DNA from: Pararhodobacter zhoushanensis
GTDB lineage: Bacteria; Pseudomonadota; Alphaproteobacteria; Rhodobacterales; Rhodobacteraceae
Assembly (NCBI RefSeq): GCF_003990445.1
Contig: NZ_REEZ01000012.1
Span: 62,001-126,000, forward strand
Reading direction: 5' to 3'
DNA: 64,000 bases
Below, in pieces: positions 1-64,000 of this stretch (within the stretch, counting starts at the first letter, position 1; each line of letters begins with the position of its first letter). The translations under genes were made by a program, and so were the position numbers. Under the pieces are notes generated by a model that worked only from the letters and a program-made list of their open reading frames with translations, ran no database searches and had not been told where the DNA came from.

Positions 1-431
1 AGGCCGGGCAGATCGCGATGAGCGACCAGATGCCCGACGTGCGCAGCTTGCGCATTCCGGTCAAGTATCTGGCCAACATGCTCACGGCCGGTGACGAGGA
101 GCCCATCGTTCATGCGCTGGAACGGATGTCGGCCATGCGGCTTTATATGCGCGCGCTGACGGTCGATGGGGTTCGCGACGAAGGCATCGCCGCCCGCGTC
201 GGCATGTCGGGCCGCATGATCGAGGATATGTACAAGATCATGGCCATCGCGGATTACGAGGACCGTTTCGCGATCCCCACGGCGCACCGCGAGCAGAACG
301 AGGAAGGCGCCGAGATCCGCGGCGGCTGCGGGTTCACCGACGGCAACGGTTGTTCCACCGGCGAGACGGGCAAGACCAGCCTGTTCGGCGGCAAGAAGAA
401 GTCCTTTGCCCTGCCGCTGGAGTCATTCTGA
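1..431 (+). CDS. narH: Respiratory nitrate reductase beta subunit NarH, C-terminal part
   Basis: This is the last ~143 codons of the iron-sulfur subunit of membrane-bound nitrate reductase, which carries electrons from the NarI hemes to the molybdenum site of NarG on the cytoplasmic side. The frame is open from the window edge (first full codon at base 3), so the start lies outside. The C-terminal segments RIPVKYLANMLTAGDE and IAADYEDRF-like (IMAIADYEDRF) are characteristic of NarH, and the order NarH, NarJ, NarI confirms it. The cysteine clusters that bind the Fe-S centres lie upstream and cannot be seen. The stop overlaps the narJ start (TGATG), so translation is probably coupled. Confidence 0.93.
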   Translation, partial: AGQIAMSDQMPDVRSLRIPVKYLANMLTAGDEEPIVHALERMSAMRLYMRALTVDGVRDEGIAARVGMSGRMIEDMYKIMAIADYEDRFAIPTAHREQNEEGAEIRGGCGFTDGNGCSTGETGKTSLFGGKKKSFALPLESF

Positions 432-1150
432 TGATGGATCGTACCCTCAAGGCGCTGTCGCTGACACTCAGCTATCCGAGCGTTGACCTGCAAGACGCCA
501 TGCTCGAGATCGGGGCGGTGCTTGGCGCTGATCCCCGCATCGCGCCGGACACGCGAAAGGCCCTTCAAAAGCTGGCGGGTGACGTCGGGCAGGGCGACCT
601 GTTCGATGTTCAGGAGAGCTATGTCATGCTCTTCGACCGCTCGCGCACGCTGTCGCTCAACCTCTTCGAGCATGTCCACGGCGAAAGCCGGGATCGGGGC
701 GGCGCGATGGTCAGCCTGATCGAAACCTACCGGGAGGGTGGGTTTGAGCCCGCCACCACGGAACTGCCCGACCACCTGCCGGTGCTGCTGGAATTCCTGT
801 CGACGCGTCCCTTTGCCGAAGCGCAGGAAACCTTGGCGGACGCGGCCCATATCCTTGACGCTCTGGCAGCCCGGCTTGTCCGACGCGAGAGTGGATATGC
901 CGCCGCGTTCGCCGCTCTTTCCCAACTTGCCGGTGCGCAAGCCGATACGGATGCCGTGGCTGAGATGCTGGCCCAGCCCGATGACGATCCCACCGACCTG
1001 ACCGCCCTCGATGCCGTCTGGGAGGAAACCGAGGTCACCTTCGGCCCCGACCCCAACGCCGGCTGCCCGCAGGTCCGCGACATGCTGGCCCTGATGGACA
1101 AACCGGCTCTCAAAGCCTCCGCACCTACCAACCTGAACAGGAGCGCATGA
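431..1150 (+). CDS. narJ: Nitrate reductase assembly chaperone NarJ
   Basis: NarJ is a cytoplasmic system-specific chaperone that holds the NarGH complex until the molybdenum cofactor is inserted and the complex docks on NarI; it is not part of the final enzyme. The ~239-residue product is acidic and helical, as expected for the TorD/NarJ family. It contains the family stretch LFDRSRTLSLNLFEHVHGES near residue 75 and the PDHLPVLLEFLS block near residue 115. ATG at 431 overlaps the narH stop; a second ATG follows at 434. The frame is open upstream to 350, but a start there would overlap narH extensively and is not needed. It lies directly before narI with one base between. Confidence 0.94.
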   Translation: MMDRTLKALSLTLSYPSVDLQDAMLEIGAVLGADPRIAPDTRKALQKLAGDVGQGDLFDVQESYVMLFDRSRTLSLNLFEHVHGESRDRGGAMVSLIETYREGGFEPATTELPDHLPVLLEFLSTRPFAEAQETLADAAHILDALAARLVRRESGYAAAFAALSQLAGAQADTDAVAEMLAQPDDDPTDLTALDAVWEETEVTFGPDPNAGCPQVRDMLALMDKPALKASAPTNLNRSA

Positions 1151-1151
1151 C

Positions 1152-1937
1152 ATGTTCGCCAATTTCGATATCAACTTCATGCTTTTTGGGGTCATGCCCT
1201 ATGTCGCGCTGACGATCTTTCTGGTGGGCTCGATCGCGCGGTATGAACGTGATCCTTTCACTTGGAAAAGCTCTTCGAGCCAGCTTCTGCGTCGCAAACA
1301 GTTGATCTGGGGCTCGATCCTTTTTCATGTCGGTATCCTGACGGTATTCTTCGGTCACCTCGTTGGTCTGTTCACGCCCATCTGGGTGCTGGATGCCATC
1401 GGCATTCCCTATGGGTTGAAGCAGTGGATGGCGGTCTTGATCGGCGGGCCTGCGGGCATCGCTGCGCTGATCGGCTCGACGATGCTTCTTCACCGCCGCC
1501 TCGTTGACCCACGTATCCGCGTTACCTCGACGGTGCCTGACATCCTGATCATGGTCCTGATCTGGCTCCAGCTGGCTATCGGTCTGCTGACGATTACCCA
1601 GACGCTTCAGCACATGGATGGGTCGGAAATGGTCCGCTTCATGACTTGGTCGCAAAGCGTTGTGACATGGAACATCAATGCCTGGGTGACGGTGGTTGAC
1701 GTGCATTGGCTTTACAAGCTGCATATCTTCCTTGGCCTGATCATCACGGCGCTCTTCCCCTTCACCCGACTTGTGCATATTTGGTCGGGTTTTGCAGCGC
1801 CTTTCCGCTACCTGCTGACGCGGCCGGGCTACCAGATCGTGCGCTCGCGCCGGACCCGTTCGCTTGAAGACCGCCGCCGCGCCTTTGACAAGCGACAGGG
1901 CAAAACCGGCCCCAAAATCACCACACCTGCGGAGTGA
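1152..1937 (+). CDS. narI: Nitrate reductase gamma subunit NarI (cytochrome b)
   Basis: NarI is the membrane subunit that oxidises quinol and passes electrons through two b-type hemes to NarH. The 261-residue protein shows about five hydrophobic helices, beginning with the segment MLFGVMPYVALTIFLVGSIA near residue 10. It carries the family features RYERDPFTWKSSSSQLL, conserved histidines in the second helix (ILFHVGILTVFFGHLVGL) and in the fifth helix (LYKLHIFLGLIITALFPFTRLVHIWS), which are the likely heme ligands. A basic C-terminal tail follows. It is slightly longer than E. coli NarI. It is the third gene of the nar operon; the stop overlaps the GTGACC leading into the next gene. Confidence 0.95.
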   Translation: MFANFDINFMLFGVMPYVALTIFLVGSIARYERDPFTWKSSSSQLLRRKQLIWGSILFHVGILTVFFGHLVGLFTPIWVLDAIGIPYGLKQWMAVLIGGPAGIAALIGSTMLLHRRLVDPRIRVTSTVPDILIMVLIWLQLAIGLLTITQTLQHMDGSEMVRFMTWSQSVVTWNINAWVTVVDVHWLYKLHIFLGLIITALFPFTRLVHIWSGFAAPFRYLLTRPGYQIVRSRRTRSLEDRRRAFDKRQGKTGPKITTPAE

Positions 1938-1939
1938 CC

Positions 1940-2737
1940 ATGATGAATATTGCTCTGTTTCCAGATGTTGTAGTGAATAATGAGACCATCCCCTCGGCGG
2001 CCATTGCCGCCGAGGCCCAGAACCACACGGCCCCCAAGGACAAGCCCGGCATCGCCTGGCGCAAGGCGGCGCAAGCCCTGACGATCCGCGCCTTGCTGCT
2101 GCAAGAGGCCCGCGCGCGCGGGCTGGTGTCTGATCCTCTTGAGGTGGCACCGGGGCGCTTCGAGACCGAGGAAGAGGCGCTGATCCGCGCGCTTCTGGAC
2201 GAGGCACTAACCATCGCCCCGGTGACCGAGGACGCGGTGCGTGCCGAATGGGCTAAAGCCCCCGACCGTTACCGCTCGCCCCCGCTGTGGGACGTGTCAC
2301 ACATCCTTTGCGCATGCGATCCGCGCGACGAAGAAGAGCGCGCAGCCGCGCAAGCGCGGGCAACACATCTGCTGTCGAAACTCGACGGTGACGCCAAGGG
2401 CTTCGCCGCGGTCGCCCGTGAAAGTGATTGCGATTCCAAAGCATCGGGCGGTCACCTTGGCCAGCTTGGGCCCGGCGATACGGTGCCAGAGTTCGAAGCA
2501 GCGCTGCGCGAACTTGATGAGGGCAACATCACCCCTGCACCCGTCTTGTCGCGTCACGGCTGGCATATCATCCGCCTGAACGCCATCGCGCCGGGGCAAG
2601 TGCTGCCCTTTGAGACTGTCCGGCCGAAGATTGCACAGGCGTTGGAAAAGGCCGCCTGGGCGCGGGCCTCACGGGACTTCGTCGAAACTCTGGCCCAAGG
2701 CGCAAAGATCACTGGCGCCAGCCTTGCGCCGATCTGA
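1940..2737 (+). CDS. PpiC-type peptidyl-prolyl cis-trans isomerase of the nar operon
   Basis: This is a parvulin-family foldase. The catalytic domain occupies roughly residues 110-225 and includes DVSHILCAC, GGHLGQLGPGDTVPEFE and SRHGWHIIRL, all typical parvulin motifs. The N-terminal third is helical (IAWRKAAQALTIRALLLQEA) and resembles the NifM/SurA-type chaperone arm. No clear signal peptide is seen, so it probably acts in the cytoplasm. Such genes often follow narI in alphaproteobacteria and are thought to help nitrate reductase maturation; that role is inference from position. ATG at 1940 was preferred over GTG at 1934, which overlaps the narI stop; another ATG follows at 1943. Confidence 0.85.
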   Translation: MMNIALFPDVVVNNETIPSAAIAAEAQNHTAPKDKPGIAWRKAAQALTIRALLLQEARARGLVSDPLEVAPGRFETEEEALIRALLDEALTIAPVTEDAVRAEWAKAPDRYRSPPLWDVSHILCACDPRDEEERAAAQARATHLLSKLDGDAKGFAAVARESDCDSKASGGHLGQLGPGDTVPEFEAALRELDEGNITPAPVLSRHGWHIIRLNAIAPGQVLPFETVRPKIAQALEKAAWARASRDFVETLAQGAKITGASLAPI

Positions 2738-2757
2738 AACCCGCGAAAGGACGTGCC

Positions 2758-3327
2758 ATGCAACCGTCAGAGCCAGAAATGCGCGGATGCGGTGACAAAC
2801 CGACAAGCCCCAGCCTGCTTTCAGATCCTCTGGATTTCATCAGCGAGGACCACCTGCGTGAAAGGCAAATCTGCGCCGTGATCGACGGGCTGGCTACGGC
2901 GGACCGTCTCGATCGCCAGGCGGCAACATCTGTGCTGCGCTTTCTGAACGAGGAATTGAACGTCCATCTGCGCGACGAGGCTGAGGATCTGTTTCCGCTT
3001 CTGGCCCGTCGTTGCACGGACGAGGACGCGATCGAGCGTGCAATCGCCCGGATAAGGGTGGATCAGGACGCGGCGGTGCGCCTGCTGCCTCAGGTGCGTG
3101 CGATGCTTGCCGGTTGCCTTGACAGCGGGGCCGACCTGACCGCCGAGGCGCGCGCGGTCTTGTCGGGCTTCGCGGGCCATGTGCGCCGCCATCTCGTGGC
3201 GGAAAACGCGATCCTTCTGCCGATCGCCCGCGCCCGGCTGACCCGCGCTGATCTGCGGACCTTGTCGAAACACATGCGGTCAAGACGCGGGCTGCCCGAA
3301 CTTGCGGAGACGACCGATGCTGAATGA
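2758..3327 (+). CDS. Hemerythrin/HHE-domain protein
   Basis: This 189-residue protein is predicted to be a four-helix hemerythrin-like domain that binds a di-iron centre. Candidate ligands are the histidine in ISEDHLRER (near 32), NVHLRDEAEDLFPLL (near 72) and GHVRRHLVAENAILLPIA (near 142), each in the spacing usual for HHE proteins. Hemerythrin-like proteins in denitrification clusters are linked to nitric oxide or oxygen sensing or to iron-centre repair; which applies here is not known. It lies 20 bases after the PpiC gene and its 3' end overlaps the carbonic anhydrase reading frame by 11 bases, so it is part of the same operon. Confidence 0.8.
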   Translation: MQPSEPEMRGCGDKPTSPSLLSDPLDFISEDHLRERQICAVIDGLATADRLDRQAATSVLRFLNEELNVHLRDEAEDLFPLLARRCTDEDAIERAIARIRVDQDAAVRLLPQVRAMLAGCLDSGADLTAEARAVLSGFAGHVRRHLVAENAILLPIARARLTRADLRTLSKHMRSRRGLPELAETTDAE

Positions 3328-3949
3328 TCTTCTGGCCCGCAACGAGGCGTGGTCGAAACAACGACACGCCGAGGAACCGGATTACTTCACCCGCCTTGCC
3401 GCCCTTCAGGCACCCGAGTTTTTCTGGATCGGCTGTTCGGACAGCCGGGTTCCGGCCAATGTGGTGGCGGGCCTCGATCCGGGCGAGGTTTTCGTCCATC
3501 GCAACGTCGCCAACATCGTTCATTCCTCGGACATGAATCTGCTATCGGCCCTGGAGTTCGCCGTCGAGGCGTTGCAGGTGCGCGAGATCATCGTTTGCGG
3601 CCACTATGGCTGCGGCGGGGTCAAGGCCGCGACCGAGGATTTGCCCCATGGTCTGGCCGACCACTGGCTGGAACCGATCCGCCGTCTGGCGCGCGCCTAT
3701 GCCGTCGATCTCGGGCGCGAACCCGATCTTGAGGCGCGGCGCGACCGTCTGGCCGAATGAAATGTGGTCGAAGGTGTGCGGCGCGTCTGCGAAACGCCGA
3801 TCTTGCAGCGGGCGTGGGCGCGCGGTGCCATCGTGCGCGTGCATGGCCTGATCTACGGCCTCAAGGACGGGCGCCTGCGCGACCTCGATTGCAGCATTGG
3901 ACCCGGACACTTTCAGACAGGCCATCATAGCCAGGAGGCTGCACAATGA
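3317..3949 (+). pseudogene. Beta-class carbonic anhydrase interrupted by an in-frame TGA
   Basis: The frame from ATG 3317 encodes a beta-carbonic anhydrase (reversible hydration of CO2). All four zinc-region motifs are present: the Cys and Asp of GCSDSRV near residue 36, and the His and Cys of CGHYGCGG near residue 97. After 147 codons the frame meets TGA at 3758-3760, then continues without a frame change as NVVEGVRRVCETPILQ..WARG..VHG..YGL, which is the normal C-terminal third of the family, to the TGA at 3947. The break is therefore a single substitution and not an indel. The remaining 147 residues lack the last strand and helices, which take part in dimerisation, so the product is probably inactive unless read through. 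The end overlaps moeA by four bases. Confidence 0.88.
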
Positions 3950-5226
3950 CGATCCATCAGGCCATCGCGTCACCGGGCTGCGGCTGCGACCGCCGGGATA
4001 TGCTCCATCCGTTAATCAGCATTGACGAGGCCCTTACCCTGATTGCGGCGGATGCAACACCTGTCGGTCGAACCGAGGCCACGTCGCTCGACAGCGCCTT
4101 TGGCCGAATCCTCACACAGCCGGTCCGGAGCCGTTCGATGGCACCGTCCTTCGATAACGCGGCAATGGATGGCTATGCCATCGGGACCTCAGCCCTGACG
4201 GGGCTCGGTCCCTGGGCGCTTCGGGTCGTGGCACGCATGCCTGCCGGGCAGGACTCCGCCACAGTGCTCGAGGGGACTTCGGCAGCCCGCATCTTCACAG
4301 GAGCACCCATTCCCAAGGGCGCGGATTCTGTGGTGATGCAGGAAGACGTCGTGCGGGACGGGGACGTCATTCACCTCTCCCGCCGTCCCGTAGCGGGTCT
4401 GAACATCCGTGTAGCGGGCAGCGATATGGCCAAGGGCGCGACCGTTCTGGATAAGGGCCGCAGGCTCGGCCCGAGGGAGATCGCTGCCTGCGCCGCGGCT
4501 GGAGCAGGCATCCTGCGCGTTCGGCGCAGGCTGCGCGTGGCACTTCTGGTCACCGGCGACGAGGTGCGGCGTGCGGGTGGCGCGCGCGAGGCCGCACAGA
4601 TCTGGGACGTGAACACACCGATGCTCGAGGCAAGCCTTGCACGTGCAGGCATAGAAATCGTCGCCTCGGCCCATGGTGCAGACAATCTTTCGGGGCTGGT
4701 CCATCAACTGGGTGAAATGGCGGCGCAAGCCGACCTCGTCATTACCACGGGCGGCATCTCGGTGGGCGAAGAGGATCATGTGAAACCCGCCGTCATGGCA
4801 CTTGGCGGCGAGACCCTGTTCAGTGGCGTGGCGATCAAACCGGGCAAGCCAGTGACGCTCGGGCGCATCGGAAAGGCGCACTGGCTTGGATTGCCTGGCA
4901 ATCCGGTTTCAGCTTTTGTTACGTTTCAGGTCTTTGGCACGGCGCTGATCCGTTCACTGACCGGCGAGGCGACTGGTGCCCCGACCCGACGGCACGTCGT
5001 GACCGCGACTGAAATCCGCCGCAAGCCCGGGCGCTGCGAGCTCAGACCCGCGACCTTGGCTGGCTTCGACCCGCACGGCCGCGAGATCGCCCATTTCGAG
5101 GATGCCACACATTCAGCACGTGTCGGGCTGCTGCCCCTGGCGGACGGGCTGATGTTTCTGCCCGCCGATGCCGACAACCTGTCTGCCGGTGCGCTGGTCG
5201 AATTCCAACCCTTCTGCCAATCTTGA
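3946..5226 (+). CDS. moeA: Molybdopterin molybdenumtransferase MoeA
   Basis: MoeA inserts molybdate into adenylylated molybdopterin, giving the cofactor needed by nitrate reductase NarG. The 426-residue length is normal. Family motifs are visible: SFDNAAMDGYA near residue 68, FTGAPIPKGADSVVMQED near 115, LLVTGDEV near 200, ITTGGISVGEEDHVK near 265, and LGLPGNPVSAFVTFQVF near 312, the last two forming the MPT/AMP-binding face. A short Cys-rich N-terminal extension (SPGCGCDRRDM) precedes the domain. The ATG overlaps the carbonic anhydrase stop (ATGA). Its presence in the nar cluster supplies cofactor locally. Confidence 0.95.
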   Translation: MTIHQAIASPGCGCDRRDMLHPLISIDEALTLIAADATPVGRTEATSLDSAFGRILTQPVRSRSMAPSFDNAAMDGYAIGTSALTGLGPWALRVVARMPAGQDSATVLEGTSAARIFTGAPIPKGADSVVMQEDVVRDGDVIHLSRRPVAGLNIRVAGSDMAKGATVLDKGRRLGPREIAACAAAGAGILRVRRRLRVALLVTGDEVRRAGGAREAAQIWDVNTPMLEASLARAGIEIVASAHGADNLSGLVHQLGEMAAQADLVITTGGISVGEEDHVKPAVMALGGETLFSGVAIKPGKPVTLGRIGKAHWLGLPGNPVSAFVTFQVFGTALIRSLTGEATGAPTRRHVVTATEIRRKPGRCELRPATLAGFDPHGREIAHFEDATHSARVGLLPLADGLMFLPADADNLSAGALVEFQPFCQS

Positions 5227-5237
5227 GGAGACCAGAG

Positions 5238-5759
5238 ATGAAACTTGCCTACACAATGGCGCCGGGGCGCGGCGATACGGATTTGGTGCTTGAACGGCTT
5301 GCAACGGACCTCGCGGCCCGGGGCCTCAGATGTTGCGGGACCGTTCAGATTAACAGCGAGCGCACCGATTCAGGCCCTTGCGACATGGATGTTCGGGTGT
5401 TGCCCGATGGTGCAATTTTACGCATCAGTCAGGATCTGGGCCCGCAGGCGCGGGGGTGTCGCCTCGATCCAGCCGCGCTGGAAACAGCGGTCGGACTGGT
5501 CGCGACTGGCCTGTCATCCGGCGCGGACCTTTTGATCGTCAACAAGTTTGGCAAACACGAGGCCGAAGGGCGCGGGTTTCGTGATGTCATCGCCGAGGCG
5601 GTCGCGATGGATATCCCCGTTCTTGTTGGCCTAAATGCGCTCAACCGGTCGGCCTTCGAGAGTTTTGCGGAAGGGTTGGCCATCCAGCTGCCGCCTGAAC
5701 GGGCTGCGCTGATGGCGTGGGTGGAGGGTGTGGCAAAGACCGCAGATGCAATGATTTGA
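5238..5759 (+). CDS. DUF2478 family protein
   Basis: This 173-residue protein matches the DUF2478 family, found in alphaproteobacteria beside molybdenum and nitrate genes. It has a P-loop-like nucleotide-binding layout: an N-terminal strand MKLAYTMAPGRGDTDLVLERL, a central strand GADLLIVNKFGKHEAEGRGF that resembles a Walker-B/guanine-recognition region, and the final segment DIPVLVGLNALN. Its biochemical function is not established; a role in molybdenum delivery or cofactor work is inferred from the adjacent moeA. ATG at 5238 follows GAGGAG about 8 bases upstream. It is the last gene of the nar cluster before the insertion scar. Confidence 0.75.
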   Translation: MKLAYTMAPGRGDTDLVLERLATDLAARGLRCCGTVQINSERTDSGPCDMDVRVLPDGAILRISQDLGPQARGCRLDPAALETAVGLVATGLSSGADLLIVNKFGKHEAEGRGFRDVIAEAVAMDIPVLVGLNALNRSAFESFAEGLAIQLPPERAALMAWVEGVAKTADAMI

Positions 5760-5761
5760 TC

Positions 5762-6073
5762 TCAGCTGACGCTCGCGATTTTCCGTCCGTCCTCGCGCCA
5801 TTCCGGCAGACCACCGTCGAGGCGTCGCGCATTTAAGCCGTGTCTTCGCAGAGCGGCTACCGCTTGGTGGGCGTAGACGCAGTGAGGGCCCCTGCAATAC
5901 GCCACGATTTCAGCGGTTGAATCGAACATTGAAACTACCCCGTCGATTTCCGACAGCGTCGCATTCAGCGCGCCGGGAATGTGCCCGGCTGCGTATTCAT
6001 CTGCAGGGCGGACATCCAGCACGGTCACCGAGTCGTCCGCAATCCGCGGGGGCTGACGTTCATGACCTGACAC
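5762..6073 (-). pseudogene. Rhodanese domain, N-terminally truncated
   Basis: The reading frame gives a near complete rhodanese (sulfurtransferase) domain: TVLDVRPADEYAAGHIPGALNA, then the active-site loop AYCRGPHCVYAHQAV, then a C-terminal EWREDGR. The CRGPxCVxA wording is that of proteins in which an ArsR-type DNA-binding domain is fused before the rhodanese domain. Here no such N-terminal domain precedes it: the frame is closed by a stop at 6080-6082 and the IS110-family transposase gene ends 90 bases further. The only start is GTG at 6073. I read it as the tail of a gene cut by the mobile element; a free-standing short rhodanese is possible. Confidence 0.65.
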
Positions 6074-6159
6074 AATCGCTCAATTGGGAAGACCCCACGC
6101 TGTTCTTCGACGAACCGAAACCTCATGGCTTTTGGCTCGCGAAGAACTTGGTGGCTTTC

Positions 6160-7521
6160 CTAAGAAACAGCCGGATCAGGTGGAACGGGTGCCAAGGCAT
6201 AACCCAATGTCTTGGCGCGGCGCTGGAGGTTGGCGAGAACGCGCTGCCGGTGCCTCTCGTCGTATGCTGCCGCGCCCTGATCCTGATAGGTCATACCGTA
6301 CCGGATGGCGTTGTAGAACAAGACGGCGATCTTGCGAGCGGTGGCCGTCACCGCCTTTTGCTTCCCAATCCGCGCCGAGAGGCGCCGGTAAAAGGCCCCC
6401 AGTGCGGTGTCGCTGCGACCGATGGTTGTGGCGGCCAGTCGCAACAGGGCTGCTGCCCGACTTGATGATCGCCGCGTCTTCGATGACAGGAGCTTGCCGC
6501 CGGAGATCTTGTTGCCCGGCGCCAGACAAAGCCAAGAGGTGAAGTGCTTCGCCGTCTTCCAGGCGCGTAGATCTGTTCCGCACTCAGCCACCAGCTTCAG
6601 TGCCAACGAAGGGCCAAGGCCGTGGATCTGGGTTAGGTCGGTTCCCAACACCCCGTAGAGCGCTGCCCGCACGTCGAAGGCTGGTGCGTTGGCCTGCCTG
6701 CCTTTGATGCGGGCCTTCGGCAACGGCAGCAGATCCTTCCCGCCTTTGACGGACAGGACTGCGACAGCCTCTTCCAGCCGCTGGTCGCATTCCGCGGTCT
6801 TGGCTTTGTAGAAGTCGTAAAGGTCGAGCGACTGCGCGAGAGCGAAGATGTGTTCCGCACGGTCGTTGCCCACGAGTGCGGCCCGGATCGTCTCCGGCGA
6901 AGATTTGCACCGTACATCACGGCATTCGGCCAGTATGTCCGGATCGCGCTCACCCGCAACAATGGCGCGGATGATCTTCATGCCGGTCGCACCGGTGATG
7001 TCGGAGACTACGTGATGGAGTTGTAGGTTCATCTCCATCAGGGCCTTTTGCATATGTTGGATATGTGCCGCCGCATACTCGGTCAACCGCTCACGCTGGC
7101 GCATGTATGCACGCAACGTCGCAATCTCCGCGGCGGGGCGGAAGCTGCCGCGTAGCAGGCCATAGGAATGCAGCTGCCGCAGCCATCCGGCATCACTGAC
7201 ATCGGTTTTGCGGCCGGGCACGTTCTTGGCATAGCGGGCGTTCACCAGGATCACCTCGAAGCCCCGGGCCTCGAGGATCTCGAATGCCGGTATCCAGTAC
7301 ACCCCGGTGGACTCCATGGCCACGCTGGTGACGCCGCAATACCGGAACCAGTCGGCGAGGTCGTGCAGATCCTGAGTGAACGTGCCGAAGGCGCGCACCG
7401 GCATCTCACAGGTGGACGGGTTCACCGCAGCCATGTGCATCGTCGAGCCGATGTCGATCGCGGCCGCATTGGGGTTGACCATCTTCAGGTCCGGATGGCC
7501 GCCGGGCTTGGACTTGTACAT
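6160..7521 (-). CDS. IS110-family transposase (DEDD recombinase)
   Basis: This 453-residue protein has the two-domain IS110 layout. The N-terminal RuvC-like DEDD domain shows the acidic residues in AAIDIGSTMHM (near 23), MESTGVYWIPA (near 71) and RKTDVSDAGWL (near 108). The C-terminal Transposase_20 domain carries IHGLGPSLALKLVAECGTDL and the serine-containing motif PGNKISGGKLLSS expected of the Tnp domain. It is full length with no frameshift, so the element may be active. ATG at 7521 has GGAGGAGAAGTC directly upstream, a strong ribosome binding site. IS110 enzymes use a bridge RNA to pick donor and target; that is family knowledge, not shown here. Confidence 0.95.
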   Translation of the reverse strand: MYKSKPGGHPDLKMVNPNAAAIDIGSTMHMAAVNPSTCEMPVRAFGTFTQDLHDLADWFRYCGVTSVAMESTGVYWIPAFEILEARGFEVILVNARYAKNVPGRKTDVSDAGWLRQLHSYGLLRGSFRPAAEIATLRAYMRQRERLTEYAAAHIQHMQKALMEMNLQLHHVVSDITGATGMKIIRAIVAGERDPDILAECRDVRCKSSPETIRAALVGNDRAEHIFALAQSLDLYDFYKAKTAECDQRLEEAVAVLSVKGGKDLLPLPKARIKGRQANAPAFDVRAALYGVLGTDLTQIHGLGPSLALKLVAECGTDLRAWKTAKHFTSWLCLAPGNKISGGKLLSSKTRRSSSRAAALLRLAATTIGRSDTALGAFYRRLSARIGKQKAVTATARKIAVLFYNAIRYGMTYQDQGAAAYDERHRQRVLANLQRRAKTLGYALAPVPPDPAVS

Positions 7522-7713
7522 GACTTCTCCTCCGTTCAGGGCGAAGGGCGTGAGCCATGCAAGTTCGTCATCTTCCTAACCGGGATCGCCGCAATGTCGG
7601 CGTCACCACTCTCAAGTGCGCATCAGCCCATGTGCCACGTTTTTTAACGGGGTCCAGCCCACCAATAAGCCATCGGCAACTGCCCTTCGCCACAAGCGTA
7701 GCACACGCTGTTG
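7522..7713 (-). other. Non-coding 5' end of the IS110 element, possible bridge RNA region
   Basis: About 190 bases upstream of the IS110 transposase start hold no credible gene. In characterised IS110-group elements this position encodes a structured bridge RNA of roughly 150-200 nt with two internal loops that pair with target and donor DNA. The length here fits. I could not fold it reliably or identify the core dinucleotide, and part of the stretch belongs to the adjoining IS3 fragment, so this is a position-based suggestion. Confidence 0.35.
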
Positions 7714-7989
7714 CTACCGCGCACAGGCGGGCTGCGGTCCGGAAAGGTTTTTTAGGATGTCCCTCTCCTCCTTGAGAATACGGTTTTCGCGCCGAAGCCG
7801 TTCGTTCTCCTTAGCAAGCTCGCGATCCTCGGACGAGACCACGTCCGTATCCCGATGCGCCGCCACCCACTTGTTCAGCGTCGATTTGCCAACGCCCAAA
7901 TCATCCGCAACTTGCTGTCGCGAAAGCCCGCTTGTCAGTGCAATTCGCACCGCATCCTTACGAAATTCGTCTGTTCTTCCTGTGCCCAT
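7714..7989 (-). pseudogene. IS3-family transposase orfA, element truncated
   Basis: The product starts MGTGRTDEFRKDAVRIAL and has a helix-turn-helix (LSRQQVADDLGVGKSTLNKWV) followed by a leucine-zipper-like coiled coil (ELAKENERLRRENRILKEERDILK), which is the usual OrfA of an IS3-family element. After DILK the family continues into the A-rich frameshift site and orfB (DDE integrase). Here an A6 run is present at that point (complement of 7751-7756), but it is followed by 16 unrelated residues, and no orfB follows. The element therefore lost its catalytic half. ATG 7989 has AAAGGAGACGAACC upstream; a GTG at 8010 is less likely. Confidence 0.85.
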
Positions 7990-8051
7990 GGTTCGTCTCC
8001 TTTGCTGCACATTATGCTATCAAAGGAGCGGCACCAAACCGCGACAGGTCC

Positions 8052-8198
8052 AAGGACCGCATGACCATCCTCTTCTGCAACACCGGCAGCCTGTCGGCGC
8101 AAGCCGCCTTCGCGTTGCGGGTCGCAGGGCGGTCGAACGTCGTCGTCATGCAGACCGGCTACCCAGGCTGGCAGCAGGACGCGGCCTACAAGCCCTGA
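8052..8198 (+). pseudogene. 3' fragment of a rhodanese-domain gene
   Basis: The last ~48 codons of an open frame read KDRMTILFCNTGSLSAQAAF, then ALRVAGRSNVVVMQTGYPGW, which is the second half of a rhodanese-like domain with the catalytic cysteine loop FCNTGS. No N-terminal half is present upstream; instead the IS3-family fragment begins within about 50 bases. The gene appears to have been cut by that element. It is a different rhodanese from the one at 5762-6073 (opposite strand and a different active-site loop). It ends 57 bases before a nucleoside phosphorylase gene. Confidence 0.65.
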
Positions 8199-8255
8199 GT
8201 TGACACGCCCTCGGCTGGGCGGTTTCCCCTCCGGCCGACACATGCAGGAAGCCCC

Positions 8256-9050
8256 ATGTCCGACGCCACACCTCCCGTCCCGCCGATCCTGTCGGACAAG
8301 CATCACGAATCCCCGTCCGCCTTCACGCCTGAAAGCCTGCTGCGCGAGGCGCGCCGCCAGAAAGGTGCCGATACCGTTGCGGTGCCGAAGGTCTGTCTGC
8401 TCGACCCTGATGGTGACATCGTGCGCCAACTGCGTGCAGACGGCCACGCGCAGCGGCACCAAGGATGGGTCTGCTACCACACTGACATGTGGGTCTTCGA
8501 CCTCGGTGGCCACGAGATCGGCGTGGTCGGCTGCGCTGTCGGCGCTCCCTTTGCTGTGCTGGTGGCCGAGGAGATGTTCGCCTCCGGATGCGAACTGCTG
8601 CTCAGCGTCACCTCCTCGGGACAGATCACGCCACAGGGCGCGCCGCCTTATTTCATCCTGATCGACCAGGCGTGGCGTGATGAAGGCACGAGCTACCACT
8701 ATCTCCCGCCTTCGTACTGGAGCGCCGCGCCCGAAGGGCTTCTTTCCCGACTGGATAGTGCGTTCGAAAACGGCCCACGCGTGCTTACCGGTGCGACCTG
8801 GACCACCGACGCCCCGTTCCGCGAGACGGAGGCCGCAATCGCTGCGGCGCGGTCGCGTGGAATCCTGGCGGTCGAGATGGAAGCGGCGGCGCTCTATGCA
8901 TTTGCCAAGGCACGGGATCGCGACGTGATCTGCCTTGCGCATGTCACCAACCAGATGGGCACCATCGAGGGCGACTTCGAAAAGGGCGAGGCGAACGGCA
9001 CCGCCGATGCCCTCGCCGTTGTCTCGCGCATCATCGCGCGCCTGTGCTGA
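8256..9050 (+). CDS. Nucleoside phosphorylase (PNP/UDP family)
   Basis: This 264-residue protein belongs to the purine/uridine phosphorylase superfamily, which cleaves nucleosides with phosphate. Supporting segments are GCAVGAPFAVLVAEEMFASG near residue 88 (glycine-rich phosphate region), the line LLLSVTSSGQI near 112, TGATWTTDAPFRET near 175, and the hallmark VEMEAAALYAFAKARD near 207, where the glutamates contact ribose and base. Substrate specificity cannot be read. It has AGGAAG upstream of ATG 8256. It follows directly after the truncated rhodanese fragment and faces the Crp/Fnr-type regulator, so it is probably a survivor of the original chromosomal or plasmid backbone. Confidence 0.85.
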   Translation: MSDATPPVPPILSDKHHESPSAFTPESLLREARRQKGADTVAVPKVCLLDPDGDIVRQLRADGHAQRHQGWVCYHTDMWVFDLGGHEIGVVGCAVGAPFAVLVAEEMFASGCELLLSVTSSGQITPQGAPPYFILIDQAWRDEGTSYHYLPPSYWSAAPEGLLSRLDSAFENGPRVLTGATWTTDAPFRETEAAIAAARSRGILAVEMEAAALYAFAKARDRDVICLAHVTNQMGTIEGDFEKGEANGTADALAVVSRIIARLC

Positions 9051-9159
9051 GCCGCAGCTTTAGCAAGACCGCTCACAGCGTCGTGCCGCTCTGGCCGAGC
9101 GTGACCTGGTCTGCATCACATGAAATGGTGCCGGCCCGTCCGCCACAGGTCTGACGGGC

Positions 9160-9708
9160 TCAACTGCGCGCTTTGATCTGACGACGGGCAAGCTCGCGGT
9201 AAAGCGCCTCGCGTGACACGCATAGTTCGCTGGCCACATCCTGCCACCGACCTTTGTCAGGCAGTGCATGCCCGTCGCAGAGCCAGGCGTCCAGCCGATC
9301 CGCAACCTTGGGCAGTGACCGGATCTCCGCGCGCACCCGGGCCGCTTGGACCGACCGCGCAAGCGTCTGCATCCAGCGCTCCGCAAGGTCGGGGTCCGCC
9401 TTTAACCGCGCTCGGAAGAATTGACGCGGCAAGACCGCTGCGACGCAGGCAGCCGATGCCACCGCGTCGCAGTGATAGACCTCGGACCAGGCAGAGGCTT
9501 CGGCAAGGATCTGCCCGGCTCCCGCGCGATGCAGGATCAGCCGAAGCCCATGGCCTGTATGACGGACGAGATCGGCGCGCCCGTCCCGGAGCAGCATCAT
9601 CGACACCACCTTGTCACCCGCACGGAAAAGGGTCTCCCCGGCGGCGAAATCCCGCACCGTTGCATCAGCAAAAAGGTCTTCGAGTACCTCTGACATGATC
9701 ATGATCAT
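9160..9708 (-). CDS. Crp/Fnr-family transcriptional regulator
   Basis: This ~182-residue regulator has an N-terminal cyclic-nucleotide-binding-like jelly roll (FAAGETLFRAGDKVVSMMLL and a short GRADLVRHTG strand) and a C-terminal winged helix with the helix-turn-helix GRWQDVASELCVSREALYRE. It is shorter than Crp or Fnr and lacks the N-terminal cysteine cluster of Fnr, so it is unlikely to bind an oxygen-sensing iron-sulfur centre. The effector is unknown. Three in-frame ATGs (9708, 9702, 9696) lie in a 14-base palindrome; none has a clear ribosome binding site. It is divergent from the small exported protein at 9763, 54 bases away, and may regulate it. Confidence 0.85.
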   Translation of the reverse strand: MIMIMSEVLEDLFADATVRDFAAGETLFRAGDKVVSMMLLRDGRADLVRHTGHGLRLILHRAGAGQILAEASAWSEVYHCDAVASAACVAAVLPRQFFRARLKADPDLAERWMQTLARSVQAARVRAEIRSLPKVADRLDAWLCDGHALPDKGRWQDVASELCVSREALYRELARRQIKARS

Positions 9709-9762
9709 ATGAGGCGCGGCTGTCAGATGCGAGAGAAGGAGAAACACCTCAGGAGTCTCTTG

Positions 9763-10347
9763 ATGTTCCGCTTTGCTTTCGCCCTTTGCGCCATGGCCTT
9801 TCCTATGGACCTTTTCGCTCAGACCCACGGCCTTTCCCCATATGCGGGGCTGGAAAGCCGCGAGATCAAAAGCCTGTCTGAGGTTGATCTGGAAGATCTG
9901 CGCCTCGGGCGCGGATGGGGACTGGCCCTTGCCGCCGAACTGAACGGCGTGCCCGGGCCGGCGCATCTGCTCGAGTTGGAAGCCGAGCTGGATCTGGACG
10001 CCGGTCAGGTCGCGGCCATCGAGGACATTTTCGCCGCTATGCAGGCCGAGGCGCAGGAGGCGGGCGAGCGCTTCATTGCGGCCGAAGCGGCAATTGAGTC
10101 TGCCTTCCGGGATGGCGGCATGACGCCGGACGCCTTGCGCGCCCTGATCGACACATCTGCCGCCGCCCGGGCCGAATTGCGGTTCATCCACCTCTCGCGC
10201 CACGTCGAGACGCCGCCCTTGCTGACGGCCGACCAGATCGCGCGTTACAACGATCTGCGGGGCTATGGTGCCGCCGATCCCTGCGACGCCGTGCCTGGGG
10301 GCCATGACGCCGGGATGTGGCGCCGTCACAATGGTTGCGATGGGTGA
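9763..10347 (+). CDS. Small exported protein, Spy/CpxP-like periplasmic sensor or chaperone
   Basis: This 194-residue protein starts with a signal peptide (FRFAFALCAMAFPMDLFAQ). The mature part is almost entirely helical, with SLSEVDLEDLRLGRGWGLA, a long acidic amphipathic stretch (LELEAELDLDAGQVAAIED, then Ala/Glu-rich) and LTADQIARYNDLRGY. The layout resembles the LTXXQ/Spy-CpxP and heavy-metal-resistance periplasmic helical proteins, where the DQ.ARY block replaces LTxxQ. Function is not certain. ATG 9763 is supported by AGGAGT eight bases upstream; open frame extends to 9709 but without a binding site. It is divergent from the Crp/Fnr-type gene, suggesting joint control. Confidence 0.7.
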   Translation: MFRFAFALCAMAFPMDLFAQTHGLSPYAGLESREIKSLSEVDLEDLRLGRGWGLALAAELNGVPGPAHLLELEAELDLDAGQVAAIEDIFAAMQAEAQEAGERFIAAEAAIESAFRDGGMTPDALRALIDTSAAARAELRFIHLSRHVETPPLLTADQIARYNDLRGYGAADPCDAVPGGHDAGMWRRHNGCDG

Positions 10348-10435
10348 AAAATCGCGTCCAGAGGATTTCCCGAGAGCCGTCGGTCCCGCAATCGGGGCGA
10401 GTTGACCCTGAAGCGTGGCCCCGCCGCTCCATCCG

Positions 10436-10756
10436 TCAGTTGATTGCTAAGTCCTCAGCCATACCGCCTGCCTCCAGCGCCTCCACGAACCACTGCGGTT
10501 TGCGCCCCCGACCGGACCAGGTGAGCGCCGGGTTCTCAGGGTGCCGGTATTTCGCCACCGCAGGCGCACGGGAGGATTTCGTCTCAGTGCCGACGAGTTC
10601 GGCCAGGCAGTAACCGAGGTCCCGGGCGAGAGCTTCCACCTTGGCGCGGGCTTCCGCCTTCTGCCGATCCTCAAAGGTGGAGATCGCCTTGGCGACGTCC
10701 TTCTGCATTTTCTTCAGCTCGCGAAGCGACAACGCCTCGAGATCGTAATCAGCCAT
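10436..10756 (-). CDS. H-NS family nucleoid-associated protein
   Basis: This 106-residue protein has an N-terminal coiled coil for oligomerisation (LRELKKMQKDVAKAISTFED, then Lys/Ala-rich) and a C-terminal DNA-binding block KYRHPENPALTWSGRGRKPQ, the conserved H-NS/HvrA motif in which the RGRKP loop enters the minor groove of AT-rich DNA. Proteobacterial H-NS proteins silence horizontally acquired genes and many conjugative plasmids carry one to lower their cost to the host; that role is inferred here. It sits near the border between the nitrate cluster and the mobile-element block. Neighbours on both sides are read rightward, so it is a single-gene unit. Confidence 0.92.
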   Translation of the reverse strand: MADYDLEALSLRELKKMQKDVAKAISTFEDRQKAEARAKVEALARDLGYCLAELVGTETKSSRAPAVAKYRHPENPALTWSGRGRKPQWFVEALEAGGMAEDLAIN

Positions 10757-11125
10757 TGATGCGGTCCGTGTCCTGAATGTCCCGGTATCGATAGCCCTTC
10801 GCGGCAGGCTACCGCAACTCCCGGAAGGCAGGGGCAGGGGTGGCAGAGGCTGGTGATCGCAGTTTCGTCGCTAGGGAGGTGCTGGGCTTGGGTTCAGGCA
10901 GTCCCGATTGGCAGGGTGACAGGGTCTGGCATGGGCTCCCCGCGCCTCTCTGGCTTCCGGGCCATCCCTTCGACTGACAATCCCCTAATCCCGTTCGGGC
11001 TCTCGCGCGCAACCCCGCGTCAGTCCGGGCCGTGTTGCCCCTTTGGGGCTGCCCGCTCCACCCCGGTCCTCTGGGGGTTTCCGGTGTCCATGCTGTCCAC
11101 CGTGCACGCGTCACCCGACGGGCTT
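10757..11125. other. Non-coding stretch before ssb
   Basis: Between the H-NS gene and the ssb leader there is about 370 bases without a credible gene. Open frames here have no binding sites and no family resemblance. The H-NS promoter must lie at its left end (read leftward) and the ssb promoter in its right part. I see no tRNA or repeat. Confidence 0.5.
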
Positions 11126-11166
11126 TTTCCGGGTCTTGTCGAAGGGACGGTCCCGAAGACAGGAAA
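11126..11166 (+). promoter_or_regulatory. Nested stem-loop leader before ssb
   Basis: Three nested stems stand 15 bases before the ssb start: TTTCC (11126-11130) with GGAAA (11162-11166), GTCTT (11133-11137) with AAGAC (11156-11160), and GGGA (11144-11147) with TCCC (11151-11154). The right outer arm is followed by the ribosome binding site AGGAG. Shape and position match the leaders before other genes of this block. Confidence 0.55.
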
Positions 11167-11180
11167 CACAGGAGCTAATC

Positions 11181-11585
11181 ATGCAAAACATCGTCATCCT
11201 CGCCGGCAACATCGGCCAAAAACCCGAAGCCCGCACCACCCAAGGCGGCACCAACATCACCAACTTCAGCCTCGCCACCTCTCGCCCCCGCCTCTCGGAA
11301 GGTCGCGTCCTTCGCGACGAGAACGGCTACCGGGTCATGGACACCGAATGGCACCGCATCACCTGCTTCAACGGTCTCGGCAAGACGGTCGCGGAGCATT
11401 GCGAAAAGGGCATGAAGGTCCTCGTCCACGGCCGCATCCACTACAGCAAGTGGATCGACAGCATGGGGAACGACCGCTACGGCTGCGAGATCATCGCCGA
11501 AAAGGTCGACTTCCTGAGCCGCCCGAAGTCGGCCGAGAACGAAAACCCCGAGTTGGTCGACCGCGACGACGAGATCCCGTTCTGA
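11181..11585 (+). CDS. ssb: Single-stranded DNA-binding protein
   Basis: This 134-residue OB-fold protein coats single-stranded DNA during replication, repair or the entry of a conjugated strand. It shows the SSB start (QNIVILAGNIGQKPEARTTQ), the core EWHRITCFNGLGKTVAEHCE, the strand GMKVLVHGRIHYSKW and the acidic C-terminal tip DDEIPF through which SSB recruits partner proteins. It is shorter than chromosomal SSB because the flexible linker is almost absent, as in many plasmid-borne copies. AGGAG precedes ATG 11181 by 7 bases. The open frame extends upstream to 11043 through the leader hairpin, which I regard as untranslated. Confidence 0.95.
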   Translation: MQNIVILAGNIGQKPEARTTQGGTNITNFSLATSRPRLSEGRVLRDENGYRVMDTEWHRITCFNGLGKTVAEHCEKGMKVLVHGRIHYSKWIDSMGNDRYGCEIIAEKVDFLSRPKSAENENPELVDRDDEIPF

Positions 11586-11603
11586 GGAACGGGGTCTCTC
11601 CCT

Positions 11604-11633
11604 CGGACCCGGCGGGGCAACCCGCCGGGTTCG
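11604..11633 (+). terminator. Strong hairpin after ssb
   Basis: A 13-pair stem with one wobble pair (left arm 11604-11616, right arm 11621-11633) encloses the stable tetraloop GCAA, starting 18 bases after the ssb stop. No T run follows, so it may be a rho-assisted terminator or an mRNA 3'-end protecting hairpin. Core: ACCCGGCGGG / CCCGCCGGGT. Confidence 0.6.
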
Positions 11634-11728
11634 CGGCACTGCCGCAAGGCAGCTTCGAGCCCAGACTCACCGATGCTGCGGGGCGCGCGAATGTCGGCTT
11701 TCGTCCGGCGCGTCGCACCATGATGGAG

Positions 11729-12580
11729 TTAGTCAGCTTCCACCAAGTCACTCCGGGCATCGCGGATGATCATCCACGACGAATGCAGGAAAAGCCCCGC
11801 GATCGCGAACGCGACGATCAGGTCGGGCCATGCACTGCCAAGCCACGCGACCAGCCCGGCGGCGATGACCACGGCGAGGTTGCCGATGGCGTCGTTGCGA
11901 GAGAACAGCCAGACGGCTCGCATATTGGCATCACCCTTGCGGTGCTTTAGCAGCGGCAGCACCGCGAGGATGTTTACGATCAGCGCACCTACCGCGAAGG
12001 CTCCCATCAACCCGGCTTCTGGCGTGGTCTGGTTGAGGACACGCCAGAGCGTGCTGCCGACAACGCCAAGGCCCAGAAGGCCCAGAAACACGCCTTGGAT
12101 CATCGCCGACCGCGCCCGCCATGTCAGGCTCCAGCCGATGGCGAGCAGGCCCAGAAACGTGATCGCACCATCGCCCAGAAAATCGAGCGCGTCTGCCTTC
12201 AGCGCCTGCGAACCGGACAGGAACCCGCCGAACATTTCGACCACGCCGTATCCGAGATTGAGCGCGACCACGATCCAGAGCGCGCGGCGATAGCTCGGGT
12301 CCTTGTAGGCCGGATCGGACGATGTATCGCCGTCCTCGATCTTCTCGAAACCGTAGCCGGTCGCGTCGAGCGCGGGCCGCACTTTCGGCAGATCGCCGTC
12401 CGCGATCCGCAATGTCATGATGTGGGTGGCGGCGGACACTTTCACGTCGCCTTCGGCCACGCCCGCAGACCGGGCCGCGCGCTCGATCTCGGCGGCATCT
12501 TTCGCGCAGTCCATGCCTTGCACCCGCATTCGGATCGGGGAGGAGGCTGTCGCCAACTTGCTGTTATCGGGCTGGCTCAT
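11729..12580 (-). CDS. Cation diffusion facilitator with N-terminal heavy-metal-associated-like domain
   Basis: This 283-residue inner-membrane protein should export a divalent or heavy metal by proton antiport. Residues 15-80 resemble an HMA domain (MRVQGMDCAKDAAEIERAAR), although the second metal-binding cysteine is replaced (GMDCAKD). About six membrane helices follow. The CDF metal-site residues are visible as ALKADALDFLGDG in helix 2 and FSRNDAIGNLAVVIAAGLVA in helix 5; the His/Ser substitutions leave the metal open, perhaps lead, zinc or cadmium. The long cytoplasmic C-terminal domain of ordinary CDFs is absent, so the protein ends soon after helix 6. It is divergent from the ArsR gene at 12644, its probable repressor. 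Confidence 0.85.
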   Translation of the reverse strand: MSQPDNSKLATASSPIRMRVQGMDCAKDAAEIERAARSAGVAEGDVKVSAATHIMTLRIADGDLPKVRPALDATGYGFEKIEDGDTSSDPAYKDPSYRRALWIVVALNLGYGVVEMFGGFLSGSQALKADALDFLGDGAITFLGLLAIGWSLTWRARSAMIQGVFLGLLGLGVVGSTLWRVLNQTTPEAGLMGAFAVGALIVNILAVLPLLKHRKGDANMRAVWLFSRNDAIGNLAVVIAAGLVAWLGSAWPDLIVAFAIAGLFLHSSWMIIRDARSDLVEAD

Positions 12581-12643
12581 GTGCGATCCTTTTTGTGGTG
12601 GCGGGCGAAAAGGTACGCTGCTAACGTATCAGTGGATAATGAT

Positions 12644-12994
12644 ATGACAGCGCAAAACATTCAAGACGATCTTTCGGCACCCGATACACTGGAACTGCGG
12701 GCAAAGCTCTTCCGGGGCCTAAGCGATCCCAGCCGTCTGACGATCCTCGATGCGCTGGTGTCGGACGAACGCAACGTGCAGGAAATCGTCGGGCATACGG
12801 GTTTGGGTCAGCCCAACGTCTCGAACCATCTGCGCTGTCTGCTGGAATGCGGGCTGGTCAGTCGCCGCAGCAAAGGCCGCTTCGTTCGGTATCGTCTGGC
12901 GGACAGGCGGGTCGCCGATCTCATCCGTGATGCAGATCAGCTACTTGCCTCGACAGCCAACGGAGTTGATGCCTGCCAAAGCTATACGGACTAA
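12644..12994 (+). CDS. ArsR/SmtB-family metal-responsive repressor
   Basis: This 116-residue protein is a dimeric winged-helix repressor. Visible parts are LRAKLFRGLSDPSRLTILDA (helix 1-2), the recognition helix in GLGQPNVSNHLRCLLECGLV and the wing SRRSKGRFVRYRLADRRV. Cysteines at HLRCLLECG and near the end (VDACQSYTD) are candidate metal ligands, as in CmtR-type sensors. It is divergent from the CDF exporter with 63 bases between starts, so one operator probably controls both. ATG at 12644 was chosen over the long upstream open frame because the domain begins there and the earlier frame would run antisense through the exporter gene. Confidence 0.9.
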   Translation: MTAQNIQDDLSAPDTLELRAKLFRGLSDPSRLTILDALVSDERNVQEIVGHTGLGQPNVSNHLRCLLECGLVSRRSKGRFVRYRLADRRVADLIRDADQLLASTANGVDACQSYTD

Positions 12995-13129
12995 CCGGCG
13001 CGACCTGCTGCAATGTCCTATCGGTGCGCCAAACCTGAAGCAGCCATCTGCGCATCCGCAGCGAATGCACCCTTTGTCCGCATTTCTGCTGATCATGCAA
13101 AGCTTTCGAGAGTAAGAGGAGTGCCGGTT

Positions 13130-13182
13130 TCCCGGTGACGGGTTGATGGCTGGGAGAGTGGCTCCCGGCGCCCGTCGCGGGA
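13130..13182 (+). promoter_or_regulatory. Structured leader with AGTGG loop before the DUF932 gene
   Basis: An outer stem pairs 13130-13142 (TCCCGGTGACGGG) with 13171-13182 (CCCGTCGCGGGA), leaving one bulged G at 13135. An inner hairpin pairs CTGGGAG (13150-13156) with CTCCCGG (13162-13168) around the loop AGTGG. The structure ends 8 bases before the ATG. The leader at 15011-15059 has the same plan and loop with compensated stems. Confidence 0.65.
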
Positions 13183-13190
13183 GATAGCAG

Positions 13191-14390
13191 ATGGGCGTTG
13201 TAGAAGTTCTGGACCCGGTTGCACCGGCGCGGGTTGCTGGCTGGAAAGTGGATGTAAGCCGAGGCGAGCGGAACGGGCGGGTGTCGTCCGAATGGTTCAA
13301 CCGGCCCGATGACGAGCGGTATCTGTCGCTCGATGATCTCTGGGCTAATGTGAAAGGTCGGTCCGAGCGCAGCCGCAGCCGGGTGGTGCAGACTGCTGAC
13401 ATCCGTGTCGAGGCCGCGCGCGACAACCCCGAGCGGTTGCACCTGGTCCTGCCGAAAGCGCAGGAGCCGGTTGCGCCCACGCATTGGGCGTTCGGCCAGC
13501 TTGCTAGCATCGTCGGCGCGCCAGCCTCCTACCTGCGGCAGCTGCCCGCGCCGCTGGCGGGGATCAACCTGCAATACGGCCTGACCAACCACCGCGCCGA
13601 GCAGGTGAAGACCTTCGAGACGGAAGATGGCCGCACCGAACTGCGCGCGGTGACCGGCCCCGATTATGGCCGCATCCACGATTTCGAGCTGGTCGAGGCG
13701 GTGCAGCGCATCGCGGGCAATGGCACCGGCGACACGCGCTGGAAGGTGCCGGGCGTGCTGGATTGGTCGACCGGCGTCTATAACCCCGATGTCGAAATCA
13801 GCCGCGACACGACCACGCTCTATGCCTCGGACCGCGATGTCTTCCTGTTTCTTGTCGATGATCGCAACCCGATCGAGGCGGGCAAGTTGGCGGACGGCTC
13901 TCCCGACCTCTACTTCCGGGGCTTTTACTGCTGGAATTCGGAGGTGGGCGCCAAGACCCTCGGCATGGCGAGCTTCTACCTGCGGGCAGTGTGCCAGAAC
14001 CGCAACCTCTGGGGCGTCGAGGATTTTCAGGAGATCCGGATCCGCCATTCGAAATACGCCGCCTCGCGCTTTGCCCATGAGGCGGCCCCGGCGCTGACGC
14101 GCTTCGCCAATTCCTCGCCGCAGGGGTTCGTGAACGGCATCAAGGCCGCGCGGCAGCAGATCGTGGCGCGCAGCGACGAAGATCGCGCGGATTTCCTGCG
14201 CAAGCGGGGCTTCTCGAAGGCGGAGTCCGGCAAGATCATCGAGAAAGTGCTGATGGAAGAAGGCCGCCCGCCCGAGAGTATCTTCGATTTCGTGCAGGGC
14301 ATAACGCGGCTTGCGCGCGACAAGACCCAGCAGGATGCCCGCCTCGACATGGAAGGGCGCGCCAAGAAGCTCCTCGACCGGGTCGGCTGA
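13191..14390 (+). CDS. DUF932 phage/plasmid-like protein
   Basis: This 399-residue protein belongs to DUF932, common on plasmids and phages of alphaproteobacteria; its function is unknown. Recognisable parts include THWAFGQLASIVGAPASYLR near residue 98, RTELRAVTGPDYGRIHDFEL near 148, TLYASDRDVFLFLVDDRNPI near 208, and the block FRGFYCWNSEVGAKTLGMAS near 242 followed by CQNRNLWGV. The C-terminal third is helical and charged. It follows the structured leader directly and ends just before an intrinsic terminator, so it forms a single-gene transcript. A role in DNA protection or antirestriction is often suggested from its neighbours but is not shown. Confidence 0.85.
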   Translation: MGVVEVLDPVAPARVAGWKVDVSRGERNGRVSSEWFNRPDDERYLSLDDLWANVKGRSERSRSRVVQTADIRVEAARDNPERLHLVLPKAQEPVAPTHWAFGQLASIVGAPASYLRQLPAPLAGINLQYGLTNHRAEQVKTFETEDGRTELRAVTGPDYGRIHDFELVEAVQRIAGNGTGDTRWKVPGVLDWSTGVYNPDVEISRDTTTLYASDRDVFLFLVDDRNPIEAGKLADGSPDLYFRGFYCWNSEVGAKTLGMASFYLRAVCQNRNLWGVEDFQEIRIRHSKYAASRFAHEAAPALTRFANSSPQGFVNGIKAARQQIVARSDEDRADFLRKRGFSKAESGKIIEKVLMEEGRPPESIFDFVQGITRLARDKTQQDARLDMEGRAKKLLDRVG

Positions 14391-14404
14391 CAGAGCCCCC
14401 ACGC

Positions 14405-14445
14405 AGCGATCGCCCGACACCGGGGCGGTCGCTGTAGCCTTTTTC
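14405..14445 (+). terminator. Intrinsic terminator after the DUF932 gene
   Basis: Left arm AGCGATCGCCC (14405-14415) and right arm GGGCGGTCGCT (14423-14433) form an 11-pair stem with one wobble pair and a 7-base loop, followed by a TTTTT run at 14440-14444. This is a canonical rho-independent terminator 15 bases after the DUF932 stop. Confidence 0.85.
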
Positions 14446-14450
14446 TCAAC

Positions 14451-14957
14451 ATGCACGCCGCTTGCCATGCCCCGAAAGGGCAGTGGCTTCGGTGTGCGGA
14501 TTTCAGCGAGACCCTCATGACCCCCCAGGAAGAAACCGTCATTCTCGAGGCCCGCGATATCCTCGGCCGCTACCTAAGCCAGAACCCGGTCATCGGCAGC
14601 TGGCAGGCGCTGATGGACTATTGCGCTTTGACTGTCCGAGGTCCCATCGAGCGATTCCATGTCCTCTATCTCGATCGCAAGAACCGCATAATCGCCGATG
14701 AGCTTTTGTCGACCGGCACAGTCGATCATGTGCCGGTCTATCCGCGCGAGGTGATCAAGCGGGCGCTGATGCTGAACGCCAGCGCCCTGATCCTGATCCA
14801 CAACCACCCGTCGGGTGATCCGACGCCGTCCGAGGCTGATCTCAGCATGACCAAGGAGATCCAGAAGGGCTGCAAGTATCTCGGCCTGACGCTGCATGAC
14901 CACATCATCGTCGGTGCCGGAACGGAGCTGAGCCTGCGGGCGCTCGGCAAGCTCTGA
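14451..14957 (+). CDS. RadC/JAB-domain protein
   Basis: This 168-residue protein is a stand-alone RadC-type JAB (MPN) domain. The metal site motif is complete: LILIHNHPSGDPTPSEADLS near residue 117, with a glutamate upstream at PYREV-like position (VYPREVIKRALML) and the segment FHVLYLDRKNRIIADELLS. It lacks the N-terminal helix-hairpin-helix domain of chromosomal RadC. Such short forms are frequent on plasmids and islands; no activity is established. Start 14451 is given because the frame extends there; ATG 14517 (MTPQEETV) is a good alternative. It is separated from the DUF932 gene by a terminator and so has its own promoter or a read-through. Confidence 0.88.
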   Translation: MHAACHAPKGQWLRCADFSETLMTPQEETVILEARDILGRYLSQNPVIGSWQALMDYCALTVRGPIERFHVLYLDRKNRIIADELLSTGTVDHVPVYPREVIKRALMLNASALILIHNHPSGDPTPSEADLSMTKEIQKGCKYLGLTLHDHIIVGAGTELSLRALGKL

Positions 14958-15010
14958 CGCTGTGGCCAGGTCATCACCGTCGCCCCTTCCAGGAAGAGGG
15001 TGGCGGTTTG

Positions 15011-15059
15011 GTCTTTGACGGATGAGGCGGGGAGAGTGGCTTTCCGCGCCGTTGGAGAC
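15011..15059 (+). promoter_or_regulatory. Structured leader with AGTGG loop before the gene at 15066
   Basis: The outer stem pairs 15012-15021 (TCTTTGACGG) with 15049-15058 (CCGTTGGAGA), ten pairs counting G-U, plus G15011 with C15059. The inner hairpin pairs CGGGGAG (15028-15034) with CTTTCCG (15040-15046) around AGTGG. It ends 6 bases before the ATG. It matches the leader at 13130-13182 in plan, loop and spacing. Confidence 0.65.
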
Positions 15060-15065
15060 ATTGCC

Positions 15066-15584
15066 ATGTTTGACCTTCCCCTGCCGATCCAGCCGAGCCC
15101 GCGTCCGATGGGCCCTGTTCCAAATGGCGCGACTGTCGCTCCTGATCCCAGCCTGCCTTTCGCGCTGACGCGGATGCACCGGACGCCTGCAGCCCTGATG
15201 TCGGGCACCGCTGCCCCCGTGGTCGTTGAGCGTTTTGCGACCTTGGCTGATGCCATGCAAGGGGCGTTTGAGCTTGCCGAGGACAACGGCTCCGATGCAG
15301 CGCCGCAGCTTCTGGCAATCCTTGATTGCGACCAGCGCCTGGTTCTTGCCGGGGCCGCCAGTCATGGCGCTGTGGCTTGGTGTCACCCTGTCGCCAATGC
15401 TCTTGAGGCGCGTGCCGTTGTGACCGAGGCGGTTCAACTTCGCGCCCAGGCTGGCCGTGCCATTGATTGGCACGAGCCTGAATTGGCGCAGCGACTGCGT
15501 CACCGTGCCGATCTGCTGGATGCCCGCCTTGTCGACCCGCTCTGGCGCATTTTTGCCGCCCGCGCTCTGCAGATCGCGGCGTGA
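15066..15584 (+). CDS. Conserved hypothetical protein of the mobile-element block
   Basis: This 172-residue protein is not matched to a family I can name. It begins with a Pro-rich segment (FDLPLPIQPSPRPMGPVP), then an alpha/beta middle part including LLAILDCDQRLVLAGAAS and a C-terminal helical, Arg/Asp-rich part (RLRHRADLLDARLVDPLW). No signal peptide or membrane segment is visible, so it is probably cytoplasmic. ATG 15066 is chosen because it follows the structured leader, which would be inside the gene if the open frame from 15000 were used. Codon use and GC are like the neighbours, and the gene is in the same run as RadC and the DUF6878-like gene. Confidence 0.65.
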   Translation: MFDLPLPIQPSPRPMGPVPNGATVAPDPSLPFALTRMHRTPAALMSGTAAPVVVERFATLADAMQGAFELAEDNGSDAAPQLLAILDCDQRLVLAGAASHGAVAWCHPVANALEARAVVTEAVQLRAQAGRAIDWHEPELAQRLRHRADLLDARLVDPLWRIFAARALQIAA

Positions 15585-15607
15585 CGCCCGAGAGACAGAG
15601 GAGGGAT

Positions 15608-15669
15608 GGGAGGGGTTTGAGCCTTCGGGGGGCAGAGGAGTGCGCCACCCGAGGGCTCTGACCTGTCCT
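15608..15669 (+). promoter_or_regulatory. Long hairpin leader before the gene at 15688
   Basis: The central 11-pair stem is GAGCCTTCGGG (15619-15629) with CCCGAGGGCTC (15648-15658). It continues outward with two interruptions through 15608-15617 and 15660-15669. The strand 5' of it is purine-rich (AGAGACAGAGGAGGG). It lies between the previous stop and ATG 15688. The leader at 19965-20042 has a similar plan. Confidence 0.6.
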
Positions 15670-15687
15670 CACCGAACGGAGACATCC

Positions 15688-16179
15688 ATGACCCAGACTG
15701 AACCCACTCTGGCCGCGCCATTGCGGCCTTCCACCGTCGATTTCAGGGCGATCCTTGCCGCGCATGCCGAACGCACCGCCCGGATCCTCGCCCTGCGCCC
15801 AGGCAACAAAGACCGGCTCTTCGATGGCCTCATGGCCGCCGGCATCACCCATGTCACCGTGACTTTCGACGGGGCCGGTGACAGCGGCCAGATCTAAAGC
15901 ATCGGCGCCTGGGCGGGCGAAACGGCTGTCGATTTTCCCGCAACCGAAATCCCCTATGCTGCGCTGACCTGGGATGACCCCGAGGTCGAGATGCGCAGCC
16001 TGTCGCTGGAGGATGTCGTGGAGCAGCTCGCCTACGACTTCCTCTCCGACACCCATTGCGGTTGGGAAAACAACGACGGCGCTTACGGCGAATTCTGCTT
16101 CGACGCCGCGGCCCGCTGCATCCATCTCGAGTTCAACGAGCGCTTCACCTCGTCCGAACTCTACACGCACGATTTCTGA
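15688..16179 (+). pseudogene. DUF6878-like protein gene interrupted by an in-frame TAA
   Basis: The frame starts at ATG 15688 and encodes a small acidic protein: ILALRPGNKDRLFDGLMAAG, then ITHVTVTFDGAGDSGQI. TAA at 15895-15897 stops it after 69 codons, but the same frame goes on as SIGAWAGETAVDFP and ends with LAYDFLSDTHCGWENNDGAYG and FNERFTSSELYTHDF at 16179. The two parts together form a normal ~163-residue protein of the type found on alphaproteobacterial plasmids (I recognise it as DUF6878-like). GAA to TAA, a single change, explains the break. Function of the family is unknown. The following gene starts 10 bases after the restored end. Confidence 0.75.
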
Positions 16180-16189
16180 GGGGGCAGCG

Positions 16190-16567
16190 ATGGCACATCC
16201 CTATCACCACGCGCTCTCCTCGGTGAGGAAATGGGGCGGCACGGTCGATGATTTCATCGCGGTGCATACATGGTTCGACCAAAGCAAGGAGATCACCGCC
16301 GATTTTCGGCACCGGGCCCTGCGGCACCATGCCGAGGGCATATTCATGGCCGAGACGATCTTCGGCCAGACCCTTACGCTCTCGACCGGGCGCATCATCC
16401 CGACCCGATGGGTCGGCGAACAGCACGTGAAGGAGGACCTCGGCTTCATCCCGAGCTTCGCCGACTGGGTGAAGGCCATCCGGCCCGAACCCTGGATGGG
16501 CCGGTCCGAGCGGATCGAGGCGCAGGTCGATCCGCAACTCGCCTCGCCCGTGGTCGAGGTCAGCTGA
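16190..16567 (+). CDS. Conserved hypothetical protein (DUF6915-like)
   Basis: This 125-residue protein begins AHPYHHALSSVRKWGGTVDD and contains the His-rich block DFRHRALRHHAEGIFMAETI, which may bind metal, and IIPTRWVGEQHVKEDLGFIP. It resembles small plasmid proteins currently grouped as DUF6915; function is unknown. It is 10 bases after the broken DUF6878-like gene and one base before the next gene (stop at 16567, ATG at 16569), so it is in an operon. It is intact, and its conservation of charged and histidine positions suggests it is a real expressed protein. Confidence 0.75.
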   Translation: MAHPYHHALSSVRKWGGTVDDFIAVHTWFDQSKEITADFRHRALRHHAEGIFMAETIFGQTLTLSTGRIIPTRWVGEQHVKEDLGFIPSFADWVKAIRPEPWMGRSERIEAQVDPQLASPVVEVS

Positions 16568-16568
16568 C

Positions 16569-16766
16569 ATGACTGATCCCGCATACTTGCGCCTCGGTCT
16601 GCCGCCGACGGCATCGCCCCAGACAGTTCTGCGCGCGGCGGTTCGGGCGCTGCACCCCGACACGCGCGCCGTGCGCAGCTTCCGGACGGCGCGCAAGCGC
16701 TTCTACCGGCAGATGCTCTGCGCGCATGCCGCACGGCAGGCATCGGGTGACAATCCGACCGGCTGA
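16569..16766 (+). CDS. Small J-domain-like protein
   Basis: The 65-residue product begins TDPAYLRLGLPPTASPQTVL and continues RAAVRALHPDTRA, which follows the pattern of a DnaJ helix I, helix II and the HPD tripeptide (LHPD). Helix III and IV are short (RTARKRFYRQMLCAHAA). It may be a minimal J-domain protein that stimulates an Hsp70, or simply share the pattern. It is packed one base after the preceding gene and 76 bases before the next. No binding site stronger than the coupled stop is seen, so translation probably depends on the upstream gene. Confidence 0.6.
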   Translation: MTDPAYLRLGLPPTASPQTVLRAAVRALHPDTRAVRSFRTARKRFYRQMLCAHAARQASGDNPTG

Positions 16767-16842
16767 TCGCTTCCAACCAACCCTTCATCCCAATCCAGCG
16801 CCCGGCCCCAAGGCCCGGGTTTCTCAATCTCAGGAGGTCCCC

Positions 16843-17262
16843 ATGGCGGATTACTTCACCCATTTCTCATGCCTGATCGACGTCGGCAGCCCCGAAAAGG
16901 CCGCCCGCGCACTCGCGCTGTTTCATGACCTGCGTGCCGCGGATCAGGACGCCGATGATCCGGAGGTCTGGGGCTTCACTCTTGCGCGCCAGGACGCGCC
17001 CGAGGGCAACACCCTCTGGATCCATGACGACGAGCACGGCGATGTCGAGGCAGTCATCCGCTTCGTGCTGCGCCTGGCAGAAGACCTCGACCTCACCGGC
17101 CTCTGGGGGTTTCAGTACGGTCTGACCTGTTCCCGCCCGCGCCTCGACGCCTTCGGCGGCGGTGCGCATGTCATCGACCTCGGCGCGCCGAAATCCGTCG
17201 GCTGGACGAGCAGCCAGGAATGGCTGGCCGCCGCGCTGAACGGGGAGGACGCACATGCCTGA
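16843..17262 (+). CDS. Conserved hypothetical acidic protein
   Basis: This 139-residue, strongly acidic protein begins ADYFTHFSCLIDVGSPEKAA and contains GNTLWIHDDEHGDVEAVIRF and DLTGLWGFQYGLTCSRPRLD. It is of a kind often found on alphaproteobacterial plasmids beside DUF6878- and DUF6915-like genes; function is not known. ATG 16843 is supported by AGGAGG seven bases upstream. The 3' end overlaps the next gene by 8 bases, so the two are co-translated. No signal peptide, membrane segment or catalytic motif is evident. Confidence 0.75.
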   Translation: MADYFTHFSCLIDVGSPEKAARALALFHDLRAADQDADDPEVWGFTLARQDAPEGNTLWIHDDEHGDVEAVIRFVLRLAEDLDLTGLWGFQYGLTCSRPRLDAFGGGAHVIDLGAPKSVGWTSSQEWLAAALNGEDAHA

Positions 17263-17899
17263 GGTCATCTGCACCACCGTCTACCAGTTCCCTGAACTCT
17301 CGGATGCGGCTAAGGAAAAGGCGCGCAGCTGGTATCGCGAGCTTGGCCCCCACGATGACTGGTGGGACGCGGTCTACGAGGACTTCGAGCGGGTCTGCGA
17401 AATCCTCGGCATCCGCCTGAAAACCACGCCCGTGCGGCTGATGGGCGGCGGGACGCGGGCCAAGCCCTGTATCTGGTTCTCCGGGTTCTGGAACCAGGGC
17501 GACGGGGCGTGCTTCGAGGGCTACTGGTCCCACGCCAAGGGCGCCGCCGCGTGCATCCGGGACTACGCCCCGACCGACGCGACGCTGCATGGCATCGTCG
17601 ATCGGCTGCAGGCCATCCAGCGTCGCAACTTCTACCAGCTCGCTGCCGAGGTCAGCCACCGCGGTCGCTACTACCACGAATACACCATGTCCGTGGACGT
17701 CACCCGCGACAGCCCGACCTGGCAGCCGCCGACCGAAGACGCCGAGGAGATCGTGACCGAGGCGCTGCGTGATCTGGCCCGCTGGCTCTACCGCCAGCTT
17801 CAGGCTGAATACGACCACCTGACCTCGGACGAGGCCATAGAGGAGGGGATCATCGTCAACGAGTACACCTTCACCGAAGAAGGGCGCCGGTTCGGGTGA
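17255..17899 (+). CDS. Conserved hypothetical protein of phages and plasmids
   Basis: This 214-residue protein starts PEVICTTVYQFPELSDAAKE and has the segments DDWWDAVYEDFERVCEILGI, PCIWFSGFWNQGDGACFEGY and DLARWLYRQLQAEYDHLTSD. Proteins with the same wording occur in many phages and plasmids with no assigned function; one annotation used for relatives is antitoxin-like, which I cannot confirm. It overlaps the end of the preceding gene. It ends 23 bases before the promoter of the Xre/RES pair. No signal peptide or membrane segment is present. Confidence 0.75.
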   Translation: MPEVICTTVYQFPELSDAAKEKARSWYRELGPHDDWWDAVYEDFERVCEILGIRLKTTPVRLMGGGTRAKPCIWFSGFWNQGDGACFEGYWSHAKGAAACIRDYAPTDATLHGIVDRLQAIQRRNFYQLAAEVSHRGRYYHEYTMSVDVTRDSPTWQPPTEDAEEIVTEALRDLARWLYRQLQAEYDHLTSDEAIEEGIIVNEYTFTEEGRRFG

Positions 17900-17922
17900 G
17901 AGCGCGGGCAGTTCATTTGATC

Positions 17923-17950
17923 TTTACAATGAGGCCATATGATCTATATT
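17923..17950 (+). promoter_or_regulatory. Promoter and likely operator of the Xre/RES pair
   Basis: A -35 box TTTACA (17923-17928) and -10 box TATATT (17945-17950) are separated by 16 bases, close to the vegetative consensus. The partly repeated words TGATCTTTA (17919-17927) and TGATCTATA (17940-17948) cover both boxes with 21-base spacing, the layout expected for autorepression by the antitoxin. Confidence 0.65.
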
Positions 17951-17969
17951 CAGCCCAATGGAGGACGCC

Positions 17970-18359
17970 ATGTACGTCGCAGAGAAAATCCGAGAACCCG
18001 CACAGATCAACGCCGTCGCGTTGAAGGCCTATGTGCGCGTGGCCGATGCTTGGGGCCTTAACCTGAACGAAGCGGCTGGCCTTGCCGATATGACGGTGAG
18101 CACGTGGAAGCGTGCCAAGAAGCCGGATTTCGCGGGGGAACTGACCAAGGATCAACTGCTGCGGCTCAGTGCGGTGATCGGCATCTACAAATCGCTCGAA
18201 CTCTATTTCTCCGAGCCGCTCGCGCGAAGCTGGTTCACCCGGCCGAACACGGGGCCGCTCTTTGGGGGCAGCCGTCCGGTTGACACGGCGATCGACGGCG
18301 GCTTGCCGCAAATTCTCGCGGTTCGGACCTATCTGGATGCGCTGCGTGGTGGGGCATGA
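17970..18359 (+). CDS. Xre/MbcA/ParS-type antitoxin
   Basis: The ~129-residue product combines an Xre-like helix-turn-helix (LNLNEAAGLADMTVSTWKRA) with the C-terminal MbcA/ParS toxin-binding domain (LYFSEPLARSWFTRPNTGPL, then FGGSRPVDTAIDGGLPQI). It should neutralise the RES toxin encoded next and repress the shared promoter. ATG 17970 is preferred because GGAGG at 17960-17964 precedes it by 5 bases; an in-frame ATG lies at 17958 and would add four residues. The stop overlaps the toxin start by four bases, the usual arrangement. Confidence 0.92.
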   Translation: MYVAEKIREPAQINAVALKAYVRVADAWGLNLNEAAGLADMTVSTWKRAKKPDFAGELTKDQLLRLSAVIGIYKSLELYFSEPLARSWFTRPNTGPLFGGSRPVDTAIDGGLPQILAVRTYLDALRGGA

Positions 18360-19057
18360 AGCAGACCGAGATTTCCGATCGCGGTCTCGTTCGTCTCCTG
18401 CCAGCTACCTACCACAAGCCGCCATCCCTGCGCGGTCTCGTCGATACCGATGACGAGATGGAGATCCTGGCAGAGATCGAGGGCCTGACCAGCGGCCGCC
18501 TTCTGGCCGAACGTGGCCGCAATCCCCATCTGGACCCGCGCGAGCTTGCCTGGCAGCGGCGCAGCCGCGATCTGCGCATTTACGGCGACAGTCATGTCAA
18601 CGCCGCCTTCACCTATACCCGCGCCGGCGGGAACCGCTTCAACACCGAAGATCGTGGCGCCTGGTACTGCGCGTGGGAGGTGATGGTTTCTGTCAGCGAA
18701 GTGGCCTGGCACCGCACCCGTGAACTTGGCTTTACCGGCAGCTTCCATGACAGCGCTCGCTATGTGGAATTGTTGGCGGATTTCATCGGGATCTTCGATG
18801 ATCTGACCGATGAGCCGGAACACCCAGCGCTGCATCCCGATCCGGCTGTCGGATATCCCGAGGGCCAAAGCCTGGCCCAACATCTTCGCCGGGCTGGATC
18901 GCGGGGCCTGATCTACCCCTCAGTTCGGGCTCCCGCGCCGGGCGGGAATTGCCTCGTCTGCTTCGAGCCCCACGCCATCCAGAACGTCCGGCCGGGCGCG
19001 TCTTGGGATCTTGTTTGGGATGGGACACCGCACTACTCGCTTACTGCCGTCGGCTGA
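18356..19057 (+). CDS. RES-domain toxin (NAD+ phosphorylase)
   Basis: This 233-residue protein has the RES fold of toxins that deplete NAD+ by phosphorolysis (characterised relatives MbcT). The order of the family residues is visible: the Arg-containing GGNRFNTEDRGAWYCAWE block near residue 94, a Glu in the following helix (MVSVSEVAWHRTRELGF) and the Ser of GLIYPSVRAPAPGG near 185 with CFEP after it. It has an N-terminal extension before the core. Together with the gene before it, it forms a complete type II toxin-antitoxin pair, probably stabilising the element. Confidence 0.92.
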   Translation: MKQTEISDRGLVRLLPATYHKPPSLRGLVDTDDEMEILAEIEGLTSGRLLAERGRNPHLDPRELAWQRRSRDLRIYGDSHVNAAFTYTRAGGNRFNTEDRGAWYCAWEVMVSVSEVAWHRTRELGFTGSFHDSARYVELLADFIGIFDDLTDEPEHPALHPDPAVGYPEGQSLAQHLRRAGSRGLIYPSVRAPAPGGNCLVCFEPHAIQNVRPGASWDLVWDGTPHYSLTAVG

Positions 19058-19581
19058 CGAGTCATGGCGCATGCGCTTTTTTGGGGGGGGGCGAAGACAT
19101 GAAACCGGCAAACGGCAACAGGCCGGACGTCACGCATTTGAAGCCGTGTGACCATCAGTTGTTCTTTGAGGCTTTGGACTGAGTACGCCGGTCTTCTGGG
19201 CTTCCTATAGACGCGCTGAGGAAGGCGACGTCTCTGCCCCAAGAGACCACTATAGTTTTCTTCGATGAGGTTGCTTTTCCAGCGTTATGGACGCTCCAAT
19301 ATCATCATTTCCAAAGAATTGATGGACTAGCCCCACGTGAAGGGAGATCTGAAGACGCTGGGTCGAAAGACGGCAACGACTTGCAGCGGTTGCCGAAGGT
19401 CTCAGCGGTGTACGTCCCGGTCTGCCGCCGCGACCAGACCTTGGTCCTTCGGACAGGAGCTTGACCGAGGCTGATGTCCCAAAGGGAAAATCTGCCAATC
19501 TATAGGTTGGCAACTACGCTCGGTTTGCCAAGCCACGGTATGGCAGAAGCTCCGGAAGGCCGGAGCTAGCCGGTGCCGCGC
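19058..19581. other. Non-coding stretch between the toxin gene and 19582
   Basis: About 520 bases without a supported gene. It opens with a homopolymer junction of six T and nine G (19077-19091). Short open frames exist on both strands but lack binding sites and family resemblance. The wording looks like decayed sequence; I recognise no IS end, tRNA or repeat. Confidence 0.5.
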
Positions 19582-19878
19582 TCACTTGTTCCCGTCGATC
19601 CACTTCGACATCAGCCCCTTGTCGCGGAAACACTCATCCGGCACGGCGCGGCGTTTGATCCGGGCGAGACGCTCGGCGAAGGCGACCTGTTTGGACGAGG
19701 GCAGGCTGTCCAGCGCTGTCGCGGGTGTGAGCTTGGCTTGTGCGTCGATCCAGGCGCTCAAGGAGCGCCGATCTTGCTGAACCTCCCACGGCAGAAGCGT
19801 CTGGTTGCGCAGGGCCAGCGCGCGCGCATAGGCGATCTGCTTGGGCGTCGCGGGCAGGGCGTAAGTGGTGCTTTCCAT
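19582..19878 (-). CDS. Small protein with two internal repeats
   Basis: This 98-residue basic protein consists of two copies of one module. Copy 1 is PKQIAYARALALRNQTLLPW followed by DRRSLSAWIDAQAK; copy 2 is SKQVAFAERLARIKRRAVPD followed by KGLMSKWIDGNK. Each ends in S.WID..K. I recognise it as a small conserved rhodobacterial plasmid protein (DUF3072-like pattern); function is unknown, and the shape suggests a small nucleic-acid or protein-binding element. ATG 19878 has GGGAGATC upstream, and TATTTAAG (complement of 19905-19912) may be part of its promoter. It is read leftward, against its neighbours, and shares a divergent spacer with the giant helicase gene. Confidence 0.75.
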   Translation of the reverse strand: MESTTYALPATPKQIAYARALALRNQTLLPWEVQQDRRSLSAWIDAQAKLTPATALDSLPSSKQVAFAERLARIKRRAVPDECFRDKGLMSKWIDGNK

Positions 19879-19964
19879 CGGGGATCTCCCTTCTTAGCGT
19901 GGTTCTTAAATAGAACATAACAGGAACAAAGGCAAGCCACCTGCGGAAATCATGGGGTTTGAGA

Positions 19965-20042
19965 GGAAGAGGAGGGCCGGGGAAGGTCAGGCCTGAGGGT
20001 GCCCGAAAGAGGGCGTCCGGGCCTGATCCTGTTCCTCTTTCC
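19965..20042 (+). promoter_or_regulatory. Three-level nested hairpin leader before the giant helicase gene
   Basis: Outer stem GGAAGAGGA (19965-19973) with TCCTCTTTCC (20033-20042, one extra T); middle stem GGTCAGGCC (19985-19993) with GGCCTGATC (20020-20028); inner hairpin GCCC (20001-20004) with GGGC (20011-20014) and loop GAAAGA. It ends 11 bases before ATG 20054, and CCGGAG overlaps its foot, so the structure could mask the binding site. Confidence 0.6.
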
Positions 20043-20053
20043 GGAGTTTCCCG

Positions 20054-23000
20054 ATGACCCATCTCGCCCATTTTGCGACCGAGCGCGCCCTTGCGCCTGT
20101 TGTCCCCATCCCGTCCCTCGATACGGCCGCTGCGATCTTGAGCGTGGCCGAAGCGCTGCAGCCTGATCTGGCGCAAGGTTTCCAGATCGATGCGCTGCGC
20201 CTGCGCGTTGAGATGGAGCGAGTCTTTGGCGGCTCTGATGCGACCGGCGCCTGGGACTGGAAGCTCGCCTATGAGGCGGGCGAGGTGGCGCTGGTCCTGT
20301 TCCTGCGGAAGTTTGGCCGCGCGCTGTTGGCGCGGGCGGGCTCGCCCGCAGCGCTGCTGCCGATCCTTGCCAAGGTGTCCGGCCTTTTGCCCACGCACAC
20401 CCGGCGGTCCGAAGAGATGGAGCGGTTCCAGCAGTTCTCGACGCCGCTGCCCATGGGGCTCGCGGCACTGGCTGCCGCACAGATCACTGCGCACGATCTG
20501 GTGCTTGAGCCATCGGCGGGGACGGGCCTTCTGGCGGTCCTCGCAGAGATCACCGGCGGCAGTCTCGCGCTGAACGAGCTTGCCAGCACCCGCGCTGATC
20601 TCCTCCGTCGCTTGTTTCCGGGTCGGCCTGTCACGGGCTTTGACGCAGCCCAGATCGACGATCATCTCGACGCGGACCTGCGCCCGAGCGTCATCCTGAT
20701 GAACCCGCCCTTCTCGGCGGTGGCCAATGTCGACGCTCGCACCACCGAGGCGACAGCCCGGCATCTGCGCTCGGCGCTGGCGCGGCTGGCCCCCGGCGGA
20801 CGGCTTGTGGCCATCACCGGCGCCGGTTTCGCGCCCGATGCGCCCGCCTGGGCGGAAACCTTCGCGTGTCTGACCCAGACCGCTCACCTGGTCTTTACGG
20901 GTGCTGTGTCGGGTGCGGCCTTCGCCAAGCACGGCACCAGCTTCGAGACGCGGATTTCGGTCTTCGACAAATGCCGCGGTGGCGAGGCGGGCGGCATCAC
21001 AGCCGATCTGGCGCGCGCGATTTCGCCTGATGTCGCCAGCCTGCTGTCGCTGATTACTACCCATGTCCCCCCGCGCCTTGCGCTGGCGCAGGTCGCACCC
21101 GCCGGGCAGTGCCCTTCTTCCCCCTTTCCGGGAAATCCTGCCCGCGCCACGCGCGCTGCCATCGGTACATCGCGCGCGACCCCTGCGGCCAGTTCCCACC
21201 AGTCCAGCGCACAAATCGAGGCCGAAGATCTGGCCTATGCGCTGCGCGATGCGACTGAGGAGGCCAATACCGCGCGCCTTTCCGACGCGATCTACGAGAC
21301 CTTCCGGCTTCAGGCCATCGACATTCCCGACGCGGCACCGCACCCGACCAAGCTGGTGCAATCTGCCGCCATGGCCTCAGTCGCGCCCCCGAAACCGACC
21401 TATCGCCCTAAGCTGCCCCCCGCCGTCCTGCGCGACGGTCTTTTGTCCGACGCGCAGCTCGAGACGGTGATCTACGCGGGCGAGGCGCAATCTGCACATC
21501 TTGCCGGATCATGGTGCGTGGATGAGACCGGCGACATGGTCTCGGCCGCGCCCGATGATGCCCCTGACGCCATCCGCTTCCGCCGTGGCTTCTTCCTTGG
21601 CGACGGCACCGGGGCGGGCAAGGGCCGCCAGTCGGCCGGGATTGTGCTCGACAACTGGGCTCAGGGTCGGCGCAAGGCGCTCTGGATCTCGAAGAGCGAC
21701 AAGCTGCTGGAAGATGCGCAGCGCGACTGGTCCGCACTCGGGCAGGAACGCTTGCTGGTGACGCCGCTGTCGCGCTTTGCGCAAGGCAAGGATATCCCGC
21801 TGACCGAGGGCATCCTGTTCACCACCTATGCAACGCTGCGCTCAGAGGAGCGCGGGGCCAGGAAATCCCGCGTCGACCAGATCGTCGACTGGCTGGGGGC
21901 GGATTTCGACGGGGTGATCCTGTTTGACGAAAGCCATGCCATGGCCAATGCCGCAGGATCGAAAGGCGAGCGCGGCGATGTCACGGCCTCGCAGCAGGGC
22001 AGGGCGGGCCTGCGTCTGCAGCACAAGCTGCCCAATGCCCGCGTGGTCTATGTTTCGGCCACCGGCGCAACCTCGGTGCACAACCTCGCCTATGCGCAGC
22101 GCCTCGGGCTCTGGGGTGGCGAGGACTTTCCGTTTTCGACGCGGGCGGAATTTGTGCAAGCTATCGAAGCTGGCGGCGTTGCCGCGATGGAGGTGCTGGC
22201 CCGCGATCTGCGGTCGCTTGGCCTCTACACGGCGCGCTCCCTCTCCTATGACGGTGTCGAGTACGAGATGCTCGAGCACGCGCTGACGCCGGAGCAGCGT
22301 GGCATCTACGATGCATATGCCGGGGCCTTCGCCATCATCCACAACAACCTGGCCGCCGCGATGGAAGCTGCAAACATCACTGGAGATTCTGGCACCCTGA
22401 ACCGCCAAGCCAAATCCGCCGCGCGTTCGGCGTTTGAATCCGCCAAGCAGCGCTTCTTCGGCCATCTGCTCACTTCCATGAAAACCCCCACGCTGATCGC
22501 CGCCATCGACGCCGATCTCGCCGCAGGCCACGCGGCCGTCATCCAGATTGTCTCGACGGGCGAGGCGCTGATGGAGCGCCGCTTGTCGGACATCCCCACG
22601 GACGAGTGGAACGATGTGCGGGTGGATATCACGCCAAGAGAGGCTTGCCTGGACTACCTCGCCCATTCCTTCCCGGTGCAGCTCTATGAGCCGTTCACCG
22701 ATAGCGAAGGCAACCTCTCCTCGCGGCCCGTCACGCGCGACGGCCAGCCGGTGGAATGTCGCGAAGCAGCGCGCAGGCGCGACGCGCTGATCGAGCATCT
22801 GGCCTCGCTGCCGCCGGTGCCCGGCGCGCTGGACCAGATCGTCCAGCGCTTCGGCACCGATCTGGTGGCCGAGGTCACGGGCCGTTCGCGCCGCATTGTG
22901 AGGAAGGGCGAGGGTGCTGCCGCGCGCCTTGTCGTCGAAAGCCGGGCGGGGTCTGCCAATCTCGCGGAAACCGCCGCCTTCATGGATGACCAGAAGCGCA

Positions 23001-24433
23001 TCCTGATCTTCTCGGATGCCGGCGGCACGGGGCGCAGCTATCACGCCGATCTCGGGGCGAAGAACCAGCGCCTGCGGGTCCACTACCTTCTGGAACCCGG
23101 CTGGAAGGCCGATGCGGCCATTCAGGGACTGGGCCGCACCAACCGCACCAACCAGGCGCAACCACCGCTGTTCCGGCCCGTTGCTACCGATGTGAAAGCA
23201 GAGAAACGCTTCCTCAGCACCATCGCGCGTCGCCTCGACACGCTCGGGGCGATCACGCGCGGCCAGCGTCAAACCGGCGGGCAGGGGCTGTTCCGGCCCG
23301 AGGACAATCTGGAGTCTCCCTATGCCCGCGATGCCTTGCGCCAGCTTTACCGCCGCATCTATCGCGGCGATGTCGCGGGGTGCTCACTTGGGGCGTTTGA
23401 GGATGCGACCGGCCTCAGCCTGACTGATGACAACGGTCTGAAGGATGACCTGCCGCCGATCACGACCTTCCTCAATCGCCTGCTGGCGCTGACGATCGAC
23501 ATGCAGGCCGTGCTCTTTTCGGCCTTTGAGGAGCTTCTGGACCAACGGATCGAAGGCGCCATCGCCGCCGGGGTCTATGATCTCGGGCTCGAGACGCTGC
23601 GCGCCGAGAGCTTCCGGGTGACGGATGCGCGGGTGATCTACACCCATCCCGGCTCCGGCGCGGAAACCCAGCTTCTGACCATCGCGCAAAAGCAGCGCAA
23701 TACACCGCTGTCACTGGCGGATGCGCTCGACTGGCTCGAAGACCCCAAAGCGCGCCTGCTGGTCAACAGCCGCTCGGGCCGGTCTGCCGTGCAGGTGCCC
23801 GCCACCAGCCTGATGCTGGACGACGGCACCATCGAACCCCGCCTGCGGCTGATCCGCCCGACGGAGGCCAGCACGGTGCCGGCCAAGATCATGGACGACA
23901 CACACTGGCTGGAAGCCGACCGCGCGGCCTTCACTGAAGCCTGGACGGCAGAACTGGCTGAAGTGCCGGAGTTCTCGGAAACCACCCTGCATATCGTGGC
24001 GGGCCTCTTGCTGCCGATCTGGAAACAGCTCCCCCAGGATGAAACCCGCGTCTACCGGCTGCAGACCGATGACGGTCAGCGCATCATCGGTCGCCGCGTC
24101 TCGCCCGCATGGGTTGCGACGACGCTGGCGGATGATGCGCCGCAACTGACAGCTGCGCAGGTCCATGCCCTCGTTCTGGAGGGCAAGACCGTGGTGCGGC
24201 TGGCCGAGGGGATGGAGTTGCACCGGTCCCGCGTCATGGGGGTGAACCGGATCGAGCTGTCCGGGTTTACGGAAGCGGCGAAGGACCGGCTCAAGGCCGA
24301 TGGCTTCTTCTCTGAGATCATCGCCTGGAAGCTGCGGCTCTTCTGCCCAGCAGACTCCAGCGGCATCACAGTGCTTGATCGTCTGCTTGCACGTTGTCCC
24401 GTGACAGGACTACATGCGCGTGGAGGGTGCTGA
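20054..24433 (+). CDS. Strawberry-notch-like helicase with N-terminal methyltransferase domain
   Basis: This 1459-residue protein joins an N6-adenine-type methyltransferase fold to a superfamily 2 helicase. The methylase part shows the SAM motif LEPSAGTGLLAVLAE near residue 155 and the catalytic NPPFS near 218. The helicase part shows FFLGDGTGAGKGRQSAG (Walker A, near 520), ILFDESHAMANA (motif II, near 625), YVSATGATSVHN (motif III) and the late block QGLGRTNRTNQAQPP (motif VI) near 1025, wording specific to the SNO family. Such proteins are common on alphaproteobacterial plasmids and phages; roles in DNA modification or antirestriction are proposed but unproven. A Toprim gene follows after 3 bases. 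Confidence 0.93.
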   Translation: MTHLAHFATERALAPVVPIPSLDTAAAILSVAEALQPDLAQGFQIDALRLRVEMERVFGGSDATGAWDWKLAYEAGEVALVLFLRKFGRALLARAGSPAALLPILAKVSGLLPTHTRRSEEMERFQQFSTPLPMGLAALAAAQITAHDLVLEPSAGTGLLAVLAEITGGSLALNELASTRADLLRRLFPGRPVTGFDAAQIDDHLDADLRPSVILMNPPFSAVANVDARTTEATARHLRSALARLAPGGRLVAITGAGFAPDAPAWAETFACLTQTAHLVFTGAVSGAAFAKHGTSFETRISVFDKCRGGEAGGITADLARAISPDVASLLSLITTHVPPRLALAQVAPAGQCPSSPFPGNPARATRAAIGTSRATPAASSHQSSAQIEAEDLAYALRDATEEANTARLSDAIYETFRLQAIDIPDAAPHPTKLVQSAAMASVAPPKPTYRPKLPPAVLRDGLLSDAQLETVIYAGEAQSAHLAGSWCVDETGDMVSAAPDDAPDAIRFRRGFFLGDGTGAGKGRQSAGIVLDNWAQGRRKALWISKSDKLLEDAQRDWSALGQERLLVTPLSRFAQGKDIPLTEGILFTTYATLRSEERGARKSRVDQIVDWLGADFDGVILFDESHAMANAAGSKGERGDVTASQQGRAGLRLQHKLPNARVVYVSATGATSVHNLAYAQRLGLWGGEDFPFSTRAEFVQAIEAGGVAAMEVLARDLRSLGLYTARSLSYDGVEYEMLEHALTPEQRGIYDAYAGAFAIIHNNLAAAMEAANITGDSGTLNRQAKSAARSAFESAKQRFFGHLLTSMKTPTLIAAIDADLAAGHAAVIQIVSTGEALMERRLSDIPTDEWNDVRVDITPREACLDYLAHSFPVQLYEPFTDSEGNLSSRPVTRDGQPVECREAARRRDALIEHLASLPPVPGALDQIVQRFGTDLVAEVTGRSRRIVRKGEGAAARLVVESRAGSANLAETAAFMDDQKRILIFSDAGGTGRSYHADLGAKNQRLRVHYLLEPGWKADAAIQGLGRTNRTNQAQPPLFRPVATDVKAEKRFLSTIARRLDTLGAITRGQRQTGGQGLFRPEDNLESPYARDALRQLYRRIYRGDVAGCSLGAFEDATGLSLTDDNGLKDDLPPITTFLNRLLALTIDMQAVLFSAFEELLDQRIEGAIAAGVYDLGLETLRAESFRVTDARVIYTHPGSGAETQLLTIAQKQRNTPLSLADALDWLEDPKARLLVNSRSGRSAVQVPATSLMLDDGTIEPRLRLIRPTEASTVPAKIMDDTHWLEADRAAFTEAWTAELAEVPEFSETTLHIVAGLLLPIWKQLPQDETRVYRLQTDDGQRIIGRRVSPAWVATTLADDAPQLTAAQVHALVLEGKTVVRLAEGMELHRSRVMGVNRIELSGFTEAAKDRLKADGFFSEIIAWKLRLFCPADSSGITVLDRLLARCPVTGLHARGGC

Positions 24434-24436
24434 GCC

Positions 24437-25468
24437 ATGTATTCCGAGACTGAAGATGTGATCCGCGCTCTGGCGGAGAACGCAGAGAGCGTGTGTCGCG
24501 CCTACCTTCCCGCCGGACGGCGGGAAGGGTCCTACTGGATCGTCGGCGATTTGCAGAACAACCCCGGCCGGTCGCTCTTCGTGCGGCTGACTGGACCCAC
24601 ATCAGGACCGGGAGCCCGTGGCAAATGGCAGGACGCGGCTGTCGGACTGCATGGCGATCTCCTCGACATCATCCGCGAGCGAACCGGGATCTCGCGCTTT
24701 CCCGATCTTCTGGCCGAGGCCCGGGCGCATCTTGGCCGTCCCCAGCCGGTCCTCCCGGATAGGCCAGTGCCGAAGAAGGCCCAGGCCCCCGGCGGCACGC
24801 CAGCGGCGGCGGCGCGATTGTTTGCAGCCTCTATGCCAGTCGCAGGCACGCTTGCTGATACCTACCTTCGCGCCCGGGGCCTGACCCAAGGCGGCATGAC
24901 GAGTGCGCTGCGCTTCCATCCGAAGTGCTGGCATCGGGATGAGGGCCAGACCAGCAGCATCCCCAGACCGGCGCTGATCGCCGCGGTCACCGATGGGGCA
25001 GGGGCCATGCAGGGCGTGCATCGAACCTGGCTGGCACCTGACGGACAGGGGAAGGCGGCTGTCGAGACGCAGCGGCGTGCCATGGGTCACCTCCTCGGCA
25101 ATGCCGTCAGGCTGACCCCGTATGACGACATCCTCGTTATCGGCGAGGGCATCGAGACCATGCTGTCCCTGTCCGAGGCGGCCCCCGGCCTTCCCGTCTG
25201 GGCGGCGCTCTCGTCGGGTCACCTCGGGGCGGTCCTGCTGCCGGAGGGGCTTCAGCGCCTCTACATCGCCATCGACCGCGATCCTGCCGGCCAACGCGCG
25301 GCAGAGAGGTTGAGCGCCAGAGCCACAGAGGTCGGGATTGGGTGCCATGTGCTCGAGCCACAACTCGGGGATTTCAACGATGATCTCCGGGCGACCGGCA
25401 AAGAGGCGCTGCGCCAGCATCTGGCAGGGCAGATCGGGCTTGAGGATCGGCAGCGCCTGTCAGGCTGA
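24437..25468 (+). CDS. Toprim-domain primase-like protein (DUF7146 type)
   Basis: This 343-residue protein has an N-terminal CHC2-like region lacking the zinc finger (RREGSYWIVGDLQNNPGRSL, GKWQDAAVGLHGDLLDI) and a C-terminal Toprim domain with LVIGEGIETMLSLSEAAPGL near residue 232 and the acidic pair IAIDRDPAGQRAAERL near 277. These are the metal-binding residues of DnaG-type primases and topoisomerases. It lacks a helicase domain. It starts 3 bases after the strawberry-notch helicase gene, and this pair recurs on many alphaproteobacterial plasmids, suggesting that primase-like and helicase-methylase activities act together, perhaps on the incoming single strand. Confidence 0.9.
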   Translation: MYSETEDVIRALAENAESVCRAYLPAGRREGSYWIVGDLQNNPGRSLFVRLTGPTSGPGARGKWQDAAVGLHGDLLDIIRERTGISRFPDLLAEARAHLGRPQPVLPDRPVPKKAQAPGGTPAAAARLFAASMPVAGTLADTYLRARGLTQGGMTSALRFHPKCWHRDEGQTSSIPRPALIAAVTDGAGAMQGVHRTWLAPDGQGKAAVETQRRAMGHLLGNAVRLTPYDDILVIGEGIETMLSLSEAAPGLPVWAALSSGHLGAVLLPEGLQRLYIAIDRDPAGQRAAERLSARATEVGIGCHVLEPQLGDFNDDLRATGKEALRQHLAGQIGLEDRQRLSG

Positions 25469-25838
25469 GCAGCATCGCGCAGGGGGCGGTCAGGGGCAGA
25501 GGGGGGGTAGGGGGCATGGACTGCTGTCGCGGGTGCAGATCATCACCTTCGCCTCATCCCGGGCAATCTCATCCACCCGTCCCCCGAGCGGCCTTCAAGA
25601 GATGGGCAGGCGGCCGTCAAAGGGGCCGCCCCTTCAAGGACGGGGGGCGACTGATTTCCGCCGGCGGGGACGAGCCCCGCCTTTGCATCGCGAGACAAAT
25701 CAGCCGCCCCCCGTCCTCCTCCACATGCGTTCCGGCCCCGAAGGCGGGGTGAAGGGGCGCCCCCCGTGACGGCTTTCGCAGCCCATGAAGGCCGCGCGGG
25801 ATGACGCGCGGACGAGAAAGGCCCGGAGGCAAGAACCG
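25469..25838. other. Non-coding stretch with a large multi-branch palindrome
   Basis: The 370 bases between the Toprim gene and the DUF2493 gene start with a G-rich, purine-biased region (runs of G at 25501-25507 and nearby) and are dominated by the inverted-repeat structure at 25613-25773, listed separately. No supported gene is present; apparent open frames here cross the palindrome and translate to low-complexity Pro/Arg-rich sequence. Confidence 0.55.
25613..25773 (+). repeat. 161-bp nested, branched inverted repeat
   Basis: Outer arms 25613-25636 and 25750-25773 pair over 24 positions with about 4 mismatches. A second arm pair, 25639-25657 and 25697-25715, is 19 bases long with a single mismatch that would be G-U in RNA (GACGGGGGGCGACTGATTT and its partner). 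Inside are a small hairpin GCGGGG/CCCCGC (25664-25669, 25675-25680) and, on the right shoulder, CCCCG/CGGGG around 25736-25749. The result is a three-way branched fold 66 bases before the DUF2493 start. Confidence 0.8.
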
Positions 25839-26771
25839 ATGACGATCCATACCCACGACGACGCGTATGAACCCGCCCACACCGCATCCCAGACCGCCCA
25901 TGCGCTCGACGAGTTGCAGCTTTACGGCTACCGCCCCTTTGACGAGCCCGATCCGCGCCCGATGCCCGATGGGCAGCGCCTTGCGGTCGCCGTCGCCGAC
26001 ATCTTCGATGCCCTCGTCGCGAGCCTTGAAGACACCCGCATGGAACCCGACCTCGAAGAGGTGCTCTGGGGCCAGGTCAACCTCTTCCACCGCGCCACGG
26101 CGAGGATTGAGCGGTCGCTCGACGAGAACGAGCAGGCGCAGCGCCGCCTTCAGCGCGAGCAGGACGGCTCCGAGGTGAAATCCACCGAGCTTGAGCGCTT
26201 GACGGCCGAAGGTCTGACACTGATCGAACGGCGGAACTGCATGGACATGATGCGCGATCACGCCGCCACCGAGTTCGTCCATCACACGGGATCGACCTGG
26301 CGCCCCCGCACGGGCTCGATGGTGAACCGCCAGCACATGACCGCGGCGCTCATCGACAGCCGCGATTTCCTGGCCGCGAAGCGCCGCGCAGAAACCGAAG
26401 TGATGCTGCCAGCAGGCCCCAAGGTCGCCCTCACCGGTGGGACCGACTTCAACGATCACCGCCTGATCTGGGGCAAGCTCGATCAGGTCCGGACCAAGTA
26501 TCCCGACATGGTCCTTCTCCACGGGGGAAGCCCGAAGGGCGCAGAACTCATCGCCGCCAAATGGGCCGAGGCCCGGGGCGTGACGCAGGTCGCCTTCAAG
26601 CCTGACTGGACCAAGCACGCCAAGGCCGCGCCTTTCAAGCGCAACGACGCGATGCTGGAGGTGCTACCCGTGGGTGTTCTGGTGTTCCCCGGCAATGGCA
26701 TCCAGGAAAACCTCGCCGACAAGGCCAAGAAGCTGGGCATCCCGGTCATGAAGTTCGAGAAGGGGGCGTAA
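25839..26771 (+). CDS. DUF2493 (YspA/SLOG-related) protein
   Basis: This 310-residue protein has a helical N-terminal half (LAVAVADIFDALVASLEDTR, ATARIERSLDENEQAQRRLQ) and a C-terminal DUF2493 Rossmann-like domain: KVALTGGTDFNDHRLIWGKL near residue 206, MVLLHGGSPKGAELIAAKWA near 232, and VGVLVFPGNGIQENLADKAK near 282. The domain belongs to the SLOG superfamily, which binds nucleotide or ADP-ribose-like ligands; many SLOG proteins take part in conflict and stress systems. The actual ligand is unknown. ATG 25839 is preferred over the frame opening at 25785. The gene ends inside its own terminator hairpin. Confidence 0.9.
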   Translation: MTIHTHDDAYEPAHTASQTAHALDELQLYGYRPFDEPDPRPMPDGQRLAVAVADIFDALVASLEDTRMEPDLEEVLWGQVNLFHRATARIERSLDENEQAQRRLQREQDGSEVKSTELERLTAEGLTLIERRNCMDMMRDHAATEFVHHTGSTWRPRTGSMVNRQHMTAALIDSRDFLAAKRRAETEVMLPAGPKVALTGGTDFNDHRLIWGKLDQVRTKYPDMVLLHGGSPKGAELIAAKWAEARGVTQVAFKPDWTKHAKAAPFKRNDAMLEVLPVGVLVFPGNGIQENLADKAKKLGIPVMKFEKGA

Positions 26772-26781
26772 GCCCCCTTTT
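26762..26781 (+). terminator. Intrinsic terminator overlapping the DUF2493 stop codon
   Basis: GGGGGC (26762-26767), loop GTAA, GCCCCC (26772-26777), then TTTT. The stop codon TAA (26769-26771) forms three of the four loop bases, so the terminating ribosome would cover the stem. The T run is short. Confidence 0.75.
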
Positions 26782-26799
26782 CCCCTTGCGAGGAAATCG

Positions 26800-26823
26800 A
26801 GGTGGAAGCGCAGGCTTCCACCT
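26800..26823. repeat. Perfect 10-bp hairpin upstream of the WGR gene
   Basis: AGGTGGAAGC (26800-26809) and GCTTCCACCT (26814-26823) pair perfectly around the loop GCAG. There is no T run. It stands 33 bases before the WGR-domain start and could be a regulatory site or a second terminator element. Confidence 0.6.
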
Positions 26824-26856
26824 GATATTGTGTAGAAAACCTCAGTCGATCACTAC

Positions 26857-27117
26857 ATGTACCATAGCCCGATCCAGCTCGATGTCTTCCCGACTGACGT
26901 GCAGATGCGCCGGATTGATCCGGCGCGCAACATGCGTCGCTTCTATCGAATGAGTGTGCAACGCGACCTATTCGGACGCGCAAGCCTCGTGCGCGAATGG
27001 GGACGAATTGGTTTCCGTGGGCAGATGATGGTCGAGACCCACCCGGATGAAGGCAAGGCCATCACCGCGTTGATGAAGCTGGCAGCGGTGAAGAAGCGTC
27101 GCGGGTACGTTCAGTGA
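26857..27117 (+). CDS. WGR-domain protein
   Basis: This 86-residue protein is a single WGR domain, the fold that binds DNA in poly(ADP-ribose) polymerases and occurs alone in many bacteria. The motif itself is visible as LVREWGRIGFRGQ near residue 46, preceded by RRFYRMSVQRDLFGRASL and followed by a basic helix ending AAVKKRRG. Its role is unknown; stand-alone WGR proteins are frequent on plasmids and in defence-rich regions. No strong binding site is seen before ATG 26857. It is read toward hsdR, and the two genes converge with 58 bases between them. Confidence 0.88.
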   Translation: MYHSPIQLDVFPTDVQMRRIDPARNMRRFYRMSVQRDLFGRASLVREWGRIGFRGQMMVETHPDEGKAITALMKLAAVKKRRGYVQ

Positions 27118-27175
27118 ACGCTATTGGACGCAGCCATTTCCCCCACTTTTTCATCGCATCAAGAGTTCTGCTGGA

Positions 27176-30100
27176 TCAATCAGGAGTGAGGTCCAACGCC
27201 TCGCCCCGCTTCAGGATCTCGTAGATCACCCCTTCAAGGATCGGCAGTGCCTGCCGATCCTTGCTAAGAAGAAGCGTGGCGAGCGCGCTATGCGAGGACA
27301 TGGCCCGGACCACTGCCGCCTGCACCGCGCCGGGGAGGTTCCCCTTCATCGCTTGATCCTTACTGTTCTTGTCGATCTGGGCCATCACAACCGGGTTCTG
27401 GCGGGTAATTGCGGCGACCTGGTTCACGAAAGCGACCTGGTCCTCGAGCGGGGTCGCCTCTCCGAAGAGGCTGTTCAGGCGCTCGATCAGCTCCTGCATG
27501 TAGACCGGTAGGGCACCGGGCCGTCCACCGCCGCCGCCGCCCTTTATGGGGTCGAGGGTGGGGGGCTCCTCATCCTCGCCGTTGCTAGGCTCCTCTCGCT
27601 CCACGATGTCATAGCCGGTCAACGCGATCCCGTGCAGGTCGATCTCGGACGCGGGCACCCCGTCCAAACGGTTCGCCAGCAGCTTCGAGAAGGCGGCGAA
27701 GACCTCAAGGTCCGGGTCACCGAGATCGATCAGCTGAGCGACATAGGCGTAAAGGCGGCCGAACCGCGACAGGCCTGCCTTGAAATCCGTCAGCGACACG
27801 ATCGCCGTCTCGACCTGTTCGCGCGCGTGATCGGCGCGCTTCATCCCGTCCTCGTTCCCGACCGCTTTCGCCTTCTGCCAGGCGTCCTCGGCCTCTGTGG
27901 CCCGGTTTCGAAGCTCTGTGAGCCGGTGGTTATAGGCGTCGGTCGGCTGCTGCGTCGCGGCGTACATCGCCTTATGCGCCGCCTCGTCATTCGCGCCGCT
28001 GGCGGCGGCCGCAGCGGTCCGGAACCGGGCCTTCTGGAAATCGAGGACGTGGGTCTCGTCATAGACCCCCTGATCGTCGAGGAACTCCTTCAGGTCATAG
28101 ATGACGTTGAGGTCCTGCACCTCCTCGATCTGGGCGCCCCGGTCATACTGGGCGAAGGCGGCCCGGACCACGTCCGGGTCGTTGATGAAGTCAATGATGA
28201 AGGTCTGGCCCTTCCCAGGGAAGGTCCGGTTCAGGCGGGAGAAGGTCTGAACGATCTCGACCGCGTTCGCGATCTTCTTGTCCACATACATCGCGACCAG
28301 CTTCGGTTGGTCGAACCCGGTCTGAAACTTGTTCGCCACCAGCATGACCCGGTATTCCGGCCGGTCGAAAACGTGGCGCAGGTCCTTGCCGCCGGCGTCC
28401 GGGTTCATGTTCACCTCGGTGAACTCCGCGTCCTCCTCAACGACGAACGCGTCCCCCTGCAGCAGTTCGTCGTTCGGGTGCATCACCTCGCGCCCGGTCA
28501 GTTTGCCCGAGAAGGCGACGAGGGCGCGGATGTTGCCGTATTCCGGGTTCGCGGCGATGAAGGCGTCGAAGGCCCGCTTGTACCGGACCGCAGAGGCCCG
28601 GGAACTGGTGACCACCATTGCCTTCGCCTTCCCGTCAAGCAGGTGGGCCACGTTCTTCGAGAAGTGCTCGATGATGAAGCGGACCTTCTGGGTGACATTC
28701 GTCGGATGGAGGGTCATCCATTTCGCCAGGGCCCGCTTGGCCGCCTTCCCGTCGACCCGTTTTTCCTCGACGATCTCCTGACCGAGGTTGAACGCGGTCT
28801 TGTACGGCACGTAGCCCCGCAGCACGTCGAGAATGAACTTCTCCTCGATCGCCTGCCGCATCTCGTATTTGTGGAACGAGACTGGGAGGTTGTCGTCCGA
28901 CGCGGGCCTCGTCGGGTCCGTCGGCCGTCCGAACAGCATCATGGTCGAGTGTTTTGGGGTCGCGGTGAAGGCGAAATGGGACACGTTCGCCGGTCGCTTC
29001 CGGGACCGCTGGACCTCCAGAAGGATGTCCTCGACCGTCATCTCCGACATATCCTGCTTGGCCGACAGGGCCAGCGTCGCCTGTAGCTTCGAGGCCGTGT
29101 TTCCGGTCTGGGAATTATGCGCCTCGTCGATGATCACTGCGAAGTTCCGGTCCCGCAGGGACGTCTCCGTCAGGATCGCCTCCATGGCGAAGGGGAAGGT
29201 CTGGATGGTCACCACGATGATCGGGGTGCCCTTCAGCATCGCCTCGCTCAGCTGCTCGCTCTTCGACTTCGACGAGGTCTCCCGGTCGATCGCCGCGATC
29301 AGCCCCTTCTGGTGGTCGATCTGCTGGACCGCATCCTGCAGCTGCCCGTCCAGGACGTTCCGGTCTGTCACGATGATCACCGTGTCGAAGATCGGCGTCC
29401 CGTCGTCCCGGCGCAGCTTCACAAGGTCATGCGCCGTCCAGGCGATGGTCGAGGTCTTTCCGGACCCGGCGCTGTGCTCGCACAGGTAGGGGTGCCCCGG
29501 GCCCTTCGCCTTCGCGTCGCCGATCATCTTGTTGACCGCGTCGAACTGGTGGAACCGGGGGAAGATCAGGGTCTCCTTGACCGACCAGTTCCCCTTCAGG
29601 TCGACCACGTTCTTCTTCTCGGCATAGACAAAGCTGTGGAAGATCCGCAGGAACGCGTCTGGCTGACAGATCTCCTCCCAGAAATAGGCGACCGGGTATT
29701 CCCCGTCGGCCCGCGCCGGGTTGCCGGCCCGGCCGTTATCCCCCTTGTTGAAGGGCAGGAAGAAGGTGTCCTCGCCCGCGAGCTTGGTGGTCATCCAGAT
29801 CTCGCTGTCCGACATCGCGAAATGAACCACGGCGCCCCGATGCTGCGTCAGGAGCGAGTGCGTGCGTTTCGTGATCGGATCGGCCGGGTGGCGGTCTGTC
29901 CGGTACTGGGCCTTCGCGTGTTCGACCGACTGGGTGAAGTCCGTCTTCAGCTCGACCGTGGCCAGCGGCAGGCCGTTCAGGAACAGGCCGAGGTCGATGG
30001 CGAGCTCGCGGCTCGGGTGATATTTCAGCTGCGGCACGACCCGCAGCCGGTTCGATGCGTAGCGGTGCAGGACCGCATCGTTACGCTGGTCCTCCGGGGC

Positions 30101-30409
30101 CGCCTCGGACAGGTCGAGGCGGCCGGCACCGGCGATCGAAAAGCCCCGGCGCAGCGTCTGGACCATCCCCTGTTTCTCCAGCGCCGTCTCTAGCCGGTCC
30201 ATGACGACCGTCAGGGTTTTGTCGCCATTCATCGCTTGTAGGCGGTCCCATTTCTGCGGCTGGGTGGCCCGTAGCCAAGCTTCCAGATCCTCCGGGTACA
30301 TGGCACGGTCCGCGTCGTAGGCGTCGGTCGACCCAACCAGCCAGCCCGACGCGGCGAGCTTCTGGACGATGTAGGACTCGAGGTGCTTCTCGTGATGCAG
30401 GTCGCTCAT
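27176..30409 (-). CDS. hsdR: Type I restriction enzyme subunit HsdR
   Basis: This 1077-residue motor and nuclease subunit translocates and cuts unmodified DNA. The N-terminal nuclease shows the PD-(D/E)xK residues in LAIDLGLFLNGLPLATVELK near residue 150. The SF2 translocase shows CEHSAGSGKTSTIAW (Walker A, near 313), VIIDEAHNSQTGN (DEAH box, near 427), FAFTATPKHST (motif III) and FSRLNRTFPGKGQTF (motif VI). The C-terminal helical domain binds the methylase complex. ATG 30409 overlaps the stop of the GIY-YIG gene (ATGA), and upstream in-frame codons lie inside that gene. It is the last gene of a leftward operon with hsdM, hsdS and two extra genes. Confidence 0.95.
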   Translation of the reverse strand: MSDLHHEKHLESYIVQKLAASGWLVGSTDAYDADRAMYPEDLEAWLRATQPQKWDRLQAMNGDKTLTVVMDRLETALEKQGMVQTLRRGFSIAGAGRLDLSEAAPEDQRNDAVLHRYASNRLRVVPQLKYHPSRELAIDLGLFLNGLPLATVELKTDFTQSVEHAKAQYRTDRHPADPITKRTHSLLTQHRGAVVHFAMSDSEIWMTTKLAGEDTFFLPFNKGDNGRAGNPARADGEYPVAYFWEEICQPDAFLRIFHSFVYAEKKNVVDLKGNWSVKETLIFPRFHQFDAVNKMIGDAKAKGPGHPYLCEHSAGSGKTSTIAWTAHDLVKLRRDDGTPIFDTVIIVTDRNVLDGQLQDAVQQIDHQKGLIAAIDRETSSKSKSEQLSEAMLKGTPIIVVTIQTFPFAMEAILTETSLRDRNFAVIIDEAHNSQTGNTASKLQATLALSAKQDMSEMTVEDILLEVQRSRKRPANVSHFAFTATPKHSTMMLFGRPTDPTRPASDDNLPVSFHKYEMRQAIEEKFILDVLRGYVPYKTAFNLGQEIVEEKRVDGKAAKRALAKWMTLHPTNVTQKVRFIIEHFSKNVAHLLDGKAKAMVVTSSRASAVRYKRAFDAFIAANPEYGNIRALVAFSGKLTGREVMHPNDELLQGDAFVVEEDAEFTEVNMNPDAGGKDLRHVFDRPEYRVMLVANKFQTGFDQPKLVAMYVDKKIANAVEIVQTFSRLNRTFPGKGQTFIIDFINDPDVVRAAFAQYDRGAQIEEVQDLNVIYDLKEFLDDQGVYDETHVLDFQKARFRTAAAAASGANDEAAHKAMYAATQQPTDAYNHRLTELRNRATEAEDAWQKAKAVGNEDGMKRADHAREQVETAIVSLTDFKAGLSRFGRLYAYVAQLIDLGDPDLEVFAAFSKLLANRLDGVPASEIDLHGIALTGYDIVEREEPSNGEDEEPPTLDPIKGGGGGGRPGALPVYMQELIERLNSLFGEATPLEDQVAFVNQVAAITRQNPVVMAQIDKNSKDQAMKGNLPGAVQAAVVRAMSSHSALATLLLSKDRQALPILEGVIYEILKRGEALDLTPD

Positions 30410-31332
30410 TCCGTCACCTCCGATCCACCGGCCTGCGCCTGCTGCCACTCGTGATAATTCAATTTCGATCCCCGAACCTTCCATTCCAGCCGCCCGTTGC
30501 TGTTCCGGTCCAGCACCACCGCCGCGGCGGCCGACGGGCTGCTGAACGGCCAGGGTTTGGCGAAGCGCATCCGGTCCTCCGCGTGAGGGACCAACGCGCC
30601 CTCGGCGATCATCTTGTCCTTAAGGCCGCCATAGCTCTGCTGGACATAACCGGTCCCGATCAGGGCCTCGGAGCCTTCTAAAACAACGAACTCACCGTCC
30701 TCTTCGACGGCAGTCGCCTGGACGCCGCTCTTGTGACGGATCTCGAAATGGACCTCTTCGACGGTCCTATCATCAGCGGGTTTCGCGACCTGCGTCACGG
30801 CGCGCGGCTGAGGTTTCAGCATGTCGAGCCCGATGACCGGCAGGATAATCCGCAGGTTCGCGAGGAACTGTTCCATGTTCGCTACATCCGCCTCAGGCAG
30901 GCGGCGTCGGCCGGTGTCGGGCTGGGTGCCGTTGTCAAGCGTCACCCGGCCCGCCTGCGTGGTAACCCGGATCAGCCGGGCCTCGAGGTATTCGGCGTGC
31001 CCCTTGGACAGGTCGTCGTCGCTGGTCGTGACGGTGATGGCGGTTTCCCAGAAGTCGCGCTTCTTCGCGCTCTGTTCGATCCTTTCGGACACTGAGTTGC
31101 CTGACCCGATATAGACCCGGGTCACGCCGGGCTTGTCCGGGTCCGGGCCGGACAGGATATAGACGCCGGTCCGGTCCACCTCGGACCGGGCGGTCAGGTC
31201 GCCGAAGGCCGAGGCGCCGCTGACAAACAACAGACCGGTCCAGCCGTGGATCGTCGCCTTGCGCAGGCCCGTGGGCTTCCCGTCGACCAGGAAAAGCTGG
31301 ATGGTCCGCCCGAAGGGTTCGCCTGTGGTCAT
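30406..31332 (-). CDS. GIY-YIG nuclease family protein with DUF4357 domain
   Basis: This 308-residue protein contains a GIY-YIG-like domain (GVYILSGPDPDKPG near residue 55 and RVYIGSGNSVSERI near 75, with Glu in the helix HAEYLEARLI near 115) and a C-terminal DUF4357 domain (FSSPSAAAAVVLDRNSNGRL, then EWKVRGSKLNYHEWQ). Proteins with this pairing are regularly found inside type I restriction loci. Whether it cuts DNA or RNA, or only supports the complex, is not known. It overlaps hsdR by four bases, so it is translated with the restriction subunit, and starts 55 bases after the Abi gene. Confidence 0.9.
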   Translation of the reverse strand: MTTGEPFGRTIQLFLVDGKPTGLRKATIHGWTGLLFVSGASAFGDLTARSEVDRTGVYILSGPDPDKPGVTRVYIGSGNSVSERIEQSAKKRDFWETAITVTTSDDDLSKGHAEYLEARLIRVTTQAGRVTLDNGTQPDTGRRRLPEADVANMEQFLANLRIILPVIGLDMLKPQPRAVTQVAKPADDRTVEEVHFEIRHKSGVQATAVEEDGEFVVLEGSEALIGTGYVQQSYGGLKDKMIAEGALVPHAEDRMRFAKPWPFSSPSAAAAVVLDRNSNGRLEWKVRGSKLNYHEWQQAQAGGSEVTE

Positions 31333-31387
31333 GCGGGTACCTCTTTCACAAGTCTTGCCAGCTTCGTTTGGGCAGAAACCGGCATCC

Positions 31388-32290
31388 TCATACCTTCCAC
31401 ACCGCTCTTGTGCGCCAATCCGCTGGAAAGCCCATGCTGGCAGGATCGGCCAACGTGCAGCCGTCGATCAGCGCAACAAGGCGCTGTTTCCATTCATTGC
31501 CCGGCGCGATCAGGGCCAAAAGATAATCAAGCGTCACCAGAGTGTTGTGCAGATAGCGCGGATCGGCATCTCGTATTGCAACGGGCAGCTTCGCAGGAAA
31601 TCTTGGTGTGGTCATTTTCACCGTGAAGCGCTTGTTCCACAGCCTGCCATGGTGGGCGCATATGTTGCGCACATGGCTGATATGATGGGCGAAAGACGTG
31701 ACCACCTTTTCGTCTAGCGCGAAGGGGGACGCGATCGCGTTTCTATCGCTTCGCAGTTTCAGGTCGCTATAGAATTTCGACAGCAACCCGAAGGACATGA
31801 CCTCTGCCGCCATCCAGACCGGCGGCAGCTTGGGCGAGGTGTATTTGTCGCGATAGTGGGTCGCGAACGTGTCGCGCGAGCGGCTGAATTCCTTGTTCAA
31901 CTCGGCAACGGCGGACGCATGACGCCCGATATGGGCATAGTGGCCCTGTTCGAGATAGCCATGGGGCCCATAGGTCATCGCCATGTGATGCGCCCATTGC
32001 GCGCGCAAGGCCACCTCGACCCGCTCGATGGCGTCCAGAACCAGCAGCCGCAGTTCGAGGTCGAAGATGTAGAGCGTCAGCACATCCTCGAAGGTTGTCC
32101 CGTCGCGGAAGGCGTGATCGCCATTGTTCGCGGCGGGCACCTCGAAGGGCAGCCAATAGGCCCGCAGCCTGTAGTAGGAGATGAAGTTCAGGTAGTGCTG
32201 TGCCTGGGCTTCATCACCGACAGTCATGCCGCGACGTTTCAGCAGTTCGACCTGATCCGGGACGGAGACGGCGGGTTTTTCGAACTTCAT
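31388..32290 (-). CDS. Abi-family abortive infection protein (Abi_2, HEPN)
   Basis: This 300-residue protein matches the Abi_2/AbiD-AbiF family of phage-exclusion proteins. The N-terminal wording [20 protein letters not shown] and [15 protein letters not shown] is typical, and the HEPN ribonuclease motif is present as [15 protein letters not shown] near residue 206 (R-N-x3-H). Abi_2 proteins are considered relatives of the HEPN domains of Cas13 and are expected to cut RNA when triggered. It lies between hsdS and the GIY-YIG gene in the same direction. A 166-base gap upstream could hold its own promoter. The partner or trigger is unknown. Confidence 0.92.
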
Positions 32291-32456
32291 GCGGCACTCC
32301 TGTGCCGCGAAAGCGATACCCTGAAAACAAGTAACCCGCCGGGGTGCGCAGTGCGAAACCGAGGTTCCGTCCGAGGCGTGGCGGGTCTTGTTGACACATT
32401 AAATAGGGCAGGAATCCTACCAAAGCAATAAGAAACCGGCCGGTCCGCGCCAAAAA

Positions 32457-33695
32457 TCATGCCGCCACCCTCACGTCGATCTTGCCGGTGACAGCGGCGG
32501 TGATCAGCGCCGCGCGTTTTTCGCGCAGGAGGTCTATGCTGCGCTCGGTCTGGGCGATCAGGCCCCGGATGCGCTCAAGCTCGACGTCGATCCGTTCAGC
32601 GATGAGCCTCTGCTCCTCAATCGGCGGCATGTAAACAGGAAGTCCCAGAAATTTTTCGGGCTCCATGCGCCACTGGTCGGTCCGGATGCCGTTTGAAATG
32701 AGGCGATAGACCCACGGCATAGGTTGCGCCCGCAGGTAGTGATGCATGTACCGGGGGTCGTGTTCTCCGATGGGACGCATGACAACATAGTCCGGACTGG
32801 TAATCCCTTTCATGGGGGCGATACCCATTGACCCCTGCCAAGCCTTCATCTTGTTGATGACAAGATCATTCGGGTTGACCAACTGGTATTTGGACAGGTC
32901 TTCGGGCGTTTTGTTAATGTTGTCATCGCGGGATGATTTCTCGATCACGCCGAACTCGCGATAAACCGAAAGGACAGTTAGGTCCTCATACCCCTGCCGT
33001 TTCTCCTGCCTGAAGTGATCCTTCATCCGGCCCCGCACCCAATGTGCCGGAACCCGTCCTCGCCAATCCACTCCACTGTCAATGGTGGGCGCGTTCCGGT
33101 CGAGACCACGGCGAACGAGGCGGGATATGGCCGCCTTCTCCTTTTCCTTCAGCAGCGCGATGAACCGGGTCTTCTTCTCGATCAGGCCGTCAATCATGCC
33201 GGTTTCGCGGTCGAGGAAGCGGGCGATGGCGACCTGATCTTCGGGACTGGAAATATTCACGTGATAGTTGCGGACCGCCTCGGCACTCACGCGCTTGAGG
33301 CCGCCTGCGCCGGTCATGCTCCGTATCCCTTCGAACCGAAAGTCTTCCGAGCTGAGGAGATAGAGCAAGAAGTCCGGGTCGATCCGGGAAGCGTCAGGTC
33401 GCAGAACGTAGACCTCAGAGGTTGCAAACCCGACGCCGTTTATCAGCCCTTCCGCTCTTCCTTTCTTCCCATTCTCGAAACAGGGTGTGACTTTCGCGAG
33501 AAGAACATCATCGTTAGCAACGAAGTTGTAGCTCCCAGCTGTCATGACGCTCAGGGGTTCAGCCCTTGAACCATCGACCCCACCCAGACCGTCCTTGATG
33601 GCGTCCATGGGGATGAAAGAAACAGGATCGTCTGCTCGGAGGCGCCGTATCTTCGCTGACGGGGAAAGGGCCACCGAGAACTTCAGGCGGCTCAT
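32457..33695 (-). CDS. hsdS: Type I restriction-modification specificity subunit HsdS
   Basis: HsdS gives sequence specificity to the methylase and nuclease. The 412-residue product has the expected two target-recognition domains separated by conserved helices: the first spacer is SPEDQVAIARFLDRETGMID followed by KTRFIALLKEKEKAAI near residue 185, and the second is PPIEEQRLIAERIDVELERI near 365 followed by SIDLLREKRAALITAAVTGK. The conserved segments flank variable regions, as usual. It overlaps hsdM by four bases (ATGA). The recognised sequence cannot be read from the protein. Confidence 0.95.
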   Translation of the reverse strand: MSRLKFSVALSPSAKIRRLRADDPVSFIPMDAIKDGLGGVDGSRAEPLSVMTAGSYNFVANDDVLLAKVTPCFENGKKGRAEGLINGVGFATSEVYVLRPDASRIDPDFLLYLLSSEDFRFEGIRSMTGAGGLKRVSAEAVRNYHVNISSPEDQVAIARFLDRETGMIDGLIEKKTRFIALLKEKEKAAISRLVRRGLDRNAPTIDSGVDWRGRVPAHWVRGRMKDHFRQEKRQGYEDLTVLSVYREFGVIEKSSRDDNINKTPEDLSKYQLVNPNDLVINKMKAWQGSMGIAPMKGITSPDYVVMRPIGEHDPRYMHHYLRAQPMPWVYRLISNGIRTDQWRMEPEKFLGLPVYMPPIEEQRLIAERIDVELERIRGLIAQTERSIDLLREKRAALITAAVTGKIDVRVAA

Positions 33696-35710
33696 TCCGT
33701 CACCTCCGCCAGCACCGCCGCGATTTCCGCCTCGACCGCCTTCAGCTCGGCGTCGATCTCCTCCAGATCGCGGGGCGGCTGGTATTCATAGAAGTAGCGA
33801 TTGAAGTTGATCTCATACCCCACGACGCCGACTTGGCCGTCGTACTCGTCGCGGAACGTCTCATCCACATAGGCGTCGGGCGCATGGGGCAGCACCTCCT
33901 GCGCCATGTAGTCCCGGATGTCGGTGCCGAGGGGGATGTTCTCGAAATCCGTCAGGTCGTCATCGGGGATGACCTCGCCCTTCTTGTCGAGGATCGGTTC
34001 GAGGTCCGGGTCCCGCACGCCGAAGGATTTCTGGAACGCTTTGACTAGGGCGGCGTTCACCTTGCCCAGACCCGCATCGCGCTTGGCCGCGTTCTTGACC
34101 CAAGCCTCGAACCAGTGCGAGCCATGCGCCTCGCCCATGTCCGCCTCGAACAGCTTGGTCCAGCCGCTCTGCACTTCGGGGGCGAGCTTACCCCATGCGG
34201 TTTCATCCGCCAGCGCCGCAAGTCCCTCAGGCGAGGTCACGATCTTCTTGCGCAGCGGGCGCAGGACCTTGACCCGGCGATAGCCGAAGTCGCGGCTGTC
34301 GAAGATCCGGCTCTCCTTCGTCTCGGCGAAGTCGGCATACATCTGGACAATCTGCCGGATCTGGTCGTTCCCGACCCGGCGGCGCTTGTTCCCCTCGCTC
34401 TTGCGCATGGGCTCGAACAGCGCGGTCGCGTCGATCAACTGGACCTTCCCCTTTCGGTGGGCGGGCTTCTTGTTGGACATAAGCCAGATGTAGGTGCCGA
34501 TCCCGGTGCGAAAGAAGATCTCGGTCGGAAGCGCGATGATGGCCTCGACCACATCCTCCTCCAGCAGGTAGCGCCGGATTTCGGATTCCCCTTGCCCCGC
34601 GTTCCCGTTGAAGAGGGGCGAGCCGGACAGGACGATCGCCGCCCGCCCGCCGCCGCGCTCCGGCGCCTCCAGCTTGCTGAGGAGGTGGAGGAGGAACAGC
34701 ATCGACCCGTCGCTGACGCGCGGCAGCTTGGGGCCGAACCGGCCCTCGAACCCCTTCTCCTGATGTTCCCGGACCACGGCGGCCTGATCCATCTCCCACT
34801 TCTTGCCGAAAGGGGGATTCGAGACGCAGTAATGGAACCGCTCGTTCGCGAGCTTGTCGTCGGACAGGGTGCTGCCGAGCTTGATGTTCTTCGACAGGTC
34901 GCGGCCGGGATCGGACTCGACGGTCTTGAGGAGCATCGAGGCGAGGCAGACGGCGTGGGTCTCCGGTTCCTGCTCCTGCCCGTAGGGCACGATGACCGGG
35001 GCGATGGAGTAGCGGTCGCGCAGGGCGTTTACATGCTCCATCCCATCCGACAGGAAGCCGCCGGTGCCGCAGGTCGGGTCATAGAGCGTCCGGATGAGCC
35101 CTGGGTTGTCGATGAACATCTGGTCGTCCGGGTCCAGCAGCAGCTCGATGGCTAGGTGGACCACGTCGCGCGGGGTCATGAAGTCCTCGGCCGCCTCGTT
35201 CACCTCTGCGCCGAAGCGGCGGATCAGGTGCTCATAGACGTTCGACATGACGCGTTCCGGAACCGCGTCCGGGTGCAGGTCGATGGCGGCGAAGTTTTGA
35301 CAGATCTTATAGAGGACCCCGGCCTTGTCCATTCGGGCCAGCGTGTTCGCGAAATCGAACTGTTCGAAGATGACCCGGGCGTTGTCGGAGAAGGAGGCGA
35401 TGTAATCCTCGAGGTTCTGGCGGGTCCGGGTCGCGCCGAGGCTGCGCAGGTCGTAGTTCGAGGTGTTGTAGAACGGGTAACCGGTCTGGGTCCGGAGGAT
35501 CACGCCCAAGTCAATCGGGCTCTCCTTCATGGTCTTAACGGTTTCGCGCACCTGGTCCCGAGTCGGTTCCAGCACGCATTCCAGGCGGCGCAACAGGGTG
35601 AAGGGCAGGATTACCTTACCGAAATCGACGTGTTTGAAGTTCCCCCAGAGGTCGTCGGCGTTCTTCCAGATGAAATCGGCGAGAGAGGTGTTCGTCGTCT
35701 GGGTGTTCAT
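33692..35710 (-). CDS. hsdM: Type I restriction-modification methyltransferase HsdM
   Basis: HsdM methylates adenine N6 within the site chosen by HsdS. The 672-residue product has the N-terminal helical domain (SLADFIWKNADDLWGNFKHV, VILPFTLLRRLECVLEPTRD), the SAM-binding motif LYDPTCGTGGFLSDGME near residue 215 and the catalytic NPPFGKKWE near 298. A C-terminal extension with GEVIPDDDLTDFENIPLGTD and a helical tail (LEEIDAELKAVEAEIAAVLA) contacts HsdS. It is the second gene of the leftward operon, following the small probable regulator with no gap. Confidence 0.96.
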   Translation of the reverse strand: MNTQTTNTSLADFIWKNADDLWGNFKHVDFGKVILPFTLLRRLECVLEPTRDQVRETVKTMKESPIDLGVILRTQTGYPFYNTSNYDLRSLGATRTRQNLEDYIASFSDNARVIFEQFDFANTLARMDKAGVLYKICQNFAAIDLHPDAVPERVMSNVYEHLIRRFGAEVNEAAEDFMTPRDVVHLAIELLLDPDDQMFIDNPGLIRTLYDPTCGTGGFLSDGMEHVNALRDRYSIAPVIVPYGQEQEPETHAVCLASMLLKTVESDPGRDLSKNIKLGSTLSDDKLANERFHYCVSNPPFGKKWEMDQAAVVREHQEKGFEGRFGPKLPRVSDGSMLFLLHLLSKLEAPERGGGRAAIVLSGSPLFNGNAGQGESEIRRYLLEEDVVEAIIALPTEIFFRTGIGTYIWLMSNKKPAHRKGKVQLIDATALFEPMRKSEGNKRRRVGNDQIRQIVQMYADFAETKESRIFDSRDFGYRRVKVLRPLRKKIVTSPEGLAALADETAWGKLAPEVQSGWTKLFEADMGEAHGSHWFEAWVKNAAKRDAGLGKVNAALVKAFQKSFGVRDPDLEPILDKKGEVIPDDDLTDFENIPLGTDIRDYMAQEVLPHAPDAYVDETFRDEYDGQVGVVGYEINFNRYFYEYQPPRDLEEIDAELKAVEAEIAAVLAEVTE

Positions 35711-35890
35711 CTATGCGCCTTCACTGTTATTCGTTTTCGTCTCAAGGTGCTGTTCCAATAATCGTGCTGCCAAACGGAAGCCGTCGACCTGACTCATCCG
35801 GTGCCGGACACAGAGCTCCTTGAAGGCCCACCGCTCATCCTCGGTGATCTTCAAATTTAGGTTCGAAAGCTTCGCGGCATCATCACCCAT
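35711..35890 (-). CDS. Small ribbon-helix-helix-like protein upstream of hsdM
   Basis: The 59-residue product (start GDDAAKLSNLNLKITEDERW) has a beta strand followed by two helices (AFKELCVRHRMSQVDGFRLA, ARLLEQHL), the pattern of a small ribbon-helix-helix or ParD/CopG-like DNA-binding protein. ATG 35890 is chosen because GAGGAGATG lies just upstream; the frame extends to 35950 without a better site. Its stop adjoins the hsdM start, so it is the first gene of the restriction operon and may control its establishment, like C proteins of type II systems. That role is inference; a tandem repeat sits upstream. Confidence 0.7.
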   Translation of the reverse strand: MGDDAAKLSNLNLKITEDERWAFKELCVRHRMSQVDGFRLAARLLEQHLETKTNNSEGA

Positions 35891-35918
35891 CGGGCATCTC
35901 CTCGCGGATAATGACTTA

Positions 35919-35934
35919 TCTTCCATTCTTCCAT
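35919..35934 (-). repeat. Tandem 8-bp repeat upstream of the restriction operon
   Basis: TCTTCCAT occurs twice without a gap (35919-35926 and 35927-35934), 29 bases from the first start codon. Tandem short repeats at this position are common operator forms for ribbon-helix-helix regulators. Confidence 0.55.
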
Positions 35935-36003
35935 TAAAGAATTCAATCACATTTGCTTGGACGGCCCCTTTTCAACCTGATCCACAGTTGGCAAGCGGAT
36001 GCT

Positions 36004-37188
36004 TTAAGGGGCCTTCAGATCCGGTGCCTTGTTCAGCTCGATCTGTGTTCTTTCGGGTTTCGCCGTCAGCTGCGATGTCGTTGTTTCTGAGAGTATTAGC
36101 CAGTACCTCGTATGGCGTCGCTCACCGGTTCGGCTGAGCGCACCTTTCTCGACTAGATCCTGCAGATCGCGGGTTGCGGTTGCGCGTGAAGTTCCGGTGA
36201 TCTTGAGATAGTTGTCGGCGCTGAGGCCGCCTTTGAAACCGCAAGGGCCTTCCCGAAACATTCGAGCGATGGCCTTGGCCTGGCGTTCGTTCAACTGGTC
36301 TCTGTGACGATCGTAGAAGTGTGCCTTGCTGATGAAGAAGCCGACGCGGTCGAGTGTTGTCTGTTGGGCCTTCAAGACAACTGCTGCGAACCAGACGAGC
36401 CAATCGGTCACGTCGAGCGTTTTTTGATGGTGCTGGAGCTGGTCGTAGTAAGCCTTGCGCTCCTTCTCGATGGTGAAGGCAAGCGAGATGAGGGTCGGCT
36501 GGCCAATGTTCTGCGCCAGAGACTTTTCAGCGAGGGCGCGACCCAAGCGGCCGTTGCCGTCTTCGAATGGGTGGATACTCTCGAAATAGAGGTGGCTTAG
36601 CCCTGCGCGCGTCAGTGCTGGAAGCGGCTCTGCTCCCCCCGGACCGGTCTTGTTGAACCAATCCGCGTATCGCTCCATCTCAGGCATGACCCGCTCCGAG
36701 GGCGGCGCTTCGAAATGGATCGTGGGCCGGTCAAGGCGGCCGGAAACGATTTGCATCGCCTCGGCGTGTTGTCGGTAGGCCCCAATGGTTTCCAACCGAC
36801 GGTCATGGGACAGGAGCATCCGATGCCAGCGGTACAGTGTCTCATGGGTTAGCAGCTCTGCAAAACTGGAATAGACGTCGACCATCATTTCCGCGACGCC
36901 CTGTTCGCGCGGTTTGGCAGGGTAGCTGTCCGGATCGAGGCCCAGATGGCGGCGCAGCGAAGATTGCACACTGAGCCGATCGAGGATTTCACCCTCGATG
37001 GCGCTCGTCTGCATCGCTTCCTCGCTGAGCAGTTCGATGCGGAGTTGCTCGCGTTCCGGCTGGCTGACATGATGGACCGCGCCGAGGATTTCTCCGGACG
37101 ACAGCAGGAACGTCTGCTCAAACGGCTCCAGAGCGGAGGCGTCATACCGGAAATCCGGCCAATCAGGCAGCGTCCAGTTCCAAGCCAT
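36004..37188 (-). CDS. Fic-family protein with inhibitory helix and C-terminal DNA-binding domain
   Basis: This 394-residue protein has the Fic active site HPFEDGNGRLGR near residue 205, which transfers AMP or a similar group to target proteins. An N-terminal inhibitory motif TSAIEGE (S/TxxxEG type) lies near residue 62, so it is a class II, self-inhibited Fic. The first ~100 residues match DUF4172 and the C-terminal part (GLSADNYLKITGTSRATATR, LVEKGALSRTGERRHTRYWL) is a winged helix. It may regulate its own gene through the palindrome over its ribosome binding site. It lies upstream of, and in the same direction as, the type I restriction operon. Confidence 0.93.
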   Translation of the reverse strand: MAWNWTLPDWPDFRYDASALEPFEQTFLLSSGEILGAVHHVSQPEREQLRIELLSEEAMQTSAIEGEILDRLSVQSSLRRHLGLDPDSYPAKPREQGVAEMMVDVYSSFAELLTHETLYRWHRMLLSHDRRLETIGAYRQHAEAMQIVSGRLDRPTIHFEAPPSERVMPEMERYADWFNKTGPGGAEPLPALTRAGLSHLYFESIHPFEDGNGRLGRALAEKSLAQNIGQPTLISLAFTIEKERKAYYDQLQHHQKTLDVTDWLVWFAAVVLKAQQTTLDRVGFFISKAHFYDRHRDQLNERQAKAIARMFREGPCGFKGGLSADNYLKITGTSRATATRDLQDLVEKGALSRTGERRHTRYWLILSETTTSQLTAKPERTQIELNKAPDLKAP

Positions 37189-37215
37189 GAGTTATAGACA
37201 TCCTTTCTATAACTC
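37189..37215 (-). promoter_or_regulatory. Palindrome covering the fic ribosome binding site
   Basis: GAGTTATAGA (37189-37198) and TCTATAACTC (37206-37215) are perfect 10-base inverted repeats, and the left arm touches the fic start codon. In the mRNA the 7-base loop is AAGGATG-like and carries the Shine-Dalgarno AAGGA. It may be an operator for the Fic winged helix, an RNA hairpin, or both. A weaker TAGAAGTCAACTCTA-like repeat follows to the right. Confidence 0.7.
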
Positions 37216-37308
37216 ATATCTAGACCACTTCTGAGGTATAGAAGTCAACTCTATCGCTCAAAGGACCTGCGGGATGGGGTGACCCACAAACCGACGCGAG
37301 GCCTTGAG

Positions 37309-37548
37309 CTATGCCTTTTCAAGGTGCGTCAGATCTTGCTGACGCTGTCTGGGGGTATTCGGATCGACTGGGTTCTGTTCCGGCGCTTGAATGAATGGTT
37401 CATAGCGAACGTTCGCCATGGCGCGGTCGAACCAGGCAGGCTGCACGTCGCCATTGTTCCATTGGTACAGGTAGCCAACCAGATTTTCAGATGTCTTGCA
37501 GAGGATGCGCATGATGGGTTCGCCAGTCAGGCGGGGCTTCGTGTTCAT
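37309..37548 (-). CDS. Small conserved hypothetical protein
   Basis: This 79-residue protein reads KPRLTGEPIMRILCKTSENL, then VGYLYQWNNGDVQPAWFD. It has no signal peptide or membrane helix. I do not recognise a family, but a strong ribosome binding site (GGAGGAACGC, 5 bases before ATG 37548) and ordinary codon use argue that it is real. It lies between the fic gene and the virC2-like gene in the same orientation, at the edge of the conjugation region. Confidence 0.6.
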   Translation of the reverse strand: MNTKPRLTGEPIMRILCKTSENLVGYLYQWNNGDVQPAWFDRAMANVRYEPFIQAPEQNPVDPNTPRQRQQDLTHLEKA

Positions 37549-37709
37549 AATGCGTTCCTCCTAAATGGACCTCGTAACTCGTCACCACTGAGGTCTGAAA
37601 TTCTATATGACGCTCATTAGCGCCACGCTTTCCGCAACTGCAAGGCGAGCTTCTACCGTTGGGCGAAAATCCACCGGCGAAATGCAAGTTACCTTTTCAG
37701 ATAGGTATC

Positions 37710-38342
37710 TTACGGTTCATGCGGCGATGCAGCGCGAACAGCAATTTCTTCCAAGATTTTGTCGATCTCGCCCCATATGCGTGGTTCCACCTGGCCGCGG
37801 ATCAGGGCCCATTTACTCAAGACGTCGAGGGGGTCGTGGTCCCGAAGGAGGACACTCAGGCTCGCCGCATCGACTGCCAGAGATGTCCGGGCCTGCCACT
37901 GCGTGTTTCGAGTGCGTCGCTCCTCCGCGACTGGGGCGAAGACCGGCGACAGTTGCCAGCCTTTGACTGCACGGCGCAGGGCGGCACGCACCACATGTGC
38001 TGGCTCAACACCACAAGTCTCCAGCGCTGCTTCATGTCGTTCGAGTGCGTTGACCCTGATGTCGATCTTCCGGGTCGGGCTCAAAGCGCGCGCCGATACG
38101 GAAGCTCTCAGGCTGGTATGCGGGTCAGAGCTTTCCGCGGTGACTTGACGCGGCGCCACGGTATCTTCCGGGACAGGCTCTGACTCGAGCCGATCAGCGT
38201 CAACGTCAGCGGCTGGGGTGCCTGTCTTTGTTGCTGTGACCTGTGCCTCATCTACCTTCCCGGGAATCTCGCGGTCACCCTGTTGCAGGGTGGCGGCGTA
38301 GGCTGGGTCGGGCCTGGTGATGGTCGGGATCTTCTTGCGCAA
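37710..38342 (-). CDS. VirC2-like protein
   Basis: This ~210-residue protein has a disordered, Thr/Glu-rich N-terminal half and a C-terminal ribbon-helix-helix-like domain beginning RKIDIRVNALERHEAALETC, then GVEPAHVVRAALRRAVKGW. That layout and the place next to a VirC1-like ATPase suggest a VirC2 homologue, which in Agrobacterium binds next to the transfer origin and helps relaxosome formation. Similarity is weak by eye. Start TTG 38342 is chosen because it follows the stop of the preceding gene by 10 bases and has GAGGA 7 bases upstream; the longer frame to 38420 would overlap virC1. Confidence 0.6.
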   Translation of the reverse strand: MRKKIPTITRPDPAYAATLQQGDREIPGKVDEAQVTATKTGTPAADVDADRLESEPVPEDTVAPRQVTAESSDPHTSLRASVSARALSPTRKIDIRVNALERHEAALETCGVEPAHVVRAALRRAVKGWQLSPVFAPVAEERRTRNTQWQARTSLAVDAASLSVLLRDHDPLDVLSKWALIRGQVEPRIWGEIDKILEEIAVRAASPHEP

Positions 38343-38352
38343 TCGACTGTCC

Positions 38353-39072
38353 TCACGCAGCAAGAATGTTGTTGAGGATGTCCGTCGCCTCCTCAAGAGC
38401 CTCGACGACATGACGTACATGTGGACGCATCAGAGGGTTTGGATCAGATTGCTTTTCCAGCGCCAAGGCGTGGAGAAGCCCCTTCTGGTCCATCTCCTTG
38501 TAAGTGTTCCGTCGCATCATGACGGTCTCAATCACCGGAAAACGGGTGAGCGCTTCTTCAATCAGGGCGGCGTCAGCACGGGTCGTTTTCGGGTCGACCA
38601 TGTTGAGGACGACGTGGTGGCGCGGAAGGCTGGAGGGGTCATCAACACGGGATTTCAGTTTCTCAAACCAATCAGAAGTCTGCGCTCCGACATCGAAATC
38701 AGACGTTGACAGCATGACGGGCGTCACAATGTGGTCCGCAAGCACCGCGATGCCGTCTGACCATTCGGCACCGACCCCTGCGGTATCGATGAAGATGAAG
38801 TCTGCTGTGCCTGCCATGTAGACCTGATCGATCTGGTCCTCGACACCCGCCACGCTTTCGACGGTGGCCGAGCAGAGAAGCGGCGAACTCAGCCCACCGG
38901 CTTCCGCCCGAGCATGCCATGCCCCGAGTACTCTCGTGCTGTCCGTGTCGATCAACATCACTCTGCGTCCGGCGGCGATCGCGGCGCTGATCAAGGCGCG
39001 CGAAAGCGTCGTTTTTCCACTGCCTCCTTTCCGGGCCATCGCTGCGATCACCACAAGATTTTCGTTCGGCAT
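38353..39072 (-). CDS. VirC1/ParA-like ATPase
   Basis: This 239-residue P-loop ATPase has the deviant Walker A MARKGGSGKTTLSRAL near residue 11, the A' motif RRVMLIDTDSTRVLGAWH and the Walker B FIFIDTAGVGAEW near 93. No ParB gene is near. Gene order with VirC2-, VirD1-, VirD2- and VirD4-like genes points to VirC1, which brings the relaxase complex to the secretion channel at the cell pole; a partition role is the alternative. ATG 39072 has GGAGG upstream. The C-terminal part (MRRNTYKEMDQKGLLHALAL) is typical of VirC1/MinD-type conjugation ATPases. Confidence 0.8.
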   Translation of the reverse strand: MPNENLVVIAAMARKGGSGKTTLSRALISAAIAAGRRVMLIDTDSTRVLGAWHARAEAGGLSSPLLCSATVESVAGVEDQIDQVYMAGTADFIFIDTAGVGAEWSDGIAVLADHIVTPVMLSTSDFDVGAQTSDWFEKLKSRVDDPSSLPRHHVVLNMVDPKTTRADAALIEEALTRFPVIETVMMRRNTYKEMDQKGLLHALALEKQSDPNPLMRPHVRHVVEALEEATDILNNILAA

Positions 39073-39437
39073 TCTGATCCTCCGCAAAAATAGTGAATCG
39101 CAACGATAATGCCAAAGTGTCGCTAAACGCATGCTGCGGAGGGGTCAAGCAGAAGTCGGGATGCGACCCGCGTTTGGCATGCAGCGGGCGGCGTTGTGCG
39201 ATGACCGTGCGACGTCTGCAGTGGCGCCGTCAGCATTCGTCGCGGGGCACGACACACCCTCCAAATGTCGGGATGCGCTCGGCGATGTACAGCGGACGGA
39301 ATGCAGGTGACGGTTAGCGCGCTCCAGACGACGGGCGGCAGTCTCGGGTATGTCGTTCTGCGGGTGACGCGAGACGGTCAGCACGCAGCAAAACCCGTCT
39401 TGCGGGGTGCAAGAGACGGGGGGCGAAAGACGCGATG

Positions 39438-39460
39438 CGCGATGCGGAGACCGCATCGCG
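39438..39460. repeat. Perfect 10-bp inverted repeat in the candidate oriT
   Basis: CGCGATGCGG (39438-39447) and CCGCATCGCG (39451-39460) pair around AGA. The word CGCGATGCG also occurs just left, at 39431-39439, giving an overlapping direct repeat that could be a protein-binding iteron. Confidence 0.65.
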
Positions 39461-39502
39461 TGGTGCAATGAGCGCGAAGCGCGATCCATTTGACAAAGGA
39501 CG

Positions 39503-39529
39503 GAAAATCGCCCCTTCAGGGCGATTTTC
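39503..39529. terminator. AT-flanked hairpin, terminator-like in both directions
   Basis: GAAAATCGCCC (39503-39513) and GGGCGATTTTC (39519-39529) form a perfect 11-pair stem around CTTCA. A-rich and T-rich feet make it resemble a bidirectional terminator, odd in a divergent spacer, so it may instead insulate the two transcripts or belong to the transfer origin. Confidence 0.6.
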
Positions 39530-39537
39530 TACATTGA

Positions 39538-39590
39538 GTACAAGCCCTTATGGCCGACTCCACTTGCGTTGGGAGTCGGCGGGCTTGTAC
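39538..39590. repeat. 53-bp nested inverted repeat beside the relaxase operon
   Basis: Outer arms GTACAAGCCC (39538-39547) and GGGCTTGTAC (39581-39590) are perfect, and inner arms GCCGACTCC (39553-39561) and GGAGTCGGC (39572-39580) are perfect, with a 5-base one-sided bulge and a 10-base loop. It ends 34 bases before ATG 39625. Nested repeats of this kind next to relaxase genes often flank nic. Confidence 0.7.
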
Positions 39591-39624
39591 GAAGTTGGCA
39601 AGAAATAGGAACGTTAACTTCAAA

Positions 39625-40212
39625 ATGCCCCGCCGCCGCAGACTGACAGAGATCGAGCGATCGACCATCGCCCAGGAGCGCCGGAACGGAGTCTCCGCGG
39701 CGTCATTGGCCGCGCGCTACGATGTCAGCCTGAAGACGATCTACAACGTGGTGAACCACCGGGATGAGCGTCAGACAGCGAACGGCAGCCGATCGCGGGT
39801 TGTAGGGATCCGGGTCTCGGACGACGACCTGCGCCGGTTCGACGCGGCGCTGTCGCGGCGCGGGATTGCGCACCGCTCGGATGCCATGCGCCGCCTGATG
39901 CTGGCGGCCGAAGGTGTCTTCCTGCCCGACGACGAGATGTGTGACGAGTTGCGCAACCTCGGCGCCGCGCTCAACCGGGTCGGCAACAATGTGAACCAGA
40001 TCGCGCGACGTCTGAACGAGGCCAAGGTGCGGGGCGAGAGACTGTCCTACCCGGCCTCAAGTCACCGTAACGTCCGCGCCCTTGCAGGTCTGGTCTTCGA
40101 TCTGGCCGACCAGGTCCAGGAGATGTCGCGTGCGCGGCGCAGCGTGCTGGACCTTGAGATCAGCTCTGCCCTGGCGGGCCTCGCCGAGAGGAATGAGAAT
40201 GGCGCGGAGTGA
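39625..40212 (+). CDS. VirD1/MobC-like relaxosome accessory protein
   Basis: This 195-residue basic protein has a helix-turn-helix near its N-terminus (GVSAASLAARYDVSLKTIYN) and, after a strand VVGIRVSDDDLRRFDAALSR typical of ribbon-helix-helix proteins, the MobC/VirD1 block RNLGAALNRVGNNVNQIARR near residue 115. Such proteins bind oriT and open it for the relaxase encoded next. ATG 39625 is preceded by AGGAACG at a slightly long distance; the frame extends to 39550 through the inverted repeat, which I take as untranslated. The 3' end overlaps the relaxase gene by 14 bases. Confidence 0.85.
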   Translation: MPRRRRLTEIERSTIAQERRNGVSAASLAARYDVSLKTIYNVVNHRDERQTANGSRSRVVGIRVSDDDLRRFDAALSRRGIAHRSDAMRRLMLAAEGVFLPDDEMCDELRNLGAALNRVGNNVNQIARRLNEAKVRGERLSYPASSHRNVRALAGLVFDLADQVQEMSRARRSVLDLEISSALAGLAERNENGAE

Positions 40213-42547
40213 CCGGGTCCGTGGCATCGACCCGGCGCTATTTGACCGCGGCTGGAGCCGAGTTTCGGGATCCTGGCAGGGGCTTTCCAAGGGCGCGCAG
40301 ATGGTTCGGGCCGCGCGCGGCTATTCGCCATCGATCTTCAAGGCTATCTCGAAAGGGGGCTGCCACACCGGGGTGCAGTTACGGGCGCAGCTCACATATC
40401 TCACGACGAAGTCGACCCATATCCTCGACAGCCGCGGCACCCATGACGGGAAGAAGCAGCTCTCGGAAGCCGAGATCAACCGCGTGGCGCGGCGGTTCGA
40501 GAACCAGTGGAACGAGCGCTACAGCCCCAAGCTTGGCCATACGTCGCATCTGCTGATGGCATTCCCGGTTGGGACCAGGGGTGAAGAGGTGCGCGATATC
40601 ACCCAGGCGGTCTGCGAGAAGTTCTTTCAAGGGGAGGGGTCGCAATTCGACTATATTGCTGCAATACACCAAGATCGCGCGCATCCACATGCGCATATCG
40701 TTCTGAACCGCCGCAGCAAGGATGGCGAAATGTTCTTTCTCGGGAAGGATCATCACTTCAACTACGACGCCTTTCGCGAGGCGATGGTCGAGGCGGCCCA
40801 AGTTCATGGGATCCGCCTTGAGGCGACGCGCCGTCTGGATCGCGGCGTCACGACCTACCGCGCCGAGATCGATGAAATCTACAAGGCTCGCGACGAAGGT
40901 CGTCCCCCAGTCGAGCGCCAGAGAACCGGTGCTGACCTGGCGGCCGCTCTGGAAACCGTCCGGCACAAAGCTTTGATCTATCGCGGGCTCGCGGCGGAGG
41001 CGTCCCGTTCGAATTTCGAAGACGTGGCCGAAGCGCTCGAGAGGGCCAGCACCATCCTTGCCCGAGGCGGTCAGATTCAATCTGACGGAGCCATCTACAT
41101 GTCCCAAGACGAAGCAGCGTTCGACACGCTGATCACCGAGTTTTCTCAGAACATTCGCCAGATCGAGGCGGCGATCGACAGGGCGCCGGCGGCCGAGCGG
41201 CCGGTGATCGAGCGCAAGCTGACCGACGTTCTGGCCTCGGTCGCGCATTTGAACCCGCTCGGGGATCGCTCCGCCGCCCTGGTCGATGCCCCATCCCGGG
41301 ACGGCATCTATGCAAGGCCGAACTTAAGTGAAGAACACCTCGCGCGTCTTGACGATGGAGAGGTGGCACCAAAGCTGGCCGAGGCGTTGCAAGGCACGGG
41401 CGTCGATGCCGAGGCTGTGGCCGCGCGCCTGCGGGAGGGGGCAGGCAATGCCGCTTTGGAGCGCCAGTGGCTGGCACAGGATCTGCAGGGGATTGCCAAA
41501 GCAAGCGACCTCGATCTGGAGAAATCTGCGGACCGGGAAGAAGCGCTCGACCGGCTGGAAGCCGTGCATGTTCGGTTGGGCGATGTTCTGACTGGCGTGC
41601 GCGTCCTGCGCGCGCCAACCGAGGTCGACGAGGCGGATGACGCTGAGGCTGTGCTCGGCGAGCGGCTGACGACACCTAGGGGCGATCTCGCGCAAGACGG
41701 GTCCGACATTTTTGCTCCATCGGAGCGGCAGGCGTTCAGGGCGCTGGTGGCGCAGTTCCGCCGGACGGATTTCGATCATCCGTTCTCCGACGACCCCTCG
41801 GTGCGGCGGGCGGGCGCCGTGGAGGTGGAGGAGGCCCGCGCCGCGTTCGATGCCTACGCGCAGAGATCTCCGCAGCATGCCGAACTGGCCTCGATGGCTT
41901 GGGGACAGATGACTGACAGTCGAATGCCGCCGCAATATGCGGTATCGGCGCAGGACCGCACGCTTCATGCTGGCGACATGGACCTCGCCTTGCGGGATCC
42001 TTCGGATCATCTCGGTCCGATCACGGAAGAGCTCCGCATCCTCGCCCGCTATCGCACGGAGATGCCGGATGACGAATTCGGGCAGGCCGTCGAGGACGAA
42101 ATCAACCACCTTCGTTCGCTCGGCGCGTCGCGTGCCTATATCAGCGAACGCAGTTTCGAGATCGAGGACCAGGCGCGACAAGACTACGCCGAGCGCCGGT
42201 ATCTGGAAGAGACAGCGCCAACCGTCATGGCCTTTGTGCGAAACGCCGACGTCGAGGGCCCGCTCTCCGAGGCAGAGCAGCAGGACATTGTCCAGCAGAT
42301 AAACGAGCGACTAAGCCCCGACGCAATCGACGCGCTGCGGGCGGGAAATGCGGACGTCCTGGACAAGTTCACCGAGGATCCGCTGCGCCAGCTGGAACTC
42401 GCCAAGACCTATCTTCAAAGCAGCGAGGTCACCGCGCATGGCCCGGCCATGGAGCGCGTTCTCGATGCTCTGGCCGAAGAGCAGATCGAGGCGCAGCGCG
42501 CGCGCCACGCCGCGGCACATGGTGCGAAGGGGATCACCCATGGATAA
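40199..42547 (+). CDS. virD2: VirD2-like conjugative relaxase
   Basis: This 782-residue protein nicks the transfer origin and stays attached to the 5' end of the transferred strand. The relaxase domain spans about residues 50-230, with the candidate nucleophile region GVQLRAQLTYLTTKSTHILD (Tyr near 70), HLLMAFPVGTRGEEVRDI, and the three-histidine metal motif DRAHPHAHIVLNRR near 162. The long C-terminal half is acidic, helical and of unknown function, probably carrying the secretion signal. ATG 40199 follows GAGAGGA by 6 bases; ATG 40193 is an alternative. It overlaps virD4 by 8 bases. Confidence 0.92.
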   Translation: MARSDRVRGIDPALFDRGWSRVSGSWQGLSKGAQMVRAARGYSPSIFKAISKGGCHTGVQLRAQLTYLTTKSTHILDSRGTHDGKKQLSEAEINRVARRFENQWNERYSPKLGHTSHLLMAFPVGTRGEEVRDITQAVCEKFFQGEGSQFDYIAAIHQDRAHPHAHIVLNRRSKDGEMFFLGKDHHFNYDAFREAMVEAAQVHGIRLEATRRLDRGVTTYRAEIDEIYKARDEGRPPVERQRTGADLAAALETVRHKALIYRGLAAEASRSNFEDVAEALERASTILARGGQIQSDGAIYMSQDEAAFDTLITEFSQNIRQIEAAIDRAPAAERPVIERKLTDVLASVAHLNPLGDRSAALVDAPSRDGIYARPNLSEEHLARLDDGEVAPKLAEALQGTGVDAEAVAARLREGAGNAALERQWLAQDLQGIAKASDLDLEKSADREEALDRLEAVHVRLGDVLTGVRVLRAPTEVDEADDAEAVLGERLTTPRGDLAQDGSDIFAPSERQAFRALVAQFRRTDFDHPFSDDPSVRRAGAVEVEEARAAFDAYAQRSPQHAELASMAWGQMTDSRMPPQYAVSAQDRTLHAGDMDLALRDPSDHLGPITEELRILARYRTEMPDDEFGQAVEDEINHLRSLGASRAYISERSFEIEDQARQDYAERRYLEETAPTVMAFVRNADVEGPLSEAEQQDIVQQINERLSPDAIDALRAGNADVLDKFTEDPLRQLELAKTYLQSSEVTAHGPAMERVLDALAEEQIEAQRARHAAAHGAKGITHG

Positions 42548-44522
42548 AGGCAAGATTGCCCTAGGAGTTTTGAGCCTCGTGCTGGTCGGTCTCGCCATGG
42601 GCTATGTCGTGGCGACCGGCTTTGTCATGTTCCGCTATGGGCTTTCTCCCTCGCGTTTCGACGTCACCCTGCTTGCCCGCGAATATCGGGGTCTGTCTCA
42701 GTCTGCACCGAAAGACTTCCTCTGGGTGAACCTCATCCTGGGCGGCTTCGGCCTGGCATCGCTGATGCTGAGCGTCACGCTTCTGGGGGATGCATTGACC
42801 CGCTTCGGGACGACGCATTGGCAGACTCGCAGCGAGATGAAGAGGAACGGTTTCTTTGCCAAGCCGGGCGGCGGCTTCCTTCTGGGCAAGCTCGGCTCCC
42901 CGAAATCCAAGCGCCCGTTCCTTGTCTCAAAAACCTTCCCCCACGCGCTGATCGTGGCGCCTACAGGCCGGGGCAAGGGCGTGGGGTTCGTGATCCCGAA
43001 CCTTCTGACCTTCAAGGGCTCGGCCGTGGTGCTCGACGTGAAAGGCGAGAACTTCCGCGAGACCTCGCGCTTCCGCGCCAGCATGGGGGACAAGGTTTTC
43101 CGCTTCGCGCCGACTGACTGGGACCGACCGACACATCGCTATAATCCGCTGGCGCGCATTGCTGCCATGACCAACCCCGACCGGCAGCAGATGGAGTTGA
43201 AACTCACCGCGAAGCTCTTCCTGCAGACCGACAATGAAAAGCTGAGCGGGCTTCTGGCCGGGGGCATCGACTTGTTCGTGGCGGCCGGTCTTCTGGCCTT
43301 CGAGCGCGGCGTGCCGACCATCGGCGAGATCTATCGCATCACAGCCTCGGGGGGCGACAAGCAGAAGGAATACCTGAAGCGTTCGCAGGAGGTGAAGAAC
43401 AAGTCGGCCAAACTGATCTTCGAGCGTATGGCATCGACCAACAACGACACCCTCACTTCCTACCTCTCCCTCCTGATGACATCGGGTCTCGACACTTGGG
43501 ACAACCGCGCGATCGACGCGGCCACCGCGACCTCTGACTTCTCATTCCGGGATATCCGCCGCCGCCCACATACGATCTATCTTGTGGTCGAATCCGAGAT
43601 GATCCGACCGCTTGCCCCGCTGATCCGTCTCTTTTTCTCGGACCTGATCGCTTCGCTGCAAGCACAGGAACCTGGCGATGACGAACCTTGGCCGGTCATG
43701 ATCATGCTCGACGAGTTCGACCGGCTCGGAAAGATGCCGATCGTCGCCGAGAGCATCAAGACGCTGCGCTCGTTCGGCGGCAACCTCGCGATCGTGACCC
43801 AGACCATCCCCGCGCTCGATGAGATCTATGGCGAAAACACCCGCCGGTCGCTGCAGGGCGGCGCCGGGGTAAAGCTCTACCTCACCCCGTCCGAGCAGAA
43901 GACCATCGAGGAATTGAGCCAGGCTGTCGGCAAGACCACCAAGCGTGTGGTGACCCGCTCCCGTGCTGTTGGACGCAATCCATTCGAAGGGCGTAGCGTC
44001 TCGGAGAGGACAGAAGATACCCCGCTCCTGACCGAGGATGAGGCCCGGCGCATGGACCTAGACGAGGTCATCCTCGTGATCGACGCGCAGATGCCGATCC
44101 GGGCAAGAAGGGTGAAGTATTTCGAGGATCCGGCGTTGAAGGTTCTGCACGCCTGTCAATCGGGAAGCTTCCCATATCCGGACGAGGACGGCCTGCGGCG
44201 GGACCGACAGATGTCCGAGACTCGCGAGACGGTCGAGAAGCTGAAGCAAGAGCTGCAGGAAGTGCGGGCGGCTGCAGGCGCAAATGGTTCTGGGGTAGCG
44301 ACCTCACCGGCAACGGCGGAGATGCCCGCATCGAATACGCAGAGTTCCACGCCTTCGCGGCCAAATCGTGCGCGGGGTCGAGCAGCTCGCGCGGGAGCTA
44401 GTGGAGGTGGGCCAGTGCAGTTGTCATTTGATCCGGTGGGGCTGGGGCTCAAGGAGCCGGATAGAGCAGAACTGGCAGCTGCGGTTCAGACGACACGGGC
44501 CATCATTGCAGAATATGCGTGA
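42540..44522 (+). CDS. virD4: Type IV secretion coupling protein VirD4
   Basis: This 660-residue inner-membrane ATPase links the relaxosome to the secretion channel. Two N-terminal membrane helices (LGVLSLVLVGLAMGYVVATG and LILGGFGLASLMLSVTLLGD) precede the motor domain, with Walker A LIVAPTGRGKGVGFVIPNLL near residue 138 and Walker B VMIMLDEFDRLGKMPIVAES near 387, followed by SFGGNLAIVTQTIPALDEIY. The C-terminal 100 residues are low-complexity (Ala/Thr/Ser/Gly). It is the third gene of the rightward virD operon. The stop at 44522 is followed by a 360-base spacer. Confidence 0.96.
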   Translation: MDKGKIALGVLSLVLVGLAMGYVVATGFVMFRYGLSPSRFDVTLLAREYRGLSQSAPKDFLWVNLILGGFGLASLMLSVTLLGDALTRFGTTHWQTRSEMKRNGFFAKPGGGFLLGKLGSPKSKRPFLVSKTFPHALIVAPTGRGKGVGFVIPNLLTFKGSAVVLDVKGENFRETSRFRASMGDKVFRFAPTDWDRPTHRYNPLARIAAMTNPDRQQMELKLTAKLFLQTDNEKLSGLLAGGIDLFVAAGLLAFERGVPTIGEIYRITASGGDKQKEYLKRSQEVKNKSAKLIFERMASTNNDTLTSYLSLLMTSGLDTWDNRAIDAATATSDFSFRDIRRRPHTIYLVVESEMIRPLAPLIRLFFSDLIASLQAQEPGDDEPWPVMIMLDEFDRLGKMPIVAESIKTLRSFGGNLAIVTQTIPALDEIYGENTRRSLQGGAGVKLYLTPSEQKTIEELSQAVGKTTKRVVTRSRAVGRNPFEGRSVSERTEDTPLLTEDEARRMDLDEVILVIDAQMPIRARRVKYFEDPALKVLHACQSGSFPYPDEDGLRRDRQMSETRETVEKLKQELQEVRAAAGANGSGVATSPATAEMPASNTQSSTPSRPNRARGRAARAGASGGGPVQLSFDPVGLGLKEPDRAELAAAVQTTRAIIAEYA

Positions 44523-44733
44523 TGCGAGGACATTGTTCTTGCGGTTCAGGGGATCGGACGGAACACGCATTCGACAGTGTTGTTATCGCTTACGACATGG
44601 CCATCGGTGTGAAAGCGACCGAAGCCGCCACCGTATTTTGTGAGGAAGGCAAGCGACCCGCCAAGGTACAATCTAAGCGAATGCTGACGTACATTGCTTG
44701 ATTTGGTCGCGCCGACTTGAGCATTCATCTCGG

Positions 44734-44748
44734 CAAAAATGGCACTTA
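44734..44748. repeat. Operator-like repeat, copy 1
   Basis: CAAAAATGGCACTTA matches ACAAAATGGCACCTA at 44841-44855 in 12 of 15 positions. The copies are 107 bases apart and lie upstream of and inside the presumed promoter of the Xre-like gene. Confidence 0.5.
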
Positions 44749-44830
44749 TTTTGTCACATCAAAACAAACTTAGTCGAAAATGAGGGCATTCACAGCCAGC
44801 TTTCCCCGATCTGTGACAGAAAATGCCAAA

Positions 44831-44859
44831 TTTACATAGGACAAAATGGCACCTACCTT
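44831..44859 (+). promoter_or_regulatory. Candidate promoter with operator-like repeat copy 2
   Basis: TTTACA (44831-44836) and TACCTT (44854-44859) are 17 bases apart. The repeat ACAAAATGGCACCTA (44841-44855) fills the spacer, as for a site where a repressor blocks polymerase. The start codon follows 27 bases later. Confidence 0.5.
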
Positions 44860-44886
44860 GATGTCATGGACACAAGGGAGGCATCG

Positions 44887-46050
44887 ATGGCGTTCAAGGC
44901 AGAACTTCTCAAGAAGAAGTTGAAAGCAGAGGGGAAATCGCGCGACGAACTCGCCGCAGCGATCAAGAAGCATAAGCGCACAGTAAGTCGCTGGCTGGCG
45001 GGAACCAATCCGCCCAAGCCCAAGGATCTGGAGGCGATTGCCCGCGTTCTGAACTGCAAGCCTCAGGATTTCGATCCGTTCTTTGCCGACGTGGACTTGG
45101 GAGAAGTGTCCATCCAGGCCCATGTTTCTGCTGCGTCCCACAATGCCTACGAACTCATGCGGTGGCGTTATGGGGTCAGCCAGAAGCAGATCATGGAACT
45201 GGCACCAGTTCTCTTTTCCATTGTGGCCGGACATGCACTGAGAGTGCCGGTGCAGGACGACGAAGTAGCTCGCCTTGCCTTTGAAAACGGCCTCTCCGAT
45301 CCGCGTCTACAAGGGGGGCACCTTGAGGATCAGGCCAGCAAGCTCAAAAAATGTTTCGGAATCGAGACGTCACACCCTGGCACAGAAACGTCGCGGAATC
45401 TGTTCAGCGAGGCAATCATTCGGCTGTCGGCGCAGATTTCAGACCATGTCGATACAAAGTGGTTCGTGGGGGCAGCGGCCGAAGAGGCCCCGAATGCGGC
45501 CGGATTTATATCGGACATTGAGCTCGTAGAGGCTCTCTCTGGGGGGCAACCGCAACTGGCTGAGGCCATCGCGAAAGGACGCATTCGGCTGTCCTCGGTT
45601 TTGCATCAGGCCAAGGAAGCCAAGGGCGGTGGCCTCTCGATTGAAGAGTTTGCTAAGGCCATTCGGGAAGCGCATGAGCAGGACATGGAGGATCAGCGGA
45701 AGGTAGGTCTCAAGAAGCTGAAGGCCTGGCGCGCGTTCTATGCCGAACGCCATCCGGAACTGGCCGCGGAGTATGATGACCTCGTGGCGAAGCATTGCCA
45801 TGAAGAAGGTTGGTACCCTGAGCGGTACACGGATGATGACCGTGTTCAAAGCTGGGTGAACCCGTTCCAGGAAGATCTGCATCTCAACGAAGATACGCTT
45901 TCTGAGTATCAGAGCCGCAAAGCTGCGGCTTCTGAAGGCGGCAAAATTGCCTTGGTTTTCCCGTTCGAAGATCCGATCTATCGCCGCTTTGAAGAACTCC
46001 AGCGTCACCGCTCCAAGCTTAAAAAACAGTTCGAGGGGGAGTCGGCATGA
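44887..46050 (+). CDS. Xre-family helix-turn-helix protein with long C-terminal domain
   Basis: This 387-residue protein opens with an Xre DNA-binding domain (RDELAAAIKKHKRTVSRWLA, GTNPPKPKDLEAIARVLNCK). The remaining 300 residues are not a family I can name; they include ASHNAYELMRWRYGVSQKQI, the acidic SDIELVEALSGGQPQLAEAI and a C-terminal helix EELQRHRSKLKKQFEGE. No ImmA-type metal motif (HExxH) is seen. It has GGGAGG before ATG 44887. Its stop overlaps the start of a DUF4258 gene (ATGA), so the two act as a unit; a toxin-antitoxin or defence regulator role is inferred. Confidence 0.75.
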   Translation: MAFKAELLKKKLKAEGKSRDELAAAIKKHKRTVSRWLAGTNPPKPKDLEAIARVLNCKPQDFDPFFADVDLGEVSIQAHVSAASHNAYELMRWRYGVSQKQIMELAPVLFSIVAGHALRVPVQDDEVARLAFENGLSDPRLQGGHLEDQASKLKKCFGIETSHPGTETSRNLFSEAIIRLSAQISDHVDTKWFVGAAAEEAPNAAGFISDIELVEALSGGQPQLAEAIAKGRIRLSSVLHQAKEAKGGGLSIEEFAKAIREAHEQDMEDQRKVGLKKLKAWRAFYAERHPELAAEYDDLVAKHCHEEGWYPERYTDDDRVQSWVNPFQEDLHLNEDTLSEYQSRKAAASEGGKIALVFPFEDPIYRRFEELQRHRSKLKKQFEGESA

Positions 46051-46382
46051 TGGCTGTGTGTGCAGACGCGTCTTTCGTCCTCAGCAACCATGCGGCAACG
46101 CGTATGGCCCAACGGAGTATTCGGCAAGACAGTCTCGAACTTGTCCTTCTGCATGGGACACGGGTCAAGGCGCGGCATGATTGCGAGGAGTACATCTTGT
46201 CAGGACGGACCGTCCGGCACCTCACAGCCGCGGGCCTCGATGGGGAGATGATTGCAGCTGCGACCAAGGTGAGGGCGATTGTCGACGCCGCAGGTAATGT
46301 CGTGACCTGTTATCACCAGCGCAAAGGCCGATCACGACCGTTCCGCAGCAATTCCTGCCTTCGGAACACCAGGTACATCTGA
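46047..46382 (+). CDS. DUF4258 family protein, possible toxin
   Basis: This 111-residue basic protein matches DUF4258: FVLSNHAATRMAQRSIRQDS near residue 10, LVLLHGTRVKARHDCEEYIL, and VRAIVDAAGNVVTCYHQRKG. The conserved His-Ala-x3-Met-x-x-Arg helix and the C-terminal strand are typical. The family is small, basic and RelE-like in layout and is often proposed as a toxin; activity is not established. It is translationally coupled to the Xre-like protein before it. About 100 bases separate it from the next gene. Confidence 0.75.
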   Translation: MMAVCADASFVLSNHAATRMAQRSIRQDSLELVLLHGTRVKARHDCEEYILSGRTVRHLTAAGLDGEMIAAATKVRAIVDAAGNVVTCYHQRKGRSRPFRSNSCLRNTRYI

Positions 46383-46481
46383 TTTTTCAAGGGACCGCAG
46401 AATGCGCTTCGTGTGGGTGGTACGCCCACGAACGATACCGCTGCGCGCTTATCTCAAGACCATGCAAGCGAAGGATGCAAC

Positions 46482-46979
46482 ATGTCCGCTATTATCTATC
46501 AATCCACAAAATTCTACCATGCGCGCGAACAGTATTTTGCCGTAGCAGGAGAGCACACGTTGCTCCGCTTGACCATTGGCAGCATCGGTGGCCACCAAGG
46601 CGGGGCCATCAAGACGGCCACCGCTAGCGATTTTGGCGCCCCGCCGATCTACCGGGACCGCGAAGCGTTGATCAACGCCCTGCAGGTCGGGATCCAGAAC
46701 CTTGCCGGGGGCGAGGTGGACCTTTGCATCGACAGCGATGGCAAAGGCCGCAGGTTCGCCGAGATCTGCCTGTCCGGCACGAGGGATCAGTTGTTCGAAG
46801 CCCTTACTCTACTGGCCGATGAAATGGCCCGATATCTGGGGCAGCCGACAGAGGTCGACCACACCGCCGGCTGCAGCGATCTTCGCGATCTATATGACGA
46901 CCTGTGCATTGCCGAGGGCGCGCCGATTTATTTGTCGGATGGCATGTATTTGGGATCTGACGGGCGGCTGCTCCAATGA
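46482..46979 (+). CDS. Hypothetical protein
   Basis: This 165-residue acidic protein begins SAIIYQSTKFYHAREQYFAV and contains TLLRLTIGSIGGHQGGAIKT, NALQVGIQNLAGGEVDLCID and a C-terminal GAPIYLSDGMYLGSDGR. I do not recognise a family. No signal peptide or membrane segment is visible. ATG 46482 is preferred over the frame opening at 46413 because AAGGATG lies just before it. It lies between the Xre/DUF4258 pair and the helicase module, read in the same direction, and may belong to either. Confidence 0.6.
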   Translation: MSAIIYQSTKFYHAREQYFAVAGEHTLLRLTIGSIGGHQGGAIKTATASDFGAPPIYRDREALINALQVGIQNLAGGEVDLCIDSDGKGRRFAEICLSGTRDQLFEALTLLADEMARYLGQPTEVDHTAGCSDLRDLYDDLCIAEGAPIYLSDGMYLGSDGRLLQ

Positions 46980-47219
46980 TGCAGGTAACGCAGTTCACAT
47001 CCCAGCAGCCCGCATGCCGCGCGGCAAGTCCCGCTCTTCGACGATCGAGAGGTTGCCCTCACAGCGAGGCTTGTCTAGCCTCCAATTCAGTTGGTGGAAT
47101 GTCATGCTTACCCCCTATTTCGGCCCGATTTCAAAGGCATACGATTCCAGGGTGATCTAGCGCAGAAGCCTGGAGACTATTTCCGCAAGAGATGCCGTTT
47201 GCCAGTAAAGGGGGACACC

Positions 47220-49943
47220 ATGGATATGACTGGAAATCCAGAGCGCTTTGGCGTGTTGCTGCCTCTCTGGCCGGACCTGCATACCCTGGCAACCGAAGCA
47301 GAGCAGAATGCCGACAAGCTCCCTGATTTTTCGACCATCCGCCTACGCAGCTTTTCGGAGGCATTGGTTTGCCACCTTTTTCGCCACCATGGTTTGCAAT
47401 TGAACGATGAAGAGAAGCAGTTCGACCGCCTGCAACTGCTTCAGCATAATGATCTTCTGGATCGGCGGATTCTGGGGCTTTTGCACACTATCCGGAAACT
47501 CGGAAACATCGCCGCACACGGAAAGCGTCCTGTATCGGTGGCTGAAGCCCGCGATCTGCTCGATGACGCCCTCTCGCTGACCGCTTGGTTCTGCCTTGAA
47601 ATGCGCCCGGATATCGACTGGCAAGCGCGGGGACGTGCCGCGTCCATAACGCCGTCAGCATGTCATGAGACCTCGCAGGACATGTGCCCAGCCGACGCGA
47701 GGGAGAACATTGTCCAAAACCGCGACGCTGGCCTAGAGACCCTGGTCAGGCCACCGAAGACGCGGATCTCGTTGCGGGACATGTTCGAAGAGGAGCTCAC
47801 GGCCGACCAGCAGAGGGGCATTTCGGCGCTCGATGGATTCCTCGCAGACGACACCCAGCGGGTGTTTCTGCTGAAAGGCTATGCGGGAACGGGGAAAACC
47901 TTCCTTGCGGGTGGTCTGACCGAGTTCTTGCTTGCCCAAGGGAGGATGTTCTCGCTTGCGGCCCCGACAGGGCGGGCAGCCAAAGTCATCACAAAGAAAA
48001 CTGGGCAGTCAGCGCGAACGATCCACAGCCTGATCTACGACTATAGCGAGATGACCGAGCAGACCGAAGATTACGGCGATGGGTCGGCCACCTTCAAGAT
48101 GATTGCCAAGGTCCGGAACAATGATGACCCGGTCGATGCCGTTGCCATCATCGACGAGGCGTCGCTCGTATCGAACGTGTATTCCGAAAGTGAATTCTTC
48201 CGGTCTGGCAGCGGACATCTGTTGCGGGATCTGATCGAGCACGTGGGTTCAACGCATTCAGGCAACGCCCGAAAGATCATCTTCATCGGCGATCCTGCGC
48301 AGCTGCCGCCGGTCGGCATGTCGACCTCTCCTGCCCTGGACGCGGATTACCTGCGTGAGACTTTCGGGCTTGATGCAACCAGCTACGAGTTGACTGAAAT
48401 CGTCCGCCAGAAAGCTGAAAGCGCGGTAATCCGCAATGTCATGCCCCTGCGCGAAGGCGTCACCAGTGGACGCTTCAGCAGCCTGACTTTCTCTTTTGAC
48501 GATGACGTCATCCAACTGCCCAAGGACAGTGTCACCCCTCTCTATATGAAGATCCGCGAAGGGCGCGGCCCCCAGGCGCCGATCATCGTTACCCACTCGA
48601 ATACCGAAGCCGCCAGTTTCAACCGCGCGATCCGGGCAGTACTGTTTCCGGGCAAGGCGACAGTGGCGGCCGGTGACAGCGTGATCGTTGCGGCCAATGG
48701 CTTTTGCGGTCCTCATTACGTCGCCAATGGTGAAATCCTGCAGATCGACGCGGCTGAAGCGACGGTCGAGCGACGGTCTGTGCAGTTGCTTCAGAAGATC
48801 GGCAATAGCGACGTATCGGAACCCATTAATGTCGCGCTGAATTTTCGAGACGTCATGGTTGCGCTGCCGCAATCGGAAGGTGACGATCTCATCCTGAAGG
48901 CAAAGATACTCGACGATTTTCTGCACGGCGACGATGCTAGCTTGGCATCTGCGCAGCAGCGCGCCTTCTACGTCGATTTCCTCAAGCGCCACAAGCATAT
49001 CGACCGGAACAAAGATCGTGATGCATTCCAGTTGGCCCTGCGTTCGGATCCGTATTTCAACGCTCTTCGCCTCAGGTTTGGCTATGCCATTACCTGCCAC
49101 AAAGCGCAGGGCGGCGAGTGGAGCCATGTGATCGTCAGTTGCGCAACCCGGCAGAACCCGCGGTCATCGGACTATTTTCGCTGGCTCTACACGGCCCTGA
49201 CCCGGACCAGCAGCAAGCTGTATCTTGTCGATCCGCCGGAGATCAGGCTGAAAGCGGCGGGAACCGGATGGGTTACGCCGTCTACCACAGAACCCGGCCC
49301 ACAAAGCTCGGAGACCGGCCCTCCCGACCAGCGAACGATGGCCCATGAACCAGATGGAGGGGCCCCGGCCCCGGCTTTGTCGCCGCAATCCCTGTTCCGC
49401 ACCTGGCTTCAAACGGAAATCCGCAACAGGCTGGCCGACACTGGGGTCGAGATCGAGGACGTCGCTCACCACCAGTATCGAGAGGCGTATTTCTTCAAGC
49501 GAGGTGCTGACGCTGTTCGGATCGACATTGGCTACAAGGGAAACTGGAGTGTCTCTAGCGTGACCTGCCCGAGGCCTGATGGCTTCGCGGAGGAAATCAT
49601 AGCTCGCATCGCTGGATTGTCGGGCCAGAAACCAGGAACCAGCAGTTCGAGCTCGGCCAGCGTGGGCGCGCCTGACCGCCCGTTCCTGCGGGATTTCCAT
49701 GACCGGTTGATTGCTGCGCTGTCGAAGAAGGGTATCACGGTCGCCAACTTCAAGGAGCAGCAATGGAGCCAGCGCTACGTTCTTGCGCGCGGCCCGGATT
49801 CGGTGACAGTCGACATCTTCTACAATGGCAGGAACCAGCTGACACGGTTCATGCCAATCAATCCAGCTCCTAACCCGACAGCATCACTCGTTGACCTGCA
49901 GGATGACGTGAGAACAGTTATCACTGTTGAGGTTCACCCATGA
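47220..49943 (+). CDS. DUF4145-like/RecD-like helicase with duplicated C-terminal domain
   Basis: This 907-residue protein has three parts. Residues 1-140 resemble DUF4145 (LRSFSEALVCHLFRHHGLQL, then LDRRILGLLHTIRKLGNIAA, with R-x4-A-HG as a HEPN-like RxxxxH variant). Residues 190-690 form an SF1B RecD/Pif1-like helicase: LLKGYAGTGKTFLAGGL (Walker A near 222), AIIDEASLVSN (motif II near 312), FIGDPAQLPPVG, LTEIVRQ, and the late motif ITCHKAQGGEWSHVIV near 626. The C-terminal 190 residues contain two copies of an unknown domain. It overlaps the TPR gene by four bases. ATG 47220 is chosen; a role in phage defence or DNA transfer is inferred. Confidence 0.85.
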   Translation: MDMTGNPERFGVLLPLWPDLHTLATEAEQNADKLPDFSTIRLRSFSEALVCHLFRHHGLQLNDEEKQFDRLQLLQHNDLLDRRILGLLHTIRKLGNIAAHGKRPVSVAEARDLLDDALSLTAWFCLEMRPDIDWQARGRAASITPSACHETSQDMCPADARENIVQNRDAGLETLVRPPKTRISLRDMFEEELTADQQRGISALDGFLADDTQRVFLLKGYAGTGKTFLAGGLTEFLLAQGRMFSLAAPTGRAAKVITKKTGQSARTIHSLIYDYSEMTEQTEDYGDGSATFKMIAKVRNNDDPVDAVAIIDEASLVSNVYSESEFFRSGSGHLLRDLIEHVGSTHSGNARKIIFIGDPAQLPPVGMSTSPALDADYLRETFGLDATSYELTEIVRQKAESAVIRNVMPLREGVTSGRFSSLTFSFDDDVIQLPKDSVTPLYMKIREGRGPQAPIIVTHSNTEAASFNRAIRAVLFPGKATVAAGDSVIVAANGFCGPHYVANGEILQIDAAEATVERRSVQLLQKIGNSDVSEPINVALNFRDVMVALPQSEGDDLILKAKILDDFLHGDDASLASAQQRAFYVDFLKRHKHIDRNKDRDAFQLALRSDPYFNALRLRFGYAITCHKAQGGEWSHVIVSCATRQNPRSSDYFRWLYTALTRTSSKLYLVDPPEIRLKAAGTGWVTPSTTEPGPQSSETGPPDQRTMAHEPDGGAPAPALSPQSLFRTWLQTEIRNRLADTGVEIEDVAHHQYREAYFFKRGADAVRIDIGYKGNWSVSSVTCPRPDGFAEEIIARIAGLSGQKPGTSSSSSASVGAPDRPFLRDFHDRLIAALSKKGITVANFKEQQWSQRYVLARGPDSVTVDIFYNGRNQLTRFMPINPAPNPTASLVDLQDDVRTVITVEVHP

Positions 49944-51955
49944 GGTTCACCATTGCAACTCGGAGGGTAAATCGCTCAGGTGCCGCTTGGAACCATCGCT
50001 CCAAAGAGGTCACCGAACTTAGGAAAGGTGGCCAGCTTGCTGCTGCACATGCTCTCTCACTGGAGCGCATCGCTGATTCCGAGGCCGATGACTACGACCG
50101 CGCCGCCTATGCATGGTGTTTGATTGCGCTCGTGAAACAACATTCAGCCGATGGTAATCACAAGGCGCTGTCCGACTATCTGGACCAGTTGCGGTGCTTC
50201 GAAGTCCCGGCCTCAGACGCAATGCTGGCGGAGCATCGCGCGAAGGCTCTGGACCTCGCGGACCCCGACCGCCGTGCCATGCAGTCAGCTCGCATTCTGA
50301 GCAAGCAGGGAAAGCACGAGGAGGCCGCAAGGATCTACGCCGACCTTGATGCGAACGGAAAGCTGGCACCAGAGGATCGGAAGGCGTGGGGGTGGGAACT
50401 CTACCGCCTAATCAAAGTCGAACTCGAACAGACGCAGGACGAGAAACTGTCTCCGCCAGTTGTTCAGCGCGTGAAGAGGAACCTGAACACCTATCTGAAG
50501 CTAGCGATTGGCGGCCCCGACCTTCTGCACAGCCTCATGCTGCAGCAAGCGTTGCGCCTGACAAAGGGCGAACAGCTCAAGCTTCTTCCTTTTCTTCGCC
50601 TCTGGAACCCGGATCAGTTCAACGACGAGGACTTCGACCGGCAGACGGGAAAGGACGGAAAGACCTACCCGTCCCTCGTCGAGCAGGTGATCCAGGCCGC
50701 GTCGGCCGAGGCAGCCCAGAGCGATTGCGTGGATGACTGCCAATTCATTTTGCCGCATGTGCAGGCCGCGATGAAACGCTTCCCGGATAACATCTGGCTC
50801 AAGTTCAATCTCACGAAACTACTGCGGGGTATTGGGCGTATTGATGAAGCGCTCAAGCTGGCCGTCGAATTTGCGCGCGAGAAGGCTTCTGAGTATTGGG
50901 CTTGGGAACTGATCGGTGACCTGGTGCCAAACGATATCGATCTGCGGCGCTCGTGCTATGCCAAGGCCCTGAGCTGTTCACAGGACGATAACTTCGTAGG
51001 GAAGGTCCGCCTCAAGTTCGCCGCTCTGTTGGAAGAAAGCCACCCTGCCGAAGCCCGCTTCGAGGCAGAGCGAATGATTGCACACCGCGCCCGCGCCGGA
51101 TACGCGATACCCCGCGAAGCACAGAGTCTTGTTGAAAGACTTTCTGCGGTGACGCCAAACACGACTGATCGCGCCTTCTATGGCAGCCTGAGCGATGCGG
51201 CGGAAGCTTTGCTTTTCTCACACCTCCCGTGGACCGATGCGTGCCTCGGGGACGTTTTCACGATCGAGGGGCGAGATGGTCAGAAGCCTCGAAGGCGCCG
51301 CAGAATCTATGTGAAGGGGAATCCGTTCGCACTCGAGCTGAACCTGCCCGACAGCCATCCGGACATCCGCAGGTTGGCCGAAGGAACGCCGATCAAGTTG
51401 CAATTTGAGACATCAAAGGCCGAGCCAAAGCGCACAATAATTCACCGGATCAGCCGCCGGGAAGACGGCACACCCATGGACATCATGCCCTTTCGAGTTG
51501 GTGTCATCGACCACATCAACCATGGAAAATCTCTGCTTCACGTCATCGTGGCACGCGGCGTGGATGGAACTTGCCCAATCTCACTTTGCCCGGGGCAGGT
51601 GGAGATTGGAACCACCGTCGCAGTTCGTCTTTCCCAGCACCATTCGAAGAACGGCCTTCGCACGCGTATTCTCGAAATTGAACCCACCGAACAATCACCT
51701 TCTCCTGATGTCTGTCGCCCATTCCGCGAGACAACGAACGTGACGCCGAGCGGGCTGGGGTTCACACTTGGAGATATCTTCATTCCTCCTCACATGATCA
51801 CTGCTGAAGGGGTACAGGCGGGCGATCTTGTGGAAGGCGTGGCTGTTGCAAGTTTCGATAAGAAGCGTGGGAAATGGGGAATGAAGGCGATCCAGGCGAA
51901 AGTTGTCGCACGAAATCACTTCGACTTTGGAGGTGAAAACGATGACTGGGAATAG
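49940..51955 (+). CDS. TPR-repeat protein with C-terminal OB-like domains
   Basis: This 671-residue protein is mostly helical TPR-like repeats over residues 25-400 (SARILSKQGKHEEAARIYAD, IGRIDEALKLAVEFAREKAS, LRRSCYAKALSCSQDDNFVG). The final 230 residues are beta-rich: LGDVFTIEGRDGQKPRRRRR, PFRVGVIDHINHGKSLLHVI, and TLGDIFIPPHMITAEGVQAG, then GDLVEGVAVASFDKKRGKWG, which look like two or three OB/cold-shock-like folds. I recognise it as a type annotated DUF7017, function unknown. The 4-base overlap with the helicase gene implies the two proteins work as a pair, TPR part for protein contacts and OB part for nucleic acid. Confidence 0.75.
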   Translation: MRFTIATRRVNRSGAAWNHRSKEVTELRKGGQLAAAHALSLERIADSEADDYDRAAYAWCLIALVKQHSADGNHKALSDYLDQLRCFEVPASDAMLAEHRAKALDLADPDRRAMQSARILSKQGKHEEAARIYADLDANGKLAPEDRKAWGWELYRLIKVELEQTQDEKLSPPVVQRVKRNLNTYLKLAIGGPDLLHSLMLQQALRLTKGEQLKLLPFLRLWNPDQFNDEDFDRQTGKDGKTYPSLVEQVIQAASAEAAQSDCVDDCQFILPHVQAAMKRFPDNIWLKFNLTKLLRGIGRIDEALKLAVEFAREKASEYWAWELIGDLVPNDIDLRRSCYAKALSCSQDDNFVGKVRLKFAALLEESHPAEARFEAERMIAHRARAGYAIPREAQSLVERLSAVTPNTTDRAFYGSLSDAAEALLFSHLPWTDACLGDVFTIEGRDGQKPRRRRRIYVKGNPFALELNLPDSHPDIRRLAEGTPIKLQFETSKAEPKRTIIHRISRREDGTPMDIMPFRVGVIDHINHGKSLLHVIVARGVDGTCPISLCPGQVEIGTTVAVRLSQHHSKNGLRTRILEIEPTEQSPSPDVCRPFRETTNVTPSGLGFTLGDIFIPPHMITAEGVQAGDLVEGVAVASFDKKRGKWGMKAIQAKVVARNHFDFGGENDDWE

Positions 51956-51994
51956 CCGTCGCAAAGCACAGAACTAGAGCAATTCTCTCTATGC

Positions 51995-53020
51995 TTATCT
52001 TCCCAATCGCTTCGCCCTCTCGGCCATCCTGGCCACCTGCGCGCTCGCCGTCGCCGCGGCGCTCTTTACCGCAGCAGGAGCGTGTACAGTTCCACGTCCA
52101 ATCGCCTCACCCGTCGTGAGCGCCCCTATCCGCGCCCTGCCCTGGACACCAGATGTGTTAGCCAGCCCTCGCAGTACCCCTGCGGACCCGCTGACGATCG
52201 CCGGTGCCGCCGCCACCATTAGGTTTCCTGAGATGCCGCGAACGATCAGGGGTGTTGCTGCTACAAATCCTTTGGCCAGGAAAACCATGACGAAGAACGG
52301 CACGAGCGATCCGATGTTGGTTGCCGAATTCGGATCACCGAGCTGCGCGAGAAGCGAATTCGCCATGCCGACGACGGTAGAGAACATTGCTGCGATTACG
52401 ATGGGGTAGAAGGCATAGCTGACTGTCGTCGAGACCCATCTGTGGAAGAAATCCTTGGTCGCGTCGAAGAGCGACAGTGCGATCATGATCGGAGCGAGGC
52501 CAAGCATGAGTGTCAGCATCATCTTGGCGAAGATGAGTACGATGCCGGTCATGAAGCCGAGAAGGCTGAGGAGCACCAGGCCAATGCCGCCGAGGATCGC
52601 TCCGGTCATCCAGTTGAGGTTGTTGCCGATAGCGCTAAGGTATTGGCTGAACTCTGTAATCAGTCGGTCGAATTCGGCTGCGAAATAGGTAGCGCCCGCC
52701 CCTCCGCCCCCGACCGAGGAAATCAGGGCTCCAGCGACATAGTCGAGCCCACCAATGACTGCATTTGCGACCGCGTTGAAGTTGGCCCAGTTGAAGGCGA
52801 AGAGCCCTATCAGCATCAGCTTGATCAGGTACCAGAAGAAACTTGCCCCATCCATGCTGCGGAACTGGAATGCCATGTTGATGCAGACGCCGATCAGCGA
52901 AAGCGTGGCCATCAGCAGGATGATCGTGCCGGTATTGCTCGCCACGGCCCCGAACTGGGACTCGGCCGCATCGGCGAGGAAGCCGTCGGCGGTTCCAACC
53001 ATCCAGCTGACGATGCTCAT
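51995..53020 (-). CDS. virB6: Type IV secretion protein VirB6
   Basis: This 341-residue polytopic inner-membrane protein forms part of the channel. At least six hydrophobic helices are visible, among them TIILLMATLSLIGVCINMAF near residue 30, MTGAILGGIGLVLLSLLGFM near 130, IVLIFAKMMLTLMLGLAPIM and LVPFFVMVFLAKGFVAATPL near 245, with a Gly-rich periplasmic loop. The C-terminal tail is Ala/Arg-rich and cytoplasmic. ATG 53020 overlaps the stop of the preceding gene. It is the last gene of the leftward virB operon and converges on the TPR gene with 39 bases between. Confidence 0.92.
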   Translation of the reverse strand: MSIVSWMVGTADGFLADAAESQFGAVASNTGTIILLMATLSLIGVCINMAFQFRSMDGASFFWYLIKLMLIGLFAFNWANFNAVANAVIGGLDYVAGALISSVGGGGAGATYFAAEFDRLITEFSQYLSAIGNNLNWMTGAILGGIGLVLLSLLGFMTGIVLIFAKMMLTLMLGLAPIMIALSLFDATKDFFHRWVSTTVSYAFYPIVIAAMFSTVVGMANSLLAQLGDPNSATNIGSLVPFFVMVFLAKGFVAATPLIVRGISGNLMVAAAPAIVSGSAGVLRGLANTSGVQGRARIGALTTGEAIGRGTVHAPAAVKSAAATASAQVARMAERAKRLGR

Positions 53021-53439
53021 TACCAGTTGCCTTGCGCTTCGCAGATATCCTGGACGGCGCGGGCGATCTGGTTCTGTTCGTTGCGGAGGGCCAATTGGGC
53101 TTGAGTGTGCTCCGCTTGGGTGTTGCTCGCGAACTGTTCCTCGTACTCGGTCGAAGCGGCATCCCAAGACGGGAAGCGCACATCACAGCCGCAATCGCCA
53201 CTTTCGTTGATCGTCTCCCATGACCGCAACTCGTAGAGACGCATCAACGTCAGCGCCTTGTAGGCTTCCCGCGGATTGATTTCGTCCATCCAGGTCGGGC
53301 GCGCCGGACGATCGTTGCAAATCCGGTACTTTTGCGGCGACATATCGACTGTGAGATCGTTTGAGACCTGAGGCGAAGTCTGCGCCACAAGGGGGCCCGC
53401 CAAGGCGGCAAGCATGAGTGCGAGAATTGGTTTTCGCAT
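53020..53439 (-). CDS. Small exported protein of the virB operon
   Basis: This 139-residue protein has a signal peptide (RKPILALMLAALAGPLVAQ) and a mature part with four cysteines in RICNDRPARP, CGCDVRF and the end DICEAQGNW, which could form disulfides in the periplasm. The helical second half resembles TrbJ/VirB5-type accessory proteins, but I cannot assign a family. Proteins of this size occur before VirB6 in related alphaproteobacterial transfer systems and may be the entry-exclusion or pilus-associated component. It lies between virB11 and virB6 with overlapping ends. Confidence 0.7.
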   Translation of the reverse strand: MRKPILALMLAALAGPLVAQTSPQVSNDLTVDMSPQKYRICNDRPARPTWMDEINPREAYKALTLMRLYELRSWETINESGDCGCDVRFPSWDAASTEYEEQFASNTQAEHTQAQLALRNEQNQIARAVQDICEAQGNW

Positions 53440-53457
53440 CTTGGGGGGGTTCCTTTT

Positions 53458-54492
53458 TTACTCAGCGGCAACGGAGGGGCTCTTGTTGCCTCTGCCGTCG
53501 ACCGTGTCGAGGTTCAAATCTGTGGTTTGACCCGGGAGAAAGAACTCGGTGATCCCGCGCGCGCCTTCATGGCGGCCTGCCTGAATGATCACGTCGATCG
53601 AGCCCTCGATGTAATCGATCATGTCGGCATAGGTCATCGGCACATCGGTTTTCAGGGCGGCGATGGCGAGGCGGCGAACAGCAAGTTGTGGGGTCTCGGC
53701 ATGGAGCGTAGTCAGCGATCCACCGTGGCCGGTGTTGATTGCCTCGAGAAACGTCATCGCCTCGCGGCCCCGGACCTCGCCCAGCACGATCCGGTCGGGT
53801 CGCATCCGCAGGGTCGAGGCCAGAAGCACATCGGCGCTGCGGGCGTCCGCGTCCCGGTCCGCGATCAACGTTACGGCATTCGGCTGCTCGGGACGCAGCT
53901 CGGCTGCCTCCTCGATGGTGATGATCCGCTCCTCGGACGGGATCAGCGAGAGGATCTTGCGCGCCGCGACGGTCTTGCCGGTCGATGTGCCGCCCGAGAC
54001 GATCATGTTGAGCTTGTTCTCAACGCAGAACCGCAGGGCTGCGTCGATATCGCCGGAGGCCACCACATCGCGCAGGGCGGCGTTGCGTTCGCGGCGCAGG
54101 CCTTCGAGGCTGCGTTCCTTTCCGTAGAGGAAGCTAAGCTTGATAGCCTCCAGCGGCAGCGAGGAGAAGAACCGCAGCGAGATGGAAAAACCACCCTCGA
54201 CGGCCGGCGGCTGGATGACCTGCGCCCGGATCGGCCGGTCGCGATAGAGGATCGAGACCGAGACGATGGGTTTCTTGGTGCTGAGCGTCGTCGAGGCGGC
54301 CGAGGCTATCTGGTTGCCGAGGTCCTTGATCTCGGTCTGGGTGAGCGGCGTGCCGAGGCCCCGCATGAAGTGATCGCCCCGGAACTCGCCCCAGACCTGC
54401 CCGTCGGGGTTGATGCAGATCTCGATCGTGTCGTCCCGCTGCACGGGCGCGCCCAGCCGGTCGAGAGAGGCTTCGAGATAGCTCGCTGCCAT
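53458..54492 (-). CDS. virB11: Type IV secretion ATPase VirB11
   Basis: This 344-residue hexameric traffic ATPase sits at the cytoplasmic base of the channel. The N-terminal domain includes EICINPDGQVWGEFRGDHF, and the RecA-like domain shows Walker A IVSGGTSTGKTVAARKIL near residue 170, the Asp box IITIEEAAELRP, Walker B-type RMRPDRIVLGEVRGREAMTF and the His box NTGHGGSLTTLHAETP near 262. All family motifs are intact. It follows virB10 with one base between. A 7-G run precedes the next gene at 53442-53448. Confidence 0.96.
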   Translation of the reverse strand: MAASYLEASLDRLGAPVQRDDTIEICINPDGQVWGEFRGDHFMRGLGTPLTQTEIKDLGNQIASAASTTLSTKKPIVSVSILYRDRPIRAQVIQPPAVEGGFSISLRFFSSLPLEAIKLSFLYGKERSLEGLRRERNAALRDVVASGDIDAALRFCVENKLNMIVSGGTSTGKTVAARKILSLIPSEERIITIEEAAELRPEQPNAVTLIADRDADARSADVLLASTLRMRPDRIVLGEVRGREAMTFLEAINTGHGGSLTTLHAETPQLAVRRLAIAALKTDVPMTYADMIDYIEGSIDVIIQAGRHEGARGITEFFLPGQTTDLNLDTVDGRGNKSPSVAAE

Positions 54493-54493
54493 G

Positions 54494-55819
54494 TCAGAAA
54501 ATCTCCAGGTCGCGGTCGACCATGACCGTGATCCGGGTGCCCTGATCGACGTGGATCACGGGCCGGATCGCGAGATAGTCCTGCATGACGCTTTGGGTGC
54601 TGTCGCGCAGGTCCGTGCCCACATCGCTTGCGATATCGGCTGCTGCCTCATCCTCGATCTGACCGGCAGCGGCCGCGGGCAAGGCCCCGATCAGCGAGAT
54701 CAGCGCGGCGGAGCCGAAGCGCTGTGCAAAACGAGTATCGACGAAACCGGTGGTGCCTGTGCGACCAAGCTCATCCCCGCCGAAGGCGCTGATTTCCACG
54801 GTCTGGTTGTCGGGCAGGATGACGCGGTCCCAGGCCACCATCACCCGCGATTGCGCGAGCGCCACATCGGAGCGATAGCGCCCCACAAGGCGCGCGCCGC
54901 GCGGGATCAGGACGCGCGTGCCGTCGAAGGAATGAACGTCTTCGGAGACGATGGCGCGGATGGCACCAGGCAGCGTGCTGTCGAGCGCCGTCTCGGTCAC
55001 GGCCTGGATCATCGTGCCTTGCACGACGGTGTTGCCGGGGTTCACGATGACTTCGGCCCGTGTCACCTGCGCAGGTTGTGCGCCCGAACGAACAAAGGCT
55101 TCATCTGCATTCAGGCGTGCGGCTTCCAGCGTGTTCTCCCTATCCGCACCCGCGCCCATCCCGGAGAAGGCGATCATAGGAGACGCGATACGCTCTGCGC
55201 GGGCCTCAGCTTCAGCAGCGCGCCGCCTTTCGAGTTCGGCCAGCCGCAATTCTTCTTCACTTGGTCCCAATGAGGTCGGCTCTGGTGGTGCAAGCCGTGC
55301 AAGTTCCAAGTCCATGCGGAGCTGATCCAATTCGCGATCCCGCTCGGTCAGTTGCCGCTCGAGGGCACGCTGAGCCTCGGCGGATGCTTCCTGTAAGGTG
55401 GCAATTTGCGCCGTCAGGTCCGCAATAGCTTGCTCCGCCCCGCTGTCCGCGGCCTCGGCCGGTCTTGCGCGCAGGTCCTCGAGTTCCGCTCTTAATGTCG
55501 CAAGACTTTCCATCAGCGCGAGTTCCGACTCGCTCGGACCTGTGTCCGCAGGCGGGGCTTGGCTGGGCTCCGGGGCAGAAATCGGCGCCAGATCTCCGAA
55601 TCCGGGGCCGTTGCTCTGAAACTCTTCCGGCGCGGCGGTCGCCATTGGTGTTTCTGCCGACGGCTGCAGGGCGGCCCACGCCAGACCACCTGCTGCGGCG
55701 ATGCCGACGACTCCAAGGATCGCGGCAAGCGGCGCAGGCCGCTTGTTGGCCTTCGCTTTGCCCGTCGAACCTTCGAGAGCCGCGAGGCGCGCGGCGAGGT
55801 CTTCCGTACCTTCGGTCAT
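54494..55819 (-). CDS. virB10: Type IV secretion core protein VirB10
   Basis: This 441-residue protein spans from inner to outer membrane and gates the channel. A short cytoplasmic tail leads to a membrane helix (PLAAILGVVGIAAAGGLAWA near residue 30), then a Pro-rich and coiled-coil periplasmic stretch (LRAELEDLRARPAEAADSG), and the C-terminal TrbI/VirB10 beta domain with RGARLVGRYRSDVALAQSRV near 310 and MVAWDRVILPDNQTVEIS. ATG 55819 was chosen because it overlaps the virB9 stop; the frame extends 20 codons further into virB9 without a start signal. Confidence 0.95.
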   Translation of the reverse strand: MTEGTEDLAARLAALEGSTGKAKANKRPAPLAAILGVVGIAAAGGLAWAALQPSAETPMATAAPEEFQSNGPGFGDLAPISAPEPSQAPPADTGPSESELALMESLATLRAELEDLRARPAEAADSGAEQAIADLTAQIATLQEASAEAQRALERQLTERDRELDQLRMDLELARLAPPEPTSLGPSEEELRLAELERRRAAEAEARAERIASPMIAFSGMGAGADRENTLEAARLNADEAFVRSGAQPAQVTRAEVIVNPGNTVVQGTMIQAVTETALDSTLPGAIRAIVSEDVHSFDGTRVLIPRGARLVGRYRSDVALAQSRVMVAWDRVILPDNQTVEISAFGGDELGRTGTTGFVDTRFAQRFGSAALISLIGALPAAAAGQIEDEAAADIASDVGTDLRDSTQSVMQDYLAIRPVIHVDQGTRITVMVDRDLEIF

Positions 55820-56517
55820 GATGTGGCCTGTCCTGCGTCCTGGACGCAAACCACCTCTTCGCCAAGGCGAAGGACCCATTGTCGGTTGACGCCGGACACG
55901 CGGATGACGCCGTCACTCAAGGCTTGGCTGTTCACCGCGCGTTCCCTGCCGTTCGAATATCGGAAGATGGCGGGCACCGGCGCATTCCGTGCGAACCGGA
56001 AATACGTGAAGGTACCATCATCCCAGATGGCCGTCGGCGTGAACTCTTCTCGGGCGCTGACCGCATAGTTCGCATTCGGCGCATCGGCCGCAACCGCCCT
56101 GGTGGGTTGCACGCGGTTTTCAGGATAGCGGAACTGAACGACATAATGCGGCGTCTCCCGGGCTTCGACGACATGGAAGTAGTAGGAGCGACGGTTGGTG
56201 TAGACGGTGATGTTGGTGGCGACGCCAGATGCTGTTGGCTTGATGGCGAAGGCACGGCCACCCGGGACACCGTCGAATTGAAACCCGACCGTATCGCCGG
56301 CGATGATCGAGCGGATGGTTTCACCCTCACCGAATTCGACTGTGGTGACGCGGGTCAGAGTCGTGACGACACGGTAAACCTGGCCTTCAGTCCAGGTCGC
56401 GACGCGCACGCGATTGTCATGAGAACCTGGGCGGGGCGTAGTTTCGGCCAAAGCAGTCGTTCCCGCGAACGCGAGAATACTGGCGGCCAGCAGCGCAGAG
56501 ATTGGAGTGCGGGTCAT
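55816..56517 (-). CDS. virB9: Type IV secretion outer-membrane core protein VirB9
   Basis: This 233-residue protein has a signal peptide (TPISALLAASILAFAGTTALA) and the VirB9/TrbG layout: an N-terminal beta part with RVATWTEGQVYRVVTTLTRV and FGEGETIRSIIAGDTVGFQF, and a C-terminal part with FTPTAIWDDGTFTYFRFARN and SGVNRQWVLRLGEEVVCVQD, which binds VirB7 and lines the outer-membrane pore. It overlaps virB8 upstream and virB10 downstream by four bases each. Confidence 0.95.
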   Translation of the reverse strand: MTRTPISALLAASILAFAGTTALAETTPRPGSHDNRVRVATWTEGQVYRVVTTLTRVTTVEFGEGETIRSIIAGDTVGFQFDGVPGGRAFAIKPTASGVATNITVYTNRRSYYFHVVEARETPHYVVQFRYPENRVQPTRAVAADAPNANYAVSAREEFTPTAIWDDGTFTYFRFARNAPVPAIFRYSNGRERAVNSQALSDGVIRVSGVNRQWVLRLGEEVVCVQDAGQATS

Positions 56518-57179
56518 TCAGAACGGTCCGATCGGATGGCATACTGGGTGACGGTGAATCCGAAAGGGTTTTGCCAGACATCGTCGATCGCGCGGGTCCG
56601 CTCGGGCCGGAATTCGAACATCAACGTGGCAGTGAACGATCCATCCTGTACCCCTTGCGGGCTTGTCAGGCGCTTTCTGAGCCGCACCTGTGCGCGGTTA
56701 TCGCCAATAAGGGTGATCGATGCGATCTCAACGGCCATCTCGGCCGCAGCCCCGTAACGCGTCGGAGGATAGCTGTCCTGCCCCGATGTCCACATCGCGC
56801 GCATGTTGGCCTCGGCCGATCCGGAAGACTGTGCGAGGACACGGCGGACACGAAGATCGTTGTCGAGCTGATTGTAGGTCTCGCGGTCGAGAATGTAGCG
56901 GTAGATTTGCGCTTCGATCACGGCAGGCCGTTCGGCGAGCGACACGGTTTCAACCGTGGCATTGGGGAGCGCCATCCCGGTCGCGGGATCGTAGGGCACA
57001 ACCACGGGAGGCGGCGTCTCGACCATCAGCGCGACAGCCGCAGCCGTCAAACAGCCGAATACACCAAAACCTGCCCCGGAAAGGCCGATCACCCGCCAAA
57101 GCTGTTCCCGGCGCAGGGCACCGTAGACAAGTTCCTCTTCCACGAGTTCACGCGTACTCATCACGCCTGCCCCATTCAT
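56514..57179 (-). CDS. virB8: Type IV secretion protein VirB8
   Basis: This 221-residue bitopic inner-membrane protein nucleates the channel. It has a short cytoplasmic tail, one membrane helix (LWRVIGLSGAGFGVFGCLTAA near residue 28) and the periplasmic NTF2-like domain with IEAQIYRYILDRETYNQLDN near 87, YGAAAEMAVEIASITLIGDN and ATLMFEFRPERTRAIDDVWQ, ending NPFGFTVTQYAI. The motif NPFGF..T is family-typical. An internal ATG at 57161 is an alternative start. Four-base overlaps with both neighbours mark tight coupling. Confidence 0.95.
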   Translation of the reverse strand: MNGAGVMSTRELVEEELVYGALRREQLWRVIGLSGAGFGVFGCLTAAAVALMVETPPPVVVPYDPATGMALPNATVETVSLAERPAVIEAQIYRYILDRETYNQLDNDLRVRRVLAQSSGSAEANMRAMWTSGQDSYPPTRYGAAAEMAVEIASITLIGDNRAQVRLRKRLTSPQGVQDGSFTATLMFEFRPERTRAIDDVWQNPFGFTVTQYAIRSDRSE

Positions 57180-57973
57180 GGCTCAAGATCCGGCAAAGTG
57201 AAGTCCATGTAGCGGCGTTCTTCGGCGACGGTGGCGGCGTCAACCACGCCTGCATTGCCAGCGCCTAACGTTTGGATCGCTTCCAGCTCCCACATCCGGG
57301 TCATGGCGATGGCGAGTTCCGCCGTGACACGTGTGTTGTGATCGATCGAGGCTTTGGGATCCTCCATGTCCGGGATCATCTCGACCAGACGTTCCACCCG
57401 TTCGAGAGACTGTTCCGCTTCTGCGTGGCTGTTCTGCGCCGCCGCCGACATCACAGCACCTGTGGTTGCCCGCGTGGCCACGCCTTCAGCGCCCGGATTG
57501 CCGCTGGTGGCGATTTCGCGGAGAGAATCCTCGTCGAACCCGGCACTTGTCAGCGCCTGTTCCATCTGCGTGCGCATGGGCCCGGCATTGGGCCCGATGA
57601 GAGCGCTCCAATCGCCCGCCTGGATGCCTCGGATCAGGCCGGGGATGTCTTCGAAGTTGGCCTCAAGCAAGGTGTCGAGGTCCCCGCCCATGGCAAGTCC
57701 GAGGATGCTGCGCGGCCCGGTGAGCGAGGCATACATCTCGTTCAGCTGATCGAGTTGGCTTTGCAGCATGTCCAGTTGCTCCAACGCATTGTCCAGAAGA
57801 TCCGTCTGGATCCCGAAATCCTGCAGCATCTGTTGAAGCTGGCGGATTTCCTGGGCAATGTTCTGAGTGTCCACCGTGGGCACACCCTGTGCCGCGACAG
57901 GTTCGGTGACATTGAGGGCAAGCGCGAGAGCGATGCTACCGGCGAAAAGGGAACGGGGCAGGCGCAGGTTCAA
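57176..57973 (-). CDS. virB5: Type IV secretion pilus-associated protein VirB5
   Basis: This 265-residue secreted protein has a signal peptide (SLFAGSIALALALNVTEPVAA) and a long helical body (NIAQEIRQLQQMLQDFGIQT, LEQLDMLQSQLDQLNEMYAS) as in VirB5/TrbJ, the minor pilus protein at the tip. It ends with ERRYMDFTLPDLEP, a tail that also closes the upstream transglycosylase (ERQYMDFSQEDLR), an unexpected shared C-terminal motif. It lies between the transglycosylase gene and virB8, overlapping both by four bases. Confidence 0.85.
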   Translation of the reverse strand: MNLRLPRSLFAGSIALALALNVTEPVAAQGVPTVDTQNIAQEIRQLQQMLQDFGIQTDLLDNALEQLDMLQSQLDQLNEMYASLTGPRSILGLAMGGDLDTLLEANFEDIPGLIRGIQAGDWSALIGPNAGPMRTQMEQALTSAGFDEDSLREIATSGNPGAEGVATRATTGAVMSAAAQNSHAEAEQSLERVERLVEMIPDMEDPKASIDHNTRVTAELAIAMTRMWELEAIQTLGAGNAGVVDAATVAEERRYMDFTLPDLEP

Positions 57974-59136
57974 CGCAAATCCTCCTGACTGAAATCCATG
58001 TATTGCCGCTCGGCAGCTTGCGCTGCCGCCAAGGCGATCTGCTCGGCGCTGAGTGGCTCGGTTCGGGCGGCCTTGATCCGGGTCCGGGTTGCGATCAGCC
58101 GAGCCAGTTCGGCCCGGGCATAGGTGTTGAGCGCGATGGCCTCGTGGAGATCCTCGGTCTCACCAATACGGGTGATGATGTCCTGAACCCGCAGTGCGGC
58201 GGCACGGACCGAGACCAGCGAATAGTCGCCATAGACCCCTGCGCCGTGGGCCGAGAGGCTGAAACTCGCGTTGGCGAGGAGCACAGGGTCGATGGTGCCG
58301 AGCGCATCGATGCCGCCCACGGCCGCGAGGTAGCTGTTGTACTGCTGCGGGATCACCACGACATAGTGCTGGGTTTCCGCGAAAGGCGGCACACCGCCAT
58401 AATCCTGCACATTGCCAGGACCGGCGTTATAGGCGGCGAGCGCATGGATAATGTTGCCATCGAACATGTTCAGCATTTGTGCGAGGTATCGCGCACCGCC
58501 GGTGACCTGCAGATAGGGATCGTCGTAATAGGCCGGGTAGATCCCGAGATCGCCCGCGGTACCGGGCATGATCTGGGTAAGTCCGAAGGCCCCCGCGGGT
58601 GAGCGTGCCCCGATCTGGAAACGGCTTTCCTGCCAGATCAGCGCCTGCAAGAGACAGCGCCATTGCACGAGCGAAAGACCTGCGCGGCCGACCCCGGACA
58701 GACTATGGGTGTCGCTTGCTGCGCGGATGATCAGCTCCTCGATCCCCTCCCTGGCATCGCCGAACATCCGCGCTGCCGCTGGATTGGTGTCCTCGGGCGC
58801 ATAAAGACTGGCGGCCGCGCTTTCGACGTCGTCTACCGCCCCCTGCCCCGCCTCGAGCCCCGCCACGGTTCCGGCCACGTCTCCAGCGCCAAGCGACATG
58901 GCATCCATCAGCCCTTCGAGGGAGGCGAGTTGCTGGCGCTCGATTTCGGCCAGTTCCTCCTCGCGGCTTAGCCGGACCTGCTGCAGTGCCAGGTCCCGAT
59001 CGGTCTGCTCAAGGATGGCCTGCCGCTCTGCGAAGAGGCGCAGATCGAAGCTCGGCACGCCTTGGGCGACCGCTGGCTCCGCCGTGGGACCTGCCAGTGC
59101 AAAGCCGATCATCGAGAGAGGAAGCCAGGTCCGCAT
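57970..59136 (-). CDS. Lytic transglycosylase of the virB operon (VirB1-like, second copy)
   Basis: This 388-residue protein has a signal peptide (LPLSMIGFALAGPTAEPAVA), an N-terminal coiled coil (RQAILEQTDRDLALQQVRLS) and an SLT/GEWL lysozyme-like domain with the catalytic Glu in LQALIWQESRFQIGARSPAG near residue 165, FGLTQIMPGTAGDLGI and [20 protein letters not shown]. It opens the peptidoglycan for the channel. Unusually it carries ~170 residues before the domain and 140 after it, ending ERQYMDFSQEDLR as does VirB5. ATG 59136 is chosen for the signal peptide; the frame before it is antisense noise. Confidence 0.92.
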   Translation of the reverse strand: MRTWLPLSMIGFALAGPTAEPAVAQGVPSFDLRLFAERQAILEQTDRDLALQQVRLSREEELAEIERQQLASLEGLMDAMSLGAGDVAGTVAGLEAGQGAVDDVESAAASLYAPEDTNPAAARMFGDAREGIEELIIRAASDTHSLSGVGRAGLSLVQWRCLLQALIWQESRFQIGARSPAGAFGLTQIMPGTAGDLGIYPAYYDDPYLQVTGGARYLAQMLNMFDGNIIHALAAYNAGPGNVQDYGGVPPFAETQHYVVVIPQQYNSYLAAVGGIDALGTIDPVLLANASFSLSAHGAGVYGDYSLVSVRAAALRVQDIITRIGETEDLHEAIALNTYARAELARLIATRTRIKAARTEPLSAEQIALAAAQAAERQYMDFSQEDLR

Positions 59137-59140
59137 TGGC

Positions 59141-59356
59141 TCAGCCGCCCGCCCCCAAGAGGACGAAATCGCAGGCCGTGTCGCGGCGCGTAACCTCCGC
59201 CCCCATGGTCGAGATCGTGGCGGTGGCGGTTCCTGCCTGCGCAGGAGCCTCGCGAAAATTGAAGCAGTTGGCTTGCGGGGGGTTATGCTGCGCACAGGCT
59301 GTCATGGTCAGGCCGAGCCCGAGCAGCACGACGCTGCGAATGATGGTACGGGTCAT
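59141..59356 (-). CDS. VirB7-like lipoprotein
   Basis: This 71-residue protein has a lipoprotein signal with lipobox LTMTAC (Cys near residue 21). The mature part is short and contains two further cysteines (QANCFNFRE, DTACDFVLL). Size, lipobox and position between virB4 and the other channel genes fit the VirB7 lipoprotein that pairs with VirB9 in the outer membrane, though it is longer than Agrobacterium VirB7 and sequence similarity is not evident. Its start overlaps the virB4 stop by four bases and it ends 4 bases before the transglycosylase gene. Confidence 0.75.
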   Translation of the reverse strand: MTRTIIRSVVLLGLGLTMTACAQHNPPQANCFNFREAPAQAGTATATISTMGAEVTRRDTACDFVLLGAGG

Positions 59357-61737
59357 GTCACTCTCCAGAAATCAGGACGTTCGCGATAATCGGCGCCGAC
59401 AAGCGCTTCGCCCTTCTCCATTCCCCCAAGGATCGTCACGAGCGGGCCGAGCGCGCTGAGGTCGGCATCGATCACGACAGAACCACGGTCGTCGCGTACA
59501 AGCGCGAGCCGCGAGGCCGAGCCGACGCCCAGAAGCACGTCGAGCTCTTTCTCGGTCAGGCCGAGCATCGCGTAGTCAGCGGCGGAAGCACGAATGTTGG
59601 GCAAGAGCACCTGCGTCGGCACCGCTTCCACGATGGCCTTGCCGGTGCGCGTGCGCTCGAGCTGGCTGGCATATTGCGTCATCATCACGACGACGGCGTT
59701 CTGCTTGCGGGCGGTCACCAGCCAGTTGCTGAGTCGCTCCGCAAAGTAGGCGTTGTCGAGGGCTTTCCATGCCTCGTCGATGACGATGATGGTGGGCTTG
59801 CGGTCCTCGATCACCCGCTCGACCCGGCGGAAGAGGTAGGACAGGACCGCCATGCGTTCCCGCTCGCTCTCGGAATCGAGGATGCCGGTGAGGTCAAAGC
59901 CCGCGACGTCTCCATCGATGCTGAAACTGTCCTCGGCATTGGCCCCGAAGATCCAGCCGTAGCGACCCTCGGCCGTCCATTCCTGCATACGCTCGAAGAG
60001 ATCGCCCTCGTCATCGGTCGAGACCAGCAGCGAGGCGAAATCCGACCAGTTACGTAGGCCCGCATGTCCTGCGCTGGCGTTCTGGCGCACGACTTCCTGC
60101 AGTCGGATGGTCTGAACCGGGATCAGCGGTCGATCGCGCCGCTCCAAGAGGCTCGCGAGCCAATCAGCAAGCCATGCCTGGCCCCGCACGTCGATCTCGG
60201 TCTGGAGCGGATTGAGGCCCGTGGGGCGCCCCGCCCGCACGGTCGAATAGCTGCCGCCGAGCGCGCGGACGGCCATCTCCATCCCCGCGCGATAGTCGAA
60301 TACGAAGACCCGCGCACCTGCCCGCCGTGCCATGGTCATCAGGAAAGCCGCCAGGACGGATTTGCCGGAGCCGGGACGGCCGAGGATCAGCGTGTGGCCT
60401 CCCGTGGGCTCGCGATCCGGCGCGCCCTGTTCGTGGAAGTTGAAGCGAAAACCGCTGCGCTCGGGTGTGGGAAAGAGCGTGATCGGAACGCCCCAAGGGA
60501 CTTCCCGCCCGGTTTTGCCGAGCGGTGTGCGGTGGAAGGTGGCGAGATCGGCGAAGTTGTGGTTCGTGATCGCGGCCTTGCGGCTGCGCGCCCCGGTATT
60601 CCCCGGATGCTGCGCCATGAAATGCGCCCGCGCCCCGAAGGCCTCCGAGATCAGGTTGATCCCGGAAGTGGCGGAGATGTTGCGGATTTCGGCCGCGATG
60701 TCGTCAAGCGCCGTCTGGGTGCGGGCATAGACGGCCACGGTCATGTGGTGCTCGCCGAAGATCAGGCGTTTGGATTCCAGATCGTCTTGGGCGAGTTCCA
60801 ACTCTTGCGCGAGGCTGACAGCCCCGTCATTGGCGGCTTGCATCAGGCGCAGCTGCCGCTTGATGCGACCCGCCATGATGTTGGCGTTGATCGGCACGAA
60901 GGAATGCGTGACCACCATGTCGACGGGCAGGTTCAGCTCGTCGAGCATCAGGCTGTCGGTCTTGGCGGGATAGTTCTTCACCGCGAAGATCGCGCCGAGC
61001 TTGTCGCCGACGGCGCCGTCGGAGAGCGCGATGGTCGTGCCGCGGAAGGTGACGCGGGTATTGGCCACGTCCTCGGCAATCACGCCGAGGCGCGACCGCG
61101 GGAACAGCGGATGTTCTTCGCCCGTGTTGAGCGAGCCGAGGAAGCCCAGAAGCTCGCCGGTGCTGGCGGCAAGCAGCCGGGGCTTCAACTCGTTGAGCGA
61201 CGACAGGAGAAACCCCACGACCTCGTCGAGCTTGCGCAAGCGCCGTGTCGTGTCCGCTGCATATCGCGCACGCGACGCCCCCAGACCGAAGGGCAAGCGG
61301 CTGCCGGTCTCGGGACGTTTCAGCACCGTCAGGGTCAGTGTCTTGTCACGCAGGCCGGCCTGACCCAGATGCGCGCGCCAGCGTTGATCGACGGCAGCCG
61401 CAAACCCCTCGCCCGGAACGGGCGGCAGGGTCACATCGACCGCTTTCGAGACCTTGTGCAGGTAGAAGGAGAACTCCGTCCCCACCTGCGCGACGATCCC
61501 GGCGAGAAGCCCGCCGATCCGGTCGAGATGCGCATCCTCGCTCGTGGTGCTGTTCACCCCTTCGAGACGGATACACTGCATCAGCTCGTTGCCGCGCGTC
61601 CGGATCGTCCGGTCGGTGACAAGGCTGACATAAGGCAGCATCAACGAGAGCCGCTTCTCGCCCTTGACCCATGCGGGCAGCGCGGTGAGCGGATCGAGAC
61701 CTTCCGCGACGTCATCGGCCAGTCCATCACGGGGCAT
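59353..61737 (-). CDS. virB4: Type IV secretion ATPase VirB4
   Basis: This 794-residue ATPase powers pilus assembly and substrate transfer. The N-terminal CagE/VirB4 domain includes LSLMLPYVSLVTDRTIRTRG and FSFYLHKVSKAVDVTLPPVP. The motor domain shows Walker A TLILGRPGSGKSVLAAFLMT near residue 453 and Walker B PTIIVIDEAWKALDNAYFAE near 652, followed by RKQNAVVVMMTQYASQLERT. Length is normal. It overlaps virB3 by 11 bases and the VirB7-like gene by 4 bases, so it belongs to the same transcript. Confidence 0.96.
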   Translation of the reverse strand: MPRDGLADDVAEGLDPLTALPAWVKGEKRLSLMLPYVSLVTDRTIRTRGNELMQCIRLEGVNSTTSEDAHLDRIGGLLAGIVAQVGTEFSFYLHKVSKAVDVTLPPVPGEGFAAAVDQRWRAHLGQAGLRDKTLTLTVLKRPETGSRLPFGLGASRARYAADTTRRLRKLDEVVGFLLSSLNELKPRLLAASTGELLGFLGSLNTGEEHPLFPRSRLGVIAEDVANTRVTFRGTTIALSDGAVGDKLGAIFAVKNYPAKTDSLMLDELNLPVDMVVTHSFVPINANIMAGRIKRQLRLMQAANDGAVSLAQELELAQDDLESKRLIFGEHHMTVAVYARTQTALDDIAAEIRNISATSGINLISEAFGARAHFMAQHPGNTGARSRKAAITNHNFADLATFHRTPLGKTGREVPWGVPITLFPTPERSGFRFNFHEQGAPDREPTGGHTLILGRPGSGKSVLAAFLMTMARRAGARVFVFDYRAGMEMAVRALGGSYSTVRAGRPTGLNPLQTEIDVRGQAWLADWLASLLERRDRPLIPVQTIRLQEVVRQNASAGHAGLRNWSDFASLLVSTDDEGDLFERMQEWTAEGRYGWIFGANAEDSFSIDGDVAGFDLTGILDSESERERMAVLSYLFRRVERVIEDRKPTIIVIDEAWKALDNAYFAERLSNWLVTARKQNAVVVMMTQYASQLERTRTGKAIVEAVPTQVLLPNIRASAADYAMLGLTEKELDVLLGVGSASRLALVRDDRGSVVIDADLSALGPLVTILGGMEKGEALVGADYRERPDFWRVT

Positions 61738-62005
61738 AGCTGTCGCCTCCGTGAAGCTTGCGGTTCGCCGTGGGCGGGGTTTCTTGCAAGGTGATCACCA
61801 GGACGTCGAGGAAGTTCGGATCCCAGTCCGCGGCCTTCCAGAGCGCCGGCCAGGCCAGCCCCGCAAAGACGGCCACTACCCAGCTCTGCACCCAGAGGAA
61901 CAGGAGCGTCGAGCCGAAGAGCCAGACCATTGCGTACATGATCGGCAAGCCCATCAGCTTGGGTGGCCTGAGAAGGCCGATGAACACGCGGGACTGGTCA
62001 GCCAT
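61727..62005 (-). CDS. virB3: Type IV secretion protein VirB3
   Basis: This 92-residue inner-membrane protein has the VirB3 pattern: RVFIGLLRPPKLMGLPIMYA, two membrane helices (MVWLFGSTLLFLWVQSWVV and AVFAGLAWPALWKAADWDP) and a short hydrophilic tail. It works with VirB4 and VirB6 in pilus formation. It lies 9 bases after virB2 and overlaps virB4. Confidence 0.93.
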   Translation of the reverse strand: MADQSRVFIGLLRPPKLMGLPIMYAMVWLFGSTLLFLWVQSWVVAVFAGLAWPALWKAADWDPNFLDVLVITLQETPPTANRKLHGGDSYAP

Positions 62006-62014
62006 GGATGGAGC

Positions 62015-62305
62015 TCAGGTGGTCCAGATGGCGGCGACGATGGTGGGTGCTGCGGCGATGCCCGCGATTGCAACCACGACCCACAGCGCCTGACGGAAGT
62101 CGAGGATGCCAAAGAGCCAGGAAAGGAACACCCCGATCAGCGCAAGCGTTCCGATCACGATCCCCAAGGGACCGGTGATCGCATCGACAATGCCTTGAAG
62201 CAGGGTCTGCACCGGCGAGAGGTCAATGCTCTGCGCAAGCGCTGGACTTGCCAGCACGATAAGGGCTATCGCGCCGAGCGCGACGATCGAAGGTCTCGAT
62301 GTCAT
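62015..62305 (-). CDS. virB2: Type IV secretion major pilin VirB2
   Basis: This 96-residue pilin precursor has a long signal peptide (LGAIALIVLASPALAQS) and two hydrophobic helices (LGIVIGTLALIGVFLSWLFG and LWVVVAIAGIAAAPTIVAAI) joined by the short loop ILDFRQA, as in VirB2/TrbC. In related systems the pilin is processed and sometimes cyclised. Its start codon overlaps the restored stop of the upstream transglycosylase frame, supporting a recent frameshift there. Confidence 0.95.
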   Translation of the reverse strand: MTSRPSIVALGAIALIVLASPALAQSIDLSPVQTLLQGIVDAITGPLGIVIGTLALIGVFLSWLFGILDFRQALWVVVAIAGIAAAPTIVAAIWTT

Positions 62306-62326
62306 GAAAGATCTCCTCTGAGCCGC

Positions 62327-62986
62327 TCAAACACGGCAGTCACACGGGCCACATGCCCTTGGGTTTCTCGAAAGGGGGGGGATGCCGCCGTGGCGTGTGA
62401 CCGCCTCAGGGCCAGCGTTGTACGCCGCAAGGGCCAGAGAGCCCTCGCCGAACTGGTCGAGCATCATCAGCAAGTAGCGGGCTGATCCGTCGAGGTTCTG
62501 CGCAATGCCATGTGGGTCCACGCCGAGATCGCGGGCGGTATCCGGCATAAGCTGGCCAAGGCCTATGGCACCGACAGGGCTACGTGCAGCCGGATTGTAT
62601 GCGCTCTCGACTTCGATATTGGCCCGGTAAAGGAGCGCCCAATCAGTGACTGAAAGCCCTGCGCGACGCAGCGCATCATGCCCGGCATACCGCAGAGCCG
62701 TGGTCTCGATCGCATGGAGGATTTCTGGGGTGGCGCGGGCGGCGGATCGAGCCGGGATCGCTGTCTCGCTCGTTGCGTCAGGAACGCGAGGTTCTGCGAA
62801 GAGAAAAAGGCGCCCGTTTGCCTCTTGAGAAGAGGAAATCAATTGGCCGTCTGGGCCAACCGAAAAGATGAAACCGTCGGCCAGGGCCGGGGGCGCGGAA
62901 CAAACGCCTGTACCCAAAGCAACGACGAGCGCAGTCGCGCGGTCAGCTGCCTTTGACCGGAGGCGCGGCGTGGCGCTCGCGGCCAC
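62327..62986 (-). CDS. virB1: VirB1-like lytic transglycosylase, 3' end frameshifted
   Basis: This ~219-residue exported enzyme has a signal peptide ([20 protein letters not shown]) and a complete lysozyme-like domain: catalytic Glu in [36 protein letters not shown] and [20 protein letters not shown]. After GGIPP the frame runs into an unrelated tail and stops at 62327. Removing one G from the run of eight (62374-62381) restores [20 protein letters not shown] and a stop at 62302-62304 that overlaps the virB2 ATG by the usual four-base pattern. Start is uncertain: GTG 62986 gives a good signal peptide, TTG 62995 is possible; both overlap the preceding gene. Confidence 0.85.
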
Positions 62987-63269
62987 CTTCTTCAAGTGGG
63001 ATGCTAGCGGTCGTACAGCCCATGTCGGCCAGGAAACTGACAAGGCCAACGATGGTTTTGAAGTCGCGGAGCTTGAGGACGCTTCGGCTGGTGACGAGCA
63101 TCTTATCGTCACGCCCATCAGCGGCGACGGCGCGGATGACCCACGAGCCGTACCAGCTGTTATGGCGCTTCTCTGCTCTCTCCTTGCAGACCACCTCAAT
63201 GAGGTAGCCCTCGGCGAGCAAGCCGCGCAGTCCGTCTTCTGTAACCACATTCGGGGCTTCTTCTATCAT
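62943..63269 (-). CDS. Conserved hypothetical protein at the head of the virB operon
   Basis: This 108-residue protein reads [20 protein letters not shown], then [40 protein letters not shown] and a C-terminal [20 protein letters not shown]. It lacks a signal peptide and looks cytoplasmic. I do not recognise a family; similar small proteins stand before virB1 in related rhodobacterial transfer regions and may regulate the operon. ATG 63269 is preferred over the frame opening at 63344. It overlaps the start of the transglycosylase. Confidence 0.7.
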
Positions 63270-63463
63270 GGCCTTCCCTTGGGTCCTTGTTCTGCCTGGG
63301 TGCAGTATCAGGCCCACGGGGTCGCAACACCGTGAGCGATACAAAACAACATTAATGATAGCAAGACAATAATAACGTGTTGACGAAGTTCGCCTTGCTC
63401 CGATAACGGTGATAGCCGACAGAATGATAATCTTAAAGGCGGCAAAGGAGTTTTGCCCTGCGC

Positions 63464-63742
63464 TTGTTTATTGCGCGCAACGCACTGTTGCTGTTCGCGT
63501 TCCTGCTTGGAAGCATGCCGATAGCCGCGGCAGCAGATTGCGTACCTCCCGAACGACCGTTCTTGCCTCAGTCTCGGGAAGACATTCGAGAATATGCCGA
63601 TCTGCTGCGTTCCGATTTCGAGGGCTACATCGCCGACATCCAGGACTACTTCCGCTGTCTTGATGCCGAGCGCCAACGAGCGTTTCAGGAGGCGCGCGAG
63701 GTCAGTGAGGACTATGGAAGGTTGGTCGAGCTATTGGATTGA
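63464..63742 (+). CDS. Small exported hypothetical protein
   Basis: This ~92-residue protein begins with a signal peptide (FIARNALLLFAFLLGSMPIA, cleavage near AAAA-D) and has a helical acidic mature part with two cysteines (DCVPPERPF and DYFRCLDAERQ), which may form a disulfide. The start is TTG 63464; AAAGGAG at 63444-63450 is somewhat far, and an in-frame CTG at 63458 could serve. Similar small periplasmic proteins occur next to virB operons and relaxase regions and might act in entry exclusion, which is inference. It is divergent from the virB operon. Confidence 0.65.
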   Translation: MFIARNALLLFAFLLGSMPIAAAADCVPPERPFLPQSREDIREYADLLRSDFEGYIADIQDYFRCLDAERQRAFQEAREVSEDYGRLVELLD

Positions 63743-63755
63743 GGAAACGCATGGC

Positions 63756-64000
63756 TTAGCCGCCGTCGAGATCCTCGTAGTAGACGAGCGCGGGCATGTT
63801 GCGGCGCTGGTGCACGATGCGCAGGATGACTGCCGCGCCATCCGCCGCATCGAGCCGCTTGTAGAAGATAACGTGACGCTGGCAGTTGACGGATCGCATC
63901 CCCGGGACGAAGAGATTCCTGTCCCGACCCCGGTCGGGATCCCCGGTGATTTGCTCGAAGGCGGTGACCAACTGGCGGTAATAGACGAGCCATTGGTCCC
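63756..64000 (-). CDS. RelE/ParE-family toxin, partial
   Basis: The C-terminal ~81 residues of a ParE-type toxin are visible: YYRQLVTAFEQITGDPDRGR, then the strand block VPGMRSVNCQRHVIFYKR and ILRIVHQRRNMPALVYY. This is the ordinary ParE/RelE end, where the Arg and His residues contact the target (gyrase or ribosome). The frame is open to the window edge, so the start and its antitoxin lie outside. It converges with the small exported protein gene, 13 bases between ends. Confidence 0.88.
   Translation of the reverse strand, partial: DQWLVYYRQLVTAFEQITGDPDRGRDRNLFVPGMRSVNCQRHVIFYKRLDAADGAAVILRIVHQRRNMPALVYYEDLDGG

Follow-up and report, generated by a model that had tools for sequence, protein, structure and literature searches.

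A two-gene cargo locus in a plasmid transfer region is probably a helicase-type member of the TOTE (PADLOC PDC-M16) predicted anti-phage systems

Two overlapping genes lie between the coupling protein gene and virB6 of a plasmid transfer region, and the question raised by this locus is whether they belong to the transfer machinery, assist the mobile element that carries them, or defend against phages. The window, i.e., the whole stretch of DNA analysed, comprises 64 kb. Gene A (47220..49943, plus strand) encodes a protein of 907 aa that starts at the ATG at 47220; an alternative TTG at 47091 would extend it to 950 aa. Gene B (49940..51955, plus strand) encodes 671 aa. According to the ORF analysis, the genes overlap by 4 bases on the same strand. 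A preliminary description of the window had interpreted them as a two-gene module, and its coordinates, lengths and 4-base overlap were all reproduced. Rfam and tRNA scans of the 64-kb window revealed nothing.

Both genes belong to a family that already bears a name. TOTE-named Pfam domains were found in A and in B, and in PADLOC the proteins match PDC-M16A (PDLC04472; 1164 bits, E reported as 0) and PDC-M16B (PDLC04488; 859 bits, E 5.5e-259), respectively, so that A and B constitute the adjacent M16A and M16B homologues that make up a PDC-M16 pair. TOTE stands for TPR, OB, TBP and Effector, as given in the accessible text of PMC12458937, which cites Aravind, Iyer et al. 2022. TPR, OB (S1/CSD) and TBP components are all present in the pair, and the effector would be a putative enzyme, as predicted from its intact helicase motifs and its DUF4145 domain. 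A new, undescribed system is ruled out by the TOTE Pfam domains, the PDC-M16A/B matches and the published TOTE definition. Hence, the preliminary description was right in its anatomy and in the cargo status, plausible in its guess at defence, but wrong in calling the system undescribed: TOTE and PADLOC PDC-M16 are already named systems of such composition, and the comparison with known defence collections, which it had itself proposed, contradicts novelty through the PDC-M16A/B match. We consider it probable that A and B belong to the TOTE (PADLOC PDC-M16) systems, which are predicted to act against phages, as a helicase-type member that travels on a conjugative plasmid as mobile cargo.

The larger protein is composed of a DUF4145 (HEPN-like) domain, an SF1B helicase and two TBP-TOTE repeats. 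Its structural model (mean pLDDT 82.9, built with 45 sequences) shows an N-terminal helical bundle, then the helicase, then two repeats. The helicase core at 47796..49244 (plus strand, about residues 193-675) is delimited by Pfam, alignment and Foldseek, with AAA_30 at residues 208-416 and UvrD_C_2 at residues 621-670. In an alignment of 45 A proteins, namely the window protein and 44 of the 80 genome loci described below, the helicase motif residues vary little or not at all; judged by these residues, the motifs are intact and helicase activity is predicted. The best Foldseek matches to the model are DSH9, T4 Dda and RecD2, and among phage protein families, A is matched by the Dda-like helicases of phrog_325 (4.4e-58). 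The earlier assignment to a RecD-like SF1B helicase with an intact core is thus in good agreement with Pfam domains, invariant motif columns and Dda/RecD2 folds. The likeness to Dda and RecD2 concerns fold and sequence of the helicase core; to our knowledge, both lack TBP repeats, DUF4145 and a TPR-OB partner. The whole-model Foldseek/VIA listings are dominated by helicase and TPR matches and hence say little about how the TBP repeats, DUF4145 and the barrels fold.

The C-terminus of A contains TBP-TOTE (PF22721) in two stretches, scoring 116.9 bits in all at a cut-off of 27. Repeat 1 (49377..49628, about residues 720-803) and repeat 2 (49665..49919, about residues 816-900), both on the plus strand, are supported by Pfam, model and hhalign, which aligns them with each other at 99.3% and 3.8e-20. 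In the model, each repeat folds as helix-four-strand-helix, at 722-800 and 821-904. The preliminary description had reported a duplicated unknown domain here; the duplication is evident, while the domain is known to Pfam as TBP-TOTE. At least two TBP-TOTE matches at E <= 0.001, a few of them below the cut-off, occur in the genomes of 31 of 32 relatives. With the RNase H3 N-domain and TBP the repeats share a TATA-binding-like Pfam name and the helix-strands-helix order, which occurs twice, but a profile comparison with RNase HIII N-domains, a weak test that used four of the five found, gave nothing significant. A kinship with RNase HIII is thus unsupported by profiles, and a visible Y-x-G-K likeness is not significant. 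A PDB sequence search with each repeat gave nothing below E 0.6.

At the N-terminus of A, residues 27-115 (47298..47564, plus strand) match DUF4145 (PF13643) with 27.3 bits against a cut-off of 23.1, which upholds the DUF4145-like, HEPN-clan N-terminus suggested before. The domain is a helical bundle in the model. It is present in 29 of the 45 aligned A proteins and missing in 16; R43, E47, R92, N96 and H100 are invariant in all 29 carriers, and dN/dS of this part is 0.04-0.25 in six comparisons. The alignment reveals an R92...H100 motif (47493..47519, plus strand) at the end of the model's helix 82-100, whose spacing of seven residues (R-x7-H) lies outside the R-x4-6-H of the HEPN superfamily. 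In the accessible part of PMC3710099, R-x4-6-H is given as the superfamily motif, DUF4145 as mostly (80%) motif-conserved, and a fusion of DUF4145 to 'UvrD Helicase (endoV alpha subunit)' is already contained in a list of 2013. Because the domain is missing in 16 of the 45 proteins, RNA cleavage is not the core activity, and the core is therefore able to act without DUF4145.

Gene B encodes a TPR solenoid followed by three OB-like barrels. The solenoid (49994..51214, plus strand, about residues 19-425) is supported by Pfam, model and Foldseek and includes DUF7017 at residues 285-421 (124.7 bits). The model of B (mean pLDDT 89.9, built with 32 sequences) shows helices at 19-425 and strands thereafter, which may be read as three beta barrels at 432-506, about 519-582 and 592-657. 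The putative first barrel (51233..51457, plus strand, residues 432-506) has no Pfam match and is seen in the model; its profile match to the second is weak (hhalign probability 14-20%). The second and third, on the same strand, correspond to S1CSD-TOTE-1 (PF22708; 51476..51670, residues 513-577, 70.5 bits, cut-off 27) and S1CSD-TOTE-2 (PF22707; 51719..51895, residues 594-652, 61.3 bits, cut-off 27). TPR superhelices are the best Foldseek matches to the model, and one listed match, at rank 48, is taken to point to the barrels: Unr CSD456, presumably a set of cold-shock domains. Model and Pfam thus recover the TPR-like repeats and beta-rich OB-like domains that had been noticed in the partner.

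How closely does the pair resemble systems already named? It shares TPR, OB (S1/CSD) and TBP components with TOTE, the latter two under TOTE-named Pfam models, and the effector part of A is fused to the TBP part. It differs in that RNase H, often present in TOTE according to the accessible text of PMC12458937, is not among the pair's Pfam matches, and in that the effector in A is an SF1B helicase with DUF4145. In comparison to PDC-M16, the genes are adjacent and B covers the profile almost over its full length (3-631 of 634), whereas the best of two matching stretches of A comprises residues 168-906, so that about 170 N-terminal residues are not covered by the top model's best stretch. As far as PMC12458937 could be consulted, TALON likewise has a TPR-cold-shock fusion and TBP proteins, but it is equipped with a YprA-type helicase and a NERD nuclease, neither of which is found among the Pfam matches of A and B. 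PDC denotes a phage defence candidate (PMC11514479, in its accessible text). A point against a defensive role is that two further PADLOC candidates, PDC-M63AB and PDC-S04, gave no sign of defence activity in tests, according to the part of PMC12409345 available. PDC-M66 is mentioned beside a retron in the accessible text of PMC12548924.

Both ORFs are under purifying selection, with dN/dS of 0.16-0.23 for A (six comparisons with close relatives) and 0.18-0.44 for B (the four comparisons where B was included). Since, in addition, A recurs with an adjacent B in several phyla, the pair is no chance occurrence; it is a real, intact and conserved pair from a named family of predicted defence systems. 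A scan of a genome collection of 84,980 species with A1 gave at least 592 pattern matches and at least 340 relatives, the best 80 of which were kept. Among these 80 loci, 64 carry a B relative directly downstream of A, as expected from a linked pair, for which the preliminary description had proposed to search. Here, the downstream ORF is the longest one of at least 100 aa that starts in the range from 120 bases ahead of the end of A to 400 bases past it, and the B profile was iterated on the same locus set, with 58 of 80 loci found in the first round and the last six resting on iteration. By this profile match to the directly downstream ORF, no B relative stands beside A in 16 of the 80 loci: six have a non-matching downstream ORF and ten no ORF in reach; five of these ten (L074, L082, L086, L092, and L093), and thus at least five of the 16, have at least 4.7 kb of sequence beyond A.

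Among 72,556 plasmid records, A matches 125 and B matches 19. Coverage reaches at least 80% in 13 records for either gene; these are the same 13 accessions, and all six plasmid records that were inspected for the pair have A and B side by side. Escherichia/Klebsiella harbor a diverged form of A, about 35% identical in E. coli, followed by a diverged TPR protein (20% identity; one record opened). At least 80% of this diverged pair is present in 42 of 5426 complete E. coli genomes (under 1%), and the 53 E. coli places of any coverage are distributed on chromosomes (29) and plasmids (24). In the window's own order, TBP-TOTE occurs in three of 293 sampled genomes, including the genome of the window. 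This patchy distribution is the pattern of horizontally moved cargo.

The extent of the mobile unit is delimited by four contigs of other context, which have in common with the window the segment 47050..51954 (plus strand), i.e., the two genes and about 170 bp upstream. Matches found by blastn span 47050-51931 in L101, 47050-51954 in L102 and L021, and 47268-51920 in L103; over 8-10 kb to the left of these, nothing else in the four contigs matches the window above threshold. The left border of the pair is thus marked by natural transfers, while the right border is thinly tested, with 863, 30, 468, and 247 bases beyond the unit in the four contigs. The mobile unit probably consists of the two genes and the about 170 bp before them. 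Upstream of A, an HTH gene (44698-46050) with weak RmrA matches in PADLOC, a DUF4258 gene (46047-46382) and a 164-aa ORF (46485-46979) were considered as parts of the module, but this is not supported, as blastn homology starts at 47050 (L021, L101, L102) or 47268 (L103). To the left of the unit, L101 encodes a DEAD/ResIII helicase, an AAA_24 protein and an S24-type repressor, and L103 a phage portal protein, so that phage-type genes occur in two of the four contigs (L101 and L103; contigs from a viral collection); the scanned ORFs of L102 and L021 gave no Pfam match.

In the window, the pair is preceded by mobC, the relaxase, the coupling protein, the HTH gene and two small ORFs, and followed on the other strand by virB6, virB11 and further type IV secretion genes. 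The region between the coupling protein gene and virB6 (44280..51995) is a slot that is filled differently in sister plasmids. Fourteen plasmid records with the common transfer region were opened (80-96% identity over matched pieces). The TOTE pair occupies the same place in two of them, from Frigidibacter and Leisingera; the other twelve carry other content. Four of these twelve carry recognised defence genes, as called from annotation and PADLOC: CBASS in Thioclava, qatC and qatD (Qat) in Pukyongiella, AbiL-type genes in Martelella, and a short Argonaute with a REase-type partner in Haematobacter. The remaining eight contain a nickel transporter (two Celeribacter plasmids), ABC transport and metabolism genes (Roseovarius), Tn3 and a cation transporter (Actibacterium), a cation transporter (Mameliella), IS elements and an aldehyde dehydrogenase (Pseudosulfitobacter), IS and integrases (Roseicitreum), or TrkH and a stress protein (Sagittula, left border missing); by its own description the gene table is incomplete, and unlisted genes may be present in the slots. 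Thus, the slot accepts cargo of many kinds, including defence genes in four of twelve sister plasmids, and suggests how conjugative plasmids carry interchangeable immunity. Conservation with the transfer operon was not found, the pair being absent from 12 of 14 sister plasmids. Its reading as cargo rather than a transfer gene is thereby supported, and a conjugation gene is rejected in view of the other genes that the twelve plasmids carry in the slot.

The company of the pair elsewhere was studied in 132 flanking proteins, two on each side, from 33 of the 52 loci with enough flank (80 loci in total); the 19 others with enough flank were left out, eight of them without a B match. Among the 25 Pfam families listed of 109, phage integrase (6), ResIII (5), N6_Mtase (2), McrBC (2), HSDR_N (2), Methylase_S (2), and BrxL (1) are represented, and among the 25 PADLOC models listed of 255, type I methylase (3), DrmD (2), and Drt2 (2); these counts stand without a matched control. 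Of these 25 listed Pfam families, a single one, T2SSE (2 members), is of transfer type, which speaks against homologues standing mainly beside conjugation genes, the finding that would have told against a defence system in the preliminary description. Gene orders are hsdM-hsdS-A-B-AAA_5 (McrB-type)-McrC in Aliivibrio and A-B-hsdR in Shewanella, and the window itself contains a type I restriction system at 27176-35710. In 32 genomes, a strong N6-methylase lies within 30 kb of TBP-TOTE in five of 52 cases, as against 0.87 expected; the P values of 0.035, 0.003, 0.002, and 0.0038 at 10, 20, 30, and 50 kb are descriptive, since it was the sight of type I restriction genes in the flanks that prompted the test. 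The defence genes in the slot and the neighbouring restriction genes support the earlier view that defence is likely. TOTE systems have been named and modelled, and no experimental test of a TOTE or PDC-M16 pair was found in the literature covered, mostly open-access papers; from genomic company, we therefore infer defence as the likely role.

Judged by its parts, the pair may survey nucleic acids. RNA or single-stranded DNA is the usual ligand of cold-shock-type barrels, TBP binds duplex DNA, and Dda/RecD2-type SF1B helicases move along single-stranded DNA. The RNase H3 N-domain, a relative of TBP, bound RNA/DNA hybrid but not dsDNA or dsRNA, according to the accessible text of PMC4132731. 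Inferring each step from domain to function, we propose that the barrels of B would bind RNA or single-stranded DNA, while its TPR solenoid would hold A. The TBP repeats of A would grip a duplex or RNA/DNA hybrid beside the strand bound by B, and A would move, driven by ATP, on intermediates typical of invaders such as R-loops and primed forks, proposed as targets because single-stranded DNA or RNA, duplex and hybrid occur there together. Where present, the HEPN-like N-terminus might then cut RNA, so that infection would be blocked or aborted. As a whole, this mechanism is tentative and somewhat doubtful. We regard as unlikely the still wider proposal that a HEPN-armed TOTE helicase senses R-loop or primer intermediates and cuts RNA, and that, in addition, the fixed transfer-region slot of a Rhodobacterales-centred conjugative plasmid lineage is an exchange site for unrelated defence systems. 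We know of no bacterial immune system that answers R-loop or primer sensing by RNA cleavage.

Possibly, the pair is instead a DNA-acting defence motor that recognises invader DNA and unwinds or blocks it, with DUF4145 as a docking or oligomerisation module devoid of nuclease activity. The A proteins that lack DUF4145 keep the helicase and mostly the partner, the R-x7-H spacing is not canonical, and the helicases DSH9, Dda and RecD2 come closest in fold, three points in favour of such a motor; but the five residues invariant in every DUF4145 carrier exceed what we would expect of a docking bundle. Plasmids, the portal (L103) and S24-type repressor (L101) of viral-collection contigs and the match to Dda-like phage helicases would also fit a helper in replication, repair or establishment of mobile elements (plasmids, prophages) that has no part in defence. 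We hold this to be improbable in view of the chromosomal majority of E. coli places, the restriction genes that the pair also adjoins, and its absence from most of the inspected plasmids with the common transfer backbone. An accessory of the flanking conjugation system is suggested by the location of the pair, with the coupling protein gene on one side and virB6 on the other, but it is very hard to reconcile with the exchanged slot content of the twelve sister plasmids and with T2SSE as sole transfer-type family among those listed for the 33 loci. Within the preferred reading as a predicted TOTE defence system, the compact pair, with its left border marked by natural transfers, and its diverged E. 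coli relative make a first functional test practical; the one chromosomal E. coli place opened lies near clpA, with a tyrosine recombinase gene about 8 kb away.

The slot that holds the pair (44280-51995) is bounded by the coupling protein gene and virB6 of a conjugative plasmid lineage that occurs mostly in Rhodobacterales; loci L013, L014, L016 and L017 represent the same slot. Among 12 sister plasmids without the pair, four have genes for CBASS, Qat, AbiL or a short Argonaute at this position, and other cargo fills it in the remaining eight. Within the slot of the window, an HTH-domain gene (ORF of 450 aa) with a weak likeness to RmrA is followed, with an overlap of four bases, by a DUF4258 ORF of 111 aa (together 44698-46382). 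These two genes look like a separate small module.

Relatives of the pair were also found in two contigs of the viral collection, L101 and L103, with 90% and 74% DNA identity, respectively, over the unit that they share with the window (blastn). An S24-type repressor gene lies near the former and a phage portal gene near the latter, and both copies are probably prophage-borne.

Eight relatives (L057-L062, L064, and L066) combine a short A protein of 710-761 aa, from which DUF4145 is apparently missing, with a long B protein of 848-888 aa, in which part of the TPR region matches the B profile twice. Short B proteins (about 470 aa) skip the profile part corresponding to the first beta barrel, which is confidently modeled at residues 432-506 (51233-51457) and for which no Pfam family was found.

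Beyond a Fic-family gene (36004-37188), the window carries type I restriction genes on the minus strand (27176-35710), namely HsdR (27176-30484), the specificity gene (32457-33695), and the methylase gene (33692-35710). A Leisingera plasmid has a BREX-3 gene beyond its own Fic gene.
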